From positions 1-64,000 of the forward strand of contig JAFPWG010000014.1 in assembly GCA_017395045.1 (NCBI GenBank): a stretch of 64,000 nucleotides of DNA. The letters are read 5' to 3'. Source of the stretch: Bacteroidales bacterium. GTDB taxonomy: Bacteria > Bacteroidota > Bacteroidia > Bacteroidales > UBA932. The notes under the pieces were generated by a model. The model was not told where the DNA came from. It saw only the letters and a list, made by a program, of their open reading frames with translations, and made no database searches. The stretch's first letter is position 1, and the number at the start of each line of letters is the position of its first letter. Positions 1 through 64,000 of the stretch are shown here, one piece after another. Made by a program: the position numbers and the translations under genes.

Positions 1-996
1 AACACCGCCCACGTCGAGTACGAGACCGAAAAGCGTCACTATGCTCACGTCGACTGCCCTGGCCACGCCGACTATGTGAAGAACATGGTTACCGGTGCTG
101 CCCAGATGGATGGTGCTATCCTCGTTGTCGCTTCCACCGATGGTCCGATGCCGCAGACCCGCGAGCACATCCTCCTCGCCCGTCAGGTCAACGTCCCGAA
201 GATCCTCGTTTTCATGAACAAGGTCGACCTCGTCGATGATGAGGAAATGCTTGACCTCGTGGAAATGGAGATCCGCGACCTCCTCGCTTTCTACAAGTTC
301 GACGAGGACTGCCCGATCATCCGCGGCTCCGCCCTTGGCGCCCTCAACGGTGAGAAGGTTTGGGAAGACAAGGTCATGGAACTCATGGATGCCGTCGATG
401 AGTACATTCCGCTCCCGGAGCGCCTCGTTGACAAGGACTTCCTGATGCCTATCGAGGACATCTTCTCCATCACTGGCCGTGGTACCGTGGTCACCGGTCG
501 TATCGAGTCCGGTACCATCCACGTGAACGATCCGGTCGAGCTCGTCGGTTTCGGCGATGAGCCCCGCACCTCCGTCGTCACCGGTGTCGAGATGTTCCGC
601 AAGCTCCTCCCTCAGGGTGAGGCTGGTGACAACGTCGGTCTCCTCCTCCGTGGCGTGGACAAGAAGGAAGTCAAGCGTGGTGAGGTCGTCGCCAAGCCGA
701 AGTCCATCACTCCGCACACCGAGTTCAAGGCTCAGATCTACGTCCTGAAGAAGGACGAAGGCGGCCGGCACACTCCGTTCCACAATCACTATCGTCCCCA
801 GTTCTTCATCCGCACCCTGGATGTGACCGGTGAGATCATGCTTCCCGACGGCGTCGAGATGGTCATGCCTGGCGATAACGTGGAGATCACCGTCAAGCTC
901 ATCACTCCGGTGGCTATGAACGAAGGCCTGCAGTTCGCTATCCGCGAAGGTGGCCGTACCGTCGGCGCCGGCCAGGTGATCAAGGTGCTCGAGTAA
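1..996 (+). CDS. tuf: Elongation factor Tu, 3' part (5' end outside window)
   Basis: EF-Tu is the GTPase that delivers aminoacyl-tRNA to the ribosome. The frame is open from base 1, so about the first 64 codons lie outside the window; the ATG at 76 is an internal methionine. Visible G-domain motifs are DCPGH (G3), NKVD (G4) and GSALGAL (G5). Domain 2 begins around [17 protein letters not shown], and domain 3 ends with the usual [15 protein letters not shown]. The 331 residues present plus the missing start match the usual length of about 395. It is followed by tRNA-Trp and secE, the order expected in Bacteroidota. Codon use is strongly biased, as for a highly expressed gene. Confidence 0.98.
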
Positions 997-1020
997 GATC
1001 ATCGGCACTGAAGCCATTGC

Positions 1021-1051
1021 GGTGAGGGTGAGCCCCGTGCGCACCCTCACC
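1021..1051 (+). terminator. Hairpin after tuf
   Basis: GGTGAGGGTG (1021-1030) pairs perfectly with CACCCTCACC (1042-1051) around an 11-nt loop. Only CTTTA follows, so the U-tract is poor. It sits 24 nt after the tuf stop and 6 nt before tRNA-Trp. It may be a weak terminator or an RNA-processing structure separating the tuf message from the tRNA. Confidence 0.5.
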
Positions 1052-1056
1052 TTTAC

Positions 1057-1130
1057 AGGGGAATAGAACAAGGGTAGTTCAGCGGTCTCCAAAACCGTCG
1101 ATGTGGGTTCGAATCCTGCTTCCCCTGCCA
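1057..1130 (+). tRNA. trnW: tRNA-Trp (anticodon CCA)
   Basis: A full cloverleaf can be folded by eye. The acceptor stem is AGGGGAA (1057-1063) with TTCCCCT (1120-1126). The D-stem is GAAC/GTTC (1066-1069, 1077-1080). The anticodon stem is GCGGT/ACCGT with loop CTCCAAA (1087-1093), giving anticodon CCA at 1089-1091. The T-arm loop is TTCGAAT (1108-1114). The discriminator G and CCA end (1127-1130) are encoded. Its place between tuf and secE is typical for the phylum. Confidence 0.97.
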
Positions 1131-1212
1131 ATATCAAAGGTTACGATTTGGTAAATGTTTAACAGCCGCCGGATTCCCGCTTCCAATTTTTCCGGCGTCC
1201 ATTAAAGACAAG

Positions 1213-1401
1213 ATGAGAAAGTTCATTAACTACTTGAAAGAGTCCTACACGGAACTGACCAAGAAGGTGACGTGGCCGACCTGGACCAAGCTGCAGAGCT
1301 CTGCGATCCTGGTGCTGGTTTCCACGCTGATCCTGGCTGCGGTTGTCTTCGTGATGGATTTCGCTTTCCAGCATCTGATGGAGTTTATTTACGCATTGTA
1401 A
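1213..1401 (+). CDS. secE: Preprotein translocase subunit SecE
   Basis: This 62-residue protein is the small essential subunit that clamps SecY in the Sec translocon. It has a short amphipathic N-terminal helix (FINYLKESYTELTKKVTWPTW, with the conserved KVTWPT turn) and one membrane segment (SSAILVLVSTLILAAVVFVMDFAF, about residues 30-53). The single-span form is normal outside Enterobacteria. The ATG at 1213 is the only start that keeps the whole amphipathic helix. nusG starts 14 nt after the stop, so the two are cotranscribed as usual. No clear Shine-Dalgarno sequence precedes it. Confidence 0.95.
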   Translation: MRKFINYLKESYTELTKKVTWPTWTKLQSSAILVLVSTLILAAVVFVMDFAFQHLMEFIYAL

Positions 1402-1415
1402 TTTGATTTTTAGTC

Positions 1416-1979
1416 ATGGCTGACAAGAAATGGTACGTTCTGCGTACCGCGGGAACAAAGGAAAAGAAGGCCGCCGATTATCTCGTCAAGGAAATTGAAA
1501 GACACGCTGATCTGCAATCCGTTGTGGACCAGGTGCTCGTCCCTGTCAAGAAGGAGATCGTCACGAAGAATGGCAAGCGGAAAGAGGTCGAGAGACTTCT
1601 CTTTCCGGGCTACGTGCTGATCCACGCGGAACTCAGTCCCGATCTCGAATATGTCATCCGCAACGGCATCCCCGGCATGTCGGGCTTCCTGACCGAGAAG
1701 ACCGGCAACGGCACCACCGAGCGCATCCCCGTCCCCATCCGGGACGAAGAGGCCCAGCGCATCCTTGGCGGCCAGGACGAGAACGCCGTAAGCGCAGCCG
1801 AGACGGAAGTCAACTTCACGGTGGGAGAATCTGTCAAGATCACGGACGGTCCGTTCAGCGGTTTCAGCGGAACGGTCGAAGAGATCATCGAAGACAGGAG
1901 CAAGCTCAAGGTAGTCGTAGTGATCTTCGGGAGGAAGACCCTCCTGGAACTCAGCTTTACACAAGTAACGAAAGAATAA
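1416..1979 (+). CDS. nusG: Transcription termination/antitermination protein NusG
   Basis: NusG binds RNA polymerase and modulates pausing, termination and transcription-translation coupling. The 187-residue protein has the N-terminal NGN domain (starting KKWYVLRTAGTKEKKAADYL; the LLFPGYVLIHAEL segment at about residues 60-73 is the polymerase-contact region) and a C-terminal KOW domain (about residues 130-187, VGESVKITDGPFSGFSGTVEEI). Length is normal. The ATG at 1416 follows secE by 14 nt, and rplK follows after 9 nt, so this is one operon. Confidence 0.97.
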   Translation: MADKKWYVLRTAGTKEKKAADYLVKEIERHADLQSVVDQVLVPVKKEIVTKNGKRKEVERLLFPGYVLIHAELSPDLEYVIRNGIPGMSGFLTEKTGNGTTERIPVPIRDEEAQRILGGQDENAVSAAETEVNFTVGESVKITDGPFSGFSGTVEEIIEDRSKLKVVVVIFGRKTLLELSFTQVTKE

Positions 1980-1988
1980 CAAATCCGT

Positions 1989-2432
1989 ATGGCAAAAGAA
2001 GTTACCGGATTCATCAAGCTCCAGATCAAAGGCGGAGCTGCGAATCCTGCGCCGCCGGTAGGACCGGCCCTCGGTTCCAAGGGCCTGAACATCATGGATT
2101 TCTGCAAGCAGTTCAATGCTCGCACCCAGGATCAGGCCGGCAAGGTCCTCCCCGTCGTCATCACTGTTTTCAGTGACAAGTCCTTCTCCTTCGAGGTGAA
2201 GCAGCCCCCCGTGGCCGTGTCCCTGAAGGAGGCCGCCAAGATCTCTTCGGGATCCGGCGAACCGAACCGCAAGAAGGTTGCATCCGTCACCTGGGACCAG
2301 GTCAAGGAGATCGCCCAGTCCAAGATGCCCGACCTCAATTGCTTCACCCTCAAGTCCGCCATGTCCATGGTCGCCGGCACCGCCCGCAGCATGGGTATCA
2401 AGGTCGAGGGCGAATTCCCCGAGAACCTTTAA
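1989..2432 (+). CDS. rplK: 50S ribosomal protein L11
   Basis: L11 forms the base of the GTPase-associated centre on 23S rRNA, where it contacts elongation factors. Its 147 residues are the usual length. The N-terminal domain carries the proline-rich switch helix ([21 protein letters not shown], about residues 19-39). The C-terminal RNA-binding domain ends with the conserved [12 protein letters not shown]. The start fits the conserved [14 protein letters not shown]-terminus. rplA follows after 15 nt. Confidence 0.98.
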
Positions 2433-2447
2433 TCAAACGCACGTCCC

Positions 2448-3146
2448 ATGAGCAAGTTAACCAAGAACCAGAAAACCGTCCTTGCCAAGTATGACAAGAG
2501 CCAGGTTTACAGCCTCCAGGATGCGTGCGCGCTGCTGAAGGAAATCACCTATACCAAGTTCGACGCTTCCGTCGAAATCACCACGAACCTGGGTGTCGAC
2601 CCCCGTAAGGCCAACCAGATGATCCGTGGCGTTGTCACCCTCCCGCACGGAACCGGTAAGGTCACCCGCGTCCTGGTGCTCTGCACCCCGGACAAGGAGA
2701 ACGAAGCCAAGGAAGCCGGCGCCGACTATGTCGGTCTGGATGACTACATCACCAAGATCAAGGAAGGATGGACCGACGTGGACGTCATCATCTGCACCCC
2801 TTCCGTGATGGCCAAGGTGGGCCAGATCGGCCGTATCCTGGGTCCCCGCGGCCTCATGCCGAACCCCAAGACCGGTACCGTGACCATGGAAGTGGCCAGC
2901 GCCGTCAAGGCCGTCAAGGCCGGTAAGATCGACTTCAAGGTGGACAAGACCGGTATCATCCACGCCGCCATCGGCAAGGTCTCCTTCACCCCGGAGCAGA
3001 TCGCCGAGAACGCCAAGGCGTTCGTGGGCGCCGTCCTCAAGCTGAAGCCGCAGTCCCTCAAGGGTACCTACTTCAAGGGTTGCACCCTGTGCACCACCAT
3101 GAGCCCGGCCGTCAAGTTGGATCCGAAGGCTTTCACCGCCGAATAA
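2448..3146 (+). CDS. rplA: 50S ribosomal protein L1
   Basis: L1 binds 23S rRNA at the mobile L1 stalk and helps release deacylated tRNA; in many bacteria it also represses its own mRNA. The 232-residue protein has typical L1 landmarks: [20 protein letters not shown] near residue 42, the [18 protein letters not shown] signature at about residues 127-144, and the C-terminal [20 protein letters not shown]. It follows rplK by 15 nt and precedes rplJ by 18 nt in the operon. Confidence 0.98.
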
Positions 3147-3150
3147 CAGA

Positions 3151-3157
3151 AGGGAGG
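3151..3157 (+). promoter_or_regulatory. Strong Shine-Dalgarno sequence before rplJ
   Basis: AGGGAGG lies 7 nt before the rplJ ATG and contains the full GGAGG core. The other ribosomal genes here (rplK, rplA, rplL), nusG and rpoC have no such sequence, as expected in Bacteroidota, where the anti-SD is mostly unused. It may therefore have a special role, for example in L10-L12 dosage control. Confidence 0.6.
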
Positions 3158-3164
3158 AATCGTT

Positions 3165-3695
3165 ATGAAGAAAGAAATGAAAGAGCAGGTTATTGCGGCC
3201 ATCAAGGCCAATATGGCCCAGTACCCGAACTTCTACATCACGGACATCGCCGGTCTCAACGCCGAGGAGACTTCCAAGCTCCGCCGCGACTGCTTCAACG
3301 AGGGCATCAAGCTCACCGTCGTCAAGAACACCCTGTTCCACAAGGTGATCAAGGACGCCCAGAACAGCGAGATGGACCTGCTGGTCCCCACCCTCGAAGG
3401 CAACACCGCCATCATGTACACCGAGGCTCCGGCCGTTCCGGCCAAGCTCATCAAGAAGTACAACAAGGCCGGTTCCGAGAAGCCCGCGCTCAAGGCTGCC
3501 TATGTCCAGGAGTGCGCCTTCGTCGGTGCCGACAAGATCGATGCCCTCATCAACATCAAGTCCCGCGAGGAACTCATCGGCAACATCGTCGCGATGCTCC
3601 AGTCCCCGATCCAGAACGTGGTCTCCGCGCTCCAGAACGGTGGCGGCCAGCTCATCGCCGGTCTCGTCAAGAAGCTCGAGGAAAAAGAAAATTAA
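3165..3695 (+). CDS. rplJ: 50S ribosomal protein L10
   Basis: L10 anchors the L7/L12 dimers to the ribosomal stalk base. The 176-residue protein has the N-terminal rRNA/L11-binding domain (residues 1-130, with ADIAGL-like TDIAGLNAEETSKLRRDCF and the KNTLFHKV segment) and a C-terminal helix (VSALQNGGGQLIAGLVKKLEEKE) that would carry L12 dimers. The ATG at 3165 has a 7-nt spacer from an unusually good Shine-Dalgarno sequence. rplL follows after 33 nt. Confidence 0.97.
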   Translation: MKKEMKEQVIAAIKANMAQYPNFYITDIAGLNAEETSKLRRDCFNEGIKLTVVKNTLFHKVIKDAQNSEMDLLVPTLEGNTAIMYTEAPAVPAKLIKKYNKAGSEKPALKAAYVQECAFVGADKIDALINIKSREELIGNIVAMLQSPIQNVVSALQNGGGQLIAGLVKKLEEKEN

Positions 3696-3728
3696 TCAAT
3701 ATCAAACAATCAATAAAAAACAACAATT

Positions 3729-4106
3729 ATGGCAGATGTTAAAGTTCTCGCAGAAGAGTTGGTTAACCTTACTGTGAAAGATGTCCAGGAACTCGCTAAG
3801 ATCCTGAAGGAAGAGTACGGTATCGAGCCCGCCGCCGCCGCCGTGGCAGTCGCCGCTCCCGCCGCCGCCGCCGAGGCTGCCGCCCCGGCCGAGCAGACTG
3901 AGTTCGACGTGATGCTCACCAGCGCTGGCCAGGCCAAGCTGCAGGTGATCAAGGCCGTCAAGGAGAATGCCGGTCTCGGCCTCAAGGAGGCTAAGGAACT
4001 GGTCGACAAGGCTCCTGTCGCCGTCAAGGAGAAAGTTTCCAAGGCTGAGGCCGAGGCTCTGAAGGCCGCGCTCGAGGAAGCTGGCGCCGAGGTTGAGATT
4101 AAGTAA
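3729..4106 (+). CDS. rplL: 50S ribosomal protein L7/L12
   Basis: L7/L12 is the multi-copy stalk protein that recruits and stimulates translational GTPases. The 125-residue protein has the N-terminal dimerisation domain (residues 1-35), a long Ala-Pro-rich hinge ([21 protein letters not shown], about residues 36-56) and the factor-binding C-terminal domain ([21 protein letters not shown], then [15 protein letters not shown]). An A-rich, SD-free leader precedes the ATG, as is typical for efficient Bacteroidota starts. A strong hairpin terminator follows. Confidence 0.98.
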
Positions 4107-4139
4107 CTCCGGCCCGCTTCCCGAACAGGGAAAGAATCA

Positions 4140-4174
4140 GGTTTAGAGCCCATAGTCGGCTCTAAACCTTTTTT
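4140..4174 (+). terminator. Intrinsic terminator/attenuator between rplL and rpoB
   Basis: GGTTTAGAGCC (4140-4150) pairs perfectly with GGCTCTAAACC (4158-4168) around the loop CATAGTC, followed by six T (4169-4174). It lies 34 nt after rplL and 38 nt before rpoB. Position and strength suggest partial termination, so that far more L7/L12 mRNA than RNA polymerase mRNA is made. No obvious new promoter lies between it and rpoB. Confidence 0.85.
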
Positions 4175-4211
4175 CCGTCTTTATTTTTTCTCCTAGAGCG
4201 AAGGAAGCACA

Positions 4212-7200
4212 ATGTCAAACAAGACCCAAAACAAGCGAATTAATTTCGCAACATCCAAAATTCTGGAATATCCTGACCTCCTTGAGGTCCAGCTCAAGTC
4301 CTTCCGGGACTTCTTCCAGCTGGAAACGACGCCCGAGAGTCGCAAGAACGAGGGTCTCTATCAGGTTTTCCAGGAAATTTTCCCGATCGAGGACACGCGG
4401 AACAACTACGAGCTCCGCTTTATCGATTACTTCATCGATCCTCCCCAGTACTCGATCGAGGAATGCCTTGAAAGGGGCTTGACCTACAATGTCCCCCTGA
4501 AGGCGAAACTCCGCCTTTCCTGCACCGATCCCGAGCACGAGGACTTCGATACGAGGGTCCAGGACGTCTACCTGGGCAACATCCCGTACATGACGCCCGC
4601 CGGCACCTTCATCATCAATGGATCGGAGCGCATCATCGTTTCCCAGCTTCACCGGTCTCCGGGCGTGTTCTTCGACCAGAGCATGCACGCCAACGGCACG
4701 AAACTCTATTCCGCCCGCATCATCCCGTTCAAGGGCTCCTGGATCGAGTTCGCGACCGACATCAACAACGTGATGTACGCTTACATCGACCGGAAGAAGA
4801 AGCTTCCCGTGACCACGCTTCTCCGCGCCATCGGCTACAACAGCGACAAGGATATCATCGATATCTTCGGCCTGGCCGACGAGGTCGTTGCCGATGAGGC
4901 TGCCCTGAAAGAGAATGCGGGTCGACTCCTCGCCGCCAAGGTCCTGAAGACGTGGACCGAGGACTTCGAGGATGAGGATACCGGCGAGGTGATTCCCATC
5001 GAGCGCACCACCGCCATCGTCGAGAGAGGGGAGATCCTCGACGAGGACACCATCGCCAAGATCCTGGACACCGACGTCAAGACCGTCCTGTTGCAGAAGG
5101 ACGAGGCGAACTCCGCCGAGTACGCCATTATCTACAACACCCTGCAGAAGGACCCGACCAATACCGAGATTGAGGCCGTCAACTACATCTACAAGCAGCT
5201 CCGCAATTCGGAACCGCCGGATGAGTCCACCGCCCGCGACGTCATCGACAAGCTTTTCTTCTCCGAGAAGCGCTATGACCTCGGCAGCGTCGGCCGCTAC
5301 CGCCTGAACAAGAAGCTCGGTCTTTCGACCGATCCGGGCGTGCGGGTCCTGACGAACACCGACATCATCGAGATCATCAAGTACCTGATCTCGCTCATCA
5401 ACTCCAGGGCCACGGTGGACGATATCGACCACCTTTCCAACCGTCGCGTCCGCACGGTCGGCGAGCAGCTCGCCAACCAGTTCAGCGTCGGTCTGAGCCG
5501 CATGGCCCGCACCATCCGGGAACGGATGAACGTCCGCGACAGCGAGCAGTTCAACCCGATCGACCTGATCAACGCGAAGACCCTCTCCTCGGTGATCAAT
5601 TCGTTCTTCGGCACGAGCCAGCTGTCCCAGTTCATGGACCAGACCAACCCCCTGGCCGAAATTACGCACAAGCGCCGTCTCAGCGCCCTCGGCCCCGGCG
5701 GTCTTTCCCGTGACCGCGCCGGCTTCGAGGTCCGTGACGTGCACTATACCCATTATGGCCGCCTGTGCCCGATCGAATCTCCGGAAGGTCCGAACATCGG
5801 CCTGATTTCGTCCCTGTGCGTGTATGCGCGCATCGACGAGCTCGGCTTCATCGAGACCCCTTACCGCGAGGTTCATGACGGAAAGGTGGACCTGAGCGAC
5901 ACCGGCTGGCACTACATGAGTGCGGAGGAGGAAGAGTCCAAGCACGTCTCTCTCGCCAACGTGGAGATGACGGACGACGGAGAACTCCTCGGCGACCGCA
6001 TCCAGTGCCGTCTGGAGGCCGACTTCCCGCTGGTTACCAAGGAAGAGGTCGACTACATGGACGTCGCCCCGAACCAGATGGCTTCCGTGGCGGCTTCCCT
6101 GATCCCGTTCCTCGAGCACGACGACGCGCACCGCGCCCTGATGGGTGCGAACATGATGCGCCAGGCCGTGCCGCTGCTCACTCCGCAGTCCCCGATCGTG
6201 GGTACCGGCCTGGAGGAGCGCGTCTGCATCGACTCCCGTACCCAGGTCATCGCCGAGCGCACCGGCCTGGTCACCTATGTCGATGCCAACGAGATCCACG
6301 TCAAGTACGACCGCACCGACGACGAGAAGTTCGTGAGCTTCCTGCCCGAGGAAACGGTGTACAAGCTCCCGATCTACCGCCGCACCAACCAGTCCACGAC
6401 CGTGATGCTCAAGCCGCTTGTGCGGAAGGGCGACAAGGTCACCAAGGGCCAGGTGCTCACCGAAGGTTACGCCACCGAGAAGGGCGAACTCGCCCTGGGC
6501 CGCAACCTGAAGGTCGCCTTCATGCCTTGGAAGGGCTACAACTATGAGGACGCCATCGTCCTGAGCGAGGAGATGGTCAAGTGGGACATCCTTACTTCCA
6601 TCCACGTGGACGAGTACCTCACCGAGGTGCGCGAGACCAAGCGCGGCATGGAGGAACTCACCTCCGACATCCCGAACGTGAGCGAGGACGCCACCAAGGA
6701 CCTGGACAAGGACGGTATCGTCCGCATCGGCGCGCACATCGAGCCGGGCGACATCATGATCGGCAAGATCACCCCGAAGGGCGAGAGCGATCCTTCCCCG
6801 GAAGAGAAGCTCCTCAAGGCCATCTTCGGCGACAAGGCCGGTGACGTGAAGGATGCCTCCCTGAAGGCCAATCCGTCCCTCTCCGGCACCGTCATCAAGA
6901 CCGCCCTGTATGCCAAGGTCTCCAAGGATTCCGGCCGCAAGAACGCCCGGAGCGAGCAGAAGGCCAAGCTGGAGATCATGCAGCAGGAGTTCGAGAAGGC
7001 TGCGGAGAAACTCCGCGCCACCTTCATCGACAAGCTGTGGTTCCTGGTGAGCGGCAAGAAGAGCGCCGGCGTAAGCGACCTCTACGGCGTGGAAATCTTC
7101 CCGAAGGGCAAGGAGTTCACCCTCCAGGGCCTCAAGGAAGCCGACTACATGAACATCAATTCCTCCAAGTGGTGCAGCGATGCGAAGACCTCCGGTCTCG

Positions 7201-8030
7201 TCCGCGAGCTCATCCGCAACTACTGCATCGCCCACAAGGAAGCCGAGACCCGTGCCAAGCGCGAGCTTGACAAGGTCAAGGTCGGTGACGAACTGGCCAA
7301 CGGCGTGATGCAGCTTGCGAAGGTCTATATCGCCAAGAAGCGCAAGATCACCGTCGGTGACAAGATGGCCGGCCGCCATGGCAACAAGGGTATCGTCGCG
7401 AAGATCGTCCGTCAGGAGGACATGCCGTTCCTGGAGGACGGTACTCCGGTGGACATCGTCCTGAACCCGCTGGGCGTGCCTTCCCGCATGAACCTTGGCC
7501 AGATCTACGAGACGGTCCTCGGTTGGGCCGGCTCCGAACTGGGCCTGAAGTTCTCCACCCCGATCTTCGACGGTGCGTCCATCGACGAGATCTGCGCCTA
7601 CACCGACAAGGCCGGCGTGCCCCGCTTCGGCAAGACGCGCCTGCGCGACGGCGGTACCGGCGACTGGTTCGACCAGCCTGCGACGGTGGGTGTCATCTAC
7701 ATGATCAAGCTCGGCCACATGGTCGACGACAAGATGCACGCCCGTTCCATCGGACCGTACTCCCTGATCACCCAGCAGCCGCTCGGCGGTAAAGCCCAGT
7801 TCGGCGGCCAGCGTTTCGGTGAAATGGAAGTCTGGGCCCTCGAGGCCTACGGCGCCGCGAACACCCTCCAGGAGATCCTCACCGTGAAGTCCGACGACGT
7901 GAACGGCCGTTCCAAGACGTACGAAGCCGTCGTCAAGGGCGATCCGATGCCCACCCCGGGCATTCCCGAGTCGCTGAACGTGCTCCTGCACGAGCTCCGC
8001 GGCCTCGGACTGAAGGTCACTTTGGACTAA
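4212..8030 (+). CDS. rpoB: DNA-directed RNA polymerase subunit beta
   Basis: This is the beta subunit of RNA polymerase, forming the catalytic pincer and the rifampicin pocket. The 1272-residue length is normal for Bacteroidota. The rifampicin region reads [21 protein letters not shown] followed by [20 protein letters not shown], with wild-type residues at the common resistance positions as far as I can judge. Further landmarks are [16 protein letters not shown], the [14 protein letters not shown]-type motif (here [18 protein letters not shown]) and the C-terminal clamp segment [24 protein letters not shown]. rpoC starts 21 nt downstream. Confidence 0.99.
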
Positions 8031-8051
8031 CCTTAAAGACTGATACTGAAT

Positions 8052-11000
8052 ATGCCTGCATATAACAACAAGGAAAACAAGGTGAAGAGCAACTTCTCGA
8101 AGATCTCCATCGCGCTCGCTTCCCCGGAGGACATTACCGAAAGGTCCTGCGGTGAGGTCCTGAAGCCGGAAACGGTCAACTACAGGACCTACAAGCCCGA
8201 GCGTGACGGCCTGTTCTGCGAGAAGATCTTCGGTCCGACCAAGGATTACGAGTGCTACTGCGGCAAGTACAAGCGGATCCGCTACCGCGGAATCGTCTGC
8301 GACCGCTGCGGTGTGGAGGTGACCGAGAAGAAGGTCCGCCGCGAACGGATGGGTCATATCACCCTGACCGTTCCGGTGGCCCACATCTGGTACTTCAAGA
8401 GCGCGCCGAACAAGATCAGCGCCCTCCTCGGCGTCCCTTCCAAGAAGCTCGAGTCCGTGATCTATTACGAGAAGTACATCGTCATCAACCCGGGCATGAC
8501 CGATCTGCAGAAGTACGATCTGGTCTCCGAGGACGAGTACCTGACCGTGATGGACCGGTTCCCGGAGAACTACACCCTGCCTGACGGCGATCCGCAGAAG
8601 TTCGTCGCCAAGATGGGTGCCGAGGGTATCTACGACCTCCTCAAGGAGATCGACGTCGAGGCTTTGGGCAAGTCCCTGCGCCAGCAGATGCGCACCGAGA
8701 CTTCCCAGCAGCGGAAGACGGACATCCTCAAGCGCCTGTCCGTGGTGAAGTGGTTCCAGGAGTCCAAGGACGTGAACCGTCCGGAGTGGATGATCATGAA
8801 GGTCCTGCCGGTCACTCCGCCGGACCTCCGCCCGCTCGTCCCGCTGGACGGCGGCCGTTTCGCCACCTCCGACCTGAACGACCTGTACCGCCGCGTCATC
8901 ATCCGCAACAACCGTCTGAAGAAGCTCATCGAGATCAAGGCTCCGGAAGTGATCCTGCGCAACGAGAAGCGCATGCTCCAGGAAGCCGTCGATTCCCTCT
9001 TCGACAACTCCAAGAAGTCTTCCGCCGTGAAGAGCGAGTCCAACCGGGCGCTGAAGTCCCTGTCCGACTCCCTGAAGGGCAAGCAGGGCCGTTTCCGCCA
9101 GAACCTGCTCGGTAAGCGTGTCGACTATTCCGCCCGTTCGGTTATCGTCGTGGGTCCGGAACTCAACATGCACGAGTGCGGTCTGCCGAAATTCATGGCC
9201 GCCGAACTGTACAAGCCGTTCGTGATCCGCAAGCTTATCGAGCGCGGCATCGTGAAGACCGTCAAGAGTGCGAAGAAGATCGTCGACCGCCGCGATCCGG
9301 TGATCTGGGACATCCTCGAGAACGTGATGAAGGGCCATCCGGTGCTCCTGAACCGTGCTCCGACCCTGCACCGCCTCGGTATCCAGGCCTTCCAGCCGCG
9401 GATGATCGAAGGCAAGGCCATCCAGCTGCATCCGCTCGCCTGTACGGCGTTCAACGCCGACTTCGACGGTGACCAGATGGCCGTGCACCTCCCGCTCGGC
9501 AACGCCGCCATCATGGAGGCGCACCTGCTGATGCTGGGATCCCACAACATCCTGAACCCGGCCAACGGCTCCCCGATCACGGTACCGTCCCAGGACATGG
9601 TCCTCGGTCTGTACTACATCACCAAGGAGCGTCCCGGCGCGAAGGGTGCCGGCCTGAAGTTCTACGGGCCGGAAGAGGTGATCATTGCCTATGACGGCAA
9701 GGTCATCGACATGCATGCCCCCATCGAGGTCCGTCTGCCGAAAGACAAGCAGGACCTCTCCAAGGGCTATGAGATGGTGAAGACCACCGCCGGTCGTATC
9801 ATCGTGAACCAGTGCGTCCCGGACGAGGTCCCGTACGTGAACGAACTGCTGGGCAAGAAGGCCCTGCGTACCGTCATCACTACGGTCATCAAGTCCACCG
9901 GTGTCACCCGTACCGCCCAGTTCCTGGACGATATCAAGAACCTCGGTTACTACCAGGCCTTCCGGGCCGGTATCTCCTTCAACCTCGGCGATGTCCTCAT
10001 CCCGGGCGAGAAGGCGGGGCTCATTGAAAAGGGTTACAAGGACGTGGAGGCCATCAAGATGAACTACGCGATGGGTTTCATCACCAACAATGAGCGCTAC
10101 AACAAGGTCATCGACCTGTGGACCGCCATCGACAACAAGCTCACCGGCATCGTGAAGGACCAGATCTCCGCCGACCAGCAGGGATTCAACCCGGTGTACA
10201 TGATGCTGGATTCGGGCGCCCGTGGTTCCGTGCAGCAGATCAAGCAGCTGTGCGGCATGCGCGGCCTGATGGCGAAACCGCAGAAGTCCGGCGCCGCCGG
10301 CGCGGAGATCATCGAGAACCCGATCGTGTCCAACCTGAAGGAAGGCATGACGGTGCTCGAGTACTTCATCTCCACGCACGGTGCCCGTAAGGGTCTGGCC
10401 GATACCGCCCTGAAGACGGCGGATGCCGGTTACCTGACCCGCCGCCTGGTGGACGTCTCCCACGACGTCATCATCACCGAGGAGGACTGCGGCACGCTCC
10501 GCGGCCTGATCGCCACGGCCATCAAGAACAAGGACGAGGTCGTCGAGTCCCTCGGCGAGCGCATCCTGGGCCGTACCTCCGTGCACGACATCTTCAACCC
10601 GCTTACCGGAGAGCTGATCATCTCCGCCGGCGAGGAGATCCGTGAGGACGTCGCCGCCCTCATCGACACCCTCCCGATCGAGCAGGTCGAAATCCGCAGC
10701 GTGCTCACGTGCGAATCCCGCAAGGGCGTCTGCGCGAAGTGCTACGGCCGCAACCTGGCCACTTCCCGCATGGTCGAGAAGGGCGAGGTCGTGGGTGTCA
10801 TCGCCGCGCAGTCCATCGGTGAGCCGGGTACCCAGCTGACCCTGCGTACCTTCCACGTCGGTGGTACCGCCTCCGGTTCGGTGGCCGACAACACCATCGA
10901 GTCCAAGTACGAAGGCAAGCTTGCCTTCGAGGAGCTCCGCACCATCGAGAAGGTCAACGACGACGGCACCGTGAACAACATCGTGGTGAGCCGCATGGCC

Positions 11001-12302
11001 GAACTCCGCATCATGGACGAGCGCACCGGCATGACCTATTCCCAGTATGACATCCCTTACGGTTCCACGCTGTACTTCAAGGACGGCGACACCGTCAAGA
11101 AGGGAGACCTCATCTGCGAGTGGGATGCCTACAACGCCACCACCATCGTGGAGAGCGCCGGTAAGCTCGCCTTCGAGAACATGATCGAAGGCGTCACGTA
11201 CCGTGAAGAGAATGCCGACGAGTACTCCAACAACACCGACAAGGTCATCATCGAAGGCCGTGACAAGACCAAGAGCCCGGCCATCCACATCATCGACGAG
11301 TCCGGACGCTCCCTCCGCCAGTACAACCTGCCGGTGGGCGCCCACATCATGATGAACGACGGCGACCCGGTGAAGGTGGGTGACACGATCATCAAGATCC
11401 CGCGCGCCATCGGCAAGGCGAGCGACATCACGGGCGGTCTGCCGCGCGTGACCGAGCTCTTCGAGGCCCGCAACCCCTCCAACCCGGCCATCCTCTCCGA
11501 GATCAACGGCGAGGTCCTGATGGGCAAGGTGAAGCGGGGCAAGCGCGAGATTGTCGTGAAGAACCGTTCCGGCGTGGAGAAGCACTACGAGGTCCCGATG
11601 ACCAAGCAGATCCTGGTCCAGGAGAACGACTATGTCCGGGCCGGTACCCGTCTTTCCGACGGCGGTACCTCTCCGACCGACATCCTCGACATCCTCGGTC
11701 CGGTGAAGGCCCAGGAATACATCGTGAACGAGATCCAGGCCGTGTACCGTCTGCAGGGCGTGAAGATCAACGACAAGCACTTCGAGATCATCGTCCGCCA
11801 GATGATGCGCAAGGTCCAGATCAACGATCCGGGCGACACCGAGTACCTCCCGGAGGAACTCGTGGACAAGTGGGAGTTCATGGACGCCAACGACGCCATC
11901 TTCGGCAAGTCGTACGTCCTGGATCCGGGCGACAGCGTCCGTTATGAGGAAGGCGACATCATCGGCGCCCGCGAGCTCCGCAGCGAGAATGCCTCGCTCG
12001 AGCGCCAGGGCATGAAGATGATGGTCGTCCGCGACGCCAAGCCCGCGACGGCCTCCCAGGTCCTCCAGGGTATCACCCGCGCGGCCCTCAAGACCGGCAG
12101 CTTCATCTCCGCCGCCTCCTTCCAGGAGACCACGAAGGTGCTCAGCGAAGCCGCGATCCGGGCCCGTGTGGACCACCTCGAAGGCCTCAAGGAGAACGTC
12201 ATCTGCGGTCATCTGATTCCGGCCGGCACCGGTCTGTCGGACTACCAGGACATCGTCGTGGGGTCCAAGAACGACTATGTCGCCGCGATGAACGAACTGT
12301 AG
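8052..12302 (+). CDS. rpoC: DNA-directed RNA polymerase subunit beta'
   Basis: This is the beta' subunit, which carries the catalytic magnesium. The 1416-residue protein has the N-terminal zinc ribbon ([20 protein letters not shown], about residues 67-86), the catalytic [12 protein letters not shown] at about residue 470, the bridge-helix/trigger-loop region ([22 protein letters not shown]) and the second zinc site ([13 protein letters not shown]). The C-terminus ends with the conserved TGLSDYQDI-type tail. It is the last gene of the operon and is followed by a strong terminator. Confidence 0.99.
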
Positions 12303-12339
12303 CAGCCGTCCTTTCCCGGTTGAACGGGAATCCAAAACG

Positions 12340-12369
12340 AACCGGCCATTTCACTATGGCCGGTTTTTT
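12340..12369 (+). terminator. Intrinsic terminator after rpoC
   Basis: AACCGGCCAT (12340-12349) pairs perfectly with ATGGCCGGTT (12356-12365) around TTCACT, and a T-run continues to 12369. This ends the tuf/secE-rpoC unit. Confidence 0.9.
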
Positions 12370-12372
12370 GTA

Positions 12373-12380
12373 TATCTTTG
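12373..12380 (+). promoter_or_regulatory. Bacteroidota -7 element for the lipoprotein at 12399
   Basis: TATCTTTG matches the Bacteroidota -7 consensus TAnnTTTG and lies just after the rpoC terminator and 18 nt before the ATG at 12399. I see no good -33 TTTG at the expected spacing. Confidence 0.5.
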
Positions 12381-12398
12381 CAGAAAATCAGAAAAGCT

Positions 12399-13586
12399 AT
12401 GAAAGGAATCATCAGAACCCTCGCCCTGGTGGCGACAGCCGCCCTGGCGATGACCGGATGCTACAAGCACAATCCGATCGGTCGTAACGATGGCCCCAAC
12501 CACCACCAGGAGCCTGCCGAAGAGAAGCTGGTCGTGACGGAAAACTCCGACTGGTCCATCCGGTATGTCTCCCGCGAGGATTGGGTGAATGACGACGGCA
12601 GCGTGGAGGCGGTGGAGCACTTCAACCTGTCCTACAAGGGAACCGGCTACTATATCATCCGCATCATCCGTCCGGAAGACCTCAAGGCCGCCTATGGCGA
12701 ACAGCCCGACCTGGCCGATTTCTTCAAGTATGAGGCGGAGAGCCTGGTGTCCGACGCCAAAAACGACGGCGTGAACTTCTACGACTATACCGACGAGGTC
12801 TTTACCTCGAAGATTACGGACATCTATTTCAACCGGCTGCGCAGCGGCACCTGGATCGCCTTCCTCGTCGAACTGGACCGGAATGGAAAAGTGACCGGGT
12901 ACTTTGCCGAAGCGGACTTCACGATCCGGGAGGAAGAGGCGTCCGAGGCCTTCAAATACTGGCTGGGCGACTGGCGCGTTTCCAACGGCCTGGTCGGATA
13001 TGAACTTACCGTTTCCAGCCTGGACAACAACTTCATCTACCGTGTGGACGGTTGGGAATGCGGGCCGGCCGCCGGCTTCCAGATGGACAAGGAATACCTG
13101 GAGACGGAATTCTGGCCTGCGAACGGCTTCATGTATTTCACGTCCCAGTTCCTGGGCGCCTATGACGACGAGGACTTCGGCTACGGCACTGTGGATGAAC
13201 TCTTCATGGGGAACATCTTCGATTCCAAAGGCATTACGATCATCACGGATGAGGGAATCGACCTGGCCGTGGCGGTGCCTACCGAAACCGGTGCTGAACT
13301 GCAGCCGATGGAGGTGACGTTGGATACCGACAGTGGGAAGTACACGACGCAATTCCATTCGATGCAGTACTACATGTGGGCCCACTCCACCCAGGAATGG
13401 CATCCGTACAACCAGAGCATCGCCGAACTCCCGCTTACGATGACGCGCATTGCAGGCACCCGCGCCGAGGCCCGCGTCCTGGCGGAAGAGCGGACGGCGA
13501 CCAAGGCTTCCATCCATCGCAGCCAGCCGAAGGCCGGGAAGACGGGACGCAACAGCGTGGCGAAAAAGGCCGTCCGGATGAAATAA
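12399..13586 (+). CDS. Unrecognised lipoprotein
   Basis: I do not recognise the family. The ATG at 12399 is chosen over a TTG at 12378 because it gives a clean lipoprotein signal (MKGIIRTLALVATAALAMTGC, lipobox AMTGC, mature Cys at residue 21) and lies after the -7 element. The 395-residue protein is rich in aromatic and acidic residues. A middle repeat-like stretch (FKYWLGDWRVSNGLVGYELTV, about residue 188 on) resembles the lipocalin-like domains common in Bacteroidales lipoproteins. The C-terminus is a basic tail (TKASIHRSQPKAGKTGRNSV). The residues after the Cys are not an acidic surface-export signal, so a periplasm-facing location is more likely. It is probably a single-gene unit, closed by a terminator just before cysS. 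Confidence 0.8.
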   Translation: MKGIIRTLALVATAALAMTGCYKHNPIGRNDGPNHHQEPAEEKLVVTENSDWSIRYVSREDWVNDDGSVEAVEHFNLSYKGTGYYIIRIIRPEDLKAAYGEQPDLADFFKYEAESLVSDAKNDGVNFYDYTDEVFTSKITDIYFNRLRSGTWIAFLVELDRNGKVTGYFAEADFTIREEEASEAFKYWLGDWRVSNGLVGYELTVSSLDNNFIYRVDGWECGPAAGFQMDKEYLETEFWPANGFMYFTSQFLGAYDDEDFGYGTVDELFMGNIFDSKGITIITDEGIDLAVAVPTETGAELQPMEVTLDTDSGKYTTQFHSMQYYMWAHSTQEWHPYNQSIAELPLTMTRIAGTRAEARVLAEERTATKASIHRSQPKAGKTGRNSVAKKAVRMK

Positions 13587-13598
13587 AATTCGTATATT

Positions 13599-13628
13599 AG
13601 CAGTCTGGATTTTCAGACTGCTTTTTTT
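13599..13628 (+). terminator. Terminator abutting the cysS start codon
   Basis: AGCAGTCTG (13599-13607) pairs with CAGACTGCT (13614-13622) around GATTTT, and T-run 13622-13628 runs directly into the cysS ATG at 13629. It ends the upstream lipoprotein message. A near-match to the -7 element (TATATTAG, 13593-13600) overlaps its left edge. Confidence 0.85.
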
Positions 13629-15143
13629 ATGCGAAATCTCTATCTGACCAATACCCTGACGCGCCGCAAGGAGCTTTTCACGCCCATCCATCCGGGCCAC
13701 GTGGGAATGTATGTTTGCGGTCCGACCGTCTATGGGGACGCACATCTGGGTCACGCCCGTCCGGGGGTGACCTATGACGTACTTTTCCGCCTCCTGAAGC
13801 ACCTGGGCTACAAGGTCCGCTACGTGCGGAACATCACCGACGTGGGCCATCTGGAGCACGATGCCGACGAAGGGGAGGACAAGATCGCGAAGAAGGCGAA
13901 ACTGGAGGACCTGGAGCCCATGGAGGTGGTACAGACCTATACGGAGCGTTACCACGAGGCCATGCGTCTGCTGAACGTGGAATCCCCGTCCATCGAACCG
14001 CGCGCCTCCGGTCATATCATCGAGCAGATCGAGACCGTGAAGATGATCCTGAAAGCGGGCTATGCCTACGAATCCAACGGATCCGTCTATTTCGACGTGG
14101 AGAAATACAACCGGGACTTCCATTACGGCGTCCTGTCCGGCCGTTCGCTGGAGGCCACCCTGGAGGGTACCCGTTCCCTGGACGGGCAGACCGACAAGCG
14201 CGCCCCCTACGACTTCGCCATCTGGAAGAAGGCCGAGCCGGAACACATCATGCGCTGGCCGTCTCCGTGGGGCGAGGGCTTCCCGGGCTGGCACCTGGAA
14301 TGCTCCGTGATGGGGGAGAAGTACCTGGGGAAGGAGTTCGACATCCACGGCGGCGGCATGGACCTGATGTTCCCGCACCACGAATGCGAAATCGCTCAGA
14401 ACCAGGCGTCCCGCGGTACCCAGGGCGTACATTACTGGGTCCACAACAACATGATCACCATCAACGGGCAGAAGATGGGCAAGTCCCTCGGCAACTTCAT
14501 CACCCTGCCGGAGCTCTTCAGCGGCAAACATCCCAAACTGGACCGCGCCTACAGCCCGATGACCATCCGTTTCTTCATCCTTCAGGCTCATTACCGCAGC
14601 ACCCTGGATTTCTCCAACGAGGCGCTCCAGGCCGCGGAAAAGGGTTACAAGCGCCTGATGCAGGCGGGACGGGAACTGGGCGCGGGTTGTCCGGTGGAAG
14701 TGACGGCGGCGGAGGGATTTCCGCCGGCTGAAAAAAGTGTCGATGCCGGCGGAAATCCCTCCGCCGCCGTTGCGGCACTCATCGAGAACGTCTATGAAGC
14801 GCTCTGCGACGACCTGAATACGCCCATCGCCATCGCACACCTGTTCGAGGCCGTGAAGATGGTGAATGCCGGCAATCTTCCCGAAGCCGACAAGGCTGCG
14901 CTGAAAAAGCTCTTCGAGGATGTCGTGTACGGTGTCCTGGGCCTCCGCGACGAGGAGGCCGCCGGTTCCTCCGGAAAGGCCGAGAAGGCGCTGGAGGGCG
15001 TGATGGACATCGTCCTGGAAGACCGCCGCAAGGCCCGTGCGGAGAAAAACTGGGCCGAATCCGACCGCATCCGCGACCTTCTCGCGTCCTTCGGCATCAC
15101 CGTCAAGGACACGAAGGAGGGCGCCACCTGGACCCTGGAATAG
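13629..15143 (+). CDS. cysS: Cysteinyl-tRNA synthetase with an in-frame palindromic insert
   Basis: CysS charges tRNA-Cys with cysteine. The 504-residue protein has the class I motif HIGH as HLGH ([10 protein letters not shown], about residues 39-48) and KMSKS as KMGKSLGN (about residues 283-290). Zinc ligands include the Cys in [10 protein letters not shown] and those in HLECSVMG and HHECEIAQ. The start is secure because [23 protein letters not shown] matches the family N-terminus, even though a terminator T-run touches the ATG. Codons 358-382, between the catalytic core and the DALR-type helical domain, are a palindromic DNA insert (14700-14773) encoding [20 protein letters not shown]. The exonuclease gene starts 1 nt after the stop. 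Confidence 0.97.
14700..14773 (+). repeat. In-frame palindromic element, copy 1 (in cysS)
   Basis: A 29-bp stem (14700-14728 with 14745-14773) encloses a 16-nt loop, TGAAAAAAGTGTCGAT (14729-14744). The inner 26 bp are perfect, the next two pairs are G-U wobbles in the mRNA, and the outermost is G-C. The element is in frame and codes for a stretch containing [12 protein letters not shown] second copy with a different stem but nearly the same loop is at 21917-21988. Confidence 0.85.
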
Positions 15144-15144
15144 C

Positions 15145-15888
15145 ATGAAATTCATCTCGTGGAACGTGAACGGCCTCCGGGCCGTGGCAGGGAAGGGATT
15201 CGCGGACATATTCGCGGACCTGGACGCCGACTTTTTCTGCCTGCAGGAAACCAAGCTGCAGGAGGGTCAGATCGACCTGGAATTCCTGGGCTACCGTTCC
15301 TATTGGAACTATGCCGACAAGAAGGGCTATTCCGGCACCGCCATCTATGCGAAGCACGATCCGCTGTCCGTCCGTTACGGCATCGGTATCGACGAGCACG
15401 ACCACGAAGGGCGGGTGATTACCCTGGAGTATGCCGATTTCTTCCTGGTGTGCGCCTACGTGCCCAACTCCCAGGACGGCCTCCGTCGCCTGGACTACCG
15501 GATGCGTTGGGAGGATGCGATGCGCGCCTATCTGGCCGGCCTTCCGAAGCCGGTCGTGTTCTGCGGTGACCTCAACGTCGCGCACGAGGAGATCGACATC
15601 AAGAATCCCGCATCCAACCGCCGCAATGCCGGTTTTACCGACGAGGAGCGTGCGAAGTTCAGCGCCCTCCTGGACGCCGGATTCGTGGATTCCTGGCGTT
15701 TCCAGCATCCCGGTGAAGTGAAGTATTCCTGGTGGTCCTACCGCTTCAATGCGCGCGCGAACAACGCGGGGTGGCGGATTGACTATTTCGTCGTTTCCGA
15801 GGCCCTCCGCGACCGGATCGTTTCCACGGAAATCCATAATGAAATCACCGGTTCCGACCACTGTCCGGTGGAATTGGTGCTGGAGTAG
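15145..15888 (+). CDS. xth: Exodeoxyribonuclease III
   Basis: This is an AP endonuclease/3' exonuclease of the ExoIII-APE1 family, acting in base-excision repair. The ATG at 15145 gives the canonical N-terminus MKFISWNVNGLRA; an upstream in-frame extension inside cysS is ignored. The 247-residue protein shows metal ligands N (WNVNG) and E (FCLQETKL, about residue 35), the catalytic Y (CAYVPNS), D and N (GDLNVAHEEID), and the final SDH (GSDHCPVEL). Length is normal. It starts 1 nt after cysS, so the two are cotranscribed, and it ends at a bidirectional terminator shared with ssb. Confidence 0.96.
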   Translation: MKFISWNVNGLRAVAGKGFADIFADLDADFFCLQETKLQEGQIDLEFLGYRSYWNYADKKGYSGTAIYAKHDPLSVRYGIGIDEHDHEGRVITLEYADFFLVCAYVPNSQDGLRRLDYRMRWEDAMRAYLAGLPKPVVFCGDLNVAHEEIDIKNPASNRRNAGFTDEERAKFSALLDAGFVDSWRFQHPGEVKYSWWSYRFNARANNAGWRIDYFVVSEALRDRIVSTEIHNEITGSDHCPVELVLE

Positions 15889-15912
15889 GGAGAGCGGTTT
15901 TTCAGATGATGA

Positions 15913-15948
15913 AAAACGGCCCGCCAGGTTTTCCCGGCGGGCCGTTTT
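15913..15948. terminator. Bidirectional terminator between xth and ssb
   Basis: AAAACGGCCCGCC (15913-15925) pairs perfectly with GGCGGGCCGTTTT (15936-15948) around a 10-nt loop. A and T runs flank the stem, so it can serve the converging exonuclease (+) and ssb (-) transcripts. Confidence 0.9.
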
Positions 15949-15956
15949 CGGACCTG

Positions 15957-16478
15957 TCAGAACGGGAGGTCGTCTCCGCCTTCGTCGGCGGCAGGCGGCG
16001 GAACAGGTGCCTGGGGAGCGACGGGCTGGGGTGTGGCCGGCTGGGCCGGAGGTGCGGACTGGTAGCCGGGACCGGCGTAGCCGCCCTGGGCGGGCTGGCC
16101 GCCATAGTTGCCCTGGCCCTGCTGGGGGCCGTCGGGGCGCTTGCCCAGAAGCTGGATGTTGTCGGCCTGGACTTCGGTGGTGGAGCGTTTGGCTCCGGCC
16201 TGGTCGGTCCACTGGCGGGTGCGGAGGCGGCCTTCGATGAAGATCTGGCTGCCCTTGTGGACGAACTTCTCCACCAGGTCGGCGGAGTTGCGCCAGGCGA
16301 CGATGTTGTGCCATTCCGTGTTCTCGCGGGTTTCGCCGTTGCGGTCGCGGTAGCGCTCCGTGGTGGCCAGGCGGAAGGAGGCCACCTTGGCATTGCCCTG
16401 GGGGCCTTGGGAATCAAGGTAACGGATCTCGGGGTCGTTTCCAACGTTACCGATCAAGAGTACTTTGTTGAGTGCCAT
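15957..16478 (-). CDS. ssb: Single-stranded DNA-binding protein
   Basis: SSB coats single-stranded DNA in replication and repair and recruits partner proteins through its C-terminal tip. The start at 16478 gives MALNKVLLIGNVGNDPEIRY, the usual N-terminus; an upstream GTG-type extension of 8 codons is rejected. The OB fold covers residues 1-105 (TEWHNIVAWRNSADLVEKF and KGSQIFIEGRLRTRQW). A Gly-Gln-Pro-rich linker (about residues 115-162) leads to the acidic tip EGGDDLPF, the partner-binding motif. It lies 25 nt downstream of aroE on the same strand. Confidence 0.97.
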   Translation of the reverse strand: MALNKVLLIGNVGNDPEIRYLDSQGPQGNAKVASFRLATTERYRDRNGETRENTEWHNIVAWRNSADLVEKFVHKGSQIFIEGRLRTRQWTDQAGAKRSTTEVQADNIQLLGKRPDGPQQGQGNYGGQPAQGGYAGPGYQSAPPAQPATPQPVAPQAPVPPPAADEGGDDLPF

Positions 16479-16503
16479 AATGCGATATCTATTTGTGTGC
16501 AAG

Positions 16504-17226
16504 TTAGCAAAAAATCCGGCTCATTGCATCGGCGTCCGGCTGTTCTCCCGTAAAAATGGAATAACCGGCGACGGCCTGGTGCAGCAGCCAGCGCTGGCCG
16601 GGGACATAGACTTTCCCGCAGCCCTCCAGGCAGGGGGTACGGTAGTTCGCTTCCAGGACTACGGCGTCCGGAAAATCGGGAATCCCGTCCATCGGCCCGG
16701 GCACGGTATAGGCGACCAGGTCGGGGGAGAGGCCGGCGATACCGGAAAGCGGCGTCCATCCGCAGCCGAGTTCGTCGGCCAGGGAAACGGCCTTTGAGGC
16801 GGTCCGGTTCGCGAGCGTCACGTGGCAGCCCAGGCGCAGGGCGGCCACGGCCGCGGCCCGTCCGGCCCCGCCGCATCCCACGACCAGCGCCTCGTGGACC
16901 GGCAGCCCGGTCTCCAGGATCGACAGCATGACGCCGTCTACGTCGGTGTTGTAGCCGGCGATGCCGTCCGGCGTTTTCACGGCCAGGTTCACGGCCCCGC
17001 ACAGGCGTGCGCTTTCGGAAAGCCGGTCCACGGCCCGGAAAGCGTCCTGCTTGAAGGGTGCGGTGATGTTGATGCCGTCGTATCCGTCCAGGAAACGCTG
17101 CCAGGATGCGTCGAAAGACGCGCCTTCCAGGAGGTCGTAGGCATACCGGCCGCCATAAGCGGCGGCAAACAGCCGGGGGCTCAGCGAACCCGCGACCGGA
17201 TTTCCGATCAAACCGAAGCGTTTCAT
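16504..17226 (-). CDS. aroE: Shikimate dehydrogenase
   Basis: AroE reduces 3-dehydroshikimate to shikimate with NADPH in aromatic amino-acid synthesis. The start at 17226 (MKRFGLIGNPVAGSLSPRLF) is set by the shikimate-binding SLSP motif. NITAPFKQDA (about residue 53) carries the catalytic Lys, NTDVDG carries the catalytic Asp, and VGCGGAGRAAAVAAL (about residues 117-131) is the nucleotide-binding glycine loop. NRTASKA follows as the NADPH-phosphate loop. At 240 residues it is slightly short but complete. Its ATG overlaps the upstream membrane-protein gene by 4 nt (ATGA), implying translational coupling. Confidence 0.95.
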   Translation of the reverse strand: MKRFGLIGNPVAGSLSPRLFAAAYGGRYAYDLLEGASFDASWQRFLDGYDGINITAPFKQDAFRAVDRLSESARLCGAVNLAVKTPDGIAGYNTDVDGVMLSILETGLPVHEALVVGCGGAGRAAAVAALRLGCHVTLANRTASKAVSLADELGCGWTPLSGIAGLSPDLVAYTVPGPMDGIPDFPDAVVLEANYRTPCLEGCGKVYVPGQRWLLHQAVAGYSIFTGEQPDADAMSRIFC

Positions 17227-18269
17227 CGGCGGAAGAAGGTTTCGTGGATGTAGGAGGTGCCTCCGCAGAGGATGCTGGTGACGACCTGCGACTCGTGCGA
17301 AAGGGTGGCGAAGATCATTCCCATCTCGAAGGGAATGCCGTACAGGCTGGCCAGGGCACCGGCGACGACCGTATGGAAGGCGCCGAAACCGCCCGGCACA
17401 GGGACGAGGGAACTCAGGGCGCCGGCAAACATCAGGAAGAGGGCGTCGGACATCCCGAGACCGTCGATCTTGGCAAGGGCTCCGGCCAGGTCCGGACTCA
17501 GGCCGGAAGGGTCGATTCCCTGGAGCGACCACATGATGCAGGCGCTCATCAGCCAGTAACAGCCCCAGATGAGGGCGGTATAGAGGATGAACATCCATCC
17601 GTGCTTCATGTGCAGGCAGGAGGATAGTCCGTCCGCCATCCCCTGGAAGACCTTCCAGACCCGGCCCCAGATGCGTCCGCGGTCCCGCAGCTTCCAGCAG
17701 AGGAAGACGAATCCGCCGGCCAGCAGGGCGGCCAGGACGAGGACCCACCACAGACGGGCCTTGACGGCCACGCCCGCGAAGATGTTCTCCGTGAAGAAGG
17801 TCCCGAAACGGTCCCAGAGCACGGCCAGGAGCAGGAACAGGATCACCACGATGGAAATCAGGTCCCAGATCCGGTCGATGACGACGGTCCCGATGACCTT
17901 GTCCAGCGAAGCGAGCCTGCGGCCTTCGCCATCCCGGGCGGAATGCTTGGTCACAAACCCGCACCGGGCCACCTCTCCTACGCGGGGAAGCACGAGGTTC
18001 ACGATCATGCAGATGGAATACGCGTTCCAGCAGGTGACGCGCGACGTGGAAGGATCCACGGGCAGGATCTGCATCCGCCAGCGGAGGGACCGGAAGAAGA
18101 TGGCCAGGGCGCCCAGCAGGATGGAGAGGAGGACAAATCCCCACCGGCAGCTTTTCAGGGCCGTCCAGAAATCTTTCCAGTTTACACCGCGGAACGAGAA
18201 GTACAGCAGGGCGACGGCAACGCCGGTCCAGAGCAGGTACTTGAGGGTGTTCTTCAATTTCTTGTCCAT
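17223..18269 (-). CDS. YbhN/LPG-synthase-type membrane protein (flippase-like)
   Basis: This 348-residue integral membrane protein belongs to the lysylphosphatidylglycerol synthase transmembrane-region family (PF03706, UPF0104/YbhN). The arrangement is an N-terminal TM segment (YLLWTGVAVALLYFSF), then KDFWTALKSCRWGFVLLSILL, then the signature-like LRWRMQILP and NLVLPRVGEVARCGF (about residues 91-105). Several more helices follow, ending with SSLVPVPGGFGAFHTVVAGAL. It lacks the soluble aminoacyl-transferase domain, so it is not a full MprF. The substrate is unknown, and lipid transport is an inference from the family. It heads a leftward unit with aroE and possibly ssb. Confidence 0.85.
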   Translation of the reverse strand: MDKKLKNTLKYLLWTGVAVALLYFSFRGVNWKDFWTALKSCRWGFVLLSILLGALAIFFRSLRWRMQILPVDPSTSRVTCWNAYSICMIVNLVLPRVGEVARCGFVTKHSARDGEGRRLASLDKVIGTVVIDRIWDLISIVVILFLLLAVLWDRFGTFFTENIFAGVAVKARLWWVLVLAALLAGGFVFLCWKLRDRGRIWGRVWKVFQGMADGLSSCLHMKHGWMFILYTALIWGCYWLMSACIMWSLQGIDPSGLSPDLAGALAKIDGLGMSDALFLMFAGALSSLVPVPGGFGAFHTVVAGALASLYGIPFEMGMIFATLSHESQVVTSILCGGTSYIHETFFRR

Positions 18270-18277
18270 TGCTGTGA

Positions 18278-18285
18278 CAAAGTTA
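18278..18285 (-). promoter_or_regulatory. -7 element, leftward (membrane protein-aroE)
   Basis: On the minus strand TAACTTTG matches TAnnTTTG. It ends only 8 nt before the ATG at 18269, implying a nearly leaderless mRNA. It is divergent from the element at 18309-18316. Confidence 0.5.
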
Positions 18286-18308
18286 ATGGAAAATCCCCAA
18301 AAAGTGTA

Positions 18309-18316
18309 TAAATTTG
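18309..18316 (+). promoter_or_regulatory. -7 element, rightward (PfkB kinase)
   Basis: TAAATTTG matches TAnnTTTG, 26 nt before the ATG at 18343. The -33 element is not obvious. Confidence 0.5.
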
Positions 18317-18342
18317 TAGGTTATTGCTAAAACCGCCTTGAT

Positions 18343-19338
18343 ATGAAATCGATCCTGGGCATCGGAAACGCCCTCACCGACATCCTCGCCGTCCTGCCCG
18401 ACGACACGCTCCTGAGGAAGTACCATCTTCCGCTGGGAAGCATGCAGCACGTGGACATGGAGACGGGCGACCGCATCTGGGAGGCGCTGAAGGAGTACGG
18501 CGTGAAATATGTCCCGGGCGGATCGGCGGCGAACACGATCACCTGCACCGCCATCTTCGGGATGCCGTCGGGCTATATCGGCAAGATCGGCAACGACGAC
18601 CTGGGCAACCTCTTCAAGAGCACGATGGAGCAGTACGGCGTCTCCGCCCAGATGCTCTACGGCACCAAGTCCAGCGGCCGCTGCATGGTGTTCATCACCG
18701 GGGCCAATGCCGAGCGCACCTTCGCCGACTACATGGGTGCTACCCTGGAAATGGGCCCGGAGGACCTGAAGCCGGAATTCTTCGAAGGCTACGACTATTT
18801 CCATATCGAAGGCTACCTGGTCCAGAACCAGGAACTCATCTCCACCGCCGCCCGGATGGCGAAGGCCGCCGGTTGCCTCATTTCCATCGACATGGCCTCC
18901 TACAACGTGGTCGAGTCCAACGACGCCTTCTTCCACAACCTGGTGGAGAACTACGTGGACATCGTCTTCGCGAACGAGACCGAGGCGAAGGCCTTCACCA
19001 AGATGGAACCGCGTGACGCCCTGGACGAGATCGCCCGCCAATGCCGGATCGCCGTCGTGAAGGTGGGCAAGGAAGGCTCCATGGTCAAGTCCGGCGACGA
19101 ATACCACTTTATCAAGCCCTGGCCCGCCACGCCCGTGGATGCCACCGGGGCGGGGGACACCTACGCTGCCGGCTTCCTGTATGCGCATTCGCTGGGCATG
19201 CCCCTGCGCGTGTGTGGCGAAGTGGGCTCGATCATCGCCGCGAAGGTCGTGGAGGTGATCGGCACCAAGATCGACATCCCCCGCTGGCGCGACGCCAAGC
19301 AGGAAATCCGCGACCTGATCGCGGCCAACACCCGTTAA
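18343..19338 (+). CDS. PfkB-family sugar/nucleoside kinase
   Basis: This 331-residue kinase of the ribokinase superfamily resembles the adenosine kinase-like branch common in Bacteroidota. It starts with ILGIGNALTDILAVL and has the substrate-loop PGGSAANT (about residues 58-65). The PfkB signature 2 DATGAGDTYAAGFLYA (about residues 265-280) holds the catalytic Asp and anion-hole glycines. The substrate cannot be fixed from sequence; adenosine or a sugar is possible. It heads a tight rightward set (4 nt to the next gene, then a 4-nt overlap, then 12 nt). Confidence 0.9.
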   Translation: MKSILGIGNALTDILAVLPDDTLLRKYHLPLGSMQHVDMETGDRIWEALKEYGVKYVPGGSAANTITCTAIFGMPSGYIGKIGNDDLGNLFKSTMEQYGVSAQMLYGTKSSGRCMVFITGANAERTFADYMGATLEMGPEDLKPEFFEGYDYFHIEGYLVQNQELISTAARMAKAAGCLISIDMASYNVVESNDAFFHNLVENYVDIVFANETEAKAFTKMEPRDALDEIARQCRIAVVKVGKEGSMVKSGDEYHFIKPWPATPVDATGAGDTYAAGFLYAHSLGMPLRVCGEVGSIIAAKVVEVIGTKIDIPRWRDAKQEIRDLIAANTR

Positions 19339-19342
19339 GATT

Positions 19343-19876
19343 ATGCTGGAACCACTCAAGGATATGCTCAGGCGCCAGAGCCTGAAGAACAATGCCTCGC
19401 CGGAGCCCACGGGATTCGTCCCGCTGGAGAAGATCCGCTCCGCCGTGGCGTTCATCGACGTGGAGGACACGTCCTTCAACGAGTGCAAGAACGCCCTGAT
19501 GATCTTCTTCCGCGAACACAACATCAAGGGAGACATCTTCTTCTTCGACTTCCGGAAGCTCACGGAGGGCGAGCGCCTCATCACCAGTATCAAGACGACC
19601 GTCCTCAAGAAGGACCTCAACTGGTTCGGAAAGCCGTCCCACGAGAAGGTGGCCCTGATGCTGGACGGCGAGCCGGACCTGTTCATCTCGCTCCTCCCGT
19701 CCACGGACTATCCGCTCGAGTTCATGGCCAAGTGCTCCCGGGCACATTTCAAGATCGGCCGGGCCCAGTTGCCGGGCAATACGTTCGACCTGGTGATCAA
19801 GGACCCCGAGGACCGCAAGCTCAATGAGGCCGAGGTGTTCAAGGAACTGGTCAAATTCCTGGACAAGATCCGATGA
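19343..19876 (+). CDS. DUF6913 family protein
   Basis: This 177-residue cytoplasmic protein looks like the Bacteroidota-specific DUF6913 family: a central VAFIDVEDTSFNECKNALM strand-helix, the LKKDLNWFGKPS motif (about residues 88-99), DLFISLLPSTDYPLEFMAKC, and a closing AHFKIGRAQ. No catalytic motif is visible and the function is unknown. It begins 4 nt after the PfkB kinase stop and overlaps the next gene by 4 nt, so the three are translated from one message. The family call is by remembered similarity. Confidence 0.75.
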   Translation: MLEPLKDMLRRQSLKNNASPEPTGFVPLEKIRSAVAFIDVEDTSFNECKNALMIFFREHNIKGDIFFFDFRKLTEGERLITSIKTTVLKKDLNWFGKPSHEKVALMLDGEPDLFISLLPSTDYPLEFMAKCSRAHFKIGRAQLPGNTFDLVIKDPEDRKLNEAEVFKELVKFLDKIR

Positions 19877-20349
19877 TCCTCCAATACCTCATCGTCTTCC
19901 TGATTTCGATGGTGCCGCTCGTGGAGCTGCGCCTCGCCATCCCGTATGCCGTGGGCATGGGCCTTCCCATCGTCCCGTCCATCATCGTCGCCGTCGTGGG
20001 CAACATGGTCCCGGTCCCCTTCATCTTCCTGTTCGCCCGCCGGATCCTGGAGTGGGGGAAGGACAAGAAGTATATCGGCAAGTTCTTTACCTGGTGCCTG
20101 GAGAAGGGCGAGAAGGGCGGACGGAAACTGGAGGAAAAGGCCGGACGTGGCCTTTACGTGGCCCTGCTGCTGTTCGTGGGCATTCCGCTTCCGGGCACGG
20201 GCGCCTGGACCGGCACCCTCGCCGCCAGCATCCTGGACATGGACTTCAAGAAAAGCGTCCTGTTCGTGCTGCTCGGCGTGCTCCTGGCCGGAGCCATCAT
20301 GCTCCTGGGGTCGCTCGGCGTATTCGGAGCCATCAACTTCCTGAAATAA
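19873..20349 (+). CDS. Small multidrug-export-family membrane protein
   Basis: This 158-residue membrane protein fits the putative small multidrug export family (PF06695, COG2426). The hallmark VELRLAIPYAVGMGLP lies near residues 17-32, followed by the VGNMVPVPFIFLF helix and GIPLPGTGAWTG (about residues 103-114). There are four or five membrane segments and a charged cytoplasmic loop (EKGEKGGRKLEEKAGRG). The export role is from the family name only and is poorly supported experimentally. The ATG overlaps the DUF6913 stop (ATGA). Confidence 0.85.
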   Translation: MILQYLIVFLISMVPLVELRLAIPYAVGMGLPIVPSIIVAVVGNMVPVPFIFLFARRILEWGKDKKYIGKFFTWCLEKGEKGGRKLEEKAGRGLYVALLLFVGIPLPGTGAWTGTLAASILDMDFKKSVLFVLLGVLLAGAIMLLGSLGVFGAINFLK

Positions 20350-20361
20350 CCCAATCAAACT

Positions 20362-21336
20362 ATGACACTGAAACGATTCTTCTTCGGGAGCGCCGCACTG
20401 ATCCTGGCGACCACCTGCCTGACCGGCTGCCTGGCCGGAAAATTCATGAGTAATTACGCCCTCAAGCCGGCGCAGCACGGCGAGGCCGACATCGAGCGCA
20501 CCCGCGCCAAGGCCGACTCCCTCGCTCCCGGCGTGATGGCCTGGTATGACGACCTTCACGGAAAGGGCATTTTCAAGGACTTGTTCCGCACGGACGAAGA
20601 AGGCTACAACCTGCACGCCGTGTATGCTCCTGCCAAGGACCCGGCGAATGCGCAGGGTACCGCCGTCATCGTCCATGGCTACACCGACAACCACCTGGTC
20701 TTCATGTACCTCGTGCGGATGTACCGCGACGATTTCAACTATAACGTCATGGTTCCGGACCTCCAGTTCTTCGGCTATTCGGAAGGCAAGGCCGCCCAGA
20801 TGGGCTGGCTGGACCGCCTGGACGTGGAAGAGTGGGCGAAGATTGCCCACGACATTTTCCAGAACGACTTCACCGTCGTGCACGGCGTGTCCATGGGCGC
20901 CGCCACCGCGATGATGATGAGCGGCGACGACCTTCCGCCCTACATCCGCGCCTTTGTCGAGGACTGCGGCTACAGCTCCGCCTGGGACCAGTTCGCCCAC
21001 AACCTGAAGGATAGCTTCCATCTGCCGACGTTCCCGATCCTGAACAGCGCCAGCATCGTTACGCGCAGGCGCTACGGCTGGGGCTTCAAGGAGGCTTCCT
21101 CCGTGGATCAGCTTGCCAAGTGCGACCGCCCGATGCTCTTCATCCACGGCGATGCCGACGATTTCGTTCCGGTGGACCACGTTTACAAGAACTACGCGGC
21201 CAAGGTGCACGGATACAAGGAACTCTACATCGTCCCGGGCGCAGTCCACGCGAATTCCTACGCCAAAGACCCCGCCAATTACGCGTGGCGGGTGAAATAC
21301 TTCCTGCAGCGGGTGAAGGACGGCTCGGCGAAGTAA
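20362..21336 (+). CDS. Lipoprotein alpha/beta hydrolase
   Basis: This 324-residue alpha/beta hydrolase has an N-terminal lipoprotein signal (lipobox LTGC, mature Cys at residue 23). The fold is visible as TAVIVHGYTDN (oxyanion strand, about residue 95), the nucleophile elbow GVSMGAA (Ser about residue 174), GDADDFVP (likely acid Asp) and a late His (GAVHANSY). It resembles the cephalosporin-C-deacetylase/YtmA group in family terms, but the substrate is unknown. It is the last gene of the rightward set, and its stop faces the stop of the RNA methylase gene 5 nt away with no terminator between. Confidence 0.85.
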   Translation: MTLKRFFFGSAALILATTCLTGCLAGKFMSNYALKPAQHGEADIERTRAKADSLAPGVMAWYDDLHGKGIFKDLFRTDEEGYNLHAVYAPAKDPANAQGTAVIVHGYTDNHLVFMYLVRMYRDDFNYNVMVPDLQFFGYSEGKAAQMGWLDRLDVEEWAKIAHDIFQNDFTVVHGVSMGAATAMMMSGDDLPPYIRAFVEDCGYSSAWDQFAHNLKDSFHLPTFPILNSASIVTRRRYGWGFKEASSVDQLAKCDRPMLFIHGDADDFVPVDHVYKNYAAKVHGYKELYIVPGAVHANSYAKDPANYAWRVKYFLQRVKDGSAK

Positions 21337-21341
21337 TCGCC

Positions 21342-22178
21342 TCAGGAATTCCGCTGCCGGACGGCCTCGAAGAGGAGAATGGCCGTGGAGACGGAGACGT
21401 TCAGGCTGTCCAGATGGCCGAGCATGGGGATGCGGATGTGTGCATCCGCGGCGTCGCGCCAGATTTGAGTCAGGCCGGTGGATTCGGTACCCATCACGAG
21501 GGCCGTTCCGCCGGTCATTTCCGTATCATAGTACCAGGAGGAATCCTGGAGCTGGGCGGTCAGGATCCGGATGCCGCGGGCGTGGAGCCAGTCGATGGTC
21601 TCCGCCGATCCCGCGCATACGGTGGGCACCGTGAAAATCCCCCCGAGGCTGGCACGGATGAGGTTCGGGTTCCACAGGTCCGTGAGGGGATCGCAGACGA
21701 TGACCGCATCGGCCCGGGCGGCGTCGGCGCTGCGGAGCACTGCGCCCAGGTTCCCCGGCTTCTCCACGGATTCCAGGACGACGATGAGCGGATGCTCGGA
21801 CAATTCCAGGTCCTCCAGGCGGAGCGTCCGGGTTTCCACCTCGGCGATGATCCCTTCCGTACTTTCCCGATACGCTACCTTCCGGTACAGCGCTTCGGGA
21901 ATTTCGATTACATGGGTTCCGGAAGAGGTTTGCCTTCCGGAGACATCGACCCTCTTTTCAGCCTCCGGAAGGCAAACCCCCTCCGGAAGGGAACCGGCAA
22001 GCTCCGGGCAGTAGAAGACGGTCCGTACGCGGAAGCCTGCCTCCAGGCAGTGCTCCAGTTCGCGTCGGCCTTCCACGACGAAAAGACCCTGCCCCCGCCG
22101 CGCCTTGGATTTTTCCTGCAGCAGGAGCAGATTCCTGATTTTCGGATTCTGGGCCGATGTGACCGTTTCCGTCCGCAT
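21342..22178 (-). CDS. SpoU/TrmH-family RNA methyltransferase with in-frame palindromic insert
   Basis: This 278-residue SPOUT-type rRNA/tRNA 2'-O-methyltransferase has an N-terminal substrate-binding domain (FVVEGRRELEHCLEAG). The catalytic domain has motif 1 EKPGNLGAVLRSADA (about residues 138-152), motif 2 VMGTESTGL and motif 3 IPMLGHLDSLNVSVSTAILLFEA, which form the trefoil-knot SAM site. Residues 64-88 (LPEGVCLPEAEKRVDVSGRQ and beyond) are encoded by the palindromic element at 21917-21988 and lie in a loop of the N-terminal domain. Its ATG directly abuts the lysS stop. The RNA target is unknown. Confidence 0.92.
   Translation of the reverse strand: MRTETVTSAQNPKIRNLLLLQEKSKARRGQGLFVVEGRRELEHCLEAGFRVRTVFYCPELAGSLPEGVCLPEAEKRVDVSGRQTSSGTHVIEIPEALYRKVAYRESTEGIIAEVETRTLRLEDLELSEHPLIVVLESVEKPGNLGAVLRSADAARADAVIVCDPLTDLWNPNLIRASLGGIFTVPTVCAGSAETIDWLHARGIRILTAQLQDSSWYYDTEMTGGTALVMGTESTGLTQIWRDAADAHIRIPMLGHLDSLNVSVSTAILLFEAVRQRNS
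21917..21988 (-). repeat. In-frame palindromic element, copy 2 (in the SpoU methylase gene)
   Basis: On the coding (minus) strand a 28-bp stem (21988-21961 with 21944-21917) encloses the 16-nt loop TGAAAAGAGGGTCGAT. Twenty-five pairs are Watson-Crick. The other three are G-U pairs in the mRNA sense only (A-C on the other strand). The loop differs from copy 1 at two of 16 positions and is read in the same frame (A-E-K-R-V-D). Confidence 0.85.
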
Positions 22179-23696
22179 CTAGAATTTCTCGGGACGCATC
22201 GTCGGGAAGAAGAGGACGTCCTGGATGGTTTCGGCGCCCGTCATGAACATGGTCAGGCGGTCGATGCCGATTCCGATGCCCGAGGTGGGAGGCATGCCGT
22301 ACTCGAGGGCCCGGACGAAGTCGTAGTCGATGTACATCGCCTCGTCGTCGCCCTTGGACTTGAGGGCGGCCTGCTCCTCGAAGCGCTCCAGCTGGTCGAT
22401 CGGATCGTTCAGCTCGGAATAGGCATTGGCCAGTTCCTTGCCGGCGACGAACAGCTCGAACCGTTCGGTGAGGGTGTCGTCGTAGCGGCAGCGCTTGGTG
22501 AGCGGGGACATTTCCACGGGATAGTCGATGATGAAGGTGGGCTGGATGAGGTTCTTCTCGCAGTATTCGCCGAAGATGGCGTCGATGAGCTTGCCCACGC
22601 CCATCTCGGGGGAGACCTCCACGTTCAGTTTCTGGCAGGTCTCGCGGAGCTGCGCCTCGTCCATGCCCTTCACATCCACGCCGGCATATTCCTGGATGGC
22701 ATCCAGGATGCGGAGGCGGCGGAACGGCCCCTGGAAGGAGATCTCGTTCCCGCCGATGGTCTTCGTGAGGCCGCCGGTGGCTTCCGCCACCTGGGCGAGC
22801 ATTTTCTCGGTGAAGTCCATCATCCACAGGTAGTCCTTGTAGGCTACATACAGTTCCACGCAGGTGAATTCCGGGTTGTGGGTCTTGTCCATGCCCTCGT
22901 TGCGGAAATTCTTCGCGAACTCGTATACGCCCAGGTAGCCGCCCACGATGAGGCGCTTGAGGTACAGTTCATTGGCGATGCGCATGTACATGTCCACGTC
23001 CAGCGCATTGTGGTGCGTGATGAACGGGCGGGCGGTGGCGCCGCCCGGGATGGGCTGCAGGATGGGGGTTTCCACCTCCAGGCAGCCGGCGTCGTCGAAA
23101 TAGCGGCGCATCGTGGAGATGATCTTCGCGCGCTTGACGAAGGTCTCCTTCACCTGCGGGTTCACGACCAGGTCCACGTAGCGCTGCCGGTAGCGGAGTT
23201 CCGGATCGGCGAAACCGTCGTGGACGGTGCCGTCGGCGTCGGTCTTCACGATGGGGAGGACGCGGAGGGATTTCGAAAGGACCGTGAGCTCTTTCGCGTG
23301 GATGGACAGCTGGCCGGTCTGGGTGATGAAGGCGAAACCCTTGATGCCCACGATGTCACCGATGTCCAGCAGTTTCTTGAACACGGTATTGTACAGGGTC
23401 TTGTCCTCATCGGGGCAGATTTCGTCACGCTTCACATATACTTGTATGCGTCCCGTGTGGTCCTGCAATTCCATGAAAGAGGCGGCGCCCATGATGCGGC
23501 GGGACATGATGCGTCCTGCGATGCACACGTCGGCGAAATTGCCCTGCTCGGGAACGAAGCCTTCCGCGATTTCCAAGGTGGTCGTATTCACCGGATAGAG
23601 CGGTGCCGGATATGGATTGATGCCCAGTTCGCGGAGTTTTCCGAGGGATTCCCGGCGTCCGCGTTCCTGTTCGTTGAGGTCGATCGAAGGTGTCAT
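22179..23696 (-). CDS. lysS: Lysyl-tRNA synthetase (class II)
   Basis: LysS charges tRNA-Lys. The 505-residue protein has an N-terminal OB-fold anticodon domain ([21 protein letters not shown], about residues 58-78) and the class II core: motif 1 in [28 protein letters not shown], motif 2 in [19 protein letters not shown] and motif 3 in [14 protein letters not shown] near the C-terminus. [16 protein letters not shown] is typical of the family. The start at 23696 follows a 41-nt leader and a consensus -7 element. The methylase gene follows directly. Confidence 0.98.
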
Positions 23697-23737
23697 ATAA
23701 ATATATGTATATAAGGTTAATGGCGTCTTTGGTGATG

Positions 23738-23745
23738 CAAATGTA
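23738..23745 (-). promoter_or_regulatory. -7 element for lysS
   Basis: Minus-strand TACATTTG matches TAnnTTTG and ends 42 nt before the lysS ATG. The A/T-rich leader has no Shine-Dalgarno sequence. Confidence 0.55.
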
Positions 23746-23806
23746 CGAAAAACCTGCTAGAAATAGGTCTTTCTGCGATTTATTTGCTGAAAATTTTAAA
23801 AAAATG

Positions 23807-23838
23807 TTGGGAAAATCAGATAATTCTACTTACTTTTG
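23807..23838 (+). promoter_or_regulatory. Promoter of the OmpA-family gene and start of its long leader
   Basis: TTG (23807-23809) and TACTTTTG (23831-23838, matching TAnnTTTG) are 21 nt apart, close to the Bacteroidota -33/-7 spacing. Transcription would start near 23845, leaving a leader of about 108 nt. In it, AACACG (23900-23905) pairs with CGTGTT (23916-23921). The lysS promoter is divergent. Confidence 0.6.
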
Positions 23839-23952
23839 CAAACGTATATGAGAGTGTCCACACGGGGCGCAGTGTGTCCCGAACCCAAAATGGGCTGTGA
23901 ACACGTGCCCGTATGCGTGTTAAAGATGTAAATAGAACACAATTCTTTTTAT

Positions 23953-25125
23953 ATGAAACTTAAAAGCTTAACTCTGATCCTTGCTGTCGCATTGGGCGCC
24001 CAGGTTGCTTTTGCGCAGCAGAGCAAGTCCGATCCCAGCGTGGAGTTCAATCCTCACTGGTACGGCCAGATCCAGGGCGGTGCAGCCTACACCGTGGGCG
24101 AGACCACTTGGACCAAACTTATCTCTCCTGCCGGAGCCCTCTCCCTCGGCTATCAGTTCAACCCGACGCTCGGTTTGCGTTTCGGTGTTGGCGGTTACCA
24201 GGGCAAGGGTAATGTCGTTGCCCCCTTCGAACTCTACAAGTTCAACTTCCTCCAGGGCAACCTCGACCTGACCATCGACCTGGCCAACCTCTTCGGCGGC
24301 TATGATAATGCGCGCATCTTCAAACCTTACCTGTTCGTGGGTGGTGGTGCCGCTTACGGTTTCAATAACGGAGCCAACCAGGTGAGCCAGACCGATCCGA
24401 AGGAGTACTTCGCCCTCCTCTGGGAGAAGAACCTGATCACTCCGCTCGGTCGCGCCGGTCTCGGTGCCGACATCCGTCTGACCGAAAAGCTTTCCCTCGA
24501 CCTCGAGGTGAATACCAATATCCTCAGTGACCGCTTCAACTCCAAGAAGGTCGGTCATCCGGATTATCACGCCAACGCGCTCCTCGGCCTGAAGTACATC
24601 TTCGGCAAGGCCACCCGTCCGAGCGCCAAGTACCTCGCCGACCTCGCTGCCGCCGAGGCTGCCGCCGCCGCTCTCGCCGCCCAGAAGGAAGCCGAGCGTC
24701 TCGCCGCCGAGAAGGCTGCCGCCGAGAAGGCCGCTGCCGAGAAGGCCGCTGCCGAGAAGGCTGCCGCCGAGGCCGCTGCCGCTGCCGCTGAGGCCGAAGC
24801 CAACAAGTATGCCACCCTTAACACCTTCTTCGAGCTCGACTCCGACGTGATCTCCGATGAGGAGGCCGCCAAGCTCGTGGACTTCATCGAGTGGCTCAAC
24901 AAGTACGACCGCACCGTCTCCATCTGCGGTTACGCCGATGTCCAGACCGGTCGTCCGAAGTACAACATGGGTCTTTCGAAGCGCCGCGTGGAGAATGTCC
25001 AGAAGTTCCTGGTCGAGCACGGTGTGGACGCTTCCCGCATCACCTCTGACTATAAGGGTGACACCGTCCAGCCGTTCGCCGAGAACGACCTCAACCGCGT
25101 CGTCATCAGCACGGTCAACCAGTAA
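23953..25125 (+). CDS. OmpA-family outer-membrane protein
   Basis: This 390-residue exported protein has a signal peptide (MKLKSLTLILAVALGAQVAFA). An eight-strand-type beta-barrel follows (about residues 30-220, alternating aromatic strands such as KPYLFVGGGAAYGF). Next comes a long alanine/EKAAA-repeat helix (about residues 230-285) and a C-terminal OmpA peptidoglycan-binding domain (NTFFELDSDVISDEEAAKL, then GYADVQTGRPKYNMGLSKRRVENVQKFLV). The GYAD and NMGLSKRR elements correspond to the family's diaminopimelate-binding region. It should tether the outer membrane to the cell wall. Codon bias suggests high expression, and a 29-nt gap leads to the giant lipoprotein gene, probably cotranscribed. 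Confidence 0.93.
   Translation: MKLKSLTLILAVALGAQVAFAQQSKSDPSVEFNPHWYGQIQGGAAYTVGETTWTKLISPAGALSLGYQFNPTLGLRFGVGGYQGKGNVVAPFELYKFNFLQGNLDLTIDLANLFGGYDNARIFKPYLFVGGGAAYGFNNGANQVSQTDPKEYFALLWEKNLITPLGRAGLGADIRLTEKLSLDLEVNTNILSDRFNSKKVGHPDYHANALLGLKYIFGKATRPSAKYLADLAAAEAAAAALAAQKEAERLAAEKAAAEKAAAEKAAAEKAAAEAAAAAAEAEANKYATLNTFFELDSDVISDEEAAKLVDFIEWLNKYDRTVSICGYADVQTGRPKYNMGLSKRRVENVQKFLVEHGVDASRITSDYKGDTVQPFAENDLNRVVISTVNQ
24706..24780 (+). repeat. Tandem 15-nt repeats in the OmpA linker
   Basis: Five adjacent 15-nt units begin GCCGAG; the first four encode A-E-K-A-A and the fifth A-E-A-A-A. Units at 24721 and 24736 are identical, and the others differ by one or two synonymous changes or one Lys-to-Ala change. 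They build a rigid helical linker between barrel and cell-wall domain. Near-identical units make length change by replication slippage likely. Confidence 0.85.
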
Positions 25126-25154
25126 ACAATTAATCTTTTATACTTATTTAATTT

Positions 25155-28100
25155 ATGAAAGTCAAATTCACTAAACTTGCAGCGTTGCTCCTTGGTGGAG
25201 TCGCACTGCTTGCTGCCGGATGTACCGACTATGAGGTCGACATCCAGAAGAATGCAGACGCCATTGCTACTGCTAACGAGCAGATCGGCGCTTTGCAGAA
25301 GGCTCTCGATCAGCTGAAGGCTGACCACTCGACCGACATTGACAATCTGAAGAAGCAGATCTCCGACCTGGAGGCCCTTATGAAGAAGGACTACGCCACC
25401 AAGGCCGAGCTTGCCGACGCTGTCAAGAAACTCGAGAACGCTGACAAGGCCCTTCAGGATCAGATCACTGACCTGGCTACGAACAAGGCTGACAAGTCTT
25501 GGGTTGAAGCCCAGATCAAGGCCCTGGTTGACGGTAAGATCGCTGAACTGGAAGGCAAGGTTGCAACCCTTGAGAATGCCATGAAGGAGATCAAGGAGAC
25601 CACGATCCCCGCTATCCAGAAGCAGATTGCTGATCTCCAGACCAACAAGCTTGACAAGGCTGATTTCGAAACGTACAAGTCTGAGACCGCCGAGACTCTC
25701 AGGCTCCTGGATCTGGCTGTCAAGAACCTCGCTGACACGAAGGTTGACAAGACCGAGTTCGAGAAGGCCGTCAACGAGATCAAGAACATGTTCAAGGACT
25801 ATGTGACCAAGGCTGAGCTCGATAAGACTCTTGAGAAGTATGCTACCAAGGCACAACTCGATGCGGTCGAGAGCAACCTGAAGGGTCGTATCAAGTCCCT
25901 CGAGGACCAGCTCGCAGGCGACTGGGGCGATGACACCGTCAAGGAGTACATCGACAAGGAGATCGCCAGACTCGAGAAGCGCCTGAAGGATGCTGAAGAT
26001 GCCATTGCCACCCTCAACGATGACATGGAGGCCGCCAAGAAGGCCCTGAAGAAACTCCAGGACGATCTCTTCTCCGTGAAGTCTGCCATCCGCAGCCTGG
26101 TCTTTGTCCCTGAGGTTTATGTGGACGGCGTCGAGGCCATCCTCGTTCAGACCCTCAACTACAAGACCCAGTCCATCGACGAGGAAGTTTACAACACTCC
26201 TGACGAGGTTGCCGTCGAGAACACCGAAGACAGCATCACTGTTTCCCCGAAGGTCATCGCCAAGTATCACGTCATTCCTTCCAACGCCGACCTTACCTTC
26301 CTTGAGGAGGGCGACACCGTCGTCTTCGTGCGCCGCGACAACGATCCGTTCAAGACCATCCGCACCCGTGCCATGGCTTCCGAGGACTTCAACGTCATCG
26401 GTGTCTATCGTGGCATCGACGAGGAGGAAGATGATGTCATCGACATCGAGGTTACTGTCGAAGGCACCCCTGCTACCGAGGAACTCATTTCCGTGGTCGC
26501 CCTGCAGCTCACCAACGAGGATGAGATGTACACCTCCGACTATGCTACCGTCTTCTCCGAGCAGCTCGATTCCCTGCGGATCGCCATGCCTGCTGATGAG
26601 GATTACCACTATCGTCGCGCCCTTGAGGAAGTCGCCGGTATCTCCGCACTGGATGCCGAGGCTGGCATTGATACCCTCGAGGTCTACATCGACTCCCTGA
26701 ACATCGCTTCCTGCGATACCATCCTCATCTTCGACCAGAAGATGGATCTCCTCTCCATCACCGAGGCTCATGTCGTTGCCGAAGGCCAGGAAGGCTGCCA
26801 GGTCATCGATCCTGCCAAGCTTGGTCTGAAGTGGAATTTCGAACTCGTTGACATCGAGGATTGGACTGTTGGTGCTATCGACGAAATCACCCTCGTCAAT
26901 ACCGATGAGGAGAAGAGCATCACCGCTTCCATCGACGCTATGGATCTCACTCCGGTCGTCCGCACCTACCTCGTGAACGAGGACAAGGAGAACGCCCAGA
27001 TCGCTTACATCAAGTTCTATGTTGCTCCTCAGGACTTCGAGGTCGAGCTTGACCTTGGTCAGTTCGAGTTCTCTTGCGAGGGCGACAGCCTTGATTTCAA
27101 TGTGTCCCAGATCTACGAGGCCCTCGGCATGTCTGAGGAGACCTTCTATCGCGTCTATCCGAACTTCACCATGACTCTCGAGGAAGAGGCTGAAGTGGTT
27201 GAGGAAGAGGTTGAAGTGGTTGAGGTTGAACCGGTCCGGGCCGAAGCTGATGCTGATGCTGAGGAAGCCGAGGAAGAAGGTGACACCGTCTATCCGGACG
27301 AGGATCAGGAAGAGAACGAAGGCAAGTACTGGTGGAAGGGCACGGCCGAGTGGCTGTGGGAGAACGCCGTCGACGCTGACGACGCTCCTGGTGAGCCTCT
27401 TACCCGCGAGGTCTACTTCGTCAATCCTAACAACGGCGCCAAGATCACTGTCAAGCTGAGCGCTCTGCCCGCTGAGATCGAAGCCTACCGTGTCCCGATC
27501 GACCGCTATGTCGAGAATTACTGGACCCGTGGTTGGGATCCCGACTTTGTCAATGAGGAAGGTGTGGCCGAGCCGAAGGTTGCTGACGATGATATCGAGA
27601 AGGCTTTCGCTCTCTACAATGTCTTCACTCCTGGTTCCGGTGAGACCAATCCTGACAAGTGCGTCTTCGAGAACAACATCAACGCCGCCTTCCTTACCGA
27701 TGAGACCGGTGTGATCGAGCTCGGTGAGTACAAGTTCAAGGATGGCACCGTCCTCCCTGCCATCGGTATGCCTGGCCTTGAGGTCTCCAACATCAGCTAC
27801 TTCTTCTGCAAGGATATGGAGAAGGTCACCAAGATCGGCGACATCCCTGTGAAGTTCGAAGTTCCTGCCGGTGACTCCCTCAACCTCTATGCTACCGTTG
27901 ATACGCTTGCTCGTCAGCGCATTGCCTACATCGACAACGATGGTGCCGGCAAGACCCCGAACCTTGTCTATCTTGATAAGGAAAGCGAGGCTGCCAAGCT
28001 TCTCCTCAACACCATGTCCGAGGTCAAGACCATCGAGACCGTGGACGAGGATGGCAATACCGTCGTCTCCGAGTATCCGATGCCGGGTGAGCTCTTCATC

Positions 28101-28829
28101 TACATCAGCGCCAAGGGTATCCTCTGCGGTGATGAGAATGGTGAGAATGGCTTCGAGATGAACCTCTTCTGGCCTGAGGATGCTGAGCACCAGGATGTCT
28201 GGGTCGACCACTTCAAGGCCAAGTATCGTCAGCCGGTCTATCTGTCCGACAGCGCTGCCGATGCCTTCATCGATGCTGTTGACTTTGGCGAGGGTGGTTC
28301 CTTCATCAACATCAAGGAGCTGCTGAACCCGAAGGATTGGCGTGCCCGTCCGTTCGAGCCTCAGAAGGATGACAAGTTCGTCGTTCTCCCTGACCAGGTT
28401 GATCAGATTGACTACTTCTCCAACTACTGGCAGTACTACGGTCCGATCACCGTCGAGGTTGACACGACCAACATCACCTGCAACCTTGGTCCTAACGGCA
28501 AGGAGATCGACCTCCCTGTTACGATCATTGTGGAAGCTCCTGTGATGAAGGCTGACCTCTCCGCCGAAATCGTCGACACCAGCCTGGCTTATCGTGAGAA
28601 GGATGGTTCCGACAGCGGCATGACGATCGCCGAGAAGCTCGAGAGCATCAACGACATGGTTGATGATCAGACTGAGGCCGGCTTCATCACCTACAAGAAC
28701 AACGGTACCAACGTGACCAAGGACTACGAGCTCTACATCCCGGTCGTTCTCAACTACGGTTGGGGCCGCATCGAGAAGGTGATCACGGTCAAGGTCTTCA
28801 GAACCACCGATTCCTTCCAGAGGAAGTAA
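25155..28829 (+). CDS. Giant acidic coiled-coil lipoprotein (DUF4988/PL29-N-like start)
   Basis: This 1224-residue lipoprotein has lipobox LAAGC with the mature Cys at residue 23, followed by TDYEVD; acidic residues just after the Cys are consistent with surface export in Bacteroidota. Residues about 30-310 are heptad-rich coiled coil with repeated segments such as DYATKAELADAVKKLE, YVTKAELDKTLEKYATKAQL and LQDQITDLATNKADKSW. This resembles the N-terminal region of Bacteroidota proteins annotated DUF4988 or PL29 N-terminal. The remaining 900 residues are very acidic and beta-rich, with a Glu/Val low-complexity patch (EEEAEVVEEEVEVVEVEPVR, about residues 676-695). I see no catalytic motif. Placement next to ompA and biased codons suggest an abundant envelope protein. 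Function unknown. Confidence 0.85.
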   Translation: MKVKFTKLAALLLGGVALLAAGCTDYEVDIQKNADAIATANEQIGALQKALDQLKADHSTDIDNLKKQISDLEALMKKDYATKAELADAVKKLENADKALQDQITDLATNKADKSWVEAQIKALVDGKIAELEGKVATLENAMKEIKETTIPAIQKQIADLQTNKLDKADFETYKSETAETLRLLDLAVKNLADTKVDKTEFEKAVNEIKNMFKDYVTKAELDKTLEKYATKAQLDAVESNLKGRIKSLEDQLAGDWGDDTVKEYIDKEIARLEKRLKDAEDAIATLNDDMEAAKKALKKLQDDLFSVKSAIRSLVFVPEVYVDGVEAILVQTLNYKTQSIDEEVYNTPDEVAVENTEDSITVSPKVIAKYHVIPSNADLTFLEEGDTVVFVRRDNDPFKTIRTRAMASEDFNVIGVYRGIDEEEDDVIDIEVTVEGTPATEELISVVALQLTNEDEMYTSDYATVFSEQLDSLRIAMPADEDYHYRRALEEVAGISALDAEAGIDTLEVYIDSLNIASCDTILIFDQKMDLLSITEAHVVAEGQEGCQVIDPAKLGLKWNFELVDIEDWTVGAIDEITLVNTDEEKSITASIDAMDLTPVVRTYLVNEDKENAQIAYIKFYVAPQDFEVELDLGQFEFSCEGDSLDFNVSQIYEALGMSEETFYRVYPNFTMTLEEEAEVVEEEVEVVEVEPVRAEADADAEEAEEEGDTVYPDEDQEENEGKYWWKGTAEWLWENAVDADDAPGEPLTREVYFVNPNNGAKITVKLSALPAEIEAYRVPIDRYVENYWTRGWDPDFVNEEGVAEPKVADDDIEKAFALYNVFTPGSGETNPDKCVFENNINAAFLTDETGVIELGEYKFKDGTVLPAIGMPGLEVSNISYFFCKDMEKVTKIGDIPVKFEVPAGDSLNLYATVDTLARQRIAYIDNDGAGKTPNLVYLDKESEAAKLLLNTMSEVKTIETVDEDGNTVVSEYPMPGELFIYISAKGILCGDENGENGFEMNLFWPEDAEHQDVWVDHFKAKYRQPVYLSDSAADAFIDAVDFGEGGSFINIKELLNPKDWRARPFEPQKDDKFVVLPDQVDQIDYFSNYWQYYGPITVEVDTTNITCNLGPNGKEIDLPVTIIVEAPVMKADLSAEIVDTSLAYREKDGSDSGMTIAEKLESINDMVDDQTEAGFITYKNNGTNVTKDYELYIPVVLNYGWGRIEKVITVKVFRTTDSFQRK

Positions 28830-28853
28830 TCACCAGTTCTTAATCTGAGATTA

Positions 28854-28884
28854 GGCGCATCCTGCGGGATGCGCCTTTTTTTTT
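28854..28884 (+). terminator. Intrinsic terminator after the giant lipoprotein
   Basis: GGCGCATCC (28854-28862) pairs with GGATGCGCC (28867-28875) around TGCG, followed by nine T (28876-28884). Confidence 0.92.
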
Positions 28885-28898
28885 ATTCGAATAATAGT

Positions 28899-28906
28899 TA
28901 CCTTTG
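28899..28906 (+). promoter_or_regulatory. -7 element for the DUF1573 gene
   Basis: TACCTTTG matches TAnnTTTG and ends 6 nt before the ATG at 28913, so the transcript would be essentially leaderless. Confidence 0.5.
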
Positions 28907-28912
28907 TACATT

Positions 28913-29353
28913 ATGAAACAATTGCTATCGTTGTTGACTTTTTGTCTGGTCTCTTGTTTCCCGCTTGTTGCACAATCGGGTCAGAAGACGGATCCGGGCA
29001 TGACGTCATCGAACATCGAGTTGACTCCGCACATCATAAACATCGGCGAGACTCCGTTTCATCGGGATTCCACGTACCTTTACAAGTTCGCTTTCAAAAG
29101 CACCGGCAGTGAACCCTTGGTAATAGCGAAGGCAATCGCCGCATGTCCCTGTGTTTCAATCAAGTATCCGGATTATCCCATCCCTCCGGGCCAGGTGGAT
29201 ACGATTTTCGTTTATTTCACCTCCACGCGTGCCGGTCGTTTCTCACAACGGATCGCTGTCCTGACGAATTCGGAGGAAAGTCCGCTTCTTCAGCTGTATG
29301 CCAAGGCTACGTTCCTGAAACCTTCTGAAATCAAGGCAAGGAAACAACAATAG
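28913..29353 (+). CDS. DUF1573 domain protein (exported)
   Basis: The ATG at 28913 gives a 146-residue protein with a signal peptide (MKQLLSLLTFCLVSCFPLVAQ); an upstream TTG is rejected. The rest is an immunoglobulin-like DUF1573 domain (PF07610), recognisable by FAFKSTGSEPLVIAKAIAACPCVSIKYPDYPIPPGQ and DTIFVYFTSTRAGRFSQRI. The usual SCGCT motif is replaced by ACPCV. These proteins are periplasmic or envelope-attached with no established function. A 28-nt gap leads to the next gene, which is probably cotranscribed. Confidence 0.85.
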   Translation: MKQLLSLLTFCLVSCFPLVAQSGQKTDPGMTSSNIELTPHIINIGETPFHRDSTYLYKFAFKSTGSEPLVIAKAIAACPCVSIKYPDYPIPPGQVDTIFVYFTSTRAGRFSQRIAVLTNSEESPLLQLYAKATFLKPSEIKARKQQ

Positions 29354-29381
29354 CATTCGCAAGGTTAGTAAAGGTGTCATC

Positions 29382-29873
29382 ATGAAAAAGACAATCGCAT
29401 TTTTCGCAGCGCTCGTGATTGCGCTGGCTGGCTCTGTAAATGGTTACGCGGGTCCGGACGCCCCGGGAACGGTCCTCATCCAGGTTCAAGGCGGTGCTTT
29501 CCCTGGAATGGGTGCGCTTCTTTCCGCCAATATTTCCATGGCGAATATCGGGAAGGGACATTTGTATGGCGGTGTCCAGGGAGGATTCAACCTCCGTACC
29601 GGCGCGGTGACCGACTCACGTCGGCAGGATCTTTCGGTGAATTCCCGTTTCACGTATGGTTTCAATAACTCCCGGGTGATCGAATTCCATTTCGGTGGCC
29701 TGGCAGGCATTGCTGCGACATCCATTGACGGGTCGGAGAAGGCATTGAAATTCTGCTATGGCGGATTGGGCGGTTTCCGGCTGAACTTCACCCGTTCGTT
29801 CGGAATGGTCCTGGAAGGATGCTATTCGCCGTATCTTCCTTACGCTTCGGCAGGCCTTGCTTTCCGCTTCTAG
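29382..29873 (+). CDS. Small outer-membrane beta-barrel-type protein
   Basis: This 163-residue protein has a signal peptide (MKKTIAFFAALVIALAGSVNGYA). Amphipathic strands rich in Gly and aromatic residues follow (GKGHLYGGVQGGFNLRTG, RVIEFHFGGLAGIAA, FCYGGLGGFRLNFTRSF, MVLEGCYSPYLPYASAGLAF). It ends in Phe (AFRF), as expected of an outer-membrane barrel recognised by the Bam complex. I do not recognise a specific family. It lies 28 nt after the DUF1573 gene. Confidence 0.7.
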   Translation: MKKTIAFFAALVIALAGSVNGYAGPDAPGTVLIQVQGGAFPGMGALLSANISMANIGKGHLYGGVQGGFNLRTGAVTDSRRQDLSVNSRFTYGFNNSRVIEFHFGGLAGIAATSIDGSEKALKFCYGGLGGFRLNFTRSFGMVLEGCYSPYLPYASAGLAFRF

Positions 29874-29893
29874 GCGGATGGTCATAAAAACGG

Positions 29894-29921
29894 ACCGGAT
29901 CTCCTTTCCAGGGGATCCGGT
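29894..29921. terminator. Hairpin between converging genes
   Basis: ACCGGATCTCC (29894-29904) pairs with GGGGATCCGGT (29911-29921) with one T-G pair. The flanking A-run and TTGT are weak, so it is a probable but not strong shared terminator. Confidence 0.5.
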
Positions 29922-29946
29922 TGTCGTATGATGTGAGATACACTCC

Positions 29947-31077
29947 TTACTTTTCCCGTACGCTGAAGGCGAAAACGGTGTGGCTGGTGTAGGTTTCGCC
30001 GGGACGGAGCACCACTGACGGCCAGTCGGGTTTGTTCGGAGAATCCGGATAATGCTGGGTCTCCAGGCAGATGCCCGTACGCTGCTTGTAGGCGATGCCT
30101 TTCTTGCCGACGACCTTTCCGTCCAGGAAATTGCCGGAATAAACCTGGATGCCAGGCTCGTCGGTGTAGACTTTCAGGGTAATGCCGGATTTGGGAGAAT
30201 ACAGGAGTGCGGCCATCTTCTTGAGGTCGCCCTTCGTATTCAGGACCCAGTTGTGGTCATATCCGTTGCCATTGATAATCTGCTCGTGTTTGGCCGTGAT
30301 GAACGTGGCGATGAGGGTAGGGACGGTGAAGTCGAAGGGGGTATTCTTGACCGGAAGGATTTCACCCGTAGTCATATAGGTGGCGTCAACGGGGGTGTAG
30401 CTGTCCGCATTGACGCAGATGACGTCGTTGATGACGCTTCGTTTCGGATCGCCGGAAATGCTGAAATACGAGTGGTTCGTCATGTTGATGACGGTGGTCT
30501 TGTCGGTCGTGGCCTCGTAGTCGATCTTGAGCTTGTTGTTCTTGGTGAGGGTGTAGGTGACATAGGCTTTTACGTTGCCGGGGAAGCCGTTGTCGCCGTC
30601 AGGGGATTCGCGGAGGAGCTTGACATGATGCTCATCGGCTTCCACGCACTCATAGACCTGGTATTGCCAGCCGGTGGGGCCGCCGTGCAGGCAGTGCCCG
30701 AAATTGTTCTGGGGAAGCTGGTATTCTACGCCGTCCAGGGTGATCTTTCCCTGGTTGATGCGGTTCGCATAGCGGCCGATGGCAGCGCCGAAATCGGTCT
30801 GGTTGTTCTCGGGGAAGTAGTCGGACACCTTGTCAAAGCCCAGGACGACATCCTGCATTTCCCCGTTCCTGTCGGGGACCATGATGGAAACGATGCGACC
30901 GCCGAAATTGGTGATGCATACTTCCATGCCGTTTTCGTTGGTGAGGGTGTACAGGGCGGTCTGGGCTCCGTTGTACGTATCCTGGAAATCCTTGGGGTCC
31001 AGGCCGGAGAGAGTCAGTTGCCGGCTGCAGCCCGCGAGGACTGCGGCAGCAAGGAGAAGAATGAGAGTCTTTTTCAT
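29947..31077 (-). CDS. galM: Lipoprotein aldose 1-epimerase
   Basis: Galactose mutarotase family: it interconverts alpha and beta anomers of aldoses. The 376-residue protein has a lipoprotein signal (lipobox LAGC, Cys at residue 17), unlike the cytoplasmic E. coli enzyme, and so should act in the periplasm. Family landmarks are FGAAIGRYANRI, the HCLHGGPTGW substrate loop, the NHSYF catalytic His (about residue 202) and the Glu in CLETQHYPDSPN (about residue 340). It is transcribed divergently from a sugar transporter-kinase pair, suggesting that it prepares the right anomer for uptake. Confidence 0.92.
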   Translation of the reverse strand: MKKTLILLLAAAVLAGCSRQLTLSGLDPKDFQDTYNGAQTALYTLTNENGMEVCITNFGGRIVSIMVPDRNGEMQDVVLGFDKVSDYFPENNQTDFGAAIGRYANRINQGKITLDGVEYQLPQNNFGHCLHGGPTGWQYQVYECVEADEHHVKLLRESPDGDNGFPGNVKAYVTYTLTKNNKLKIDYEATTDKTTVINMTNHSYFSISGDPKRSVINDVICVNADSYTPVDATYMTTGEILPVKNTPFDFTVPTLIATFITAKHEQIINGNGYDHNWVLNTKGDLKKMAALLYSPKSGITLKVYTDEPGIQVYSGNFLDGKVVGKKGIAYKQRTGICLETQHYPDSPNKPDWPSVVLRPGETYTSHTVFAFSVREK

Positions 31078-31118
31078 ATGCTGAGGTTATTCTACATACA
31101 AATTTGGGAAAATTTTTT

Positions 31119-31126
31119 TATATTTG
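31119..31126 (+). promoter_or_regulatory. -7 element for the MFS transporter-ROK kinase pair
   Basis: TATATTTG matches TAnnTTTG, with a leader of about 46 nt before the ATG at 31178. A TTTG at 31103-31106 is too close to serve as an ideal -33. No -7 match was found for the divergent galM gene in this 100-nt region. Confidence 0.5.
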
Positions 31127-31177
31127 AGAGATTTTTAAGCACGACGACAATAATTTTCACAAATAAAACACAGAACA

Positions 31178-32464
31178 ATGACACAAAAGAAAAACACCAA
31201 CCTGGTTGCCATCATCACGATGTGCTTCATCTTTGCGATGATTTCCTTCGTGACGAACATGGCTGCACCGTTCGGTAACATCTGGAAGGGCCAGTACAGC
31301 TGGGCCGGAATGATGGGTAACATGATGAACTTTGCCGCCTACCTGTTCATGGGTATCCCGGCCGGCAAGATGCTGCTCAAGGTCGGTTACAAGAAGACCA
31401 CCCTCATCGCCCTTGCCACCGGTTTCGTGGGCGTCGTGGTCCAGTGGCTTTCCAGCCGCGCCTTCATGGGCAATGCCGCCATCTATGTGTACCTGCTGGG
31501 TGCCTTCATCTGCGGCTTCTGCGTGTGCATGCTGAATACCGTCGTGAACCCGATGCTCACCATCCTGGGTGGCGGCGGCAACAAGGGTAACCAGTACATC
31601 CAGATCGGCGGTACCCTGAATTCCCTCACCGGAACGCTGACTCCGCTGCTCGTGGGCGTCCTCATCGGCACGGTCACCGAGAACACCGCCATGTCCGACG
31701 TGGCCCCGTTGCTGTTCATCGCGATGGGCGTGTTCGCCGTTGCTTTCATCATCATCTCCTTCCTGAGGATTCCCGAGCCTGCCAAGGAGCGCAAAGCCAC
31801 TGTCTATGAGCACAGTGCGTGGAATTTCCGCCACTTCGTGCTGGGTGCCATCGCCATCTTCTTCTATGTGGGTATCGAGATCGGCATCCCCGCCCAGGTG
31901 AACTTCTTCCTCTCCGATGCTTCCGAGAAAGGTGCCGGTATCGCCATGAACGGCGCTGCGATCGGTGGAGCCATCGCCGCCGTGTACTGGCTGCTCATGA
32001 TGATCGGCCGTTTCTGCAGCACCCTCATTTCCGGTAAGGTGTCGCCCCGTACGCAGCTGGCCGTGGTCAGCGCCGTCGCCATCGTCCTGATCCTTTGCGC
32101 CATCTTCACCCCGAAGGCCGTGACCGTGAACATGCCCGGTTACAGCGCTACCGACGGTTTCGCCATGTTCCAGGTCCCGCTGAGCTGCCTGTTCCTCGTC
32201 CTCTGCGGTCTTTGCACTTCCGTGATGTGGGGTGTCATCTTCGCCCTGGCCGTGGAAGGACTCGGCAAGTACACCGAGGCCGCTTCCGGTATCTTCATGA
32301 TGCTCGTGGTCGGTGGCGGTATCATGCCGCTCATCCAGGAGTTCATCGCCAAGGGTGTCGGCTATATGCCCAGCTACTGGCTCGTGGCCGCCATGCTCGG
32401 CTACCTGCTGTACTACGCCCTTGTCGGCTCCAAGAACGTGAACAAGGATATTCCGGTCGACTAA
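31178..32464 (+). CDS. FucP/GluP-like MFS sugar transporter
   Basis: This 428-residue major-facilitator protein has about 12 membrane helices. The N-terminal stretch (MCFIFAMISFVTNMAAPFGNIWKGQYSW) and the following MNFAAYLFMGIPAGKMLLKVGYKKTTL loop resemble the proton-coupled fucose/glucose/galactose branch. A second-half loop pattern (GRFCSTLISGKVSPRTQL) matches the first-half MFS loop. The substrate cannot be fixed; a hexose is likely given the ROK kinase 13 nt downstream and the divergent mutarotase gene. Confidence 0.9.
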   Translation: MTQKKNTNLVAIITMCFIFAMISFVTNMAAPFGNIWKGQYSWAGMMGNMMNFAAYLFMGIPAGKMLLKVGYKKTTLIALATGFVGVVVQWLSSRAFMGNAAIYVYLLGAFICGFCVCMLNTVVNPMLTILGGGGNKGNQYIQIGGTLNSLTGTLTPLLVGVLIGTVTENTAMSDVAPLLFIAMGVFAVAFIIISFLRIPEPAKERKATVYEHSAWNFRHFVLGAIAIFFYVGIEIGIPAQVNFFLSDASEKGAGIAMNGAAIGGAIAAVYWLLMMIGRFCSTLISGKVSPRTQLAVVSAVAIVLILCAIFTPKAVTVNMPGYSATDGFAMFQVPLSCLFLVLCGLCTSVMWGVIFALAVEGLGKYTEAASGIFMMLVVGGGIMPLIQEFIAKGVGYMPSYWLVAAMLGYLLYYALVGSKNVNKDIPVD

Positions 32465-32477
32465 TATACAACGCAAT

Positions 32478-33437
32478 ATGGCACAAGACCTTGTAATCGG
32501 TATCGACGTAGGCGGACAGACCACCAAGTGCGGCATCGTGGATGCCCGTGGTACCGTCCTTGCCCAAACTGTCATCCGTTCCGACAACTATAATGTCGTC
32601 GAACCCTACATCGCCGAACTGGCGGAGGCCCTGAACCGCATCATCGCGGAGGCCAAGGCCGAAGGCCGCATCCGCGGCATCGGTGTGGGCGCCCCGAACG
32701 GCAACTATTACACCGGAACCATCGAGAATGCCGTGAACCTCGTCTGGGGTGGTGCGAACACCATTCCGTTCGCCAAGCTCCTCTCCGAGCAGATGAACGG
32801 CATCCCCGTTTCCTTGACCAACGACGCGAACGCCGCGGCCGTGGGTGAAATGACCTATGGCGCCGCCCGCGGTATGAAGAACTTCATCATGATCACCCTG
32901 GGAACCGGCGTTGGTTCCGGCATCGTGATCAACGGAGAAGTCGTGTACGGCCACGACGGTTTCGCCGGCGAACTCGGTCACACCTGTGCCGTGCGCCACA
33001 ACGGCCGCGCCTGCAACTGCGGAAAGACCGGCTGCCTGGAGACATACGCCTCCGCCACCGGTGTCGCCCGTACCGCCCGCGAATGGCTGGAAATGAGCGA
33101 CGAACCGTCCCTCCTCCGCTCCCTGGACAAGATTACTTCCAAGGATGTCTATGAAGCTGCGAAGGAAGGCGACAAGCTCGCGCTCAAGATCTTCGAGTTC
33201 ACAGGCCGCATCCTCGGCGAGAAGTTCGCGGACTTCATCGAATTCTCCGCGCCCGAGGCCATCGTCCTGTTCGGCGGTCTCGCCCGTGCGAAGGAATTCC
33301 TCGTGGAGCCTATCCAGAAGGCGATGGATGAGAACGTCCTCCCGCTCTGGCGCGGCAAGGTGAAGCTCGTCTTCTCCCAGCTCAAGGAGTCCGATGCCGC
33401 TATCCTCGGTGCCTCCGCCCTCGCTTGGGAACTGTAA
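32478..33437 (+). CDS. ROK-family sugar kinase (glucokinase-like)
   Basis: This 319-residue ROK kinase has no DNA-binding domain, so it is an enzyme rather than a repressor. It shows the phosphate-1 loop (VIGIDVGGQTTKCGIVD), LTNDANAAAVGE with the catalytic Asp (about residue 116), LGTGVGSGIVING (phosphate-2) and the ROK zinc site GELGHTCAV plus CNCGKTGCLETYAS (about residues 165-196). It should phosphorylate the hexose imported by the transporter immediately upstream. A strong bidirectional terminator follows. Confidence 0.92.
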   Translation: MAQDLVIGIDVGGQTTKCGIVDARGTVLAQTVIRSDNYNVVEPYIAELAEALNRIIAEAKAEGRIRGIGVGAPNGNYYTGTIENAVNLVWGGANTIPFAKLLSEQMNGIPVSLTNDANAAAVGEMTYGAARGMKNFIMITLGTGVGSGIVINGEVVYGHDGFAGELGHTCAVRHNGRACNCGKTGCLETYASATGVARTAREWLEMSDEPSLLRSLDKITSKDVYEAAKEGDKLALKIFEFTGRILGEKFADFIEFSAPEAIVLFGGLARAKEFLVEPIQKAMDENVLPLWRGKVKLVFSQLKESDAAILGASALAWEL

Positions 33438-33461
33438 GGCGCTGACAATCAGCGGAATTGA

Positions 33462-33497
33462 AAAAGAGAGGTGCACCAACAGGTGCACCTCTCTTTT
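33462..33497. terminator. Bidirectional terminator between the ROK kinase and araB
   Basis: AAAAGAGAGGTGCACC (33462-33477) pairs perfectly with GGTGCACCTCTCTTTT (33482-33497) around AACA. It serves the ROK kinase (+) and the ara operon (-). Confidence 0.92.
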
Positions 33498-33517
33498 GTT
33501 AAGGAGTTGGGATTCAG

Positions 33518-35110
33518 CTACTTCTTGTGCTGGACGGCCGCGCGCTCGATGGGGAAGGCGGCCTTGTAGTTCGCGAGATAGGCCTCGAAGCCGGCAACAT
33601 CGGCGGGATCCGGGGCGATTTCCGTACCGGTGTTGCCGGCGAAGACGATCTTGTCCAGGAAATCGGGGAGGGAGAGCTTTCCGCCATTGTTCACGAGGAA
33701 GGAGGCGAGGAGGGCGATGCCCCAGGCGCCGCCTTCGCCCGCCGTCTCCATCACCGAGATGGGGGAGTTCAGGGCGGCGGCGAGGAAACGCTGTCCCACG
33801 ACCGGGGTCTTGAACAAGCCGCCGTGGCCGGTGATGCGGTCCACTTTCACATGTTCCTGTTCGAAGAGCACGTCATTGCCGATCTTGAGGACCGCGATGG
33901 CTCCGTATATCTGCGCGCGCATGAAGTTCGCGAGCGTGAAATTGTCGGAAGCGCCGCGCACGAACAGCGGACGGCCCTCCGCGAAGCCGGTGACGGGTTC
34001 ACCGGAGACATAGTTGAAGGCCACGAGACCGCCGCAGTCGGGGTCGCCCTCCAGGGCTTTCCTGAAGAGGGTGCCGTAGATGGCATGCTTATCCTCGATG
34101 GGTCCCAGAAGCTCCTGATACTCGCGGATCATCTTCACCCAGGCGTTCAACTCCGACGTGCAGTTGTTGCAGTGCACCATCGCGACGAGGTTTCCGTCCG
34201 GCGTGGTGACCATGTCGATCATCTCGTTCGGTTTGGAGAGTTCCTTTTCCACGACGATCATCGAGAAGGAAGACGTTCCGGCGGAAACGTTGCCCGTCCG
34301 GGGCCGGACGGCGTTGGTCGCGACCATGCCGGTACCTGCGTCGCCTTCCGGCGGACACAGGGGCACTCCGGCCTGCAGGTGGCCGGAAATGTCCAGCCGC
34401 TTCGCTCCCAGTTCGGTCAGGCAGCCGGCCGGCTCGCCCGCGCTCAGGACCTTGGGCAGGATGTCCCGCAGTTTCCAGGGAAATCCCTTGGGCTCAACGA
34501 GTTTCTCGAATTTCTCCACCATGTCGGCGCGGTAGTTCCCGGTGGCGGGGTCCACGGGCAGCATGCCGGAGGCATCGCCCACGCCCAGCACTTTCTCGCC
34601 GGTGAGTTTCCAGTGGATGTAGCCGGCCAGGGTGGTGAAATAGGTGATTTCCGGGACGTGCTCCTCTCCGTTCAGGATGGCCTGATACAGGTGGGAGATG
34701 CTCCAGCGGAGCGGGATGTTGTACACGAACAGCTTGGAGAGTTCCGCCGCGGCAGGACCGGTATTGGTGTTTCTCCAGGTGCGGAAGGGGACGAGCAGGC
34801 TTCCCTTCTTGTCGAAGGGCATGTAGCCATGCATCATCGCGCTGATGCCGATGGAGGCAAGGTGCTCGATCTCCACGTCGTACTTCTTGCGGACATCGTT
34901 GCGGAGGTCGGCATAGCAGTCCTGCAGGCCGAACCAGATGATTTCCTTGCTGTAGGTCCACAGGCCGTCCACGAGCTGGTTTTCCCACTCGTGGCTGCCC
35001 TGGGCGATGGGGACGTGGTCCTCATCGACCAGGACGGCCTTGATGCGGGTGGAACCGAACTCGATACCCAGGACGGCTTTGCCGGATTCGATGGTTCTTC
35101 TCGGATCCAT
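33518..35110 (-). CDS. araB: Ribulokinase-type FGGY kinase
   Basis: AraB phosphorylates L-ribulose. The 530-residue FGGY-family kinase has the N-terminal phosphate loop (LGIEFGSTRIKAVLVDE, about residues 14-30), MMHGYMPFD, the mid-protein PEGDAGTGMVATNAVRPRTG, and the C-terminal ITGHGGLFKTPVVGQRFLAAAL motif. Alone it could be taken for a xylulokinase. The order araD-araA-araB, one base from araA, makes the ribulokinase role likely. It is the last gene of the leftward ara operon. Confidence 0.88.
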   Translation of the reverse strand: MDPRRTIESGKAVLGIEFGSTRIKAVLVDEDHVPIAQGSHEWENQLVDGLWTYSKEIIWFGLQDCYADLRNDVRKKYDVEIEHLASIGISAMMHGYMPFDKKGSLLVPFRTWRNTNTGPAAAELSKLFVYNIPLRWSISHLYQAILNGEEHVPEITYFTTLAGYIHWKLTGEKVLGVGDASGMLPVDPATGNYRADMVEKFEKLVEPKGFPWKLRDILPKVLSAGEPAGCLTELGAKRLDISGHLQAGVPLCPPEGDAGTGMVATNAVRPRTGNVSAGTSSFSMIVVEKELSKPNEMIDMVTTPDGNLVAMVHCNNCTSELNAWVKMIREYQELLGPIEDKHAIYGTLFRKALEGDPDCGGLVAFNYVSGEPVTGFAEGRPLFVRGASDNFTLANFMRAQIYGAIAVLKIGNDVLFEQEHVKVDRITGHGGLFKTPVVGQRFLAAALNSPISVMETAGEGGAWGIALLASFLVNNGGKLSLPDFLDKIVFAGNTGTEIAPDPADVAGFEAYLANYKAAFPIERAAVQHKK

Positions 35111-35111
35111 A

Positions 35112-36647
35112 CTACTTCAGGGCTTTGTTGAGCATGTAGTACACCTCGTTCATCCTCAGTTCCTTCTTGAACTCGGGGATGGTCGTTCCCTTGTGGATGT
35201 GGACGAACTCGATTCCGGTCATTTCGGCGAAATCGTCCCAGTATTCGGCCGTAATGTCATAGCTGAAAGCGGAGTGGTGCGTGCCGCCAGCCAGGATCCA
35301 GGCTCCGGCGCCCACTTCGAAGGTAGGCTGCGGGACCCAGAGGGCGGAGGCGACAGGGAGCTTGGGCATCGGCTTGGGCTCGATGCACTCCACATCCTGC
35401 GCGATGAGGCGGAAACGGTTGCCCAGGTCCACGACGGTGGCCTTGATGCCGGGGCCGGTCTTGGAGGTGAACACCAGACGGGCGGTAGGCTGCTTGCGGA
35501 TGCCGATGCCCAGGAAATGGACCTCCAGCTTCGGCTTGTCGCTTGCGATCATCGGGCAGATCTCCAGCATGTGGCTCTGCAGGCAGGAGCTGCGGTCGCC
35601 GGCGAAGTTGAGGGTGTAGTCCTCCAGGAAGGAGCAGCCGGTGGGCATGCCCTGGGACATCACCCAGAGGGTCCTGTACAGGCAAGAGGTCTTCCAGTCG
35701 CCTTCGGCGCCGAAGCCGATACCTTCTTCCATCAGGCGCTGCGAGGCAAGGCCCGGGATCTGGTCGAAACCGCAGAAGTCGGGGGCGTCGATGTCGGCGT
35801 CGCCGAGGTCGTCGAAATTGGTGGTGAAGGCAGTGGCCCCCTTGTCCTTGAGGACGCGGCGGATGGCGATCTCGGCCCGGGCGGCATTGCGCACTTTCTC
35901 CCAATAGACCTTTTCGCCGGTCTCGTCAATCTTGATGGTATAAAGTTTCTTGTACTCCTCGACCAGGGCGTCGGTCTCGGCGTCCGTCACCTTCTTGAAA
36001 TACTCCATCAGGGAGGAAACCGGGTAGTAGTCAACGTGATAGCCCAGGCGCTGCTCGAACTCGACACGGTCGCCGTCGGTCACGGCAACGTTGTTCATGT
36101 TCATGCCGAACATCAGGCAGCGGACGTTCTTCGCATCGGCGACGCCGGCGGCCACGCGGGCCCACACGGCGATCTTCTTCTGAACCTCGGCGTCTTTCCA
36201 GTAGCCGACGACGACCTTGCGCTGGACGCGCATCCGGGTGCAGATGTGGCCGAACTCGATGTCGCCGTGGGCGCTCTGGTTCAGGTTCATGAAGTCCATG
36301 TCGATGTCGCTCCACGGAATCTCCGCGTTGTACTGGGTATGGAAGTGGAGGAGGGGTTTCTCCAGGGCCTGGAGACCCTTGATCCACATCTTGGCCGGGG
36401 AGAAGGTGTGCATCCAGGTGATGACGCCCACGCACTTTTCGCAGTTGTTCGCGGCGCGCATCACCTCCTCGACCTCCTTGCTGGAATTGGCGGTACCCTT
36501 ATAAACGATCTTGACGGGAATGTTGCCCGACGCATTCAGACCTTCCACCATTTCCTTGGAATGTCCGTCGACGGCGACCACCGCATCTCCGCCATAGAGG
36601 AGCTGCGCACCGGTCACCCACCATAATTCGCAATTTTCAAATGCCAT
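35112..36647 (-). CDS. araA: L-arabinose isomerase
   Basis: AraA converts L-arabinose to L-ribulose in the cytoplasm with Mn2+. The 511-residue protein is of normal length. It begins with LWWVTGAQLLYGGDAV and carries CVGVITWMHTFSPAKMWI, the LHFHTQYN segment, GFGAEGDWKTSCLYR and the C-terminal GTHHSAFSYD, which supply the known metal ligands (two Glu, two His). The start keeps the family N-terminus. araD is 20 nt upstream and araB 1 nt downstream. Confidence 0.97.
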   Translation of the reverse strand: MAFENCELWWVTGAQLLYGGDAVVAVDGHSKEMVEGLNASGNIPVKIVYKGTANSSKEVEEVMRAANNCEKCVGVITWMHTFSPAKMWIKGLQALEKPLLHFHTQYNAEIPWSDIDMDFMNLNQSAHGDIEFGHICTRMRVQRKVVVGYWKDAEVQKKIAVWARVAAGVADAKNVRCLMFGMNMNNVAVTDGDRVEFEQRLGYHVDYYPVSSLMEYFKKVTDAETDALVEEYKKLYTIKIDETGEKVYWEKVRNAARAEIAIRRVLKDKGATAFTTNFDDLGDADIDAPDFCGFDQIPGLASQRLMEEGIGFGAEGDWKTSCLYRTLWVMSQGMPTGCSFLEDYTLNFAGDRSSCLQSHMLEICPMIASDKPKLEVHFLGIGIRKQPTARLVFTSKTGPGIKATVVDLGNRFRLIAQDVECIEPKPMPKLPVASALWVPQPTFEVGAGAWILAGGTHHSAFSYDITAEYWDDFAEMTGIEFVHIHKGTTIPEFKKELRMNEVYYMLNKALK

Positions 36648-36667
36648 GGTATTCAGTGTTTTATGTG

Positions 36668-37381
36668 TTATTTTTTCTGACCGTAATAGGCGTTGGGGCC
36701 GTGTTTGCGGCTGTAGTGTTTTTCGATGAGGTGCTTGTTCATCGAGGGGACGTGTTCCACGATGTCCAGCGTGTTCAGGTGCAGGGTGGAGGCGACGAAG
36801 GCCATCTTGGCGACTTCCTCCAGGACCACGGCGTTGTGGACCGCATTGTCGGCGTCCGTTCCCCAGGCGAAGGGTCCGTGGTTCTTCACGAGGACCGCGG
36901 GCGTATCCATCGGCTTCATGTCCTTGAAGCGCTCGACGATCACCTTGCCGGTTTCCTTCTCGTATTCCCCGAACACCTCGGCCTTTTTCATGTCGCGGGT
37001 GCAGGGGATGTCGTCATGGAAATAGTCGGCGTGGGTGGTACCGATGTTCGGGATGTCCCGGCCGGCCTGTGCCCAGGCGGTGGCGAAGGTGGAGTGCGTG
37101 TGCACGACGCCCCCGACATCGGGGAAGGCCTTGTACAGCTCCACGTGCGTAGGGGTGTCGGAGGAGGGCCGCAGGGAGCCCTCCACGACTTTTCCTTCCA
37201 GGTCCACGACCACCATGTCGGACGGCTTCATGTCGTCATACGAGACCCCGGAGGGCTTGATTACCACAAGGCCGGACTCCCGGTCGATGGCGCTCACATT
37301 GCCCCAGGTGAAGATGACGAGACCGTGCTTCACGAGGTCCAGGTTGGCCTGGCAGACCTTTTCTTTCAGTGCTTCCAGCAT
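36668..37381 (-). CDS. araD: L-ribulose-5-phosphate 4-epimerase
   Basis: AraD makes D-xylulose-5-phosphate, linking arabinose to the pentose-phosphate pathway. This is a 237-residue class II aldolase-fold enzyme. It has the [21 protein letters not shown] phosphate-binding region (about residues 25-45), [15 protein letters not shown] with two zinc His (about residues 94-108), and the third zinc His in [11 protein letters not shown] (about residue 170). It starts 3 nt after the transporter gene and is followed by araA after 20 nt. Confidence 0.96.
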
Positions 37382-37384
37382 GGC

Positions 37385-39106
37385 CTACCAGAAATAGATG
37401 TAGAAGGCCACGGTGAAGGCCAGGATGATGCAGGTGTGAATGATGTCCCAGGTACTCCAGGAAGCGCGGGTTTCAGCCTTCTGCTCAGGGGTAGCGGTGC
37501 CGAAGCACAGGCCTTGGACCTGTTCCGGAGCGGGTTTCTTCGTGCACAGGGTGACGACGATCGCCAGGGCGATGCAGAAGAGGAACATCCAGACGCAGAA
37601 CGCATACACGTTCATCTCGTTGAAGATGTAGGTGAAGGCATTGTGGGCTTCGGGATTCACGATCATCGTGATGAGGCGGGTGAAGCCCAGGACCAGACCC
37701 ACGATGAGGGTCCACATGCCGGCCTTCGGGGAGGTCTTCTTCCAGCAGATACCCAGGAGGAACACGGCGGCGATGGCCGGAGCGAGGAGGCTCTGGACGC
37801 TCTGGATGTAGTTGTACAGGCTCTTGCCCATCCGCTGGATGACGAAGATCCACAGGACGCCGAGGACGACCACCACGACGGTGGCGATACGGCCGATAAG
37901 GACGAGCTTCTTCTCTTCGGTTTCCGGATGCTTACGCTTGTAAATATCAATGGTATAGAGCATGGCGGAGGAGTTGTACAGGGAGGCGAGGGAGCTCATC
38001 AGGGCGGCGAGGATACCGCAGATCACCACGCCCTTCAGGCCCACCGGCAGAAGGGTGTTGACGAGCATCGGGAAGGCGATGTCCGGATTGGAGACGGTAC
38101 CGTCGGCCTGGAGGCCCAGGGCGGCGGCCAGTTGCTGTCCGATGGCGGAATCCGGAGTCTTGGTGAGCGCGTAGGCGATCATGCCGGGGATAAGGAACAG
38201 GAACACCGGGAGAAGCTTGAGGTAGGCGCCGAAGATGGTACCGCGGCGGGCTTCCTTCTGGTTCTTTCCGGAGAGGACGCGCTGGACGATGAACTGGTCG
38301 GTGCACCAGTACCAGAAGCCGATGATGGCGGAGCCGAACAGGGCGCCGTACCACGGGAATTCCGGATCCTTCCCGGAACGCATCAGGTCGGTCATCGAAT
38401 CGCCGAACTCATTGACGGGCTGGGCGCTGCAGATGTCCATCATGGAATTCCAGCCTCCCAGTTCCTTGAGACCCAGGTACAGGATGACGAGGGAGCCCAG
38501 GAGGAGGATCGGCGTCTGCAGGACGGAAGTCTTCAGGACGGATTCCATACCGCCGATGACGGTGTAGATGGCGGTGATGATCACGAGGGCCAGGGCGGCG
38601 ACCCAGAAATTGATGCCCAGGAGGGTGTTCAGCGCGAGGCCGCCGGCGAGGACGGTCACGGAAACCTTGGTGAGGACATAGCTGGCGAGGGACAGCCAGG
38701 TGAGGATGCCGCGGCTCTCCTTGTTGTAGCGCTTCTCGAGGAACTCAGGCATCGTGTACACCATGCTGCGCTCGTAGAAGGGAACGAAAACCCAACCCAG
38801 GATGAGGATCATCCAGCCCTGGATTTCCCAGTGGGCCTGGGCCATGCCGGCGGATGCGCCGGTACCCGCGAGGCCGATCAGGTGCTCGGAGCCGATGTTG
38901 GAAGCGAAGATGGAGGCGCCGATGGCGATCCAGGTGGCGCTGCGGCCACTGAGGAAGTAGTCGCCGGAGGTCTCCTTTTTCTTGCGGGAAACGTCCCAGC
39001 AGATCCAGACCATCGCCAGGAAGAAGATGGCGATCACGATCCAGTCCCAGGAGGCGAGCGAGATGCGGTTCAGGTCCGCAGCCGCGATCAGTAAGTTGTT
39101 GAACAT
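37385..39106 (-). CDS. SSS-family sodium/sugar symporter
   Basis: This 573-residue transporter of the solute:sodium symporter (SGLT) family has about 14 membrane helices. Landmarks are GRSATWIAIGASIFASNIGSEHLIGLAG (sodium/substrate helix, about residues 54-81), YTVIGGMESVLKTSVLQTPIL and the long GALFGSAIIGFWYWCTDQFIVQRVL segment (about residues 260-284). In the ara operon it is the probable arabinose uptake system, as in the Bacteroides thetaiotaomicron arabinose locus. It lies 15 nt after araR and 3 nt before araD. Confidence 0.92.
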   Translation of the reverse strand: MFNNLLIAAADLNRISLASWDWIVIAIFFLAMVWICWDVSRKKKETSGDYFLSGRSATWIAIGASIFASNIGSEHLIGLAGTGASAGMAQAHWEIQGWMILILGWVFVPFYERSMVYTMPEFLEKRYNKESRGILTWLSLASYVLTKVSVTVLAGGLALNTLLGINFWVAALALVIITAIYTVIGGMESVLKTSVLQTPILLLGSLVILYLGLKELGGWNSMMDICSAQPVNEFGDSMTDLMRSGKDPEFPWYGALFGSAIIGFWYWCTDQFIVQRVLSGKNQKEARRGTIFGAYLKLLPVFLFLIPGMIAYALTKTPDSAIGQQLAAALGLQADGTVSNPDIAFPMLVNTLLPVGLKGVVICGILAALMSSLASLYNSSAMLYTIDIYKRKHPETEEKKLVLIGRIATVVVVVLGVLWIFVIQRMGKSLYNYIQSVQSLLAPAIAAVFLLGICWKKTSPKAGMWTLIVGLVLGFTRLITMIVNPEAHNAFTYIFNEMNVYAFCVWMFLFCIALAIVVTLCTKKPAPEQVQGLCFGTATPEQKAETRASWSTWDIIHTCIILAFTVAFYIYFW

Positions 39107-39121
39107 AGCGTGTTATTGAAG

Positions 39122-39799
39122 TTAGATTTTGAAGTTTCCATCGTATTTCTCCCGGTTGAAGCGGTACAGGGCGGCACCCTTGCGGGAGGAGGTCTTGTCG
39201 ATGCGTCCCGTTTTCTCGATATAGTCCATCGAGGCGATCCGCTTGCGGAAGTTACGCTTGTCGATGGGTTCACCGAGGATGGCTTCGTACAGGGTCTGGA
39301 GCTGGGTGAGGGTGAATTCCTCCGGCAGGAGGTTGATGCCCACGGGCTTCACCCGGGCCTGGTAGCGCATGAACCGGAGTGCATCGTCCACCATCCGGTC
39401 ATGGTCGAAGATGAGGCGGGGGATGGCGGGCAGCTTGACCCAGAAGGCGTTATGGGCGCGCACGAGCTCGCGGTCGTATTTCTTGATGTCCACGAGGGCG
39501 TAATAGGCGGTGGAAAGCACGCGCTCCCCGGGGTCGCGGTCCGGCTCGCCATAGGTATGGACCTGGCGCATGTATAGGTCGTCCAGCCCTGTGAGTTCGG
39601 TCACCACTCTCCGGGCCGCGTCGTCCAGGCTCTCGCCTTCTTCCACGAATCCGCCCATCAGGGACCATTGTCCTTTCGCAGGTTCGAAGTTCCGCTGCAG
39701 GAGCAGCAGGCTCAGTTCACCTTCCTCGAATCCGAAAATGATGCAGTCTACGGCCGCGTGGAACTTGGGATGGATGCTGTAATAACCGGTCGGTTCCAT
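39122..39799 (-). CDS. araR: AraR, Nudix-related arabinose regulator
   Basis: This 225-residue protein has an N-terminal Nudix fold (residues 12-150) and a C-terminal winged helix (about residues 155-225, LTQLQTLYEAILGEPIDKRNFRKR then TSSRKGAALYRF). The Nudix box is degenerate: GGFVEEGESLDDAARRVVTEL keeps only some of the catalytic pattern, with RVVTEL instead of REUxEE. It is therefore likely to be a sugar-sensing repressor rather than a hydrolase, as known for Bacteroides AraR. It is the first gene of the operon, with two palindromes in its promoter, so it should regulate itself and the araD-A-B genes with their transporter. Confidence 0.9.
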   Translation of the reverse strand: MEPTGYYSIHPKFHAAVDCIIFGFEEGELSLLLLQRNFEPAKGQWSLMGGFVEEGESLDDAARRVVTELTGLDDLYMRQVHTYGEPDRDPGERVLSTAYYALVDIKKYDRELVRAHNAFWVKLPAIPRLIFDHDRMVDDALRFMRYQARVKPVGINLLPEEFTLTQLQTLYEAILGEPIDKRNFRKRIASMDYIEKTGRIDKTSSRKGAALYRFNREKYDGNFKI

Positions 39800-39812
39800 G
39801 GGTTATCAGTTT

Positions 39813-39829
39813 AGTGTACAAATTACACT
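39813..39829. promoter_or_regulatory. Operator-like palindrome near the araR transcription start
   Basis: AGTGTA (39813-39818) and TACACT (39824-39829) form an inverted repeat with a 5-nt centre. It lies just after the -7 element, around the expected transcription start, and 13 nt before the araR ATG. It shares AGTG.A with the upstream palindrome, consistent with one regulator binding both. Confidence 0.55.
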
Positions 39830-39831
39830 TG

Positions 39832-39862
39832 CAAAGATACGGAAATACTAGTGTATTTCCAA
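39832..39862 (-). promoter_or_regulatory. araR promoter with operator in its spacer
   Basis: On the minus strand TTG (39862-39860) and TATCTTTG (39839-39832) are 20 nt apart, matching the Bacteroidota -33/-7 layout. A perfect palindrome, GGAAATAC-TAGT-GTATTTCC (39841-39860), fills the spacer. A protein bound there would block RNA polymerase. Confidence 0.65.
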
Positions 39863-39913
39863 CACTTTTTTGAAAAATAATGACCGGTATCCGTATGGAG
39901 CGGAGTCGCCCCG

Positions 39914-40912
39914 CTATCCGTCCAGGCCTTCGATGGTCCGGATGGTGCCGTCCTCGTTGTATTTCAGTTCGCAGACTTTGAGGCTGCGGAGGCGGTTGAT
40001 GCCCCCGGAGGGACCGCTGTCGTGGTGGAAAAGATACCATTTCCCCTTGAATTCCACGATGCAGTGATGCGTGGTCCAGCCGAATACCGGGGTGAGTATC
40101 ACGCCCTTATAGGTAAATGGCCCATACGGGTTGTCGCCGATCGCATAGCACAGCTTGTGGGTGTCGCCGGTGGAATAGCTGAAATAGTACTTGCCCTTGT
40201 ATTTGTGCATCCAGCTGGCCTCGAAGAAGCGGCGCTCGTTGTCTTCCACCTTGATGGGCGTTCCGTCCTCGTCCAGGATGACGACCGGCTTGGGGTCCTC
40301 GGCGAACTGGAGCATGTCCTTCGCCAGCTTCACGACGCGGGCCGGGATGGCAGGCTGGCCGTCGGCGGGATAGGAGGTGCCGCAGTCCTTGGCGAGGTTG
40401 TCTTCGTAGCGCTGGAGCTGGCCGCCCCAGATGCCGCCGAAGTACATGTAGTACTCGTCGTCGGCGTCGTCGTGCAGGATGGCATAGTCGATGGAATAGC
40501 TGCCCCGGATGGGATCCGGCATGGCCTTGAACGGGCCGGTGGGGCTGTCCGAAACGGCCACGCCGCAGCGGAAGATGTCGGTCTTGTCCTTGGCCGGGAA
40601 ATACATATAGTACTTTCCGTCGCGGCCTTTTACCACCTCGTTGTCCCAAAGCTGGCGGCGCGCCCACGGGACATCCTTGATGTCCAGCACGTTGCCCCAG
40701 TCCTTGACGGGGGAGGTCATGGGGTCGTCGCCTTCGATGGAGAGGACATGGTAGTCCTTCATGTCGTATTCGCTGCCGAAATCGTCGTCCGGTGCCGCCG
40801 ACTCCCAGTCGTGGGAGGGATAGATGTAGATCTTGCCGTCGAACACGTGCACCGAAGGGTCCGCCATGTAGTCGGCGGGGAGGAGGTAGCGTTTCTGTAC
40901 TTTGTCTGCCAT
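39914..40912 (-). CDS. Cytoplasmic GH43 glycosidase (beta-xylosidase/arabinofuranosidase)
   Basis: This 332-residue GH43 enzyme has no signal peptide, so it acts on imported oligosaccharides. The five-bladed propeller carries the general base Asp in YMADPSVHVF (about residue 18), the pKa-modulating Asp in YSIDYAILHD (about residue 139) and the catalytic acid Glu in RRFFEASWMHKY (about residue 231). It lies 13 nt downstream of the GPH symporter gene, a pairing known from xylo-oligosaccharide operons of Bacteroides and Prevotella. Specificity (xylose or arabinose) cannot be settled by eye. Confidence 0.9.
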   Translation of the reverse strand: MADKVQKRYLLPADYMADPSVHVFDGKIYIYPSHDWESAAPDDDFGSEYDMKDYHVLSIEGDDPMTSPVKDWGNVLDIKDVPWARRQLWDNEVVKGRDGKYYMYFPAKDKTDIFRCGVAVSDSPTGPFKAMPDPIRGSYSIDYAILHDDADDEYYMYFGGIWGGQLQRYEDNLAKDCGTSYPADGQPAIPARVVKLAKDMLQFAEDPKPVVILDEDGTPIKVEDNERRFFEASWMHKYKGKYYFSYSTGDTHKLCYAIGDNPYGPFTYKGVILTPVFGWTTHHCIVEFKGKWYLFHHDSGPSGGINRLRSLKVCELKYNEDGTIRTIEGLDG

Positions 40913-40925
40913 ATCGGTAAAGGGA

Positions 40926-42353
40926 TTAAGCGTTGAGGTGTCTGGCTTCGATTTCCTTGTTGATTTCGTCCATCTTCTCGTCGGAGAGCTCGTACTTGGA
41001 GATGATCCACATGGCGAGCAGCAGGAGGATGGCGGGAATGACGCATACGAGCCAGAGGATGCCCTGCTCGGCGAGCGGAGTCTGCTTCGCGGCTTCGGCG
41101 TTGAAGCCCACCCAGGCGAGGACGAGGCCCGGAACGACGCCGCCCAGGGCCATGCCGGCCTTGAAGAAGATGCCGGTGAGGGCGTTCACGATACCCGCGA
41201 TGCGCTTGCCGGTGGTATATTCACCGTAGGAGATGACTTCCGGAACGAGGGCCCACATGTATCCGGTTGCGGTGATGATACCCGTGGACTTGACGAACTG
41301 GGCGATGCACAGGAGCACGAAGTTGTTCTTGGTGGCGGGGATGGATACGAAGGTGTACATCATCGCCATACCCAGGATGGCCACGCCCAGGAACAGGTAG
41401 AACATCCCTTTCTTGCCGATCTTCTTCTTGATGGCCGGTACGAGCGGCATGAAGATGAAGGCCGGGATGGTGCCGAGCCACATGAAGAGGGTCGTGAGCA
41501 GCGGCGTGGCGCCCACGTTATAGCTCATGAAATAGGCGTCGGCGGCGTTGCCCACGCTCATCATCGCGAAGGCGGTGATGAAGAAGAAGGCCAGGACGCG
41601 GAGGGGCTTGTTGCGCACGAACTCCATCCAGAGGTCGCTCACTTTCACGTTGGCGGATTCCTTCTGGTCCATGACCACGCGTTCCTTGCACTGCGAGAAG
41701 CAGAAGAACAGCAGGGCCAGGCCCGCCAGGGCGAAGATGGTCATCGTGATGAACCAGGCCGGGGCGGCTTCGGGCGTGTTGTACACGGCTGTCATCTGAC
41801 CGGTGTCCGGATTCAGGGCCTTCGGGGCGAAAATGGCGATAATCAGCGGAAGGGATTTCACGCACAGGGCGCCGAGGTTCGCCATGAACATGCGGGTGCT
41901 GGTGAGGATGGTGATCTCGTTCGTGTCCCGGGTGAGGGAGGCGTTCAGGGCGCCGTACGGGACGTTCACGAGGGTGTAGCACATGGACATGCCGACATAG
42001 GTGACGTAGGCGTACACCAACGAACCGCTGAAACCGTTCCAGAAACACAGGATGGCAAGGCCTACGAGCGGAATGCCGCCGAGGATGAGCCAGCTGCGGT
42101 ATTTACCCCACTTCGGGTTCCCCTTGTCCACGATGGTGCCCACGATGGGATCCCACAGGACGTCCACGAGCCGGACGATGAGGAACATCAGGGCCGCGAC
42201 GCCGGGGTCGAGCCCGAACACGTTCGTATAGAAGAACAGCAGCCAGATGCTGATGGTCTGGTAAATCAGGTTCTGGGCCATGTCGCCGGCGCCGAAGCCG
42301 ATGCGCTGGAGCCAGCTCAGTCTGTAGAAACCCTTGGATTCGTTATTGGCCAT
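40926..42353 (-). CDS. GPH-family (MelB-type) sugar symporter
   Basis: This 475-residue glycoside-pentoside-hexuronide cation symporter has about 12 membrane helices. The N-terminal LSWLQRIGFGAGDMAQNLIYQTISIWLLFFYTNVFG is typical of the family, and FLIVRLVDVLWDPIVGTIVDKGNPKWGKYRSWLI contains the cation-binding Asp residues (RLVDVLWDP). With the cytoplasmic GH43 downstream it likely imports xylosides or arabino-xylo-oligosaccharides. The promoter directly upstream contains a clear operator-like palindrome, so regulation is separate from uxuB. Confidence 0.92.
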   Translation of the reverse strand: MANNESKGFYRLSWLQRIGFGAGDMAQNLIYQTISIWLLFFYTNVFGLDPGVAALMFLIVRLVDVLWDPIVGTIVDKGNPKWGKYRSWLILGGIPLVGLAILCFWNGFSGSLVYAYVTYVGMSMCYTLVNVPYGALNASLTRDTNEITILTSTRMFMANLGALCVKSLPLIIAIFAPKALNPDTGQMTAVYNTPEAAPAWFITMTIFALAGLALLFFCFSQCKERVVMDQKESANVKVSDLWMEFVRNKPLRVLAFFFITAFAMMSVGNAADAYFMSYNVGATPLLTTLFMWLGTIPAFIFMPLVPAIKKKIGKKGMFYLFLGVAILGMAMMYTFVSIPATKNNFVLLCIAQFVKSTGIITATGYMWALVPEVISYGEYTTGKRIAGIVNALTGIFFKAGMALGGVVPGLVLAWVGFNAEAAKQTPLAEQGILWLVCVIPAILLLLAMWIISKYELSDEKMDEINKEIEARHLNA

Positions 42354-42370
42354 AGTTTATGTAATTTTTA

Positions 42371-42401
42371 CAAATATACGTTTTCTTCCGTATATTTCAA
42401 A
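42371..42401 (-). promoter_or_regulatory. Consensus promoter with palindromic operator (GPH symporter)
   Basis: On the minus strand TTTG (42401-42398), 19 nt, then TATATTTG (42378-42371) is a perfect Bacteroidota promoter. A perfect 9-bp inverted repeat, AAATATACG (42372-42380) and CGTATATTT (42389-42397), fills the spacer and overlaps the -7. This is a repressor-type layout. The sequence differs from the araR palindromes, so another regulator is likely. Confidence 0.7.
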
Positions 42402-42420
42402 ATGCTGATAAAAAGGAGGA

Positions 42421-44007
42421 TCAGCGCTCCCAGACATATTTGTGAAGCGTCGCGCGGACAGCGCCGGGAGCAGCGTAAAGCTCCTTCACCATCCCCTCGA
42501 TACGCTCTCCGAGGCCAATCCCGTACAGGTCCACGGAAAAGACGTCTTTCCGGCCGTACAGCCGCTTGAGACAGGACCAGTCCTGGTCCGGCTTCCCCAG
42601 CTCCAGCGGCGCCACGATGGCCTGCAGTTCCTCAAGCAGCGGGTCCGGGGAGGGCTGGAACGGCGTCCCGTCGTCGCGGATGCCCTTCAGGTAACGGGCA
42701 TATCCGGCGAGGGCAAGCGGAATCAGCACCAGGTTGTCCATGTCCAGCCCGCGGGCGACGTACTTCTTGAGGGTTTCGCCGAAGCGGATGGGGATTTTCT
42801 GGCTCGTGTCCATGGCGATGCGCTGCGGCGCGTCGGGCATGAACGGGTTCGGCAGCCGGCGGTTGATCACCGTGCCGATGAACTCGTACGGATTCAGCAC
42901 GCCCGGGTCCGTCACGACCGGCATCGCCTCCATGTAGCCGAGTTTCTGGATGAAGAGCCGGATGTCCGGGTCCTTCATCTCGGCGCTGATGAGCGTGTAG
43001 CCTAGCAGGCAGCCGTACAGGCTCATCGCCGTGTGCAGCGGGTTGAGGCAGGTAGTGACCTTCATCGTCTCCACTTTGTCCACCGTCTCCCGCGTCGTGT
43101 ACAGCGCGCCGCCCAGGTCCAGCGGCGGGCGGCCGCACGTGTAATGGTCCTCGATGACCAGATATTGCACCTCCTCCGAGTTCACGAACGGGGCCGTGAA
43201 GGTATGCTTTTCCGTCTCGATGTACTCGTTGTCCTCGAAGCCGTCGGCGGCAAGCATCTCCTTCACCTTTTCGTGCGGGCGGGGCGTGATCTTGTCGATC
43301 ATGGACCAGGGGAAGGTGACTTTCTTCCTGTCCTCCAGGAACGTCATGAAGGCAGCGGGAACCAGGCCGTCGGCCACCCAGCGCTGTGCGTAGGCGTAGA
43401 TTCCGGCCTTCACCTTGTCACCGTTGTGGGAGCAGTTGTCCATGGACTGCACCGTCAGCGGCAGGGCGCCGGCCTTCCAGCGCTCGTACAGCAGCGCAGC
43501 GACCTTGCCCATCGCCAGGACGGGCGTCAGGCCGCGCTCCAGGTCCGCCGGGGCGACGGTATAGCCCTTCTCCGTGATGGTGAAGGAGATCATCTGCAGG
43601 AACGGGTTCCGGAAAATCTCTTTCAGGCGTTCCCAGTCGGGGAAGGCGTAATCGGCCTTCAGGGCCTCCGTGACGGACGCGATGACGGTCTTTCCGATGG
43701 TGCCGGAGGACTGGAGACTGACGGAAAGGGAAAGGTTCCCGTACGGGGTATATGCCTTGTCAATCACCTCGAAATCAAATGTTTCCGCGACGATAACACC
43801 TCTGTCATACTGGCCCGTGTTCAGGGCCTCGTTCAGGATCGCGGCCGGAAAGGCGCGGAAGATGTTGCCGCCGCCGAAATGCACCCAGGTGGGCTCGGCG
43901 AAGGTCCGCGCCCGGACGGCGCCGATGTCGAACTTCGGGAGCCGGTAGCCTTTGGACTCCCACTCCGCGGCGTTGCAGCTGCCGCTCAGGATATCAGTCA
44001 GTTTCAT
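42421..44007 (-). CDS. uxuB: Fructuronate reductase (mannitol dehydrogenase family)
   Basis: UxuB interconverts D-fructuronate and D-mannonate with NAD(H) in glucuronate breakdown. This is a 528-residue long-chain polyol dehydrogenase. It has an N-terminal Rossmann region (VHFGGGNIFRAFPAAIL, about residues 41-57), TITEKGYTV, SMDNCSHNGDK (about residues 202-212) and the C-terminal helical domain with the catalytic Lys-type region in VTTCLNPLHTAM. The gene starts 3 nt after uxuA, so mannonate dehydratase and this reductase are cotranscribed. Fructuronate is preferred over mannitol because of that context. Confidence 0.92.
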   Translation of the reverse strand: MKLTDILSGSCNAAEWESKGYRLPKFDIGAVRARTFAEPTWVHFGGGNIFRAFPAAILNEALNTGQYDRGVIVAETFDFEVIDKAYTPYGNLSLSVSLQSSGTIGKTVIASVTEALKADYAFPDWERLKEIFRNPFLQMISFTITEKGYTVAPADLERGLTPVLAMGKVAALLYERWKAGALPLTVQSMDNCSHNGDKVKAGIYAYAQRWVADGLVPAAFMTFLEDRKKVTFPWSMIDKITPRPHEKVKEMLAADGFEDNEYIETEKHTFTAPFVNSEEVQYLVIEDHYTCGRPPLDLGGALYTTRETVDKVETMKVTTCLNPLHTAMSLYGCLLGYTLISAEMKDPDIRLFIQKLGYMEAMPVVTDPGVLNPYEFIGTVINRRLPNPFMPDAPQRIAMDTSQKIPIRFGETLKKYVARGLDMDNLVLIPLALAGYARYLKGIRDDGTPFQPSPDPLLEELQAIVAPLELGKPDQDWSCLKRLYGRKDVFSVDLYGIGLGERIEGMVKELYAAPGAVRATLHKYVWER

Positions 44008-44010
44008 AGC

Positions 44011-45264
44011 CTAGTCGAAAAATCCGGGTTGTTTGTACCCGAGACCCAGTTCGCGGTCCACGGTGGCGATGATGCCCTGGACCTGGCCCATCGCGAACAT
44101 GCGGCCGAGGAGGGTGTAGCCCGCGTTGTGGCCGTGGGCGGACTCGTCCATGATGCCGCCGGGCGTGTCGGTGAAGGTCATGCCATGGTCCACGCGCATC
44201 GGGAGGGCGGGATTCTCCTTCTCGAAGATGCGGACGAGTTCGATGAGGTCCGCCCGGCCGCCGAGGTGCGAGGCTTCGGTGAAGTCCCCGTTCGGGAAGA
44301 TGTGGCAGGAGCGCAGGTGTACGAAATGGGTGCGGGAAGCGAACTTCCGGGCCATGCCCACGACATCGTTGTAAGCCCCGGCGGACAGGCTTCCAGCGCA
44401 GAAAGTCAGGCCGTTATGCTTGTTCGGGACCGCGTTGAGGAACCATTCGATGTCCTCCTCGGTGCGGACGATGCGCGGCAGGCCCAGGATCTCGATGGGC
44501 GGATCGTCCGGATGCACGCACATGTTCATCCCGCATTCGTCGCAGACAGGCATGATGGCCTCCAGGAAGTATTTCATGTTGGCCCGAAGCCGGGCCTTGT
44601 CGATGCCATTGTACAGATCCAGGAACGCCCGGAACTTCTGCACGGGCGCGGAGTCGTTCTCGCTGAAATTGCCGCTCACGAAGCCTTGCGTCTTGATGAC
44701 GATATTCTCCACCAGCTTGTGGTCTCTCTCCGGCGTCATGGTCTTCGCGAGCCCGTCGGCCTCGGCGAGGACGTTCCGTCCCTCGCCAACGCCCTCCGGG
44801 AACCGGAACTTCGCCCACTCCTTGCGGGCGCCGGGGCGCTTCAGGATGTAGATGTCGAAGTAGGCGAACTCGGCATAGTTGAAATACAGGTTCGTGGCGC
44901 CGTTCGGGTTCTCGTGGAAGAGGTCCGTGCGGGCCCAGTCCAGCACCGGCATGAAGTTGTAGCAGATGCAGTGGATGCCCTCGGCGGCGAGGTTCCGCAG
45001 CGACTGTTTGTACACCTCGATCTGCTCGTCGCGGTCAGGGCCGCCGTACTTGATGGTTTCCACGACGGGAAGCGACTCCACGACGCTCCACCGCATGCCG
45101 TAGCTCTCGATATACTCCCGCAGGTCGCGGATCTTCTCCCGCGTCCATACTTGTCCCAGCGGGACGTCGTGCAACGCGGTCACGATGCCTTCCACGCCGA
45201 TCTGCCGGAGCATTGCCAGCGTGATCTTGTCTTTCTTACCGAACCATCTCCAGGTTTTTTCCAT
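44011..45264 (-). CDS. uxuA: Mannonate dehydratase
   Basis: UxuA dehydrates D-mannonate to 2-keto-3-deoxygluconate. This is a 417-residue TIM-barrel enzyme with the usual features: TWRWFGKKDKITL at the N-terminus, GIHCICYNFMPVLDWARTDL (about residues 96-115), the metal-site MNMCVHPDDPP (about residues 250-260), FCAGSLSAG, VHLRSCH and MRVDHGMTFTDTPGG near the C-terminus. It lies 3 nt downstream of the GH67 gene, directly tying glucuronic-acid release to its catabolism. The uronate isomerase (UxaC) needed upstream is not in this window. Confidence 0.96.
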   Translation of the reverse strand: MEKTWRWFGKKDKITLAMLRQIGVEGIVTALHDVPLGQVWTREKIRDLREYIESYGMRWSVVESLPVVETIKYGGPDRDEQIEVYKQSLRNLAAEGIHCICYNFMPVLDWARTDLFHENPNGATNLYFNYAEFAYFDIYILKRPGARKEWAKFRFPEGVGEGRNVLAEADGLAKTMTPERDHKLVENIVIKTQGFVSGNFSENDSAPVQKFRAFLDLYNGIDKARLRANMKYFLEAIMPVCDECGMNMCVHPDDPPIEILGLPRIVRTEEDIEWFLNAVPNKHNGLTFCAGSLSAGAYNDVVGMARKFASRTHFVHLRSCHIFPNGDFTEASHLGGRADLIELVRIFEKENPALPMRVDHGMTFTDTPGGIMDESAHGHNAGYTLLGRMFAMGQVQGIIATVDRELGLGYKQPGFFD

Positions 45265-45267
45265 GGT

Positions 45268-48200
45268 CTATTGAAAGAGTTTATGGTCGATCCCGCCGCC
45301 CATCCGGGCATACCCGTCGGCGTTGAGATGCAACCAGTCGTTTTCATACAGGTATTTCGGATCCAGCCGGTCGGGCTGGTCCGGGTCGGCCACCATCCGG
45401 TCGAAGTCGATGACGCCGTCGAAAAGGCCGCTGGTGCGGATCCACCCGTTCAGGGCGACACGCCCCGCTTCGTGGTCCTCGGAGTAATAGCCGTTGCCCT
45501 TGACGGGCGTGACGGTGGCGCCGAAGACCTTGATGCCCACGGCATGGGCTTCCCGGACGATCCGGCTCCAGACCTCCCGGATGCCCTGGGCGGCCGCGAC
45601 TCCGTCCTGGCTCACGCCCAGGTCGTTCGTCCCTTCGAAGAGGATGATGTATTTCACGCCGGGGTGGAGGAACAGGTCGCGGACGTAGCGGCTTTCTCCC
45701 GTCGGGCCGAGGCCGCCTCCGAGGACGCAGTTCCCGCCCAGGCCGAAGTTCAGGACGGCGAGGTCGCGGGTCGCGGGGTCGGCCAGGAGAGACCGCGACA
45801 GCTGGTCCGTCCAGCGGTCCTGCCCATTGGTCGTGGTACCGCGGCCGTCGGTGATGGAATCGCCCAGGACGGCGATGGCGGCGCCTCCGCGCTTCCGTTT
45901 TACGTCAATGGAACTGATTGTATACCAGTGGTTTGTTTCGGCAACCGGTGCCGAAAAGTCGGATGTGCACCCAACGGCGAGATAGGACGTGGTCCGAGAG
46001 CCGGGGTGGCTGGTGAGCGGCTGCGGGGACACGGCTCCGTAATGGATCGTGACGGCGAGGTTCATCCGCTCCTCCAGGGGGAATGCGACCGGGTCACTGA
46101 CGGCCATGCCGCCCGGAGCCATCTTCACGCCCGGATGTCCGCCGAAGGTGAGCGCGACGGACGTCCCTTCCCGGATGTCCGGGCTTTCGCCCATCGTTTC
46201 CGCCACGGCGATTTCCACCCCCAGGATTTCCGTGGGGGTTTCGTTGAAGAGATTGGACAGGTGAAGCCGCAGTTCTTCTCCGCCCAGCGACACTTGCACG
46301 ATCTGCCGGAAGGAATTCCAGGCGAGTCCGGGTTCGGGCGGAAGATTGTGCGGCTCAGCCACTTGCAGGGCGGTCGCCCAGGTGGCGACCCAGTCGCCGT
46401 CCTTCGACAGGGGCTCCGCATCCGGAGGGAGCGGCCGCCCGGAAGAAAGCTGGAAATAGCCTACGCAGGCATCGCGCCACCAGCGGGCGTCGTTCGCCTG
46501 GACGGCGAGTTTCGCATCCGTCTCGTCCCAGAGGGCGGGGGAGACATAGGGCCTCAGGCCCTTCCAGGTATCCCGGAACCCGTCCACGGTCCGGATGCCG
46601 CGGTCGTAATGGAGGCAGATTCCGTCCCAGAGGGTGTGCCCGGATTCCAGGCGGTAGTCCCACGGGAGGTGGTGGAACCAAAGCAGGAGGTTCTCCGGGC
46701 AGGTTTCCGGGTCGTTGAAAGTGGAAGCCAGCGGTTCGTTGTACTGGTCCACGTTGCCGGATCCCTTCCGGGTACGGTCGAAACCGATGCCCGCGCTGTC
46801 GGCCTGATGGTAGTACGCCGGAGTCCAGTCGGGCCGCGCCAGGCGCTCCCAGGGCATGGGCCCGTAGTGGGTGCCGCCGAACAGGTGGTGCAACCCCAGG
46901 GGCATCTCGTAGTCCACGACCGCTTCCCGGGAGGCCATCATCATTTCCCGGACGGGTTTCACGAACTTCTTTCCGAAGGCTTTCTCCGACATTCCGGCAG
47001 GGCGGAGGAAGGTCTGGCGGATCCATTCGTCGGCGATGTCCTCCGCTTTCAGGCCGGGATCCCAGGCAAGGCGGCCGAAGGCATACCAGTTGGCCTGGGC
47101 GAACACGTAGCCGCAGAAATTGGCGTCCTGCCCCGTGTTGGCGACGCCGGCGATGGCCTTGACGGTCCGGTAAACCGGCGTCCCGGGCCCGTCGCGGTAG
47201 GTGTCGCTTTGGAGGCACTCTTCCCAGGTGGTGCCGTGATAAGCCAGGTGGTTGGAGAAGCCCAGATACTCCTGGGTAATCTGGAACTCCATCATCATCT
47301 GCGTGTTACGGAGTTTTCCGAACAGCGGGCTGAAGGGTTCCCGGGGCTGGAAGTCCACAGGGCCGTTCTTGATTTGGACGATGACGTTGTCCGCGAACTG
47401 CCCGTCCAGCGGCAGGAATTCCTCCACAGCCTGGTTGGCCCGGTCGGGGCTGGTGGGGTTGTAGACGAAGGCCCTCCACATCACGATGCCGCCGTAGGGC
47501 GCCAGGGCCTCGGCGAGCATGTTGGCCCCATCGGCGTGGGTACGACCGTAGTCCTGGGGACCGGCCTGGCCTTCGGAATTGGCCTTCACGAGGAAGCCGC
47601 CGAAGTCCGGGACCGCCCTGTAGATTTCCGTGGCCTTGTCCTTCCACCAGTTCCGGACGGCGGGGTCCAGCGGGTCGCCGCTTCCCAGGCCGCTGAGGGC
47701 GATGGGACTGGTCCATTTGATGGACAGATAGGTCCTGAGGCCGTATTCCCGGAGGATGTCCGCGATGGCGGCGACACGGGCGATGTGTTCCGCGTCCAGG
47801 ATCAACGGATTGGAATTCACATTGTTGAGTACGGCCCCGTTCAGGCCTACGGAGGCGCACAACTCCCCATACCGGCGGATCCGGTCCACCGGTATCTCCG
47901 GCGAGGTCCACTCCCACATGGACAGGCCGGCATACCCGCGCTCCACGGTATCGTCCAGGTTGTCCCAGTGGTTCAGGAGGCGGATGTCGTAGTACGGCTT
48001 TTCCTCCAGGTCCATGCCAGGCCCGGCCTGGCCCAGGATTCCGGCGCGCCGCAGGGCGTGAAGACCGTACCGGAGGCCAGCCTCGGAACCGGCGTCGATG
48101 TGGCGTCTGCCGTCCCGGTCGTAGATATGGTATCCTTCCCGGGGGAGGGCCGGGTCGATCCGGGTTTCCACGCCGGCCTGCACTTCGCCGACGGACGGGC

Positions 48201-48309
48201 CGGCGGCGAGCCACAGGTCGGAACCGTCCTGGACAGGAGGTTGTACGGCCGGATGGCAGGCAGCGAGGAGCAGTCCGAGGAGCAGGAGGGGGAGTATCTT
48301 TTTTTCCAT
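45268..48309 (-). CDS. GH67 alpha-glucuronidase fused to an SGNH esterase
   Basis: This 1013-residue lipoprotein has lipobox LLAAC (Cys at residue 18) with no acidic export signal after the Cys, so it is probably periplasmic. Residues about 20-630 are GH67: the KANSEGQAGPQDYGRTHADGANML catalytic-acid region (Glu about residue 245) and the paired base residues Asp in NGPVDFQPREPFSPLFG (about residue 317) and Glu in MMMEFQITQEY (about residue 340). From WVATWATALQ (about residue 636) an SGNH/GDSL esterase follows: a beta-sandwich, then GDSIT (about residue 815), the Gly block LGGN, GTND and the Asp-His pair DWLH (about residue 993). It should remove glucuronic acid and acetyl groups from xylan fragments. 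Confidence 0.92.
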   Translation of the reverse strand: MEKKILPLLLLGLLLAACHPAVQPPVQDGSDLWLAAGPSVGEVQAGVETRIDPALPREGYHIYDRDGRRHIDAGSEAGLRYGLHALRRAGILGQAGPGMDLEEKPYYDIRLLNHWDNLDDTVERGYAGLSMWEWTSPEIPVDRIRRYGELCASVGLNGAVLNNVNSNPLILDAEHIARVAAIADILREYGLRTYLSIKWTSPIALSGLGSGDPLDPAVRNWWKDKATEIYRAVPDFGGFLVKANSEGQAGPQDYGRTHADGANMLAEALAPYGGIVMWRAFVYNPTSPDRANQAVEEFLPLDGQFADNVIVQIKNGPVDFQPREPFSPLFGKLRNTQMMMEFQITQEYLGFSNHLAYHGTTWEECLQSDTYRDGPGTPVYRTVKAIAGVANTGQDANFCGYVFAQANWYAFGRLAWDPGLKAEDIADEWIRQTFLRPAGMSEKAFGKKFVKPVREMMMASREAVVDYEMPLGLHHLFGGTHYGPMPWERLARPDWTPAYYHQADSAGIGFDRTRKGSGNVDQYNEPLASTFNDPETCPENLLLWFHHLPWDYRLESGHTLWDGICLHYDRGIRTVDGFRDTWKGLRPYVSPALWDETDAKLAVQANDARWWRDACVGYFQLSSGRPLPPDAEPLSKDGDWVATWATALQVAEPHNLPPEPGLAWNSFRQIVQVSLGGEELRLHLSNLFNETPTEILGVEIAVAETMGESPDIREGTSVALTFGGHPGVKMAPGGMAVSDPVAFPLEERMNLAVTIHYGAVSPQPLTSHPGSRTTSYLAVGCTSDFSAPVAETNHWYTISSIDVKRKRGGAAIAVLGDSITDGRGTTTNGQDRWTDQLSRSLLADPATRDLAVLNFGLGGNCVLGGGLGPTGESRYVRDLFLHPGVKYIILFEGTNDLGVSQDGVAAAQGIREVWSRIVREAHAVGIKVFGATVTPVKGNGYYSEDHEAGRVALNGWIRTSGLFDGVIDFDRMVADPDQPDRLDPKYLYENDWLHLNADGYARMGGGIDHKLFQ

Positions 48310-48323
48310 ATTACAATTTCACC

Positions 48324-48353
48324 TTGCAAGTTAGCAATAAAACGTTAAATTTG
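48324..48353 (+). promoter_or_regulatory. Promoter of the rightward GH43-esterase operon
   Basis: TTG (48324-48326), 19 nt, TAAATTTG (48346-48353) fits the -33/-7 layout before the ATG at 48374. A 6-bp inverted repeat TAGCAA/TTGCTA (48332-48337, 48351-48356) overlaps it and might be an operator. The leftward GH67-uxuAB operon starts 64 nt away, and its promoter is not clear to me. Confidence 0.55.
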
Positions 48354-48373
48354 CTATCCATTAGTTTTTTCAG

Positions 48374-49687
48374 ATGAAAAAGATACTTGTCCTCGCGGTC
48401 CTCCTCCCGGCCGTCACCCTCTCCGCACAGAACCCCGTCATCAGGGGACAGTTTACGGCCGACCCCACCGCCCGCGTCTTCGAGGGCAAGGTGTGGCTGT
48501 ACGCTTCGCACGACATCATCAGCCCCGTGGAACCGGAACGCAAGTGGTTCTGCATGGAGGATTATCACGCCTTCTCCTCGGAGGACCTCGTCCACTGGAC
48601 GGACCACGGCGTAATCCTGGACCAGAAGGATGTACCGTGGGGCAATCCGGAAGGCTATTCCATGTGGGCGCCGGACTGCGTGGAACGGAACGGCAGGTAT
48701 TATTTTTACTTCCCGGATGCGCCCAAGGCCGGCCGCGGTTTCGCCGTGGGCGTGGCCGTTGCGGACCGTCCGGACGGACCTTTTACGCCGGCGGAGAATT
48801 CAATCGAAGGGGTGTTCGGCATCGACCCGTGCGTGCTGGTGGCTTCCGACGGGAATGCCTATCTCTACTGGTCCGGCATGGGTTTTTCGGGCGCGAAGCT
48901 CAAGGAGAACATGGTCGGGCTGGATGGACCGCCGGTCCGTCTGGATGCCGCCCTGCCCGGTCCGGGACTCAAGGAGGGGCCCTTCATCTTCGAGCGTGAC
49001 GGGAAGTTCTACCTCACCTATCCCTGGGTGCAGGACCGTACGGAGTCTCTGGTCTATGCCATGGCCGACAGCCCCCTGGGGCCGTTCGAATACAAGGGCA
49101 AGATCATGGAGAAGTCCCCGAACGAGTGCTGGACGAACCACCATTCCTTCGTGGAATACAAGGGGCAGTGGTACCTGTTCTATCACCACAACGATTATTC
49201 CCCCGATTTCGACAAGAACCGCTCCGTCCGCATCGACAAGGTCCGTTTCAATCCGGACGGTACCATCGAGCAGGTGACTCCGACCTACCGCGGCGTGGGC
49301 GTCACCCCGGCGTCAGGACCCGTCCAGGTCGATCGTTACAGCGGCATCTATCATGTCGCGACGTACATCGACTTCCTGAATCCGTCGAAGCCCTTCGACG
49401 GCTGGTACGTCCATCTGGGACGTCCCGGGGCATGGGTCCGCTACGATGAGGTCGACTTCGGCGCCACCGCTCCTGCGACGGTCACGTTCCGTTACCGGGG
49501 CTGTGCGAAGGTCTCCGTCCTGCTCTCCGACGAGGAGTCCCTGGGGATGTTCGAGCTTCCGGCCGCCAAGGCAGGCTGGAAGGAGGTGACGCTGCCCTTG
49601 ACTGGGACCGCCACCGGTCTCCGGAACCTGAAACTCCGCGTGGAGGAAGGTGCGTGGCTGGACGTCGACTGGGTTTCCTTTGAATAG
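48374..49687 (+). CDS. Secreted GH43 with C-terminal CBM6-like domain
   Basis: This 437-residue exported enzyme has a signal peptide (MKKILVLAVLLPAVTLSAQ). The GH43 propeller (about residues 24-310) has the base Asp in FTADPTARVF, the second Asp in FGIDPCVLVA (about residue 153) and the acid Glu in GLKEGPFIFE (about residue 201). The C-terminal 120 residues (VDRYSGIYHVATYIDFLNPSK and ending EGAWLDVDWVSFE) have the pattern of a CBM6 beta-sandwich. It probably releases arabinose from arabinoxylan. It is the first gene of a four-gene rightward operon. Confidence 0.9.
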   Translation: MKKILVLAVLLPAVTLSAQNPVIRGQFTADPTARVFEGKVWLYASHDIISPVEPERKWFCMEDYHAFSSEDLVHWTDHGVILDQKDVPWGNPEGYSMWAPDCVERNGRYYFYFPDAPKAGRGFAVGVAVADRPDGPFTPAENSIEGVFGIDPCVLVASDGNAYLYWSGMGFSGAKLKENMVGLDGPPVRLDAALPGPGLKEGPFIFERDGKFYLTYPWVQDRTESLVYAMADSPLGPFEYKGKIMEKSPNECWTNHHSFVEYKGQWYLFYHHNDYSPDFDKNRSVRIDKVRFNPDGTIEQVTPTYRGVGVTPASGPVQVDRYSGIYHVATYIDFLNPSKPFDGWYVHLGRPGAWVRYDEVDFGATAPATVTFRYRGCAKVSVLLSDEESLGMFELPAAKAGWKEVTLPLTGTATGLRNLKLRVEEGAWLDVDWVSFE

Positions 49688-49707
49688 ACGTATTGAACTG
49701 AACCGAT

Positions 49708-50715
49708 ATGAAACGTTTTCTTTTCCTTCCCTGGCTGGCCGTCCTGGTGGCCGGTTGCGCGCCGAAGCCGTCGGCACAAGATACCTTCGTGAACCTGGGG
49801 AATCCTTTGATCCGGGATTGTTATACTGCCGATCCCGCGCCGATGATCGCCTCCGACGGCCGTCTGTACCTGTTCTGCGGTCACGACGAGCAGTTTGACG
49901 ACCAGCCCGGGTACGAAGGGAAATACGGCTTCAACATCACCGAGTGGCTTTGCTACTCCACTTCGGACATGCAGAACTGGACGGCTCACGGCACTGTGAT
50001 GAAGCCGACGGATTTCAGCTGGGCGGTAGGGGAGGCCTGGGCCTCGCAGTGCATTGAAGTGGACGGGAAATACTATTTCTTCGTGTCCTGCCAGAGCGGC
50101 GACCCCGATTGCAAGGCGATCGGAGTGGCGGTGGCGGACCGTCCGGAGGGACCGTACACCGACGCCATCGGCAAGGCGCTGATCCTGGACGACATGACGC
50201 CCAATGGTCCGCGCGGCTGGTGGAACGATTTCGATCCGACGGTGATGATCGATGACGACGGCACTCCCTGGATGTGCTGGGGCAACGGAACCTGCTTCCT
50301 GGTGCGGCTCAAAAAGAACATGGTGGAGCTGGACGGGGAAATCATGACCCTGCCCATGGAGCGGTACGTGGAAGGCCCGTGGATCTACAAGCGGGACGGC
50401 CATTATTACAATGTCTACGCATCGATGGGCGAGGGCGGCGAGACCGTCAGCTACGCGATGGCGGATGCCATCGAGGGCCCGTGGGAGTGCAAGGGCGAAC
50501 TCACCGGAGCGGCGAAGGACAGCTTCACCATCCACCCCGGAGTAATTGATTATCAGGGGAAAAGCTATCTGTTCTACCATAATTCCACCCTCTCCCTGAA
50601 CGGCTACGGTCCTGCGACCGGACGCCGCAGCGTCTGTGTCGAAGAACTCCACTACAATGCCGACGGCACGATGCAGCGCGTGGAACAGACGGTGGAAGGA
50701 ATAACCAGGCAATGA
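49708..50715 (+). CDS. Lipoprotein GH43 glycosidase
   Basis: This 335-residue GH43 enzyme has a lipoprotein signal (lipobox VAGC, Cys at residue 17). Catalytic positions are Asp in YTADPAPMIA (about residue 42), Asp in DFDPTVMIDD (about residue 175) and Glu in RYVEGPWIYK (about residue 222). It has no added binding domain. It is 20 nt after the GH43-CBM6 gene and 7 nt before the esterase gene. It resembles the cytoplasmic GH43 at 39914-40912 in layout but is exported, so the two may act on the same bonds on either side of the membrane. Confidence 0.9.
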   Translation: MKRFLFLPWLAVLVAGCAPKPSAQDTFVNLGNPLIRDCYTADPAPMIASDGRLYLFCGHDEQFDDQPGYEGKYGFNITEWLCYSTSDMQNWTAHGTVMKPTDFSWAVGEAWASQCIEVDGKYYFFVSCQSGDPDCKAIGVAVADRPEGPYTDAIGKALILDDMTPNGPRGWWNDFDPTVMIDDDGTPWMCWGNGTCFLVRLKKNMVELDGEIMTLPMERYVEGPWIYKRDGHYYNVYASMGEGGETVSYAMADAIEGPWECKGELTGAAKDSFTIHPGVIDYQGKSYLFYHNSTLSLNGYGPATGRRSVCVEELHYNADGTMQRVEQTVEGITRQ

Positions 50716-50722
50716 ACCGGTC

Positions 50723-52255
50723 ATGAAGAAAACTATCCTGACGCTTTCGGCCCTGGCCGTCGCCTTGGGCCTGTACGCCCAGCCGGGCGGCTTCGGCGGT
50801 TTCCAGATGCCCAAGGTGGACGTCCGCTGCTCCGGGAAGGTGGCGGACGTGGATTATGCGGGTGACGGCGAAGTCTTTCACCGGCTGGACATCTACTATC
50901 CCCGGGTGGAGAAACCCGCTTATCCCGTCGTAATCCATATCTACGGAAGCGCGTGGTATTCCAATAATTCCAAGGGAATGGCCGATCTGGGCACCATCGT
51001 GAACGCCCTGCTGGACGCAGGCTACGCCGTAGTCACCCCGAACCACCGTTCCTCCGGGGATGCGAAGTTCCCCGCCCAGATCGAGGATATCAAGGGCGTG
51101 GTCCGCTTCGTGCGCGCGAATGCGGAGAAATACCGCTTCGACACGTCCTTTATCGCGACCTCCGGCTTCTCCTCAGGCGGGCATCTGTCCTCCCTGGCGG
51201 CTACCAGTGGCGGCGTGGCCGCTCTGGAAGGCACCGTGGGGGGCAACCTGGGCTTTTCCAGCCGCGTGGACGCGGCTTGTGACTGGTCCGGTCCTGTGGA
51301 CCTGCATTACATGAGCTGCGGCAGGGCGGAAGATACCTGGAACCATGCTCCCGAGGAGGCTGTGATGGGCTTTCCTTTCCAGGGCAACGAGGAGCGCTTC
51401 AGGGCCCTCGACGCCACAAGCTACATCGACCCTTCCGACCCGCCCGTAATCATTTTCCACGGCACGGCCGACAGCGTGGTCCCTTGCTGCCAGGCTCCGT
51501 ACTTCTACGGTCTCCTTGCTGATGCGGGTGTCACGGCCGAGCTCCATCTGGTGGAAGGAGGAGACCATGGCATGGGTATGTATGCCGATGAAACCCTCTG
51601 CGCGATGGTCACGTTCCTGGACCGGGTCCGTACCCGGAGGTATGCCGATTCATCCACCCGTCTGGAGAAGTACATGGTCCCCGCTACCGGCGCGTACGCC
51701 GTGCCGGACGAGCAGGGGTTCCTGGGCCGCTGGCTGTTGCTGGACCCCATCAGCAAACCCAACCGCACCAATACGGTCTTTACTGACAGCTATATCCGCG
51801 AGGTTTTCAGCGAGCAGTTTTTCCCCGGACAGCTGGGCGACGTCCTCCCCAAGGACGGCTCCAAGGTCAGGAAGCTCCGGTGGCATGCCTTTGACAGCCA
51901 GCGCTTCAACGTGAAGCTGTTCCGTTTTGCGACGAACCTGACGGAAGACCGTTACGGCGTAATCTTCTGGGTTGCTACCGTCGTGAACTGCGAAGAGGAC
52001 ATTCCGGATGTCCGCCTCGCCGTCGGCTCCAACTCCGCTTCCATGTGGTGGGTGAACGGCGAGGAGGCCCTCGTCCTGTCCGGCGACCGCCGGATGGTGA
52101 TGGACGACGGCTGCTCCCGGCGCCTTACCCTCCGGAAAGGCCGCAATGTCATCTGGGGCGCCGTGATCAACGGTCCCGGGATGAGCGATTTTTGCGCCAG
52201 GTTCATCGACGGGACCGGCAACCCGGTCAGGAACATCACCCTCAGTACGAAATAA
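50723..52255 (+). CDS. Two-domain secreted esterase (acetyl-xylan/feruloyl esterase-like)
   Basis: This 510-residue exported protein has a signal peptide ending near YAQPGG. Residues about 30-300 form an alpha/beta hydrolase of the BD-FAE-like type: PVVIHIYGSAWYSNN (oxyanion region), the nucleophile elbow GFSSGGHLSS (Ser about residue 150), IIFHGTADSVVP (acid Asp) and GGDHGMGMY (His about residue 279). The C-terminal 200 residues (GFLGRWLLLDPISKPN, DSYIREVF, WWVNGEEALVL) form a beta-sandwich seen after esterases of xylan-degrading loci. Its role there is not established. It most likely removes acetyl or feruloyl groups. It is within the GH43 operon. Confidence 0.85.
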   Translation: MKKTILTLSALAVALGLYAQPGGFGGFQMPKVDVRCSGKVADVDYAGDGEVFHRLDIYYPRVEKPAYPVVIHIYGSAWYSNNSKGMADLGTIVNALLDAGYAVVTPNHRSSGDAKFPAQIEDIKGVVRFVRANAEKYRFDTSFIATSGFSSGGHLSSLAATSGGVAALEGTVGGNLGFSSRVDAACDWSGPVDLHYMSCGRAEDTWNHAPEEAVMGFPFQGNEERFRALDATSYIDPSDPPVIIFHGTADSVVPCCQAPYFYGLLADAGVTAELHLVEGGDHGMGMYADETLCAMVTFLDRVRTRRYADSSTRLEKYMVPATGAYAVPDEQGFLGRWLLLDPISKPNRTNTVFTDSYIREVFSEQFFPGQLGDVLPKDGSKVRKLRWHAFDSQRFNVKLFRFATNLTEDRYGVIFWVATVVNCEEDIPDVRLAVGSNSASMWWVNGEEALVLSGDRRMVMDDGCSRRLTLRKGRNVIWGAVINGPGMSDFCARFIDGTGNPVRNITLSTK

Positions 52256-52258
52256 GCC

Positions 52259-53695
52259 ATGAGAAAGCATCTCCTTCTTGCGGGCGCTGCCGCCCTGGTC
52301 TGCCTTTCTGCGGCCGCCCAGGTGGGCGCTCCCTATATCCACGATCCGTCCACCATCCAGTTCTGCGACGGCAAGTATTATACGTTCGGGACCGGCGGCG
52401 GAGGACTGATCTCCGCTGACGGCTGGGTCTGGGAAGGCGGGGCCGTGCGTCCCGGCGGGGGCGCCGCTCCGGACGTCATCAGGATCGGCGACCGTTACCT
52501 GGTAGGCTACAGCGCCACCGGCGGCGGTCTCGGCGGCGGGCACGCCGGCCGCATCCTCACGATGTGGAACAAGACCCTTGACCCGAACTCCCCGGATTTC
52601 GCCTTTTCCGAGCCCGTGGAAGTGGCTCGTTCCGAGGAGGATGAAGACTGCGACGCCATCGATGTCGGCTTCCTGATGGACGAGTCCGGCCGTCTGTACT
52701 GCACCTACGGGACTTACTTCGGAAATATCCGTATGGTCGAACTCGACCCTGCTACCGGCGGACGTCTGAAGGGGAACAAGGCCATAGACGTAGCCATCGA
52801 CTGCGAGGCTTCCGTGATGTTGTACCGCGACGGCTGGTATTACCTGCTGGGCACCCACGGGACCTGCTGCGACGGGGTTAATTCCACTTACAACATCGTC
52901 GTCGGGCGTGCGAAGAGTGCGGCGGGCCCGTTCCTGGACAACGTGGGCCGTGACATGCTCCGGGGTGGTGGCAAGATGGTCGTCGCCGCCGAGGAACGCC
53001 TGTTCGGCGCCGGCCATTTCGGCCGGTATATCGTCGAGGAAGGGGTCGAAAAGGCCTCCCTGCACTTCGAGGCCGACCTGGACCGCAGCGGCCGCAGCGT
53101 ACTCGCAATCCGTCCCCTCCTTTGGCGCGACGGCTGGCCGGAATGCGGCGAACTGCTGAAAGACGGGAACTACAAGATCCTGTCCCGCCGACGCGGCTAT
53201 GCGCTGGAACTCACCGTGGACTTCGTCCGTGCCCAGGGCGGCATGCGCGGCTTCTGGGGCCGTCAGGACGAGCCGGTGAAGGCGCTGGAAGGCCAGAAAC
53301 TGGAAGAAGTGGCCGCCGACTGGCCGGAGGGTGAGATCGCCGTGCGTGCCAACGACTACATGGCACGGCCCCACCAGAAGTGGACCATCGAGGCCGTTCC
53401 CGAAGCCGGCGGTTATCTGGGCGGTCCGTATTACAAGATTGTGATTGAAGGTACCAGCCGGGCCCTGGCAGCTGCGGAAGGCGCTGAGCTCGTGACGGTT
53501 CCGGAATTCACCGGCGCGGACGAACAGCTCTGGCAGGTCGACCTGCTCATCGACGGAACCTACCGCCTGATGCCGAAGGCCATACCTGGCTGCGAAGAGC
53601 GCCTGTGCCTCTACTCAGTGGCCGACAGTACGCCCACCCTGGCGAAGTTCGACTTTGGCAGCGACAACGCCAAGTGGGACATCAAGTTGCACTGA
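52259..53695 (+). CDS. Secreted GH43-like enzyme with C-terminal ricin-type domain
   Basis: This 478-residue protein has a signal peptide (MRKHLLLAGAAALVCLSAAAQ). The GH43 domain (about residues 24-300) shows the base Asp in YIHDPSTIQF (about residue 29), the Asp of DAIDVGFLMD (about residue 140) and the acid Glu in DCEASVMLYR (about residue 183), closest in pattern to arabinanase-like GH43s. The last 130 residues (ARPHQKWTIEAV, YYKIVIEGTSRALAA, EQLWQVDLLIDGTYRLMP) have the repeated Q-x-W spacing of a ricin-B-type lectin domain (CBM13-like). It is the last gene of the operon; its stop is 4 nt from the stop of the opposing GH43 gene. Confidence 0.82.
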   Translation: MRKHLLLAGAAALVCLSAAAQVGAPYIHDPSTIQFCDGKYYTFGTGGGGLISADGWVWEGGAVRPGGGAAPDVIRIGDRYLVGYSATGGGLGGGHAGRILTMWNKTLDPNSPDFAFSEPVEVARSEEDEDCDAIDVGFLMDESGRLYCTYGTYFGNIRMVELDPATGGRLKGNKAIDVAIDCEASVMLYRDGWYYLLGTHGTCCDGVNSTYNIVVGRAKSAAGPFLDNVGRDMLRGGGKMVVAAEERLFGAGHFGRYIVEEGVEKASLHFEADLDRSGRSVLAIRPLLWRDGWPECGELLKDGNYKILSRRRGYALELTVDFVRAQGGMRGFWGRQDEPVKALEGQKLEEVAADWPEGEIAVRANDYMARPHQKWTIEAVPEAGGYLGGPYYKIVIEGTSRALAAAEGAELVTVPEFTGADEQLWQVDLLIDGTYRLMPKAIPGCEERLCLYSVADSTPTLAKFDFGSDNAKWDIKLH

Positions 53696-53699
53696 CGGA

Positions 53700-55268
53700 C
53701 TAGTAAACCTGCTGGTGAAACCAGTCGAAATCCGCTATGCCGCCCTCTTCCAGGGTGGCATAGTCGTACAAGGCGCTGCGGTAGCCGGTGAAATAATCCA
53801 GCGTGAAGCGCATCCGGAGGGTGAAATCCGCCTCGTTCCAGTTCTCTCCGTCAAACGACCAGCCGAAAAAAGCCGTGTCCGGTTCCTCACCTTGTTCCTG
53901 CGGGGTGAAGACGTAGCGGATACGGAGCCAGACAAGGTCGCCTTCTATCGGAACGGCGAGAATGTCATCGTTGAGAGCTTCTCCGCTCTCATGAAGGACG
54001 ACGGAACGTGTCCCGTCCGGGGCTATGCGGACGCCGATGCGGCCGCTGTGGCTCTGGAAGGCGCATAGACCCGCTTCGTCGCCGGGCTTCATCCCGGAGA
54101 CGTCCAGCAGCGTCTCGCTGATGCAGCGGGGAGCGACCGTACGCTGGGTGATCGTGCCGCGGGCATCGGCAATTCCGGTTGCCTTCGAAGCCCGGAGCCG
54201 CAGCCAGCCGGGTCTTTCGGTGAGCGACCAGCCTTCTGGAGCCTTGTGGTTCCATTGCCAGATGAGGGCAAGTTTGTCCGCGTCAAACTCATCGCTGTCC
54301 CATACGTAGTCACGGCCTGCCGCAGGCAGGTTCACGGTCACTTCTTCCAGCGGGACACCGCTTTCGCCCATCATCGGCCAGCCGTCAGTCCAGGTGACAG
54401 GCTGGATACAGGGGATGCGGCCAACGGCGCCGTGGTCCTGGAACTGGATGGCGTACCAGTCGCCTGCGGGCGTATCGATGAGCGGCCCTTGCGCGATGCC
54501 GTCGTCACGGCCTCCCAGCGTGCCGTTGAGAACGACTTTGGATTCATAGGGGCCCTCGATGGACTTGCTGCGCCAGACCGTGGCAAGGCGCGGAGCACCC
54601 TGCGGCCAGTCGATCTCCAAGACATAATAGTAGTCGCCGATATGGTAGAAGTGGGAGCCTTCCGCCCGGAGCATCCAACCTTCGCGAGGCGATTCGATGA
54701 TGGTGCGGACCTCCGCCCCGGCCTTGACGGCGCTGCCGTCCGGCTCGAGTTCCACCAGGCGCAGGTCGCCGTTGCCCCAGACGACCCACAGGCGGTCCCC
54801 GTCGAACAGGAGGGAGGCGTCATGCATGAAGTATCCTTCGATCTCGTTCCGCTCCCAGGGACCGTTCACGATGTCCTTCGTGCGGTACAGATATGTTTTA
54901 TGCTGGTCGTTTGCGACGAACAGGGCATAAAAGACGCCGTCATGGTAGCGGAGCGTCGTTGCCCATTGACCTTTGCCGTAGGCGTTCTTCCCGTCCCGGA
55001 GGTTGTAGATGTCGTCGTCTTCGATGAGGTCGAAGATGTAGCTTACGATTTCCCAGTGGACGAGGTCGCGGGAGTGCATGATGGGCGCGCCGGGGCAGAA
55101 ATACATGGTGGTGGACACCATGTAATAATCTTCTCCGACCCGGATGACGTCGTTGTCCGGAATGTCCGTGCCGGTGAGCGGATTCACGGCCACCTGCCCT
55201 TTCGGAGACACAGCGCAGCCTGCCGCGAGAACGAGGCAGGCTGCAAGCAGTAACAAGCTGTGTTTCAT
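53700..55268 (-). CDS. Lipoprotein GH43 with beta-xylosidase-type C-terminal domain
   Basis: This 522-residue lipoprotein has lipobox LAAGC (Cys at residue 18). The GH43 propeller (about residues 28-320) has the base Asp in TDIPDNDVIRVG, the central Asp in YFMHDASLLFDG (about residue 150) and the acid Glu in MLRAEGSHFYHI (about residue 203). The C-terminal ConA-like domain (about residues 330-522, WQWNHKAPEGWSLTERPGWLRL and FDGENWNEADFTL) is the type seen in GH43 beta-xylosidases and arabinofuranosidases (PF17851). It lies 1 nt downstream of the GH51 gene in the leftward arabinan locus. Confidence 0.9.
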   Translation of the reverse strand: MKHSLLLLAACLVLAAGCAVSPKGQVAVNPLTGTDIPDNDVIRVGEDYYMVSTTMYFCPGAPIMHSRDLVHWEIVSYIFDLIEDDDIYNLRDGKNAYGKGQWATTLRYHDGVFYALFVANDQHKTYLYRTKDIVNGPWERNEIEGYFMHDASLLFDGDRLWVVWGNGDLRLVELEPDGSAVKAGAEVRTIIESPREGWMLRAEGSHFYHIGDYYYVLEIDWPQGAPRLATVWRSKSIEGPYESKVVLNGTLGGRDDGIAQGPLIDTPAGDWYAIQFQDHGAVGRIPCIQPVTWTDGWPMMGESGVPLEEVTVNLPAAGRDYVWDSDEFDADKLALIWQWNHKAPEGWSLTERPGWLRLRASKATGIADARGTITQRTVAPRCISETLLDVSGMKPGDEAGLCAFQSHSGRIGVRIAPDGTRSVVLHESGEALNDDILAVPIEGDLVWLRIRYVFTPQEQGEEPDTAFFGWSFDGENWNEADFTLRMRFTLDYFTGYRSALYDYATLEEGGIADFDWFHQQVY

Positions 55269-55269
55269 C

Positions 55270-56805
55270 TTATTGAATCTCCAGTACGACGACCGAGGCG
55301 GCGGGGAGTGTGAACTTGACGCTCTTGCCGGAAACCTTGGCGCCCGTGAAGGCGGCGGGGGCGATGGCAGGAGCCTTGCCGAAGTCGTTGTAGGCGTCGA
55401 TGCGGTCGGCCTTCAGGATCTCGCCCGTGACGGTGCGCGGCTTGAGGGAGTCGAAGTCCAGTTCCACGGTGACGGGCTTGTCCAGGTACGGATTTGCCAG
55501 GGAGACGTGGAGTTTCCCGGCGGCGTCGCGGGAGGCGCAGGCGCTGAAGTCGTCCATGATGCGGCCTTCAGCGGAGACGATGTTCCCGGCCTTGTAGTCG
55601 GAAGGGACGTAAGTGGCGTTCTGGTGCACGTTGAACATCCGGAATACGTGGTAGGTCGGGGTGAGCACCATTTTCTCGCCGTCGGTGAGGATCATGGCCT
55701 GCAGGACGTTCACGATCTGGGCGATGTTCGCCATCTTCAGGCGGTCGGTATGCTTCTGGAAGATGTTGAGGTTCAGGGCCGCGACCATTGCGTCGCGCAT
55801 CGTGTTCTGCTGGAACAGCCAGCCGGGATTGGTACCGGGCTCCACGTCGAACCAGGTGCCCCATTCGTCCAGGATGAGGGCGACCCGCTTGTCCGGGTCG
55901 TACGCATCCATGATGGCGAAGTGCTTGTTCAGGACTTCCTCGATCTCGCAGGTCTTCGCAAGGACGTTGTAGTACTCTTCGGTCGTGAACTGCGTGGCGG
56001 AACCCTTGCTTCCCGACCAGCCCTTGCAGGTGTAATAGTGCAAGGACAGGGCGTCCATCTTGGTGCGGGCGTTCTGCATCATGACCTTGGTCCAGTTGTA
56101 GTCGTAATCCGAGGCGCCGCAGGCAACTTTGAAGAGCCTGTTGCCACTGTAGTTGCGGGCGTACAGGGCGTAGCGCTTATAGACATCGGAATAATAGTCC
56201 GCCGTCATGTCGCCTCCGCAGCCCCAGGACTCATTGCCAACGCCCAGATACTTTACCTTCCAGGGCTTCTCGCGGCCGTTCTTGGCGCGGAGCTCGGCCA
56301 TGGAGCCGGCCTCGGCAGTCATGTATTCCACCCATTTGGCGAGTTCTTCCACGGTGCCGGAACCGACGTTGCCGGAGATATACGGCTCAATTCCCAACAT
56401 TTCGCACAGGTTCAGGAACTCATGTGTGCCGAAGGAGTTGTCTTCCAAGGTGCTGCCCCAGTTGTTGTTCACGAGCTTGGGCCGGTTCTCCTGCGGACCG
56501 ATGCCGTCCATCCAGTGGTATTCGTCGGCAAAGCAACCGCCCGGCCAGCGAAGCACGGGAACCTTCAGGGCCTTGAAAGCCTCCAGTACGTCCGTGCGGT
56601 AGCCGTCCACATTCGGAATGGAGGAATCCTTCCCTACCCAGATTCCTTCGTAGATGCACTTTCCGAGGTGTTCGGAAAACTGTCCGTAGATCTCGGCCGG
56701 GATGAGCGGCTGGTCCTTGGCTGTCTCATGGACGGAAACCTTGACCTGGGCCGTGGCCGTGAAGGCCAGTGCCCAGGCAAGCATTGCAACAAATGTCTTT
56801 TTCAT
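55270..56805 (-). CDS. GH51 alpha-L-arabinofuranosidase
   Basis: This retaining enzyme removes terminal arabinofuranose from arabinan and arabinoxylan. The 511-residue protein has a signal peptide ([20 protein letters not shown]), so it is periplasmic or secreted, unlike the cytoplasmic GH51s of many Gram-positives. The (beta/alpha)8 core shows [33 protein letters not shown], the acid/base Glu in [12 protein letters not shown] (about residue 195) and the nucleophile Glu in [12 protein letters not shown] (about residue 316). The C-terminal beta-sandwich ends with [11 protein letters not shown]. It is 3 nt from the endo-arabinanase gene. Confidence 0.95.
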
Positions 56806-56808
56806 GCG

Positions 56809-58500
56809 TTACTGAACTTTCTTGCCCCAATAGGTGGCATCGATGGATTTCTCGGTACCGGCGTAGACGATGGTCGCCTTGCGCGGGGAAGCCTCCCAGT
56901 CGGCTTCCCGGGCTACCACCACTACAACTTTCGTACCCGTGGAGGGTGTAAGTGTCAGGTACTGAGAACTTTCGTCATAGGTCCAGGTGCCGGTGAGGGC
57001 ACCGCTCATCGTACCGCCGGCAGAAAGGGTCAGGGTTTGGGCGGTATCCATGACTCCCTGCTGATACTGGAGGTTGATGTGCTCCCAGGTTCCGGCGATT
57101 TCGGCGGACGTGACCTTGCCGTTGTCGATGCCTGCGTAGCGCTCAGGAAGGGCGATGGGCCACAGGTCGTTGAGATTGTCGGCCGAGGAGGGACACCAGA
57201 CAATTCTGCGTACATGGCCCATCATGAGGGCGTTGGAACTGGCATTGTCGTTCACGCCGGCGGGGAGTCGGCCCTGCGAGGCGTAGAACCATTCGCCGGT
57301 TCCATCCTGCTGGAAGATGCAGCAGTGGGAGATACCTACCCAGCCATAGCCCTCCGAGAACTTGTACGGATGGGTCACGATGGGATAGGCCACGCCTCCG
57401 GCAGTGATGTCGGTCCCCTTGATGTCCACATAGGGGCCCTCGATCCTGGTACTGCGGGCGACACGGGTGTTATAAGGAATGTCCAGTCCGTCATAGGCCA
57501 TGAACAGATAGTAGTAACCGTTGTTGTAGATAATTTCCGGAGCTTCGCTGCCCTGCCAGTGCGACCAGGTTCCGGTGGGGACGCGGGTGGCGATCCTGAC
57601 GCCGTAGCGGGACTGGAGATCGGCGAGGTCGCCGTCAGCCCAGGGATTTCCGAGTCCGCCGTTGAGGGATTTCACAGGCTTGCCGGAAGCAGGATCTATC
57701 TCCAGGAGCGCGAAACCGCTGTGCCAGGAGCCGTAGATGAGCCAGTGCTTTCCGTCGGGAGCGACGATGTAGGTCGGGTCGATGGCGTTGTAGTAGAAGT
57801 AGGCGTTGCCGTAGTCGCCGCCGGCGCTGGCGCGACCCCAGTCGCCTGCCGATTTGACCGTGGAGGAGCAGACTACGAAGCCCTTGTCTTCCCAGGCATC
57901 CGGGTTGGACGGATCGGTGGTTTCGCACATGCCGATGAAGGCACGCTCGGTCCAGCTGCCATCGAAAGAGGTGCCGCCGGTCTTGATAAAGTTGTCCACC
58001 ACGATGCTGTAGTACATGCGGAGCTTGCCGTCCACTACGCGGATGACCGGAGCCCAGTATCCGTACACGGGATTCTCGATGGCAGGAAGGGCCATCCGGC
58101 CGCGGATGTTGTTCAAGGAATCTTTCACCCACGCCGGGGCTGTGCTCATGGGTCCGTAAATATGCGTCCAGTTCACCAGGTCTTTCGAACGTTTTCCCTG
58201 GAACTGACGGCCTACGGTAGCCTTGTCATGCTCGTTTCCGTACGAGGCGGAAGTGCCGAACATATAGTAGTAACCGCCATAGTAGGCGATGGAGGGGTCG
58301 TGGACGTTGGCCAGATTCCAGTTCGGGTGGAAATCCCAGTTGGAGATGGGGGAGTAGTCATCGGCGTAGGTCGGGATACCGTTCTCGGTATATCCTTCGT
58401 AGTCTTCCTTGGTCATGATGCCTACGCCGTTGTCCTTGGTACAGGAGACTGCGGCCAGGATACCGCAAAGGGCCGCTGTGATAAAGTATCTGATTTTCAT
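56809..58500 (-). CDS. Endo-1,5-alpha-L-arabinanase (GH43 lipoprotein)
   Basis: This 563-residue lipoprotein (Cys at residue 20, AVSC, followed by TKDNG) probably cuts the arabinan backbone at the cell surface. The GH43 domain has ANVHDPSIAYYGGYYYMFGTS (base Asp about residue 69), YNAIDPTYIVAPDGKHWLIYGSWH (Asp about residue 241) and the acid Glu in WQGSEAPEIIYNNGYY (about residue 321). WVGISHCC is typical of arabinanases. The last 100 residues (EIAGTWEHINLQYQQG and following) match the C-terminal domain of extracellular endo-arabinanases (PF16369). It lies between susD and the GH51 gene, as in Bacteroides arabinan loci. Confidence 0.92.
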   Translation of the reverse strand: MKIRYFITAALCGILAAVSCTKDNGVGIMTKEDYEGYTENGIPTYADDYSPISNWDFHPNWNLANVHDPSIAYYGGYYYMFGTSASYGNEHDKATVGRQFQGKRSKDLVNWTHIYGPMSTAPAWVKDSLNNIRGRMALPAIENPVYGYWAPVIRVVDGKLRMYYSIVVDNFIKTGGTSFDGSWTERAFIGMCETTDPSNPDAWEDKGFVVCSSTVKSAGDWGRASAGGDYGNAYFYYNAIDPTYIVAPDGKHWLIYGSWHSGFALLEIDPASGKPVKSLNGGLGNPWADGDLADLQSRYGVRIATRVPTGTWSHWQGSEAPEIIYNNGYYYLFMAYDGLDIPYNTRVARSTRIEGPYVDIKGTDITAGGVAYPIVTHPYKFSEGYGWVGISHCCIFQQDGTGEWFYASQGRLPAGVNDNASSNALMMGHVRRIVWCPSSADNLNDLWPIALPERYAGIDNGKVTSAEIAGTWEHINLQYQQGVMDTAQTLTLSAGGTMSGALTGTWTYDESSQYLTLTPSTGTKVVVVVAREADWEASPRKATIVYAGTEKSIDATYWGKKVQ

Positions 58501-58517
58501 AATCCTTCGTCAGTTAA

Positions 58518-60344
58518 TTAGTTCAGGGGCGTAACTGGCCGGATGGGCCAGGAGGGCGTATTGGGCGTATTGTTATTGGCGGAATTCCCGTTCAGTTTGG
58601 GATTCTCGTTGAGCGTACCCTGGAAGATGGGGAAGTACTCGTGACCTTCACGGAAATAGTCCGTATAGGAGTCGTCGGTGCAGGGGATGCCGGAGCCAGC
58701 ATTCTTGGCGCTGAGATTCACGGTCGTAATAGGCTGCGGGTTGTCCTCGTCATACTTCTCGAACAGATACCGGCTGTGCTCTGCGATCTGATGCAGACGG
58801 TCGGTATTGTAGAAGAAGCCCCACCGGATGAGGTCGATGCCCCGGCCGTTTTCCAGGCCGAACTCCTTCGGACGCTCCACATTGGCGATCTGCTCGAAGA
58901 GTTTGTCGGCATTGCCGGAGAAAGCGGACAGCTGGAGCGGAGCGAGGGCGGCACGGGTGCGGACCTCGTTGATCCAGTCGATGGCCTGCTGGGTGGGACC
59001 GTTCACCTCATTTTCGCACTCTGCGGCGCGCAGGAGGACGTCGGCATAGCGCATCAGGCGGATATTGATGCCGCAGTGCAGGCCGGTGACGACCGAGCTG
59101 TACAGGCCGGTCCGTGCATTGGTCCACTTGGCCACGGGGATGCCGCCGTTGTCATTGTTGGTGCGGAGGATGCCCTTGTTCGCATCGGTGATGACCAGCT
59201 GGTACGCTTCATTCTTGCGCGGGTCGCCGTCAGGATAGGCGGCCGTAGCCACACCTGTGTAGGTATTGTATTCGGCCTCGTAGGAGAGGACAGTCCAGTA
59301 CAGGCGGGGATCCAGGCGGCCGTCGGTGCAGCGTTCGGCCTTGAACAGGTTATACAACCAGTTGCTCACCGCTACGTCGCTCCAGCCGCCGAAGGTGCCG
59401 GGGCCGAAGTTGGCTTCCAAGGCGTTTCCCTGGGTGGCATTGGAAGAGATGTTCACGGGAGTCCACTCCTCGTCGGTGCCGCCGGTATTATAGTCCATGA
59501 ACTGGACTTCGAACAGGCTCTCGACATTGTTCTCGTCGGCCGTACCTTCGCGGAAGTTGGCGCCGTAGTCGGCCATCAGTTCATAGTGTCCGTAGCGCTC
59601 GGAACCACCATCCGCGGAATTGAGGATGTCCTTCAGGACGGCGAGGGCATCGCTGTACTTGTGGCGGAACATCAGGACGCGGGCATAGTAGCCGGCAGCG
59701 CTGCCGCAGGTGGCCCGTCCTTTGGCCCATTCACCGCCTACGTCGCGCTTGGGCAGAAGGGTCATCGCCTCGGTGAGGTCTTTTTCAACCTGGTCCAGGA
59801 TGTCGTCCTGGGGCACGTTTTCAGAGTAGATGGTTTCCAGGGAGCCGTACTGAGCATAGTCCGTGAACAGCGGTACGGTCTGATAATAAGTTGCGAGTTC
59901 ATAGTAGGCGAGGGCGCGGAGGAACAAAGCCTCGCCGCGCATCCGCTTGTAGCTCTCCTTCAGATTCTCTTCCTCGCCGGTAATCTTGGAAAGGACGAAA
60001 TTGCAGCGGTTCACCACATGGAAGCAGTCGCGCCAGATCCACCGGTCGGTGACGTCGATGGTGCCCGGGGAGTTCAAGTGGTCGGCCGGGAGGTACCAGG
60101 CGTTCTGGGGGTTCCAGGCCTCGTCGCCGCGGACAACATCATGCATGTAGCCGACGCGGGCGAAGGTGCCTTCCAGGCGGATGCGGTTGTAGCAGGCGAT
60201 TACGGCCTCCTGAAGGTCGGACTCGGTGTTGCCGAAGTCGAAGGTGGTCTGGTTGTTCACGTTTTTCACGGCCAGCTGCTTGTCGCAGGAGGCGAAAGTT
60301 GAAAGGACGGTGAGGGTTGCCAGGATGTACGATATCTTTTTCAT
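58518..60344 (-). CDS. SusD-like surface glycan-binding lipoprotein
   Basis: SusD proteins form the lid over the SusC transporter and bind the glycan. The start at 60344 (MKKISYILATLTVLSTFASC) leaves 12 nt after susC; an ATG at 60356 that abuts the susC stop would only add four residues. The 608-residue protein has lipobox FASC followed by DKQ, TPR-type helices (MRGEALFLRALAYYELATYYQTVPLF, about residues 135-160) and the C-terminal RPKEFGLENGRGIDLIRWGFF. The ligand is likely arabinan, judging by the three adjacent enzymes. Confidence 0.95.
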   Translation of the reverse strand: MKKISYILATLTVLSTFASCDKQLAVKNVNNQTTFDFGNTESDLQEAVIACYNRIRLEGTFARVGYMHDVVRGDEAWNPQNAWYLPADHLNSPGTIDVTDRWIWRDCFHVVNRCNFVLSKITGEEENLKESYKRMRGEALFLRALAYYELATYYQTVPLFTDYAQYGSLETIYSENVPQDDILDQVEKDLTEAMTLLPKRDVGGEWAKGRATCGSAAGYYARVLMFRHKYSDALAVLKDILNSADGGSERYGHYELMADYGANFREGTADENNVESLFEVQFMDYNTGGTDEEWTPVNISSNATQGNALEANFGPGTFGGWSDVAVSNWLYNLFKAERCTDGRLDPRLYWTVLSYEAEYNTYTGVATAAYPDGDPRKNEAYQLVITDANKGILRTNNDNGGIPVAKWTNARTGLYSSVVTGLHCGINIRLMRYADVLLRAAECENEVNGPTQQAIDWINEVRTRAALAPLQLSAFSGNADKLFEQIANVERPKEFGLENGRGIDLIRWGFFYNTDRLHQIAEHSRYLFEKYDEDNPQPITTVNLSAKNAGSGIPCTDDSYTDYFREGHEYFPIFQGTLNENPKLNGNSANNNTPNTPSWPIRPVTPLN

Positions 60345-60356
60345 GGTCTCTAGCAT

Positions 60357-63300
60357 TTAGAAGGACAGGTTAACGCCCAGCATGAAGGTAACCGGGGCCG
60401 GATACGAGCAATAGTTGAAGCCCGGAGTGAAAACGCCGCCGGCGAAGTCGATGTTATAGCCGCGGTAAGCGGTGAGGGTGTAGAGGTTCTGACCCGACAG
60501 GTAGATGCGGGCGCTGGAGAGGAAGGCATTCTCGAACCATTTCGACGGGAAGTTATAGCCGAGTTCGACGTTGGCGATTTTCCAGTAAGCACCGTTCTGC
60601 AGGAAGCGGGAGCTGAAGAAGTCGTTGTTCACGGTACCGTCGGCGCTGTTCGCGACGCGCGGCACGTTGGTGTCCGTATTCTCCGGCGTCCAGGCGTTCA
60701 CGAGGTCCACGCTCTTGTTGTTGATGCCGTAGGAACTGTGCAGGGCCTGGTCCACGTAGTCCACCAGCTTGTGGCCTGCGGCGCCGTAGGTGGACAGGGT
60801 GAGATCCATGTCCTTGTACTCGAAGCGGGCGCTCAGGCCGAAGGTGACCTTGGGCATGCCGCTGCCGAGGAAGGTACGGTCGTCGGCCGTGATCTGGCCG
60901 TCTTTGTTGATGTCGCGGTAGGCTACGTCGCCGGGATGGGCGCCGTTCTGGATTACGAAATCGCCCTGCTCATTGACATGGTGGTCGATTTCGTAGATGT
61001 TCTGGAAGATGCCTTCATACACGTAACCGTAGAAGCGTCCCACTTCTTCCCCGACGACGGTGCGGCACATGGCGTCATCGCGGGAAACGGTCCCCATGCC
61101 GAGCGAGGTCACGACGTTCTTGGGGAAAGTGACGTTTCCGGAGATGTCATACTTGAATTCACGGCTGTAGTTGCGGTAGCTGGCGCTGAGCTCGACACCG
61201 GAGTTCACCATGGTGGCGGCGTTCATCGTCACGCTCTCGTTGGTGGCGCCGGCCTCGGCCGGGACAGGGACGGAATACAGCAGGTCTTCGGAGACGTTGC
61301 GGTAGTAGTCCATGTTGAATTCGAAGGCGCCGCCGAACATGGAATAGTCCATACCGATGTCCAGGGACTTCTTTTTCTCCCAACGGATGAATTCGTTCAC
61401 GTAGTTGGAAATAGCCGAGCCGGTGACTTTCTGGCCTCCGAAGCTGTAGGTATAGTTGCCGCGGGCCATCGTGTCCATGAAAGCGTAGTCACCGATGTTC
61501 TCATTACCGAGGATACCATAGCTCACGCGGAATTTCAGGAGGCTGATCAACTGCGGGTCCACGGTGAAGAAGGGCTCCTTGTCCACTCTCCAACCCAGGG
61601 AGAAGGACGGGAACCAGTCATAACGGTTCACGCTGAGACGGGAGGAACCGTCCCGGCGGACCGTGGCCTGGAACAGGTAGCGGCCGTCGTAGTCGTAGTT
61701 GACACGGCCAATCAGGGAGGCCAGCACATGCTCGCTCTCATAGGAACTCGCATCGCGGTCCGTGGCGTTTCCTACCTGGAGGTAGTACGGTTCCGGAAGG
61801 TTGTTGCCCCAACCGGCGAGGGTATGGTAGTTCTCCCGCTGGAAGGTCATGCCCACAACGGTGTTCAAGTGATGGTTCCCCATCTTTCCGTCATAGGTGA
61901 GATAGTTCTCTACCAGGAAATCGGAATAGTTGTTATAGTTCTCGCTCAGGCGTTCGTTGCTCTTGGCCAGGTAGTTGGCATTCGAGAGAATGAAAGCCGG
62001 GAGGAAGGTGAAGCCCTTCACGAAGGAACGGCTGTAAGAAAGGTTCAGGTTGTAGTCCAGTTTATGGTTTTCGCTCCGTAAGCCCACCATGCCCAGCAGG
62101 TCCACCGTGGCGGAACCGGTGGCGACCACGCGGTCCACTGTGGATTTGCGCTGGATAAGGGAGTTGTACAGCAGGGGGTTGGCGATTCGGATGTCGCCGT
62201 GGACGCTGTCATAATAGGTACCGAACCCGTATGCGTCGTAGGAGTAATCGGAGGCGGCGCCGACGACCCGGTCCAGGAACCAGGTGTTCTCGTCATAGGC
62301 CTTGATGGTAGGCGGCATGAACAGGGCTGTCGCCATGATCGGGTACTGGGTGCCGTACAGACCCTGGACATATTCGTTGGCGTTGGATGCAGACATATTG
62401 TCCTGGTCGGAATGGGAATACACGATACCGGTGCGGAGCTTGACGAACTTCACGTCCATGGTATTGTTCACGCGTGCGGTGAAACGGTCGAAATTAGGAC
62501 CTGCGCCCACGAGGGTACCCTTCTGGCTGAAATAGTCGAGGCCCACGTTGAAAGTGCTGTTCTCACCGCCGCCGGAAAGGTTCACGTTGTGGTTCTGGCG
62601 GATGCCTGTCTTGAACATCTCCTTGAACCAGTCGGTATTGTTGGTGGCAGGATCCAGGTAGTTTTCGGAACCCTTCATATAGCCGGAAGGAACTTTGTCG
62701 CCCAGGTTGTTGTTCTCGTAAGACATGCGGATGTAGTCGCCGTACTGGGCGGCGTCCATTACGTCATACACGCCCTTGCGGATCTGGTCCACACCGGCGT
62801 AGCCACGGTACTCCACCCGGATAGGCTGGTTTTTCTTTCCGTTCTTGGTAGTGATGATCACCACGCCGTTCGCCGCGCGGGAACCGTAGATGGCGGCCGC
62901 GGAGGCATCTTTGAGAACCTGGATGGTCTCGATGTCGTTCGGGGAGAAGTCGCGGATGGTGGTGCCCATGGGCACGCCGTCGATGACGTACAGCGGGCTG
63001 GTGTCTCCGAAGGAGCCGATACCGCGGATGCGGACGGCCGGGTCGGCGCCCGGCTGGCCGTCGGAGGTGATCTGGACGCCGGCGACCTTACCCTCGAGCA
63101 TGGATGAGATGTTGGAGTGGGATACCTTCTTCATCTCGTCGGCGTCCACGATGGCCACCGAACCGGTCAGGTCCACCTTTTTCTGGGAACCGTAACCCAC
63201 CACGACGACCTGGTCCAGGAGCGTGGTTTCAGTCTTCATGGCGATGGTTCCGAGATTTCCATCCGGTCCTACGGTGATTTCAATGGTCTGGAAGCCGACG

Positions 63301-63557
63301 GAGATCAGCTGGAGGACGGAGCCTTCCGGCACCGTGAGAGAGAAATTGCCGTCCAGGTCGGCGGTGGTTCCGGTCGTAGTGCCTTTCACTACGATGCCGG
63401 TTCCCAGCAGGGGCTCGCCGTACTCGTCCACGACGGTGCCTGTGACGGTCACGTTGTTCTGCGCGTGGGCCGCATAGCCGCCGTCCCTGCCGCTGAAGGC
63501 GGCCGGAGCTATGGCCATGAACCCGCAAAGGAAAATATATATGGATAGGTTTTTCAT
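60357..63557 (-). CDS. SusC-like TonB-dependent glycan transporter
   Basis: This 1066-residue outer-membrane importer has a signal peptide ending near AHAQN. It is followed by a carboxypeptidase-regulatory-like domain ([23 protein letters not shown], about residues 38-60), a TonB-box-like region before [11 protein letters not shown], the plug ([24 protein letters not shown], then [41 protein letters not shown], about residues 158-242) and a 22-strand barrel ending in Phe (GVNLSF). With SusD it should import arabinan oligosaccharides. An unidentified gene lies 15 nt upstream on the same strand. Confidence 0.97.
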   Translation of the reverse strand: [1066 protein letters not shown]

Positions 63558-63572
63558 ATCGCGAAACGGTTA

Positions 63573-64000
63573 TCAGTCGAAATCAAGGTAGGACGCTTCG
63601 GTGACGAAGGCAAACTGTACGTCGTCGCTGTTCACCGAGATGTTGTCGTAGTACTGGAAGTGGGTTTCGCCGTTGGCATAGACCACATAGTAGCGGATGG
63701 AAGCTTTGCCGTTCCCGCTGTTGGCGACGGTCACCGTAACATGGGAGCCTTCGATGTTCGCGGCGAAGCCTTCCCAGTTCCAGTTCCCGGCAAGGTTCCA
63801 GCCAAGCTCAGAGAGACCGTCGATGGTATTGGTCCCATAGAGCCAACCGTAATTGTCCATGCGGACGACACCGTACTCGTTTCCGTCCGCCTTGCGGAGA
63901 ATGGTGCAAGGGCCCTGGTGGTTCAGCTGTGCGAGTGAATGGACCTCCATTCCCACGCTCAGGCTCTCGCCGGCGGCGACGGTCCAGTCCTTGGAGAAAG
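63573..64000 (-). CDS. 3' part of an unidentified protein upstream of susC
   Basis: The frame is open to the window edge, so the start is missing; an internal GTG near 63956 is not a credible start. The 142 visible residues are rich in Trp, Tyr, Asn and Gly (GNEYGVVRMDNYGWLYGTN, LGWNLAGNWNWEGFAAN, RYYVVYANGETHFQYYDNIS), like a beta-sandwich or glycan-binding module, with no transmembrane or catalytic motif. It ends 15 nt before susC, so it is likely in the same operon, an unusual position because susC normally comes first. It could be a glycan-binding protein or the tail of an enzyme. Confidence 0.75.
   Translation of the reverse strand, partial: FSKDWTVAAGESLSVGMEVHSLAQLNHQGPCTILRKADGNEYGVVRMDNYGWLYGTNTIDGLSELGWNLAGNWNWEGFAANIEGSHVTVTVANSGNGKASIRYYVVYANGETHFQYYDNISVNSDDVQFAFVTEASYLDFD

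Follow-up and report, generated by a model that had tools for sequence, protein, structure and literature searches.

The window analysed here, a stretch of 64,000 nucleotides from a Bacteroidales genome, holds within its cysteinyl-tRNA synthetase gene a long palindrome that is translated in frame with the rest of the protein. This raises the question of whether such a sequence is simply part of the protein or has been inserted as an element of its own and, if inserted, how its two arms are kept complementary. The host gene, cysS (13629..15143, plus strand), encodes 504 amino acids with Pfam matches to tRNA-synt_1e at residues 17-337 and to DALR_2 at 388-439, and the hairpin occupies codons 358-382, in frame, between the catalytic core and the DALR domain. 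It consists of a 29-nt 5′ arm (14700..14728), of which the part more than about 25 nt from the loop falls outside the typical element, a 16-nt loop (14729..14744, TGAAAAAAGTGTCGAT) and a 29-nt 3′ arm (14745..14773), all on the plus strand, and its 29-bp stem comprises 26 Watson-Crick pairs, two G-U pairs and one outer G-C pair. This geometry had been described in an initial annotation of the window and was borne out exactly, as was the sister palindrome placed in a SpoU-type methylase gene, with its similar loop and its shared orientation, frame and peptide. The latter gene encodes a SpoU-family RNA methyltransferase (21342..22178, minus strand, 278 amino acids; Pfam SpoU_methylase and MRM3-like_sub_bind), and its hairpin is formed on the same strand by a 28-nt 5′ arm (21961..21988), a 16-nt loop (21945..21960, TGAAAAGAGGGTCGAT) and a 28-nt 3′ arm (21917..21944). 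The two loops are identical at 14 of 16 positions, and P-x-A-E-K-x-V-D-x-x-G is encoded by both hairpins in identical orientation and frame.

Among the five inverted repeats found in the window (20 nt or longer, within 100 nt), the cysS hairpin is the sole pair that is 100% complementary, and the sister hairpin (21917-21988, minus strand) is the next best at 92%. The loop pattern, with up to two mismatches allowed, occurs in the window at these two hairpins only; in 100 shuffles of the window it occurred 0.08 times on average, with two matches in one shuffle. The predicted RNA folds have energies of -70.9 kcal/mol (z -9.4) for cysS and -57.1 kcal/mol (z -6.4) for the sister copy, which none of 200 shuffles equalled in either case. 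Comparison of positions 10000-26000 with Rfam yielded ten listed matches, eight of them at the two hairpins and all below the gathering score. An AlphaFold2 model of CysS, poor overall (13 sequences, mean pLDDT 48.8), gives residues 355-374 a pLDDT below 50 between two better-scored helices, and lends weak support to the view that the insertion region may be a flexible linker.

That these hairpins belong to an inserted family, present in some species of one Bacteroidales genus, is near certain. In thirty cysS orthologues, 82-100% identical to that of the window, conserved sequence flanks a hypervariable linker. This linker is occupied by the 16-nt-loop element, in one orientation or the other, by different palindromes, or by a short stretch of sequence (as in G003, G307, G061 and G216). 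The SpoU site has the same variability (34 genomes searched, 30 aligned), and orthologues with and without inserts are likewise encountered for fmt (33 of 35 genomes matched, 30 shown) and for folP (31 of 35 matched, 29 shown, one of these without an anchor), where the fixed-loop family was seen in G133 only. Examination of orthologues had been proposed in the initial annotation, and insert-free orthologues are indeed present at the same sites in cysS, SpoU, fmt and folP. At the fmt loci (L325-L354) the open frame is 812-871 codons long in most genomes, about twice the length of the Fmt domains, and seems to be joined to an upstream gene.

The genes that carry the element are diverse, and many copies lie in frame in housekeeping genes. 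A Pfam scan of 28 of 34 copies, for which the second-longest frame was used at L096, L101 and L117, gave a match at E ≤ 0.001 in 27 of the 28 element-bearing open reading frames, one of these matches (YfhO, L058) falling below its cut-off. Hosts include citrate lyase ligase/CitG, FolP (Pterin_bind), phosphomannose isomerase, Fmt, RsmF, Mur ligases, FtsK, UvrD, aspartokinase-homoserine dehydrogenase, TruB and a PurL-type enzyme, some of these names being drawn from what the Pfam families are known to denote. One phosphomannose isomerase-matching frame (L057:222-1508, in G089) contains four copies in both orientations. An ordinary conserved linker peptide, A-E/K-K-x-A-D-A, would be suggested by the similar peptides that sense copies encode. 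Of 76 homology-supported copies, 48 are sense (44 in frame 2, two each in frames 1 and 0), yet 28 are antisense (19 in frame 2, nine in frame 1), where the same loop encodes other peptides; 131 of 142 copies lie in an open frame of more than 100 codons, a loose criterion in GC-rich DNA, and 11 lie in none; and some orthologues at the cysS, SpoU, fmt and folP sites have no such peptide. Because copies are read on either strand and in several frames, what the loops have in common is a property of the nucleic acid and not a peptide motif. Peptide constraint as the sole cause is refuted by the frame and strand data, and an explanation by ordinary protein sequence is scarcely credible.

The phylogenetic distribution of the family is narrow and uneven. 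In the genome from which the window is taken (2.67 Mb in 42 contigs, 96% complete), 26 matches to the loop pattern were found with up to two mismatches, of which only two have the stem, and a covariance model applied at E ≤ 1 to 150 of 1323 first-look candidates recovered only the cysS and SpoU copies; a third copy, which the initial annotation had led one to expect, was not found there. These two detected copies lie 7.2 kb apart, and G069 has matches at the same two sites only. A relaxed loop pattern run over 151 genomes of the genus, together with fetched stretches, gave 13 distinct hairpins with different stems. The covariance model R1, with 22 free base pairs and the 16-nt loop, was built from 13 copies selected for having a stem, and pairing among its matches is thus enriched by construction. 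At E ≤ 0.01 the model, of the free-stem and fixed-loop kind that the initial annotation had recommended, detected the family in 18 of 200 genomes sampled from the larger genus, with 27 candidates scored per genome. When 150 candidates were scored at E ≤ 1e-4, copy numbers were 54 in G089, 40 in G148, 37 in G133, 16 in G077, 15 in G141, nine in G140 and seven in G028. A sample of the order (393 genomes from 206 genera, few of them of the same genus or family) gave matches at E ≤ 1e-4 in the window's own genome and none in the other 392, with 13 candidates scored in each, and a wide distribution is rejected at that depth.

The loop can also be searched for by itself, in a scan that, unlike R1, is independent of the stem in its query. 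The exact loop-only pattern matched 112 stretches of the genome_contigs collection, 80 of them with a title shown. A stem with 15 or more of the 22 pairs is present in 25 of the 80, every one of these being a Bacteroidales or Bacteroidia metagenome-assembled genome; the names of several refer to reticulum or rumen samples. Among the 41 non-Bacteroidota matches the best stem has 14 of 22 pairs; among the 39 with Bacteroidota titles 14 have fewer than 15, two of these being truncated by contig ends, and 11 of the 32 matches without a shown title have at least 15. Carriage by phages was considered and rejected: the exact pattern has five matches in viral contigs, none of them with the stem (5-10 of 22 Watson-Crick pairs).

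The anatomy of the element was derived from 121 of the 142 copies (those with an exact 60-nt core and enough flank), arranged in seven groups, six of single genomes and one mixed. Pairing between the arms stands at 79% at position 24 from the loop and at 37% at position 28. As the arms pair to about 25 nt and hardly beyond, the usual element is about 66 nt long (25 + 16 + 25), or 22 codons, the cysS and sister hairpins reaching up to 74 nt. The end of the stem is sharp, near positions 25-27, and the outer positions of the arms are more alike among copies than are the flanks. At positions 9-22, the arms of one copy pair with each other at 79-97%, as against 36-63% when arms are crossed between copies of the same group, and in the mixed-genome group the corresponding fractions are 0.91 and 0.36. 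The mid-stems are far less alike than the loops: within the six genomes, identity between copies is 0.80-0.96 for loops, 0.64-0.87 for the innermost 8 bp and 0.43-0.66 for the mid-stems. In G148, mid-stem identity is 0.47 over the 122 pairs of copies whose loops agree at 0.9 or more, and no such pair exceeds 0.8; in JAEEIJ loops are 0.96 identical and mid-stems 0.48. G089 departs from this: of the 114 pairs there that reach the same loop threshold, 41 have mid-stem identities above 0.8, which indicates that arms can travel with the loop.

Comparison of the same insertion site in different species shows how the stems change. Eleven same-site pairs, hand-picked from more closely related species and including three that share the same three genomes, provide 257 base pairs. 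No difference is seen in 196 of these and a one-sided change in 30; in the rest both partners differ, with Watson-Crick pairing maintained in 27 and lost in four. The 27 compensated changes are about nine times the 3.0 expected if the two arms change independently and one double change in three restores a pair. No such change occurs in three of the pairs (G069/G336, TruB and the HHH gene); in G069/G336, the closest pair compared (90.4% identity of neighbouring DNA), two base pairs differ, both one-sided. The loop may also be turned around, since at cysS G141 and G140 carry it in opposite orientations within corresponding stems, as do G148 and G218. Among 44 same-site pairs from the copy-rich genomes, loop identity is 0.714, as against 0.712 for other pairs of those genomes, and identity to mates in the same genome is 0.873; 12 of the 44 have opposite loop orientations, possibly through separate insertions. 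It follows that either each lineage acquired its insertions separately, at permissive sites, or the loops have evolved in concert within each genome. A filled and an empty site of the fixed-loop family in a pair of close species were not found in a comparison of 9.5-20 kb stretches around cysS from 18 other genomes (two stretches each for G069 and G336); of the 36 gaps of 30-200 nt that were kept, the assignable ones are CGTC-REP-like repeats, runs of N and plain indels.

The initial annotation had proposed that Bacteroidota possess an RPE-like palindromic element, inserted in frame, with a fixed loop and a covarying stem, and the findings support that description. Beyond it, we think it reasonably probable that the family is a non-autonomous, protein-coding palindromic element of this kind in which replication template switching preserves the complementarity of the arms. 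The element would spread in lineage-specific bursts through a mobilising activity acting on the folded core, and within genes it would be tolerated only where about 22 extra codons are harmless. After insertion, template switching between the arms during replication would rewrite one arm from the other, producing both paired changes and loop inversions, and the hairpin need not have any host function. Maintenance by template switching is inferred because paired changes and inverted spacers are its two published signatures: PMC8604942 reports both at inverted repeats in yeast coding genes, and PMC8794818 proposes that template switching creates and maintains the stems of RNA genes. In the present family, arm homogenisation and spacer inversion are seen as patterns between species and not as observed events. 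Covariation of the stem, as anticipated by the annotation, is real, yet taken alone it is no evidence of selection for structure, because template switching between arms accounts for it and for the loop inversions as well. A functional RNA or DNA hairpin, with a loop bound by a host or element factor and a stem preserved by compensatory point mutations, would agree with a loop that is largely fixed within a genome and with a covarying stem. It fits poorly with copies in unrelated genes, in both orientations and several frames, with some orthologues that have no element, and with same-site loops that are no more alike than matched pairs (the 0.714 and 0.712 above); nor does it predict inversion of the loop with the stem kept. 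Selection on such a hairpin is judged improbable.

Arm homogenisation alone does not explain the large arm differences among copies with nearly identical loops, and two readings remain for these copy-specific arms: rapid rewriting after insertion, or synthesis during insertion by inverted copying of the target. According to the second, only a loop core (16 nt and some inner stem) would be transmitted and the rest made by snap-back synthesis from adjacent target DNA. The mid-stem values of G148 and JAEEIJ favour it, as does the cysS site, where in several species the outer part of the 3′ arm overlaps the conserved host codons S-P-A-V, and the 5′ arm complements these codons as each species spells them; at L414, pairing extends 8 bp further, into codons common to L414 and L219. 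Against it stand the sharp stem end and the outer positions that are more alike than the flanks, for which reason the arm may be intrinsic and the S-P-A-V match coincidental, and also the common mid-stems in G089. Inverted duplication of the host flank, strong-looking at cysS, is thus the weaker for these two features of the stem, and arms copied from the target are a possibility to which we give less than even credence. The same tentative standing belongs to the broader idea of a mobile hairpin that inherits only its loop and a few inner base pairs, in at least two loop families (16 and 28 nt) of one genus; if true, the element writes its palindrome from host sequence. How copies are mobilised might be sought in a REP/RAYT system, in which palindromes are moved by a Y1 transposase, and Y1_Tnp (PF01797) matches do occur in 24 of 36 genomes, with CGTC-REP-like repeats present in the same genus. 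However, no match was found in G089 with its 54 copies, nor in G141 or G140 (draft genomes), and loop and size are unlike those of the GTAG/CGTC REPs described in PMC3733652. The PF01797 search of the 36 genomes gave no candidate for a mobilising protein, as its matches do not follow copy number; RAYT mobilisation was set aside on that ground, and a REP/RAYT origin appears distinctly unlikely.

Replication template switching acting on an RPE-like element, the reading preferred here, can be set beside known systems. The RPEs of Rickettsia are described in PMC2229807 and PMC10969869 as palindromic hairpins of several families, found in frame in unrelated conserved genes and in intergenic DNA, with sizes given as 105-146 or about 150 bp, and the title of a cited reference reports RPE-like repeats in Wolbachia. 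The Bacteroidales element is similar, as far as those descriptions go, in lying in frame in unrelated conserved protein genes and in being a long stem-loop with terminal inverted repeats; it differs in its size (66-74 bp as against 105-150 bp) and, compared by description only, in its common loop, its mostly copy-specific mid-stems and a host outside the Rickettsiales. MITEs share with it shortness, lack of autonomy, inverted repeats at the ends and a stem-loop; in contrast to these, the Bacteroidales element has inverted arms that mostly differ among copies, with the partial exception of G089 (41 of 114 pairs), and neither a target-site duplication nor a parent transposase was found in comparisons that included no close filled/empty pair and in a search for PF01797 only. 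GTAG/CGTC REPs, which PMC3733652 gives as 20-40 bp with mostly short loops and tagged ends, are also small bacterial palindromes that sometimes lie within genes, whereas the present element has a 16-nt loop, arms of about 25 bp and, by eye, no GTAG/CGTC tag. Arm homogenisation, spacer inversion and multi-base paired changes are common to it and to template switching in yeast coding genes and RNA genes; the inverted repeats in PMC8604942 and PMC8794818 are treated singly, whereas this is a dispersed family with one loop.

Protein-coding palindromic elements are already known, and what sets the present family apart is the combination of a common loop with mostly copy-specific arms, in a Bacteroidales host. 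RPE copies, by comparison, have a common stem sequence. In the literature searched, which comprised papers available free of subscription, neither such a family in this genus nor copy-specific arms with a fixed loop were encountered, and we know of no account of how protein-coding palindromic elements move. The family is large, is found in a phylum other than that of Rickettsia and Wolbachia and extends over many related species, forming a natural record of the spread of hairpins and the upkeep of their pairing. Its common loop and mostly copy-specific arms distinguish what is inherited from what changes with each site, and its paired changes and loop inversions would allow template switching to be measured in natural coding DNA. 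With strain genomes, the origin and spread of in-frame palindromes become directly testable.

Other repeats are encountered at the same sites. The cysS linkers L238-L242 and L249 (G149, G064, G217, G274, G232 and G086) carry the palindromes GTCATTCCGAGCGAAGCGAAGGAATC and GTCATTCCGGGCTTGACCCGGAATC or variants, and likewise the SpoU linkers L267 and L271; these look like CGTC-tagged REPs, a kind of repeat whose insertion was observed between related species. A second fixed-loop family, with a 28-nt nearly constant loop, GTCGCTTCGCGACCCTGTACGGGCAAAT, and free complementary stems, is present at L257, L260, L326, L244, L298, L268 and L245; of its 12 copies, seven have at least 20 of 24 arm pairs when the best of 49 registers is taken. 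In SpoU, L293 and L294 (G037 and G133) hold yet another type of insert, a hairpin with a 15-nt loop that encodes the peptide GIYFSGRCPKNQIPA, and in G133 it is followed by a VSPAMPSE tandem repeat. In folP, large inserts lie directly before the conserved S-I/V-D-T motif at L300, L311, L316, L317 and L319 (G382, G077, G202, G265 and G037), their outer arms matching in inverted orientation and their interiors being partly common.
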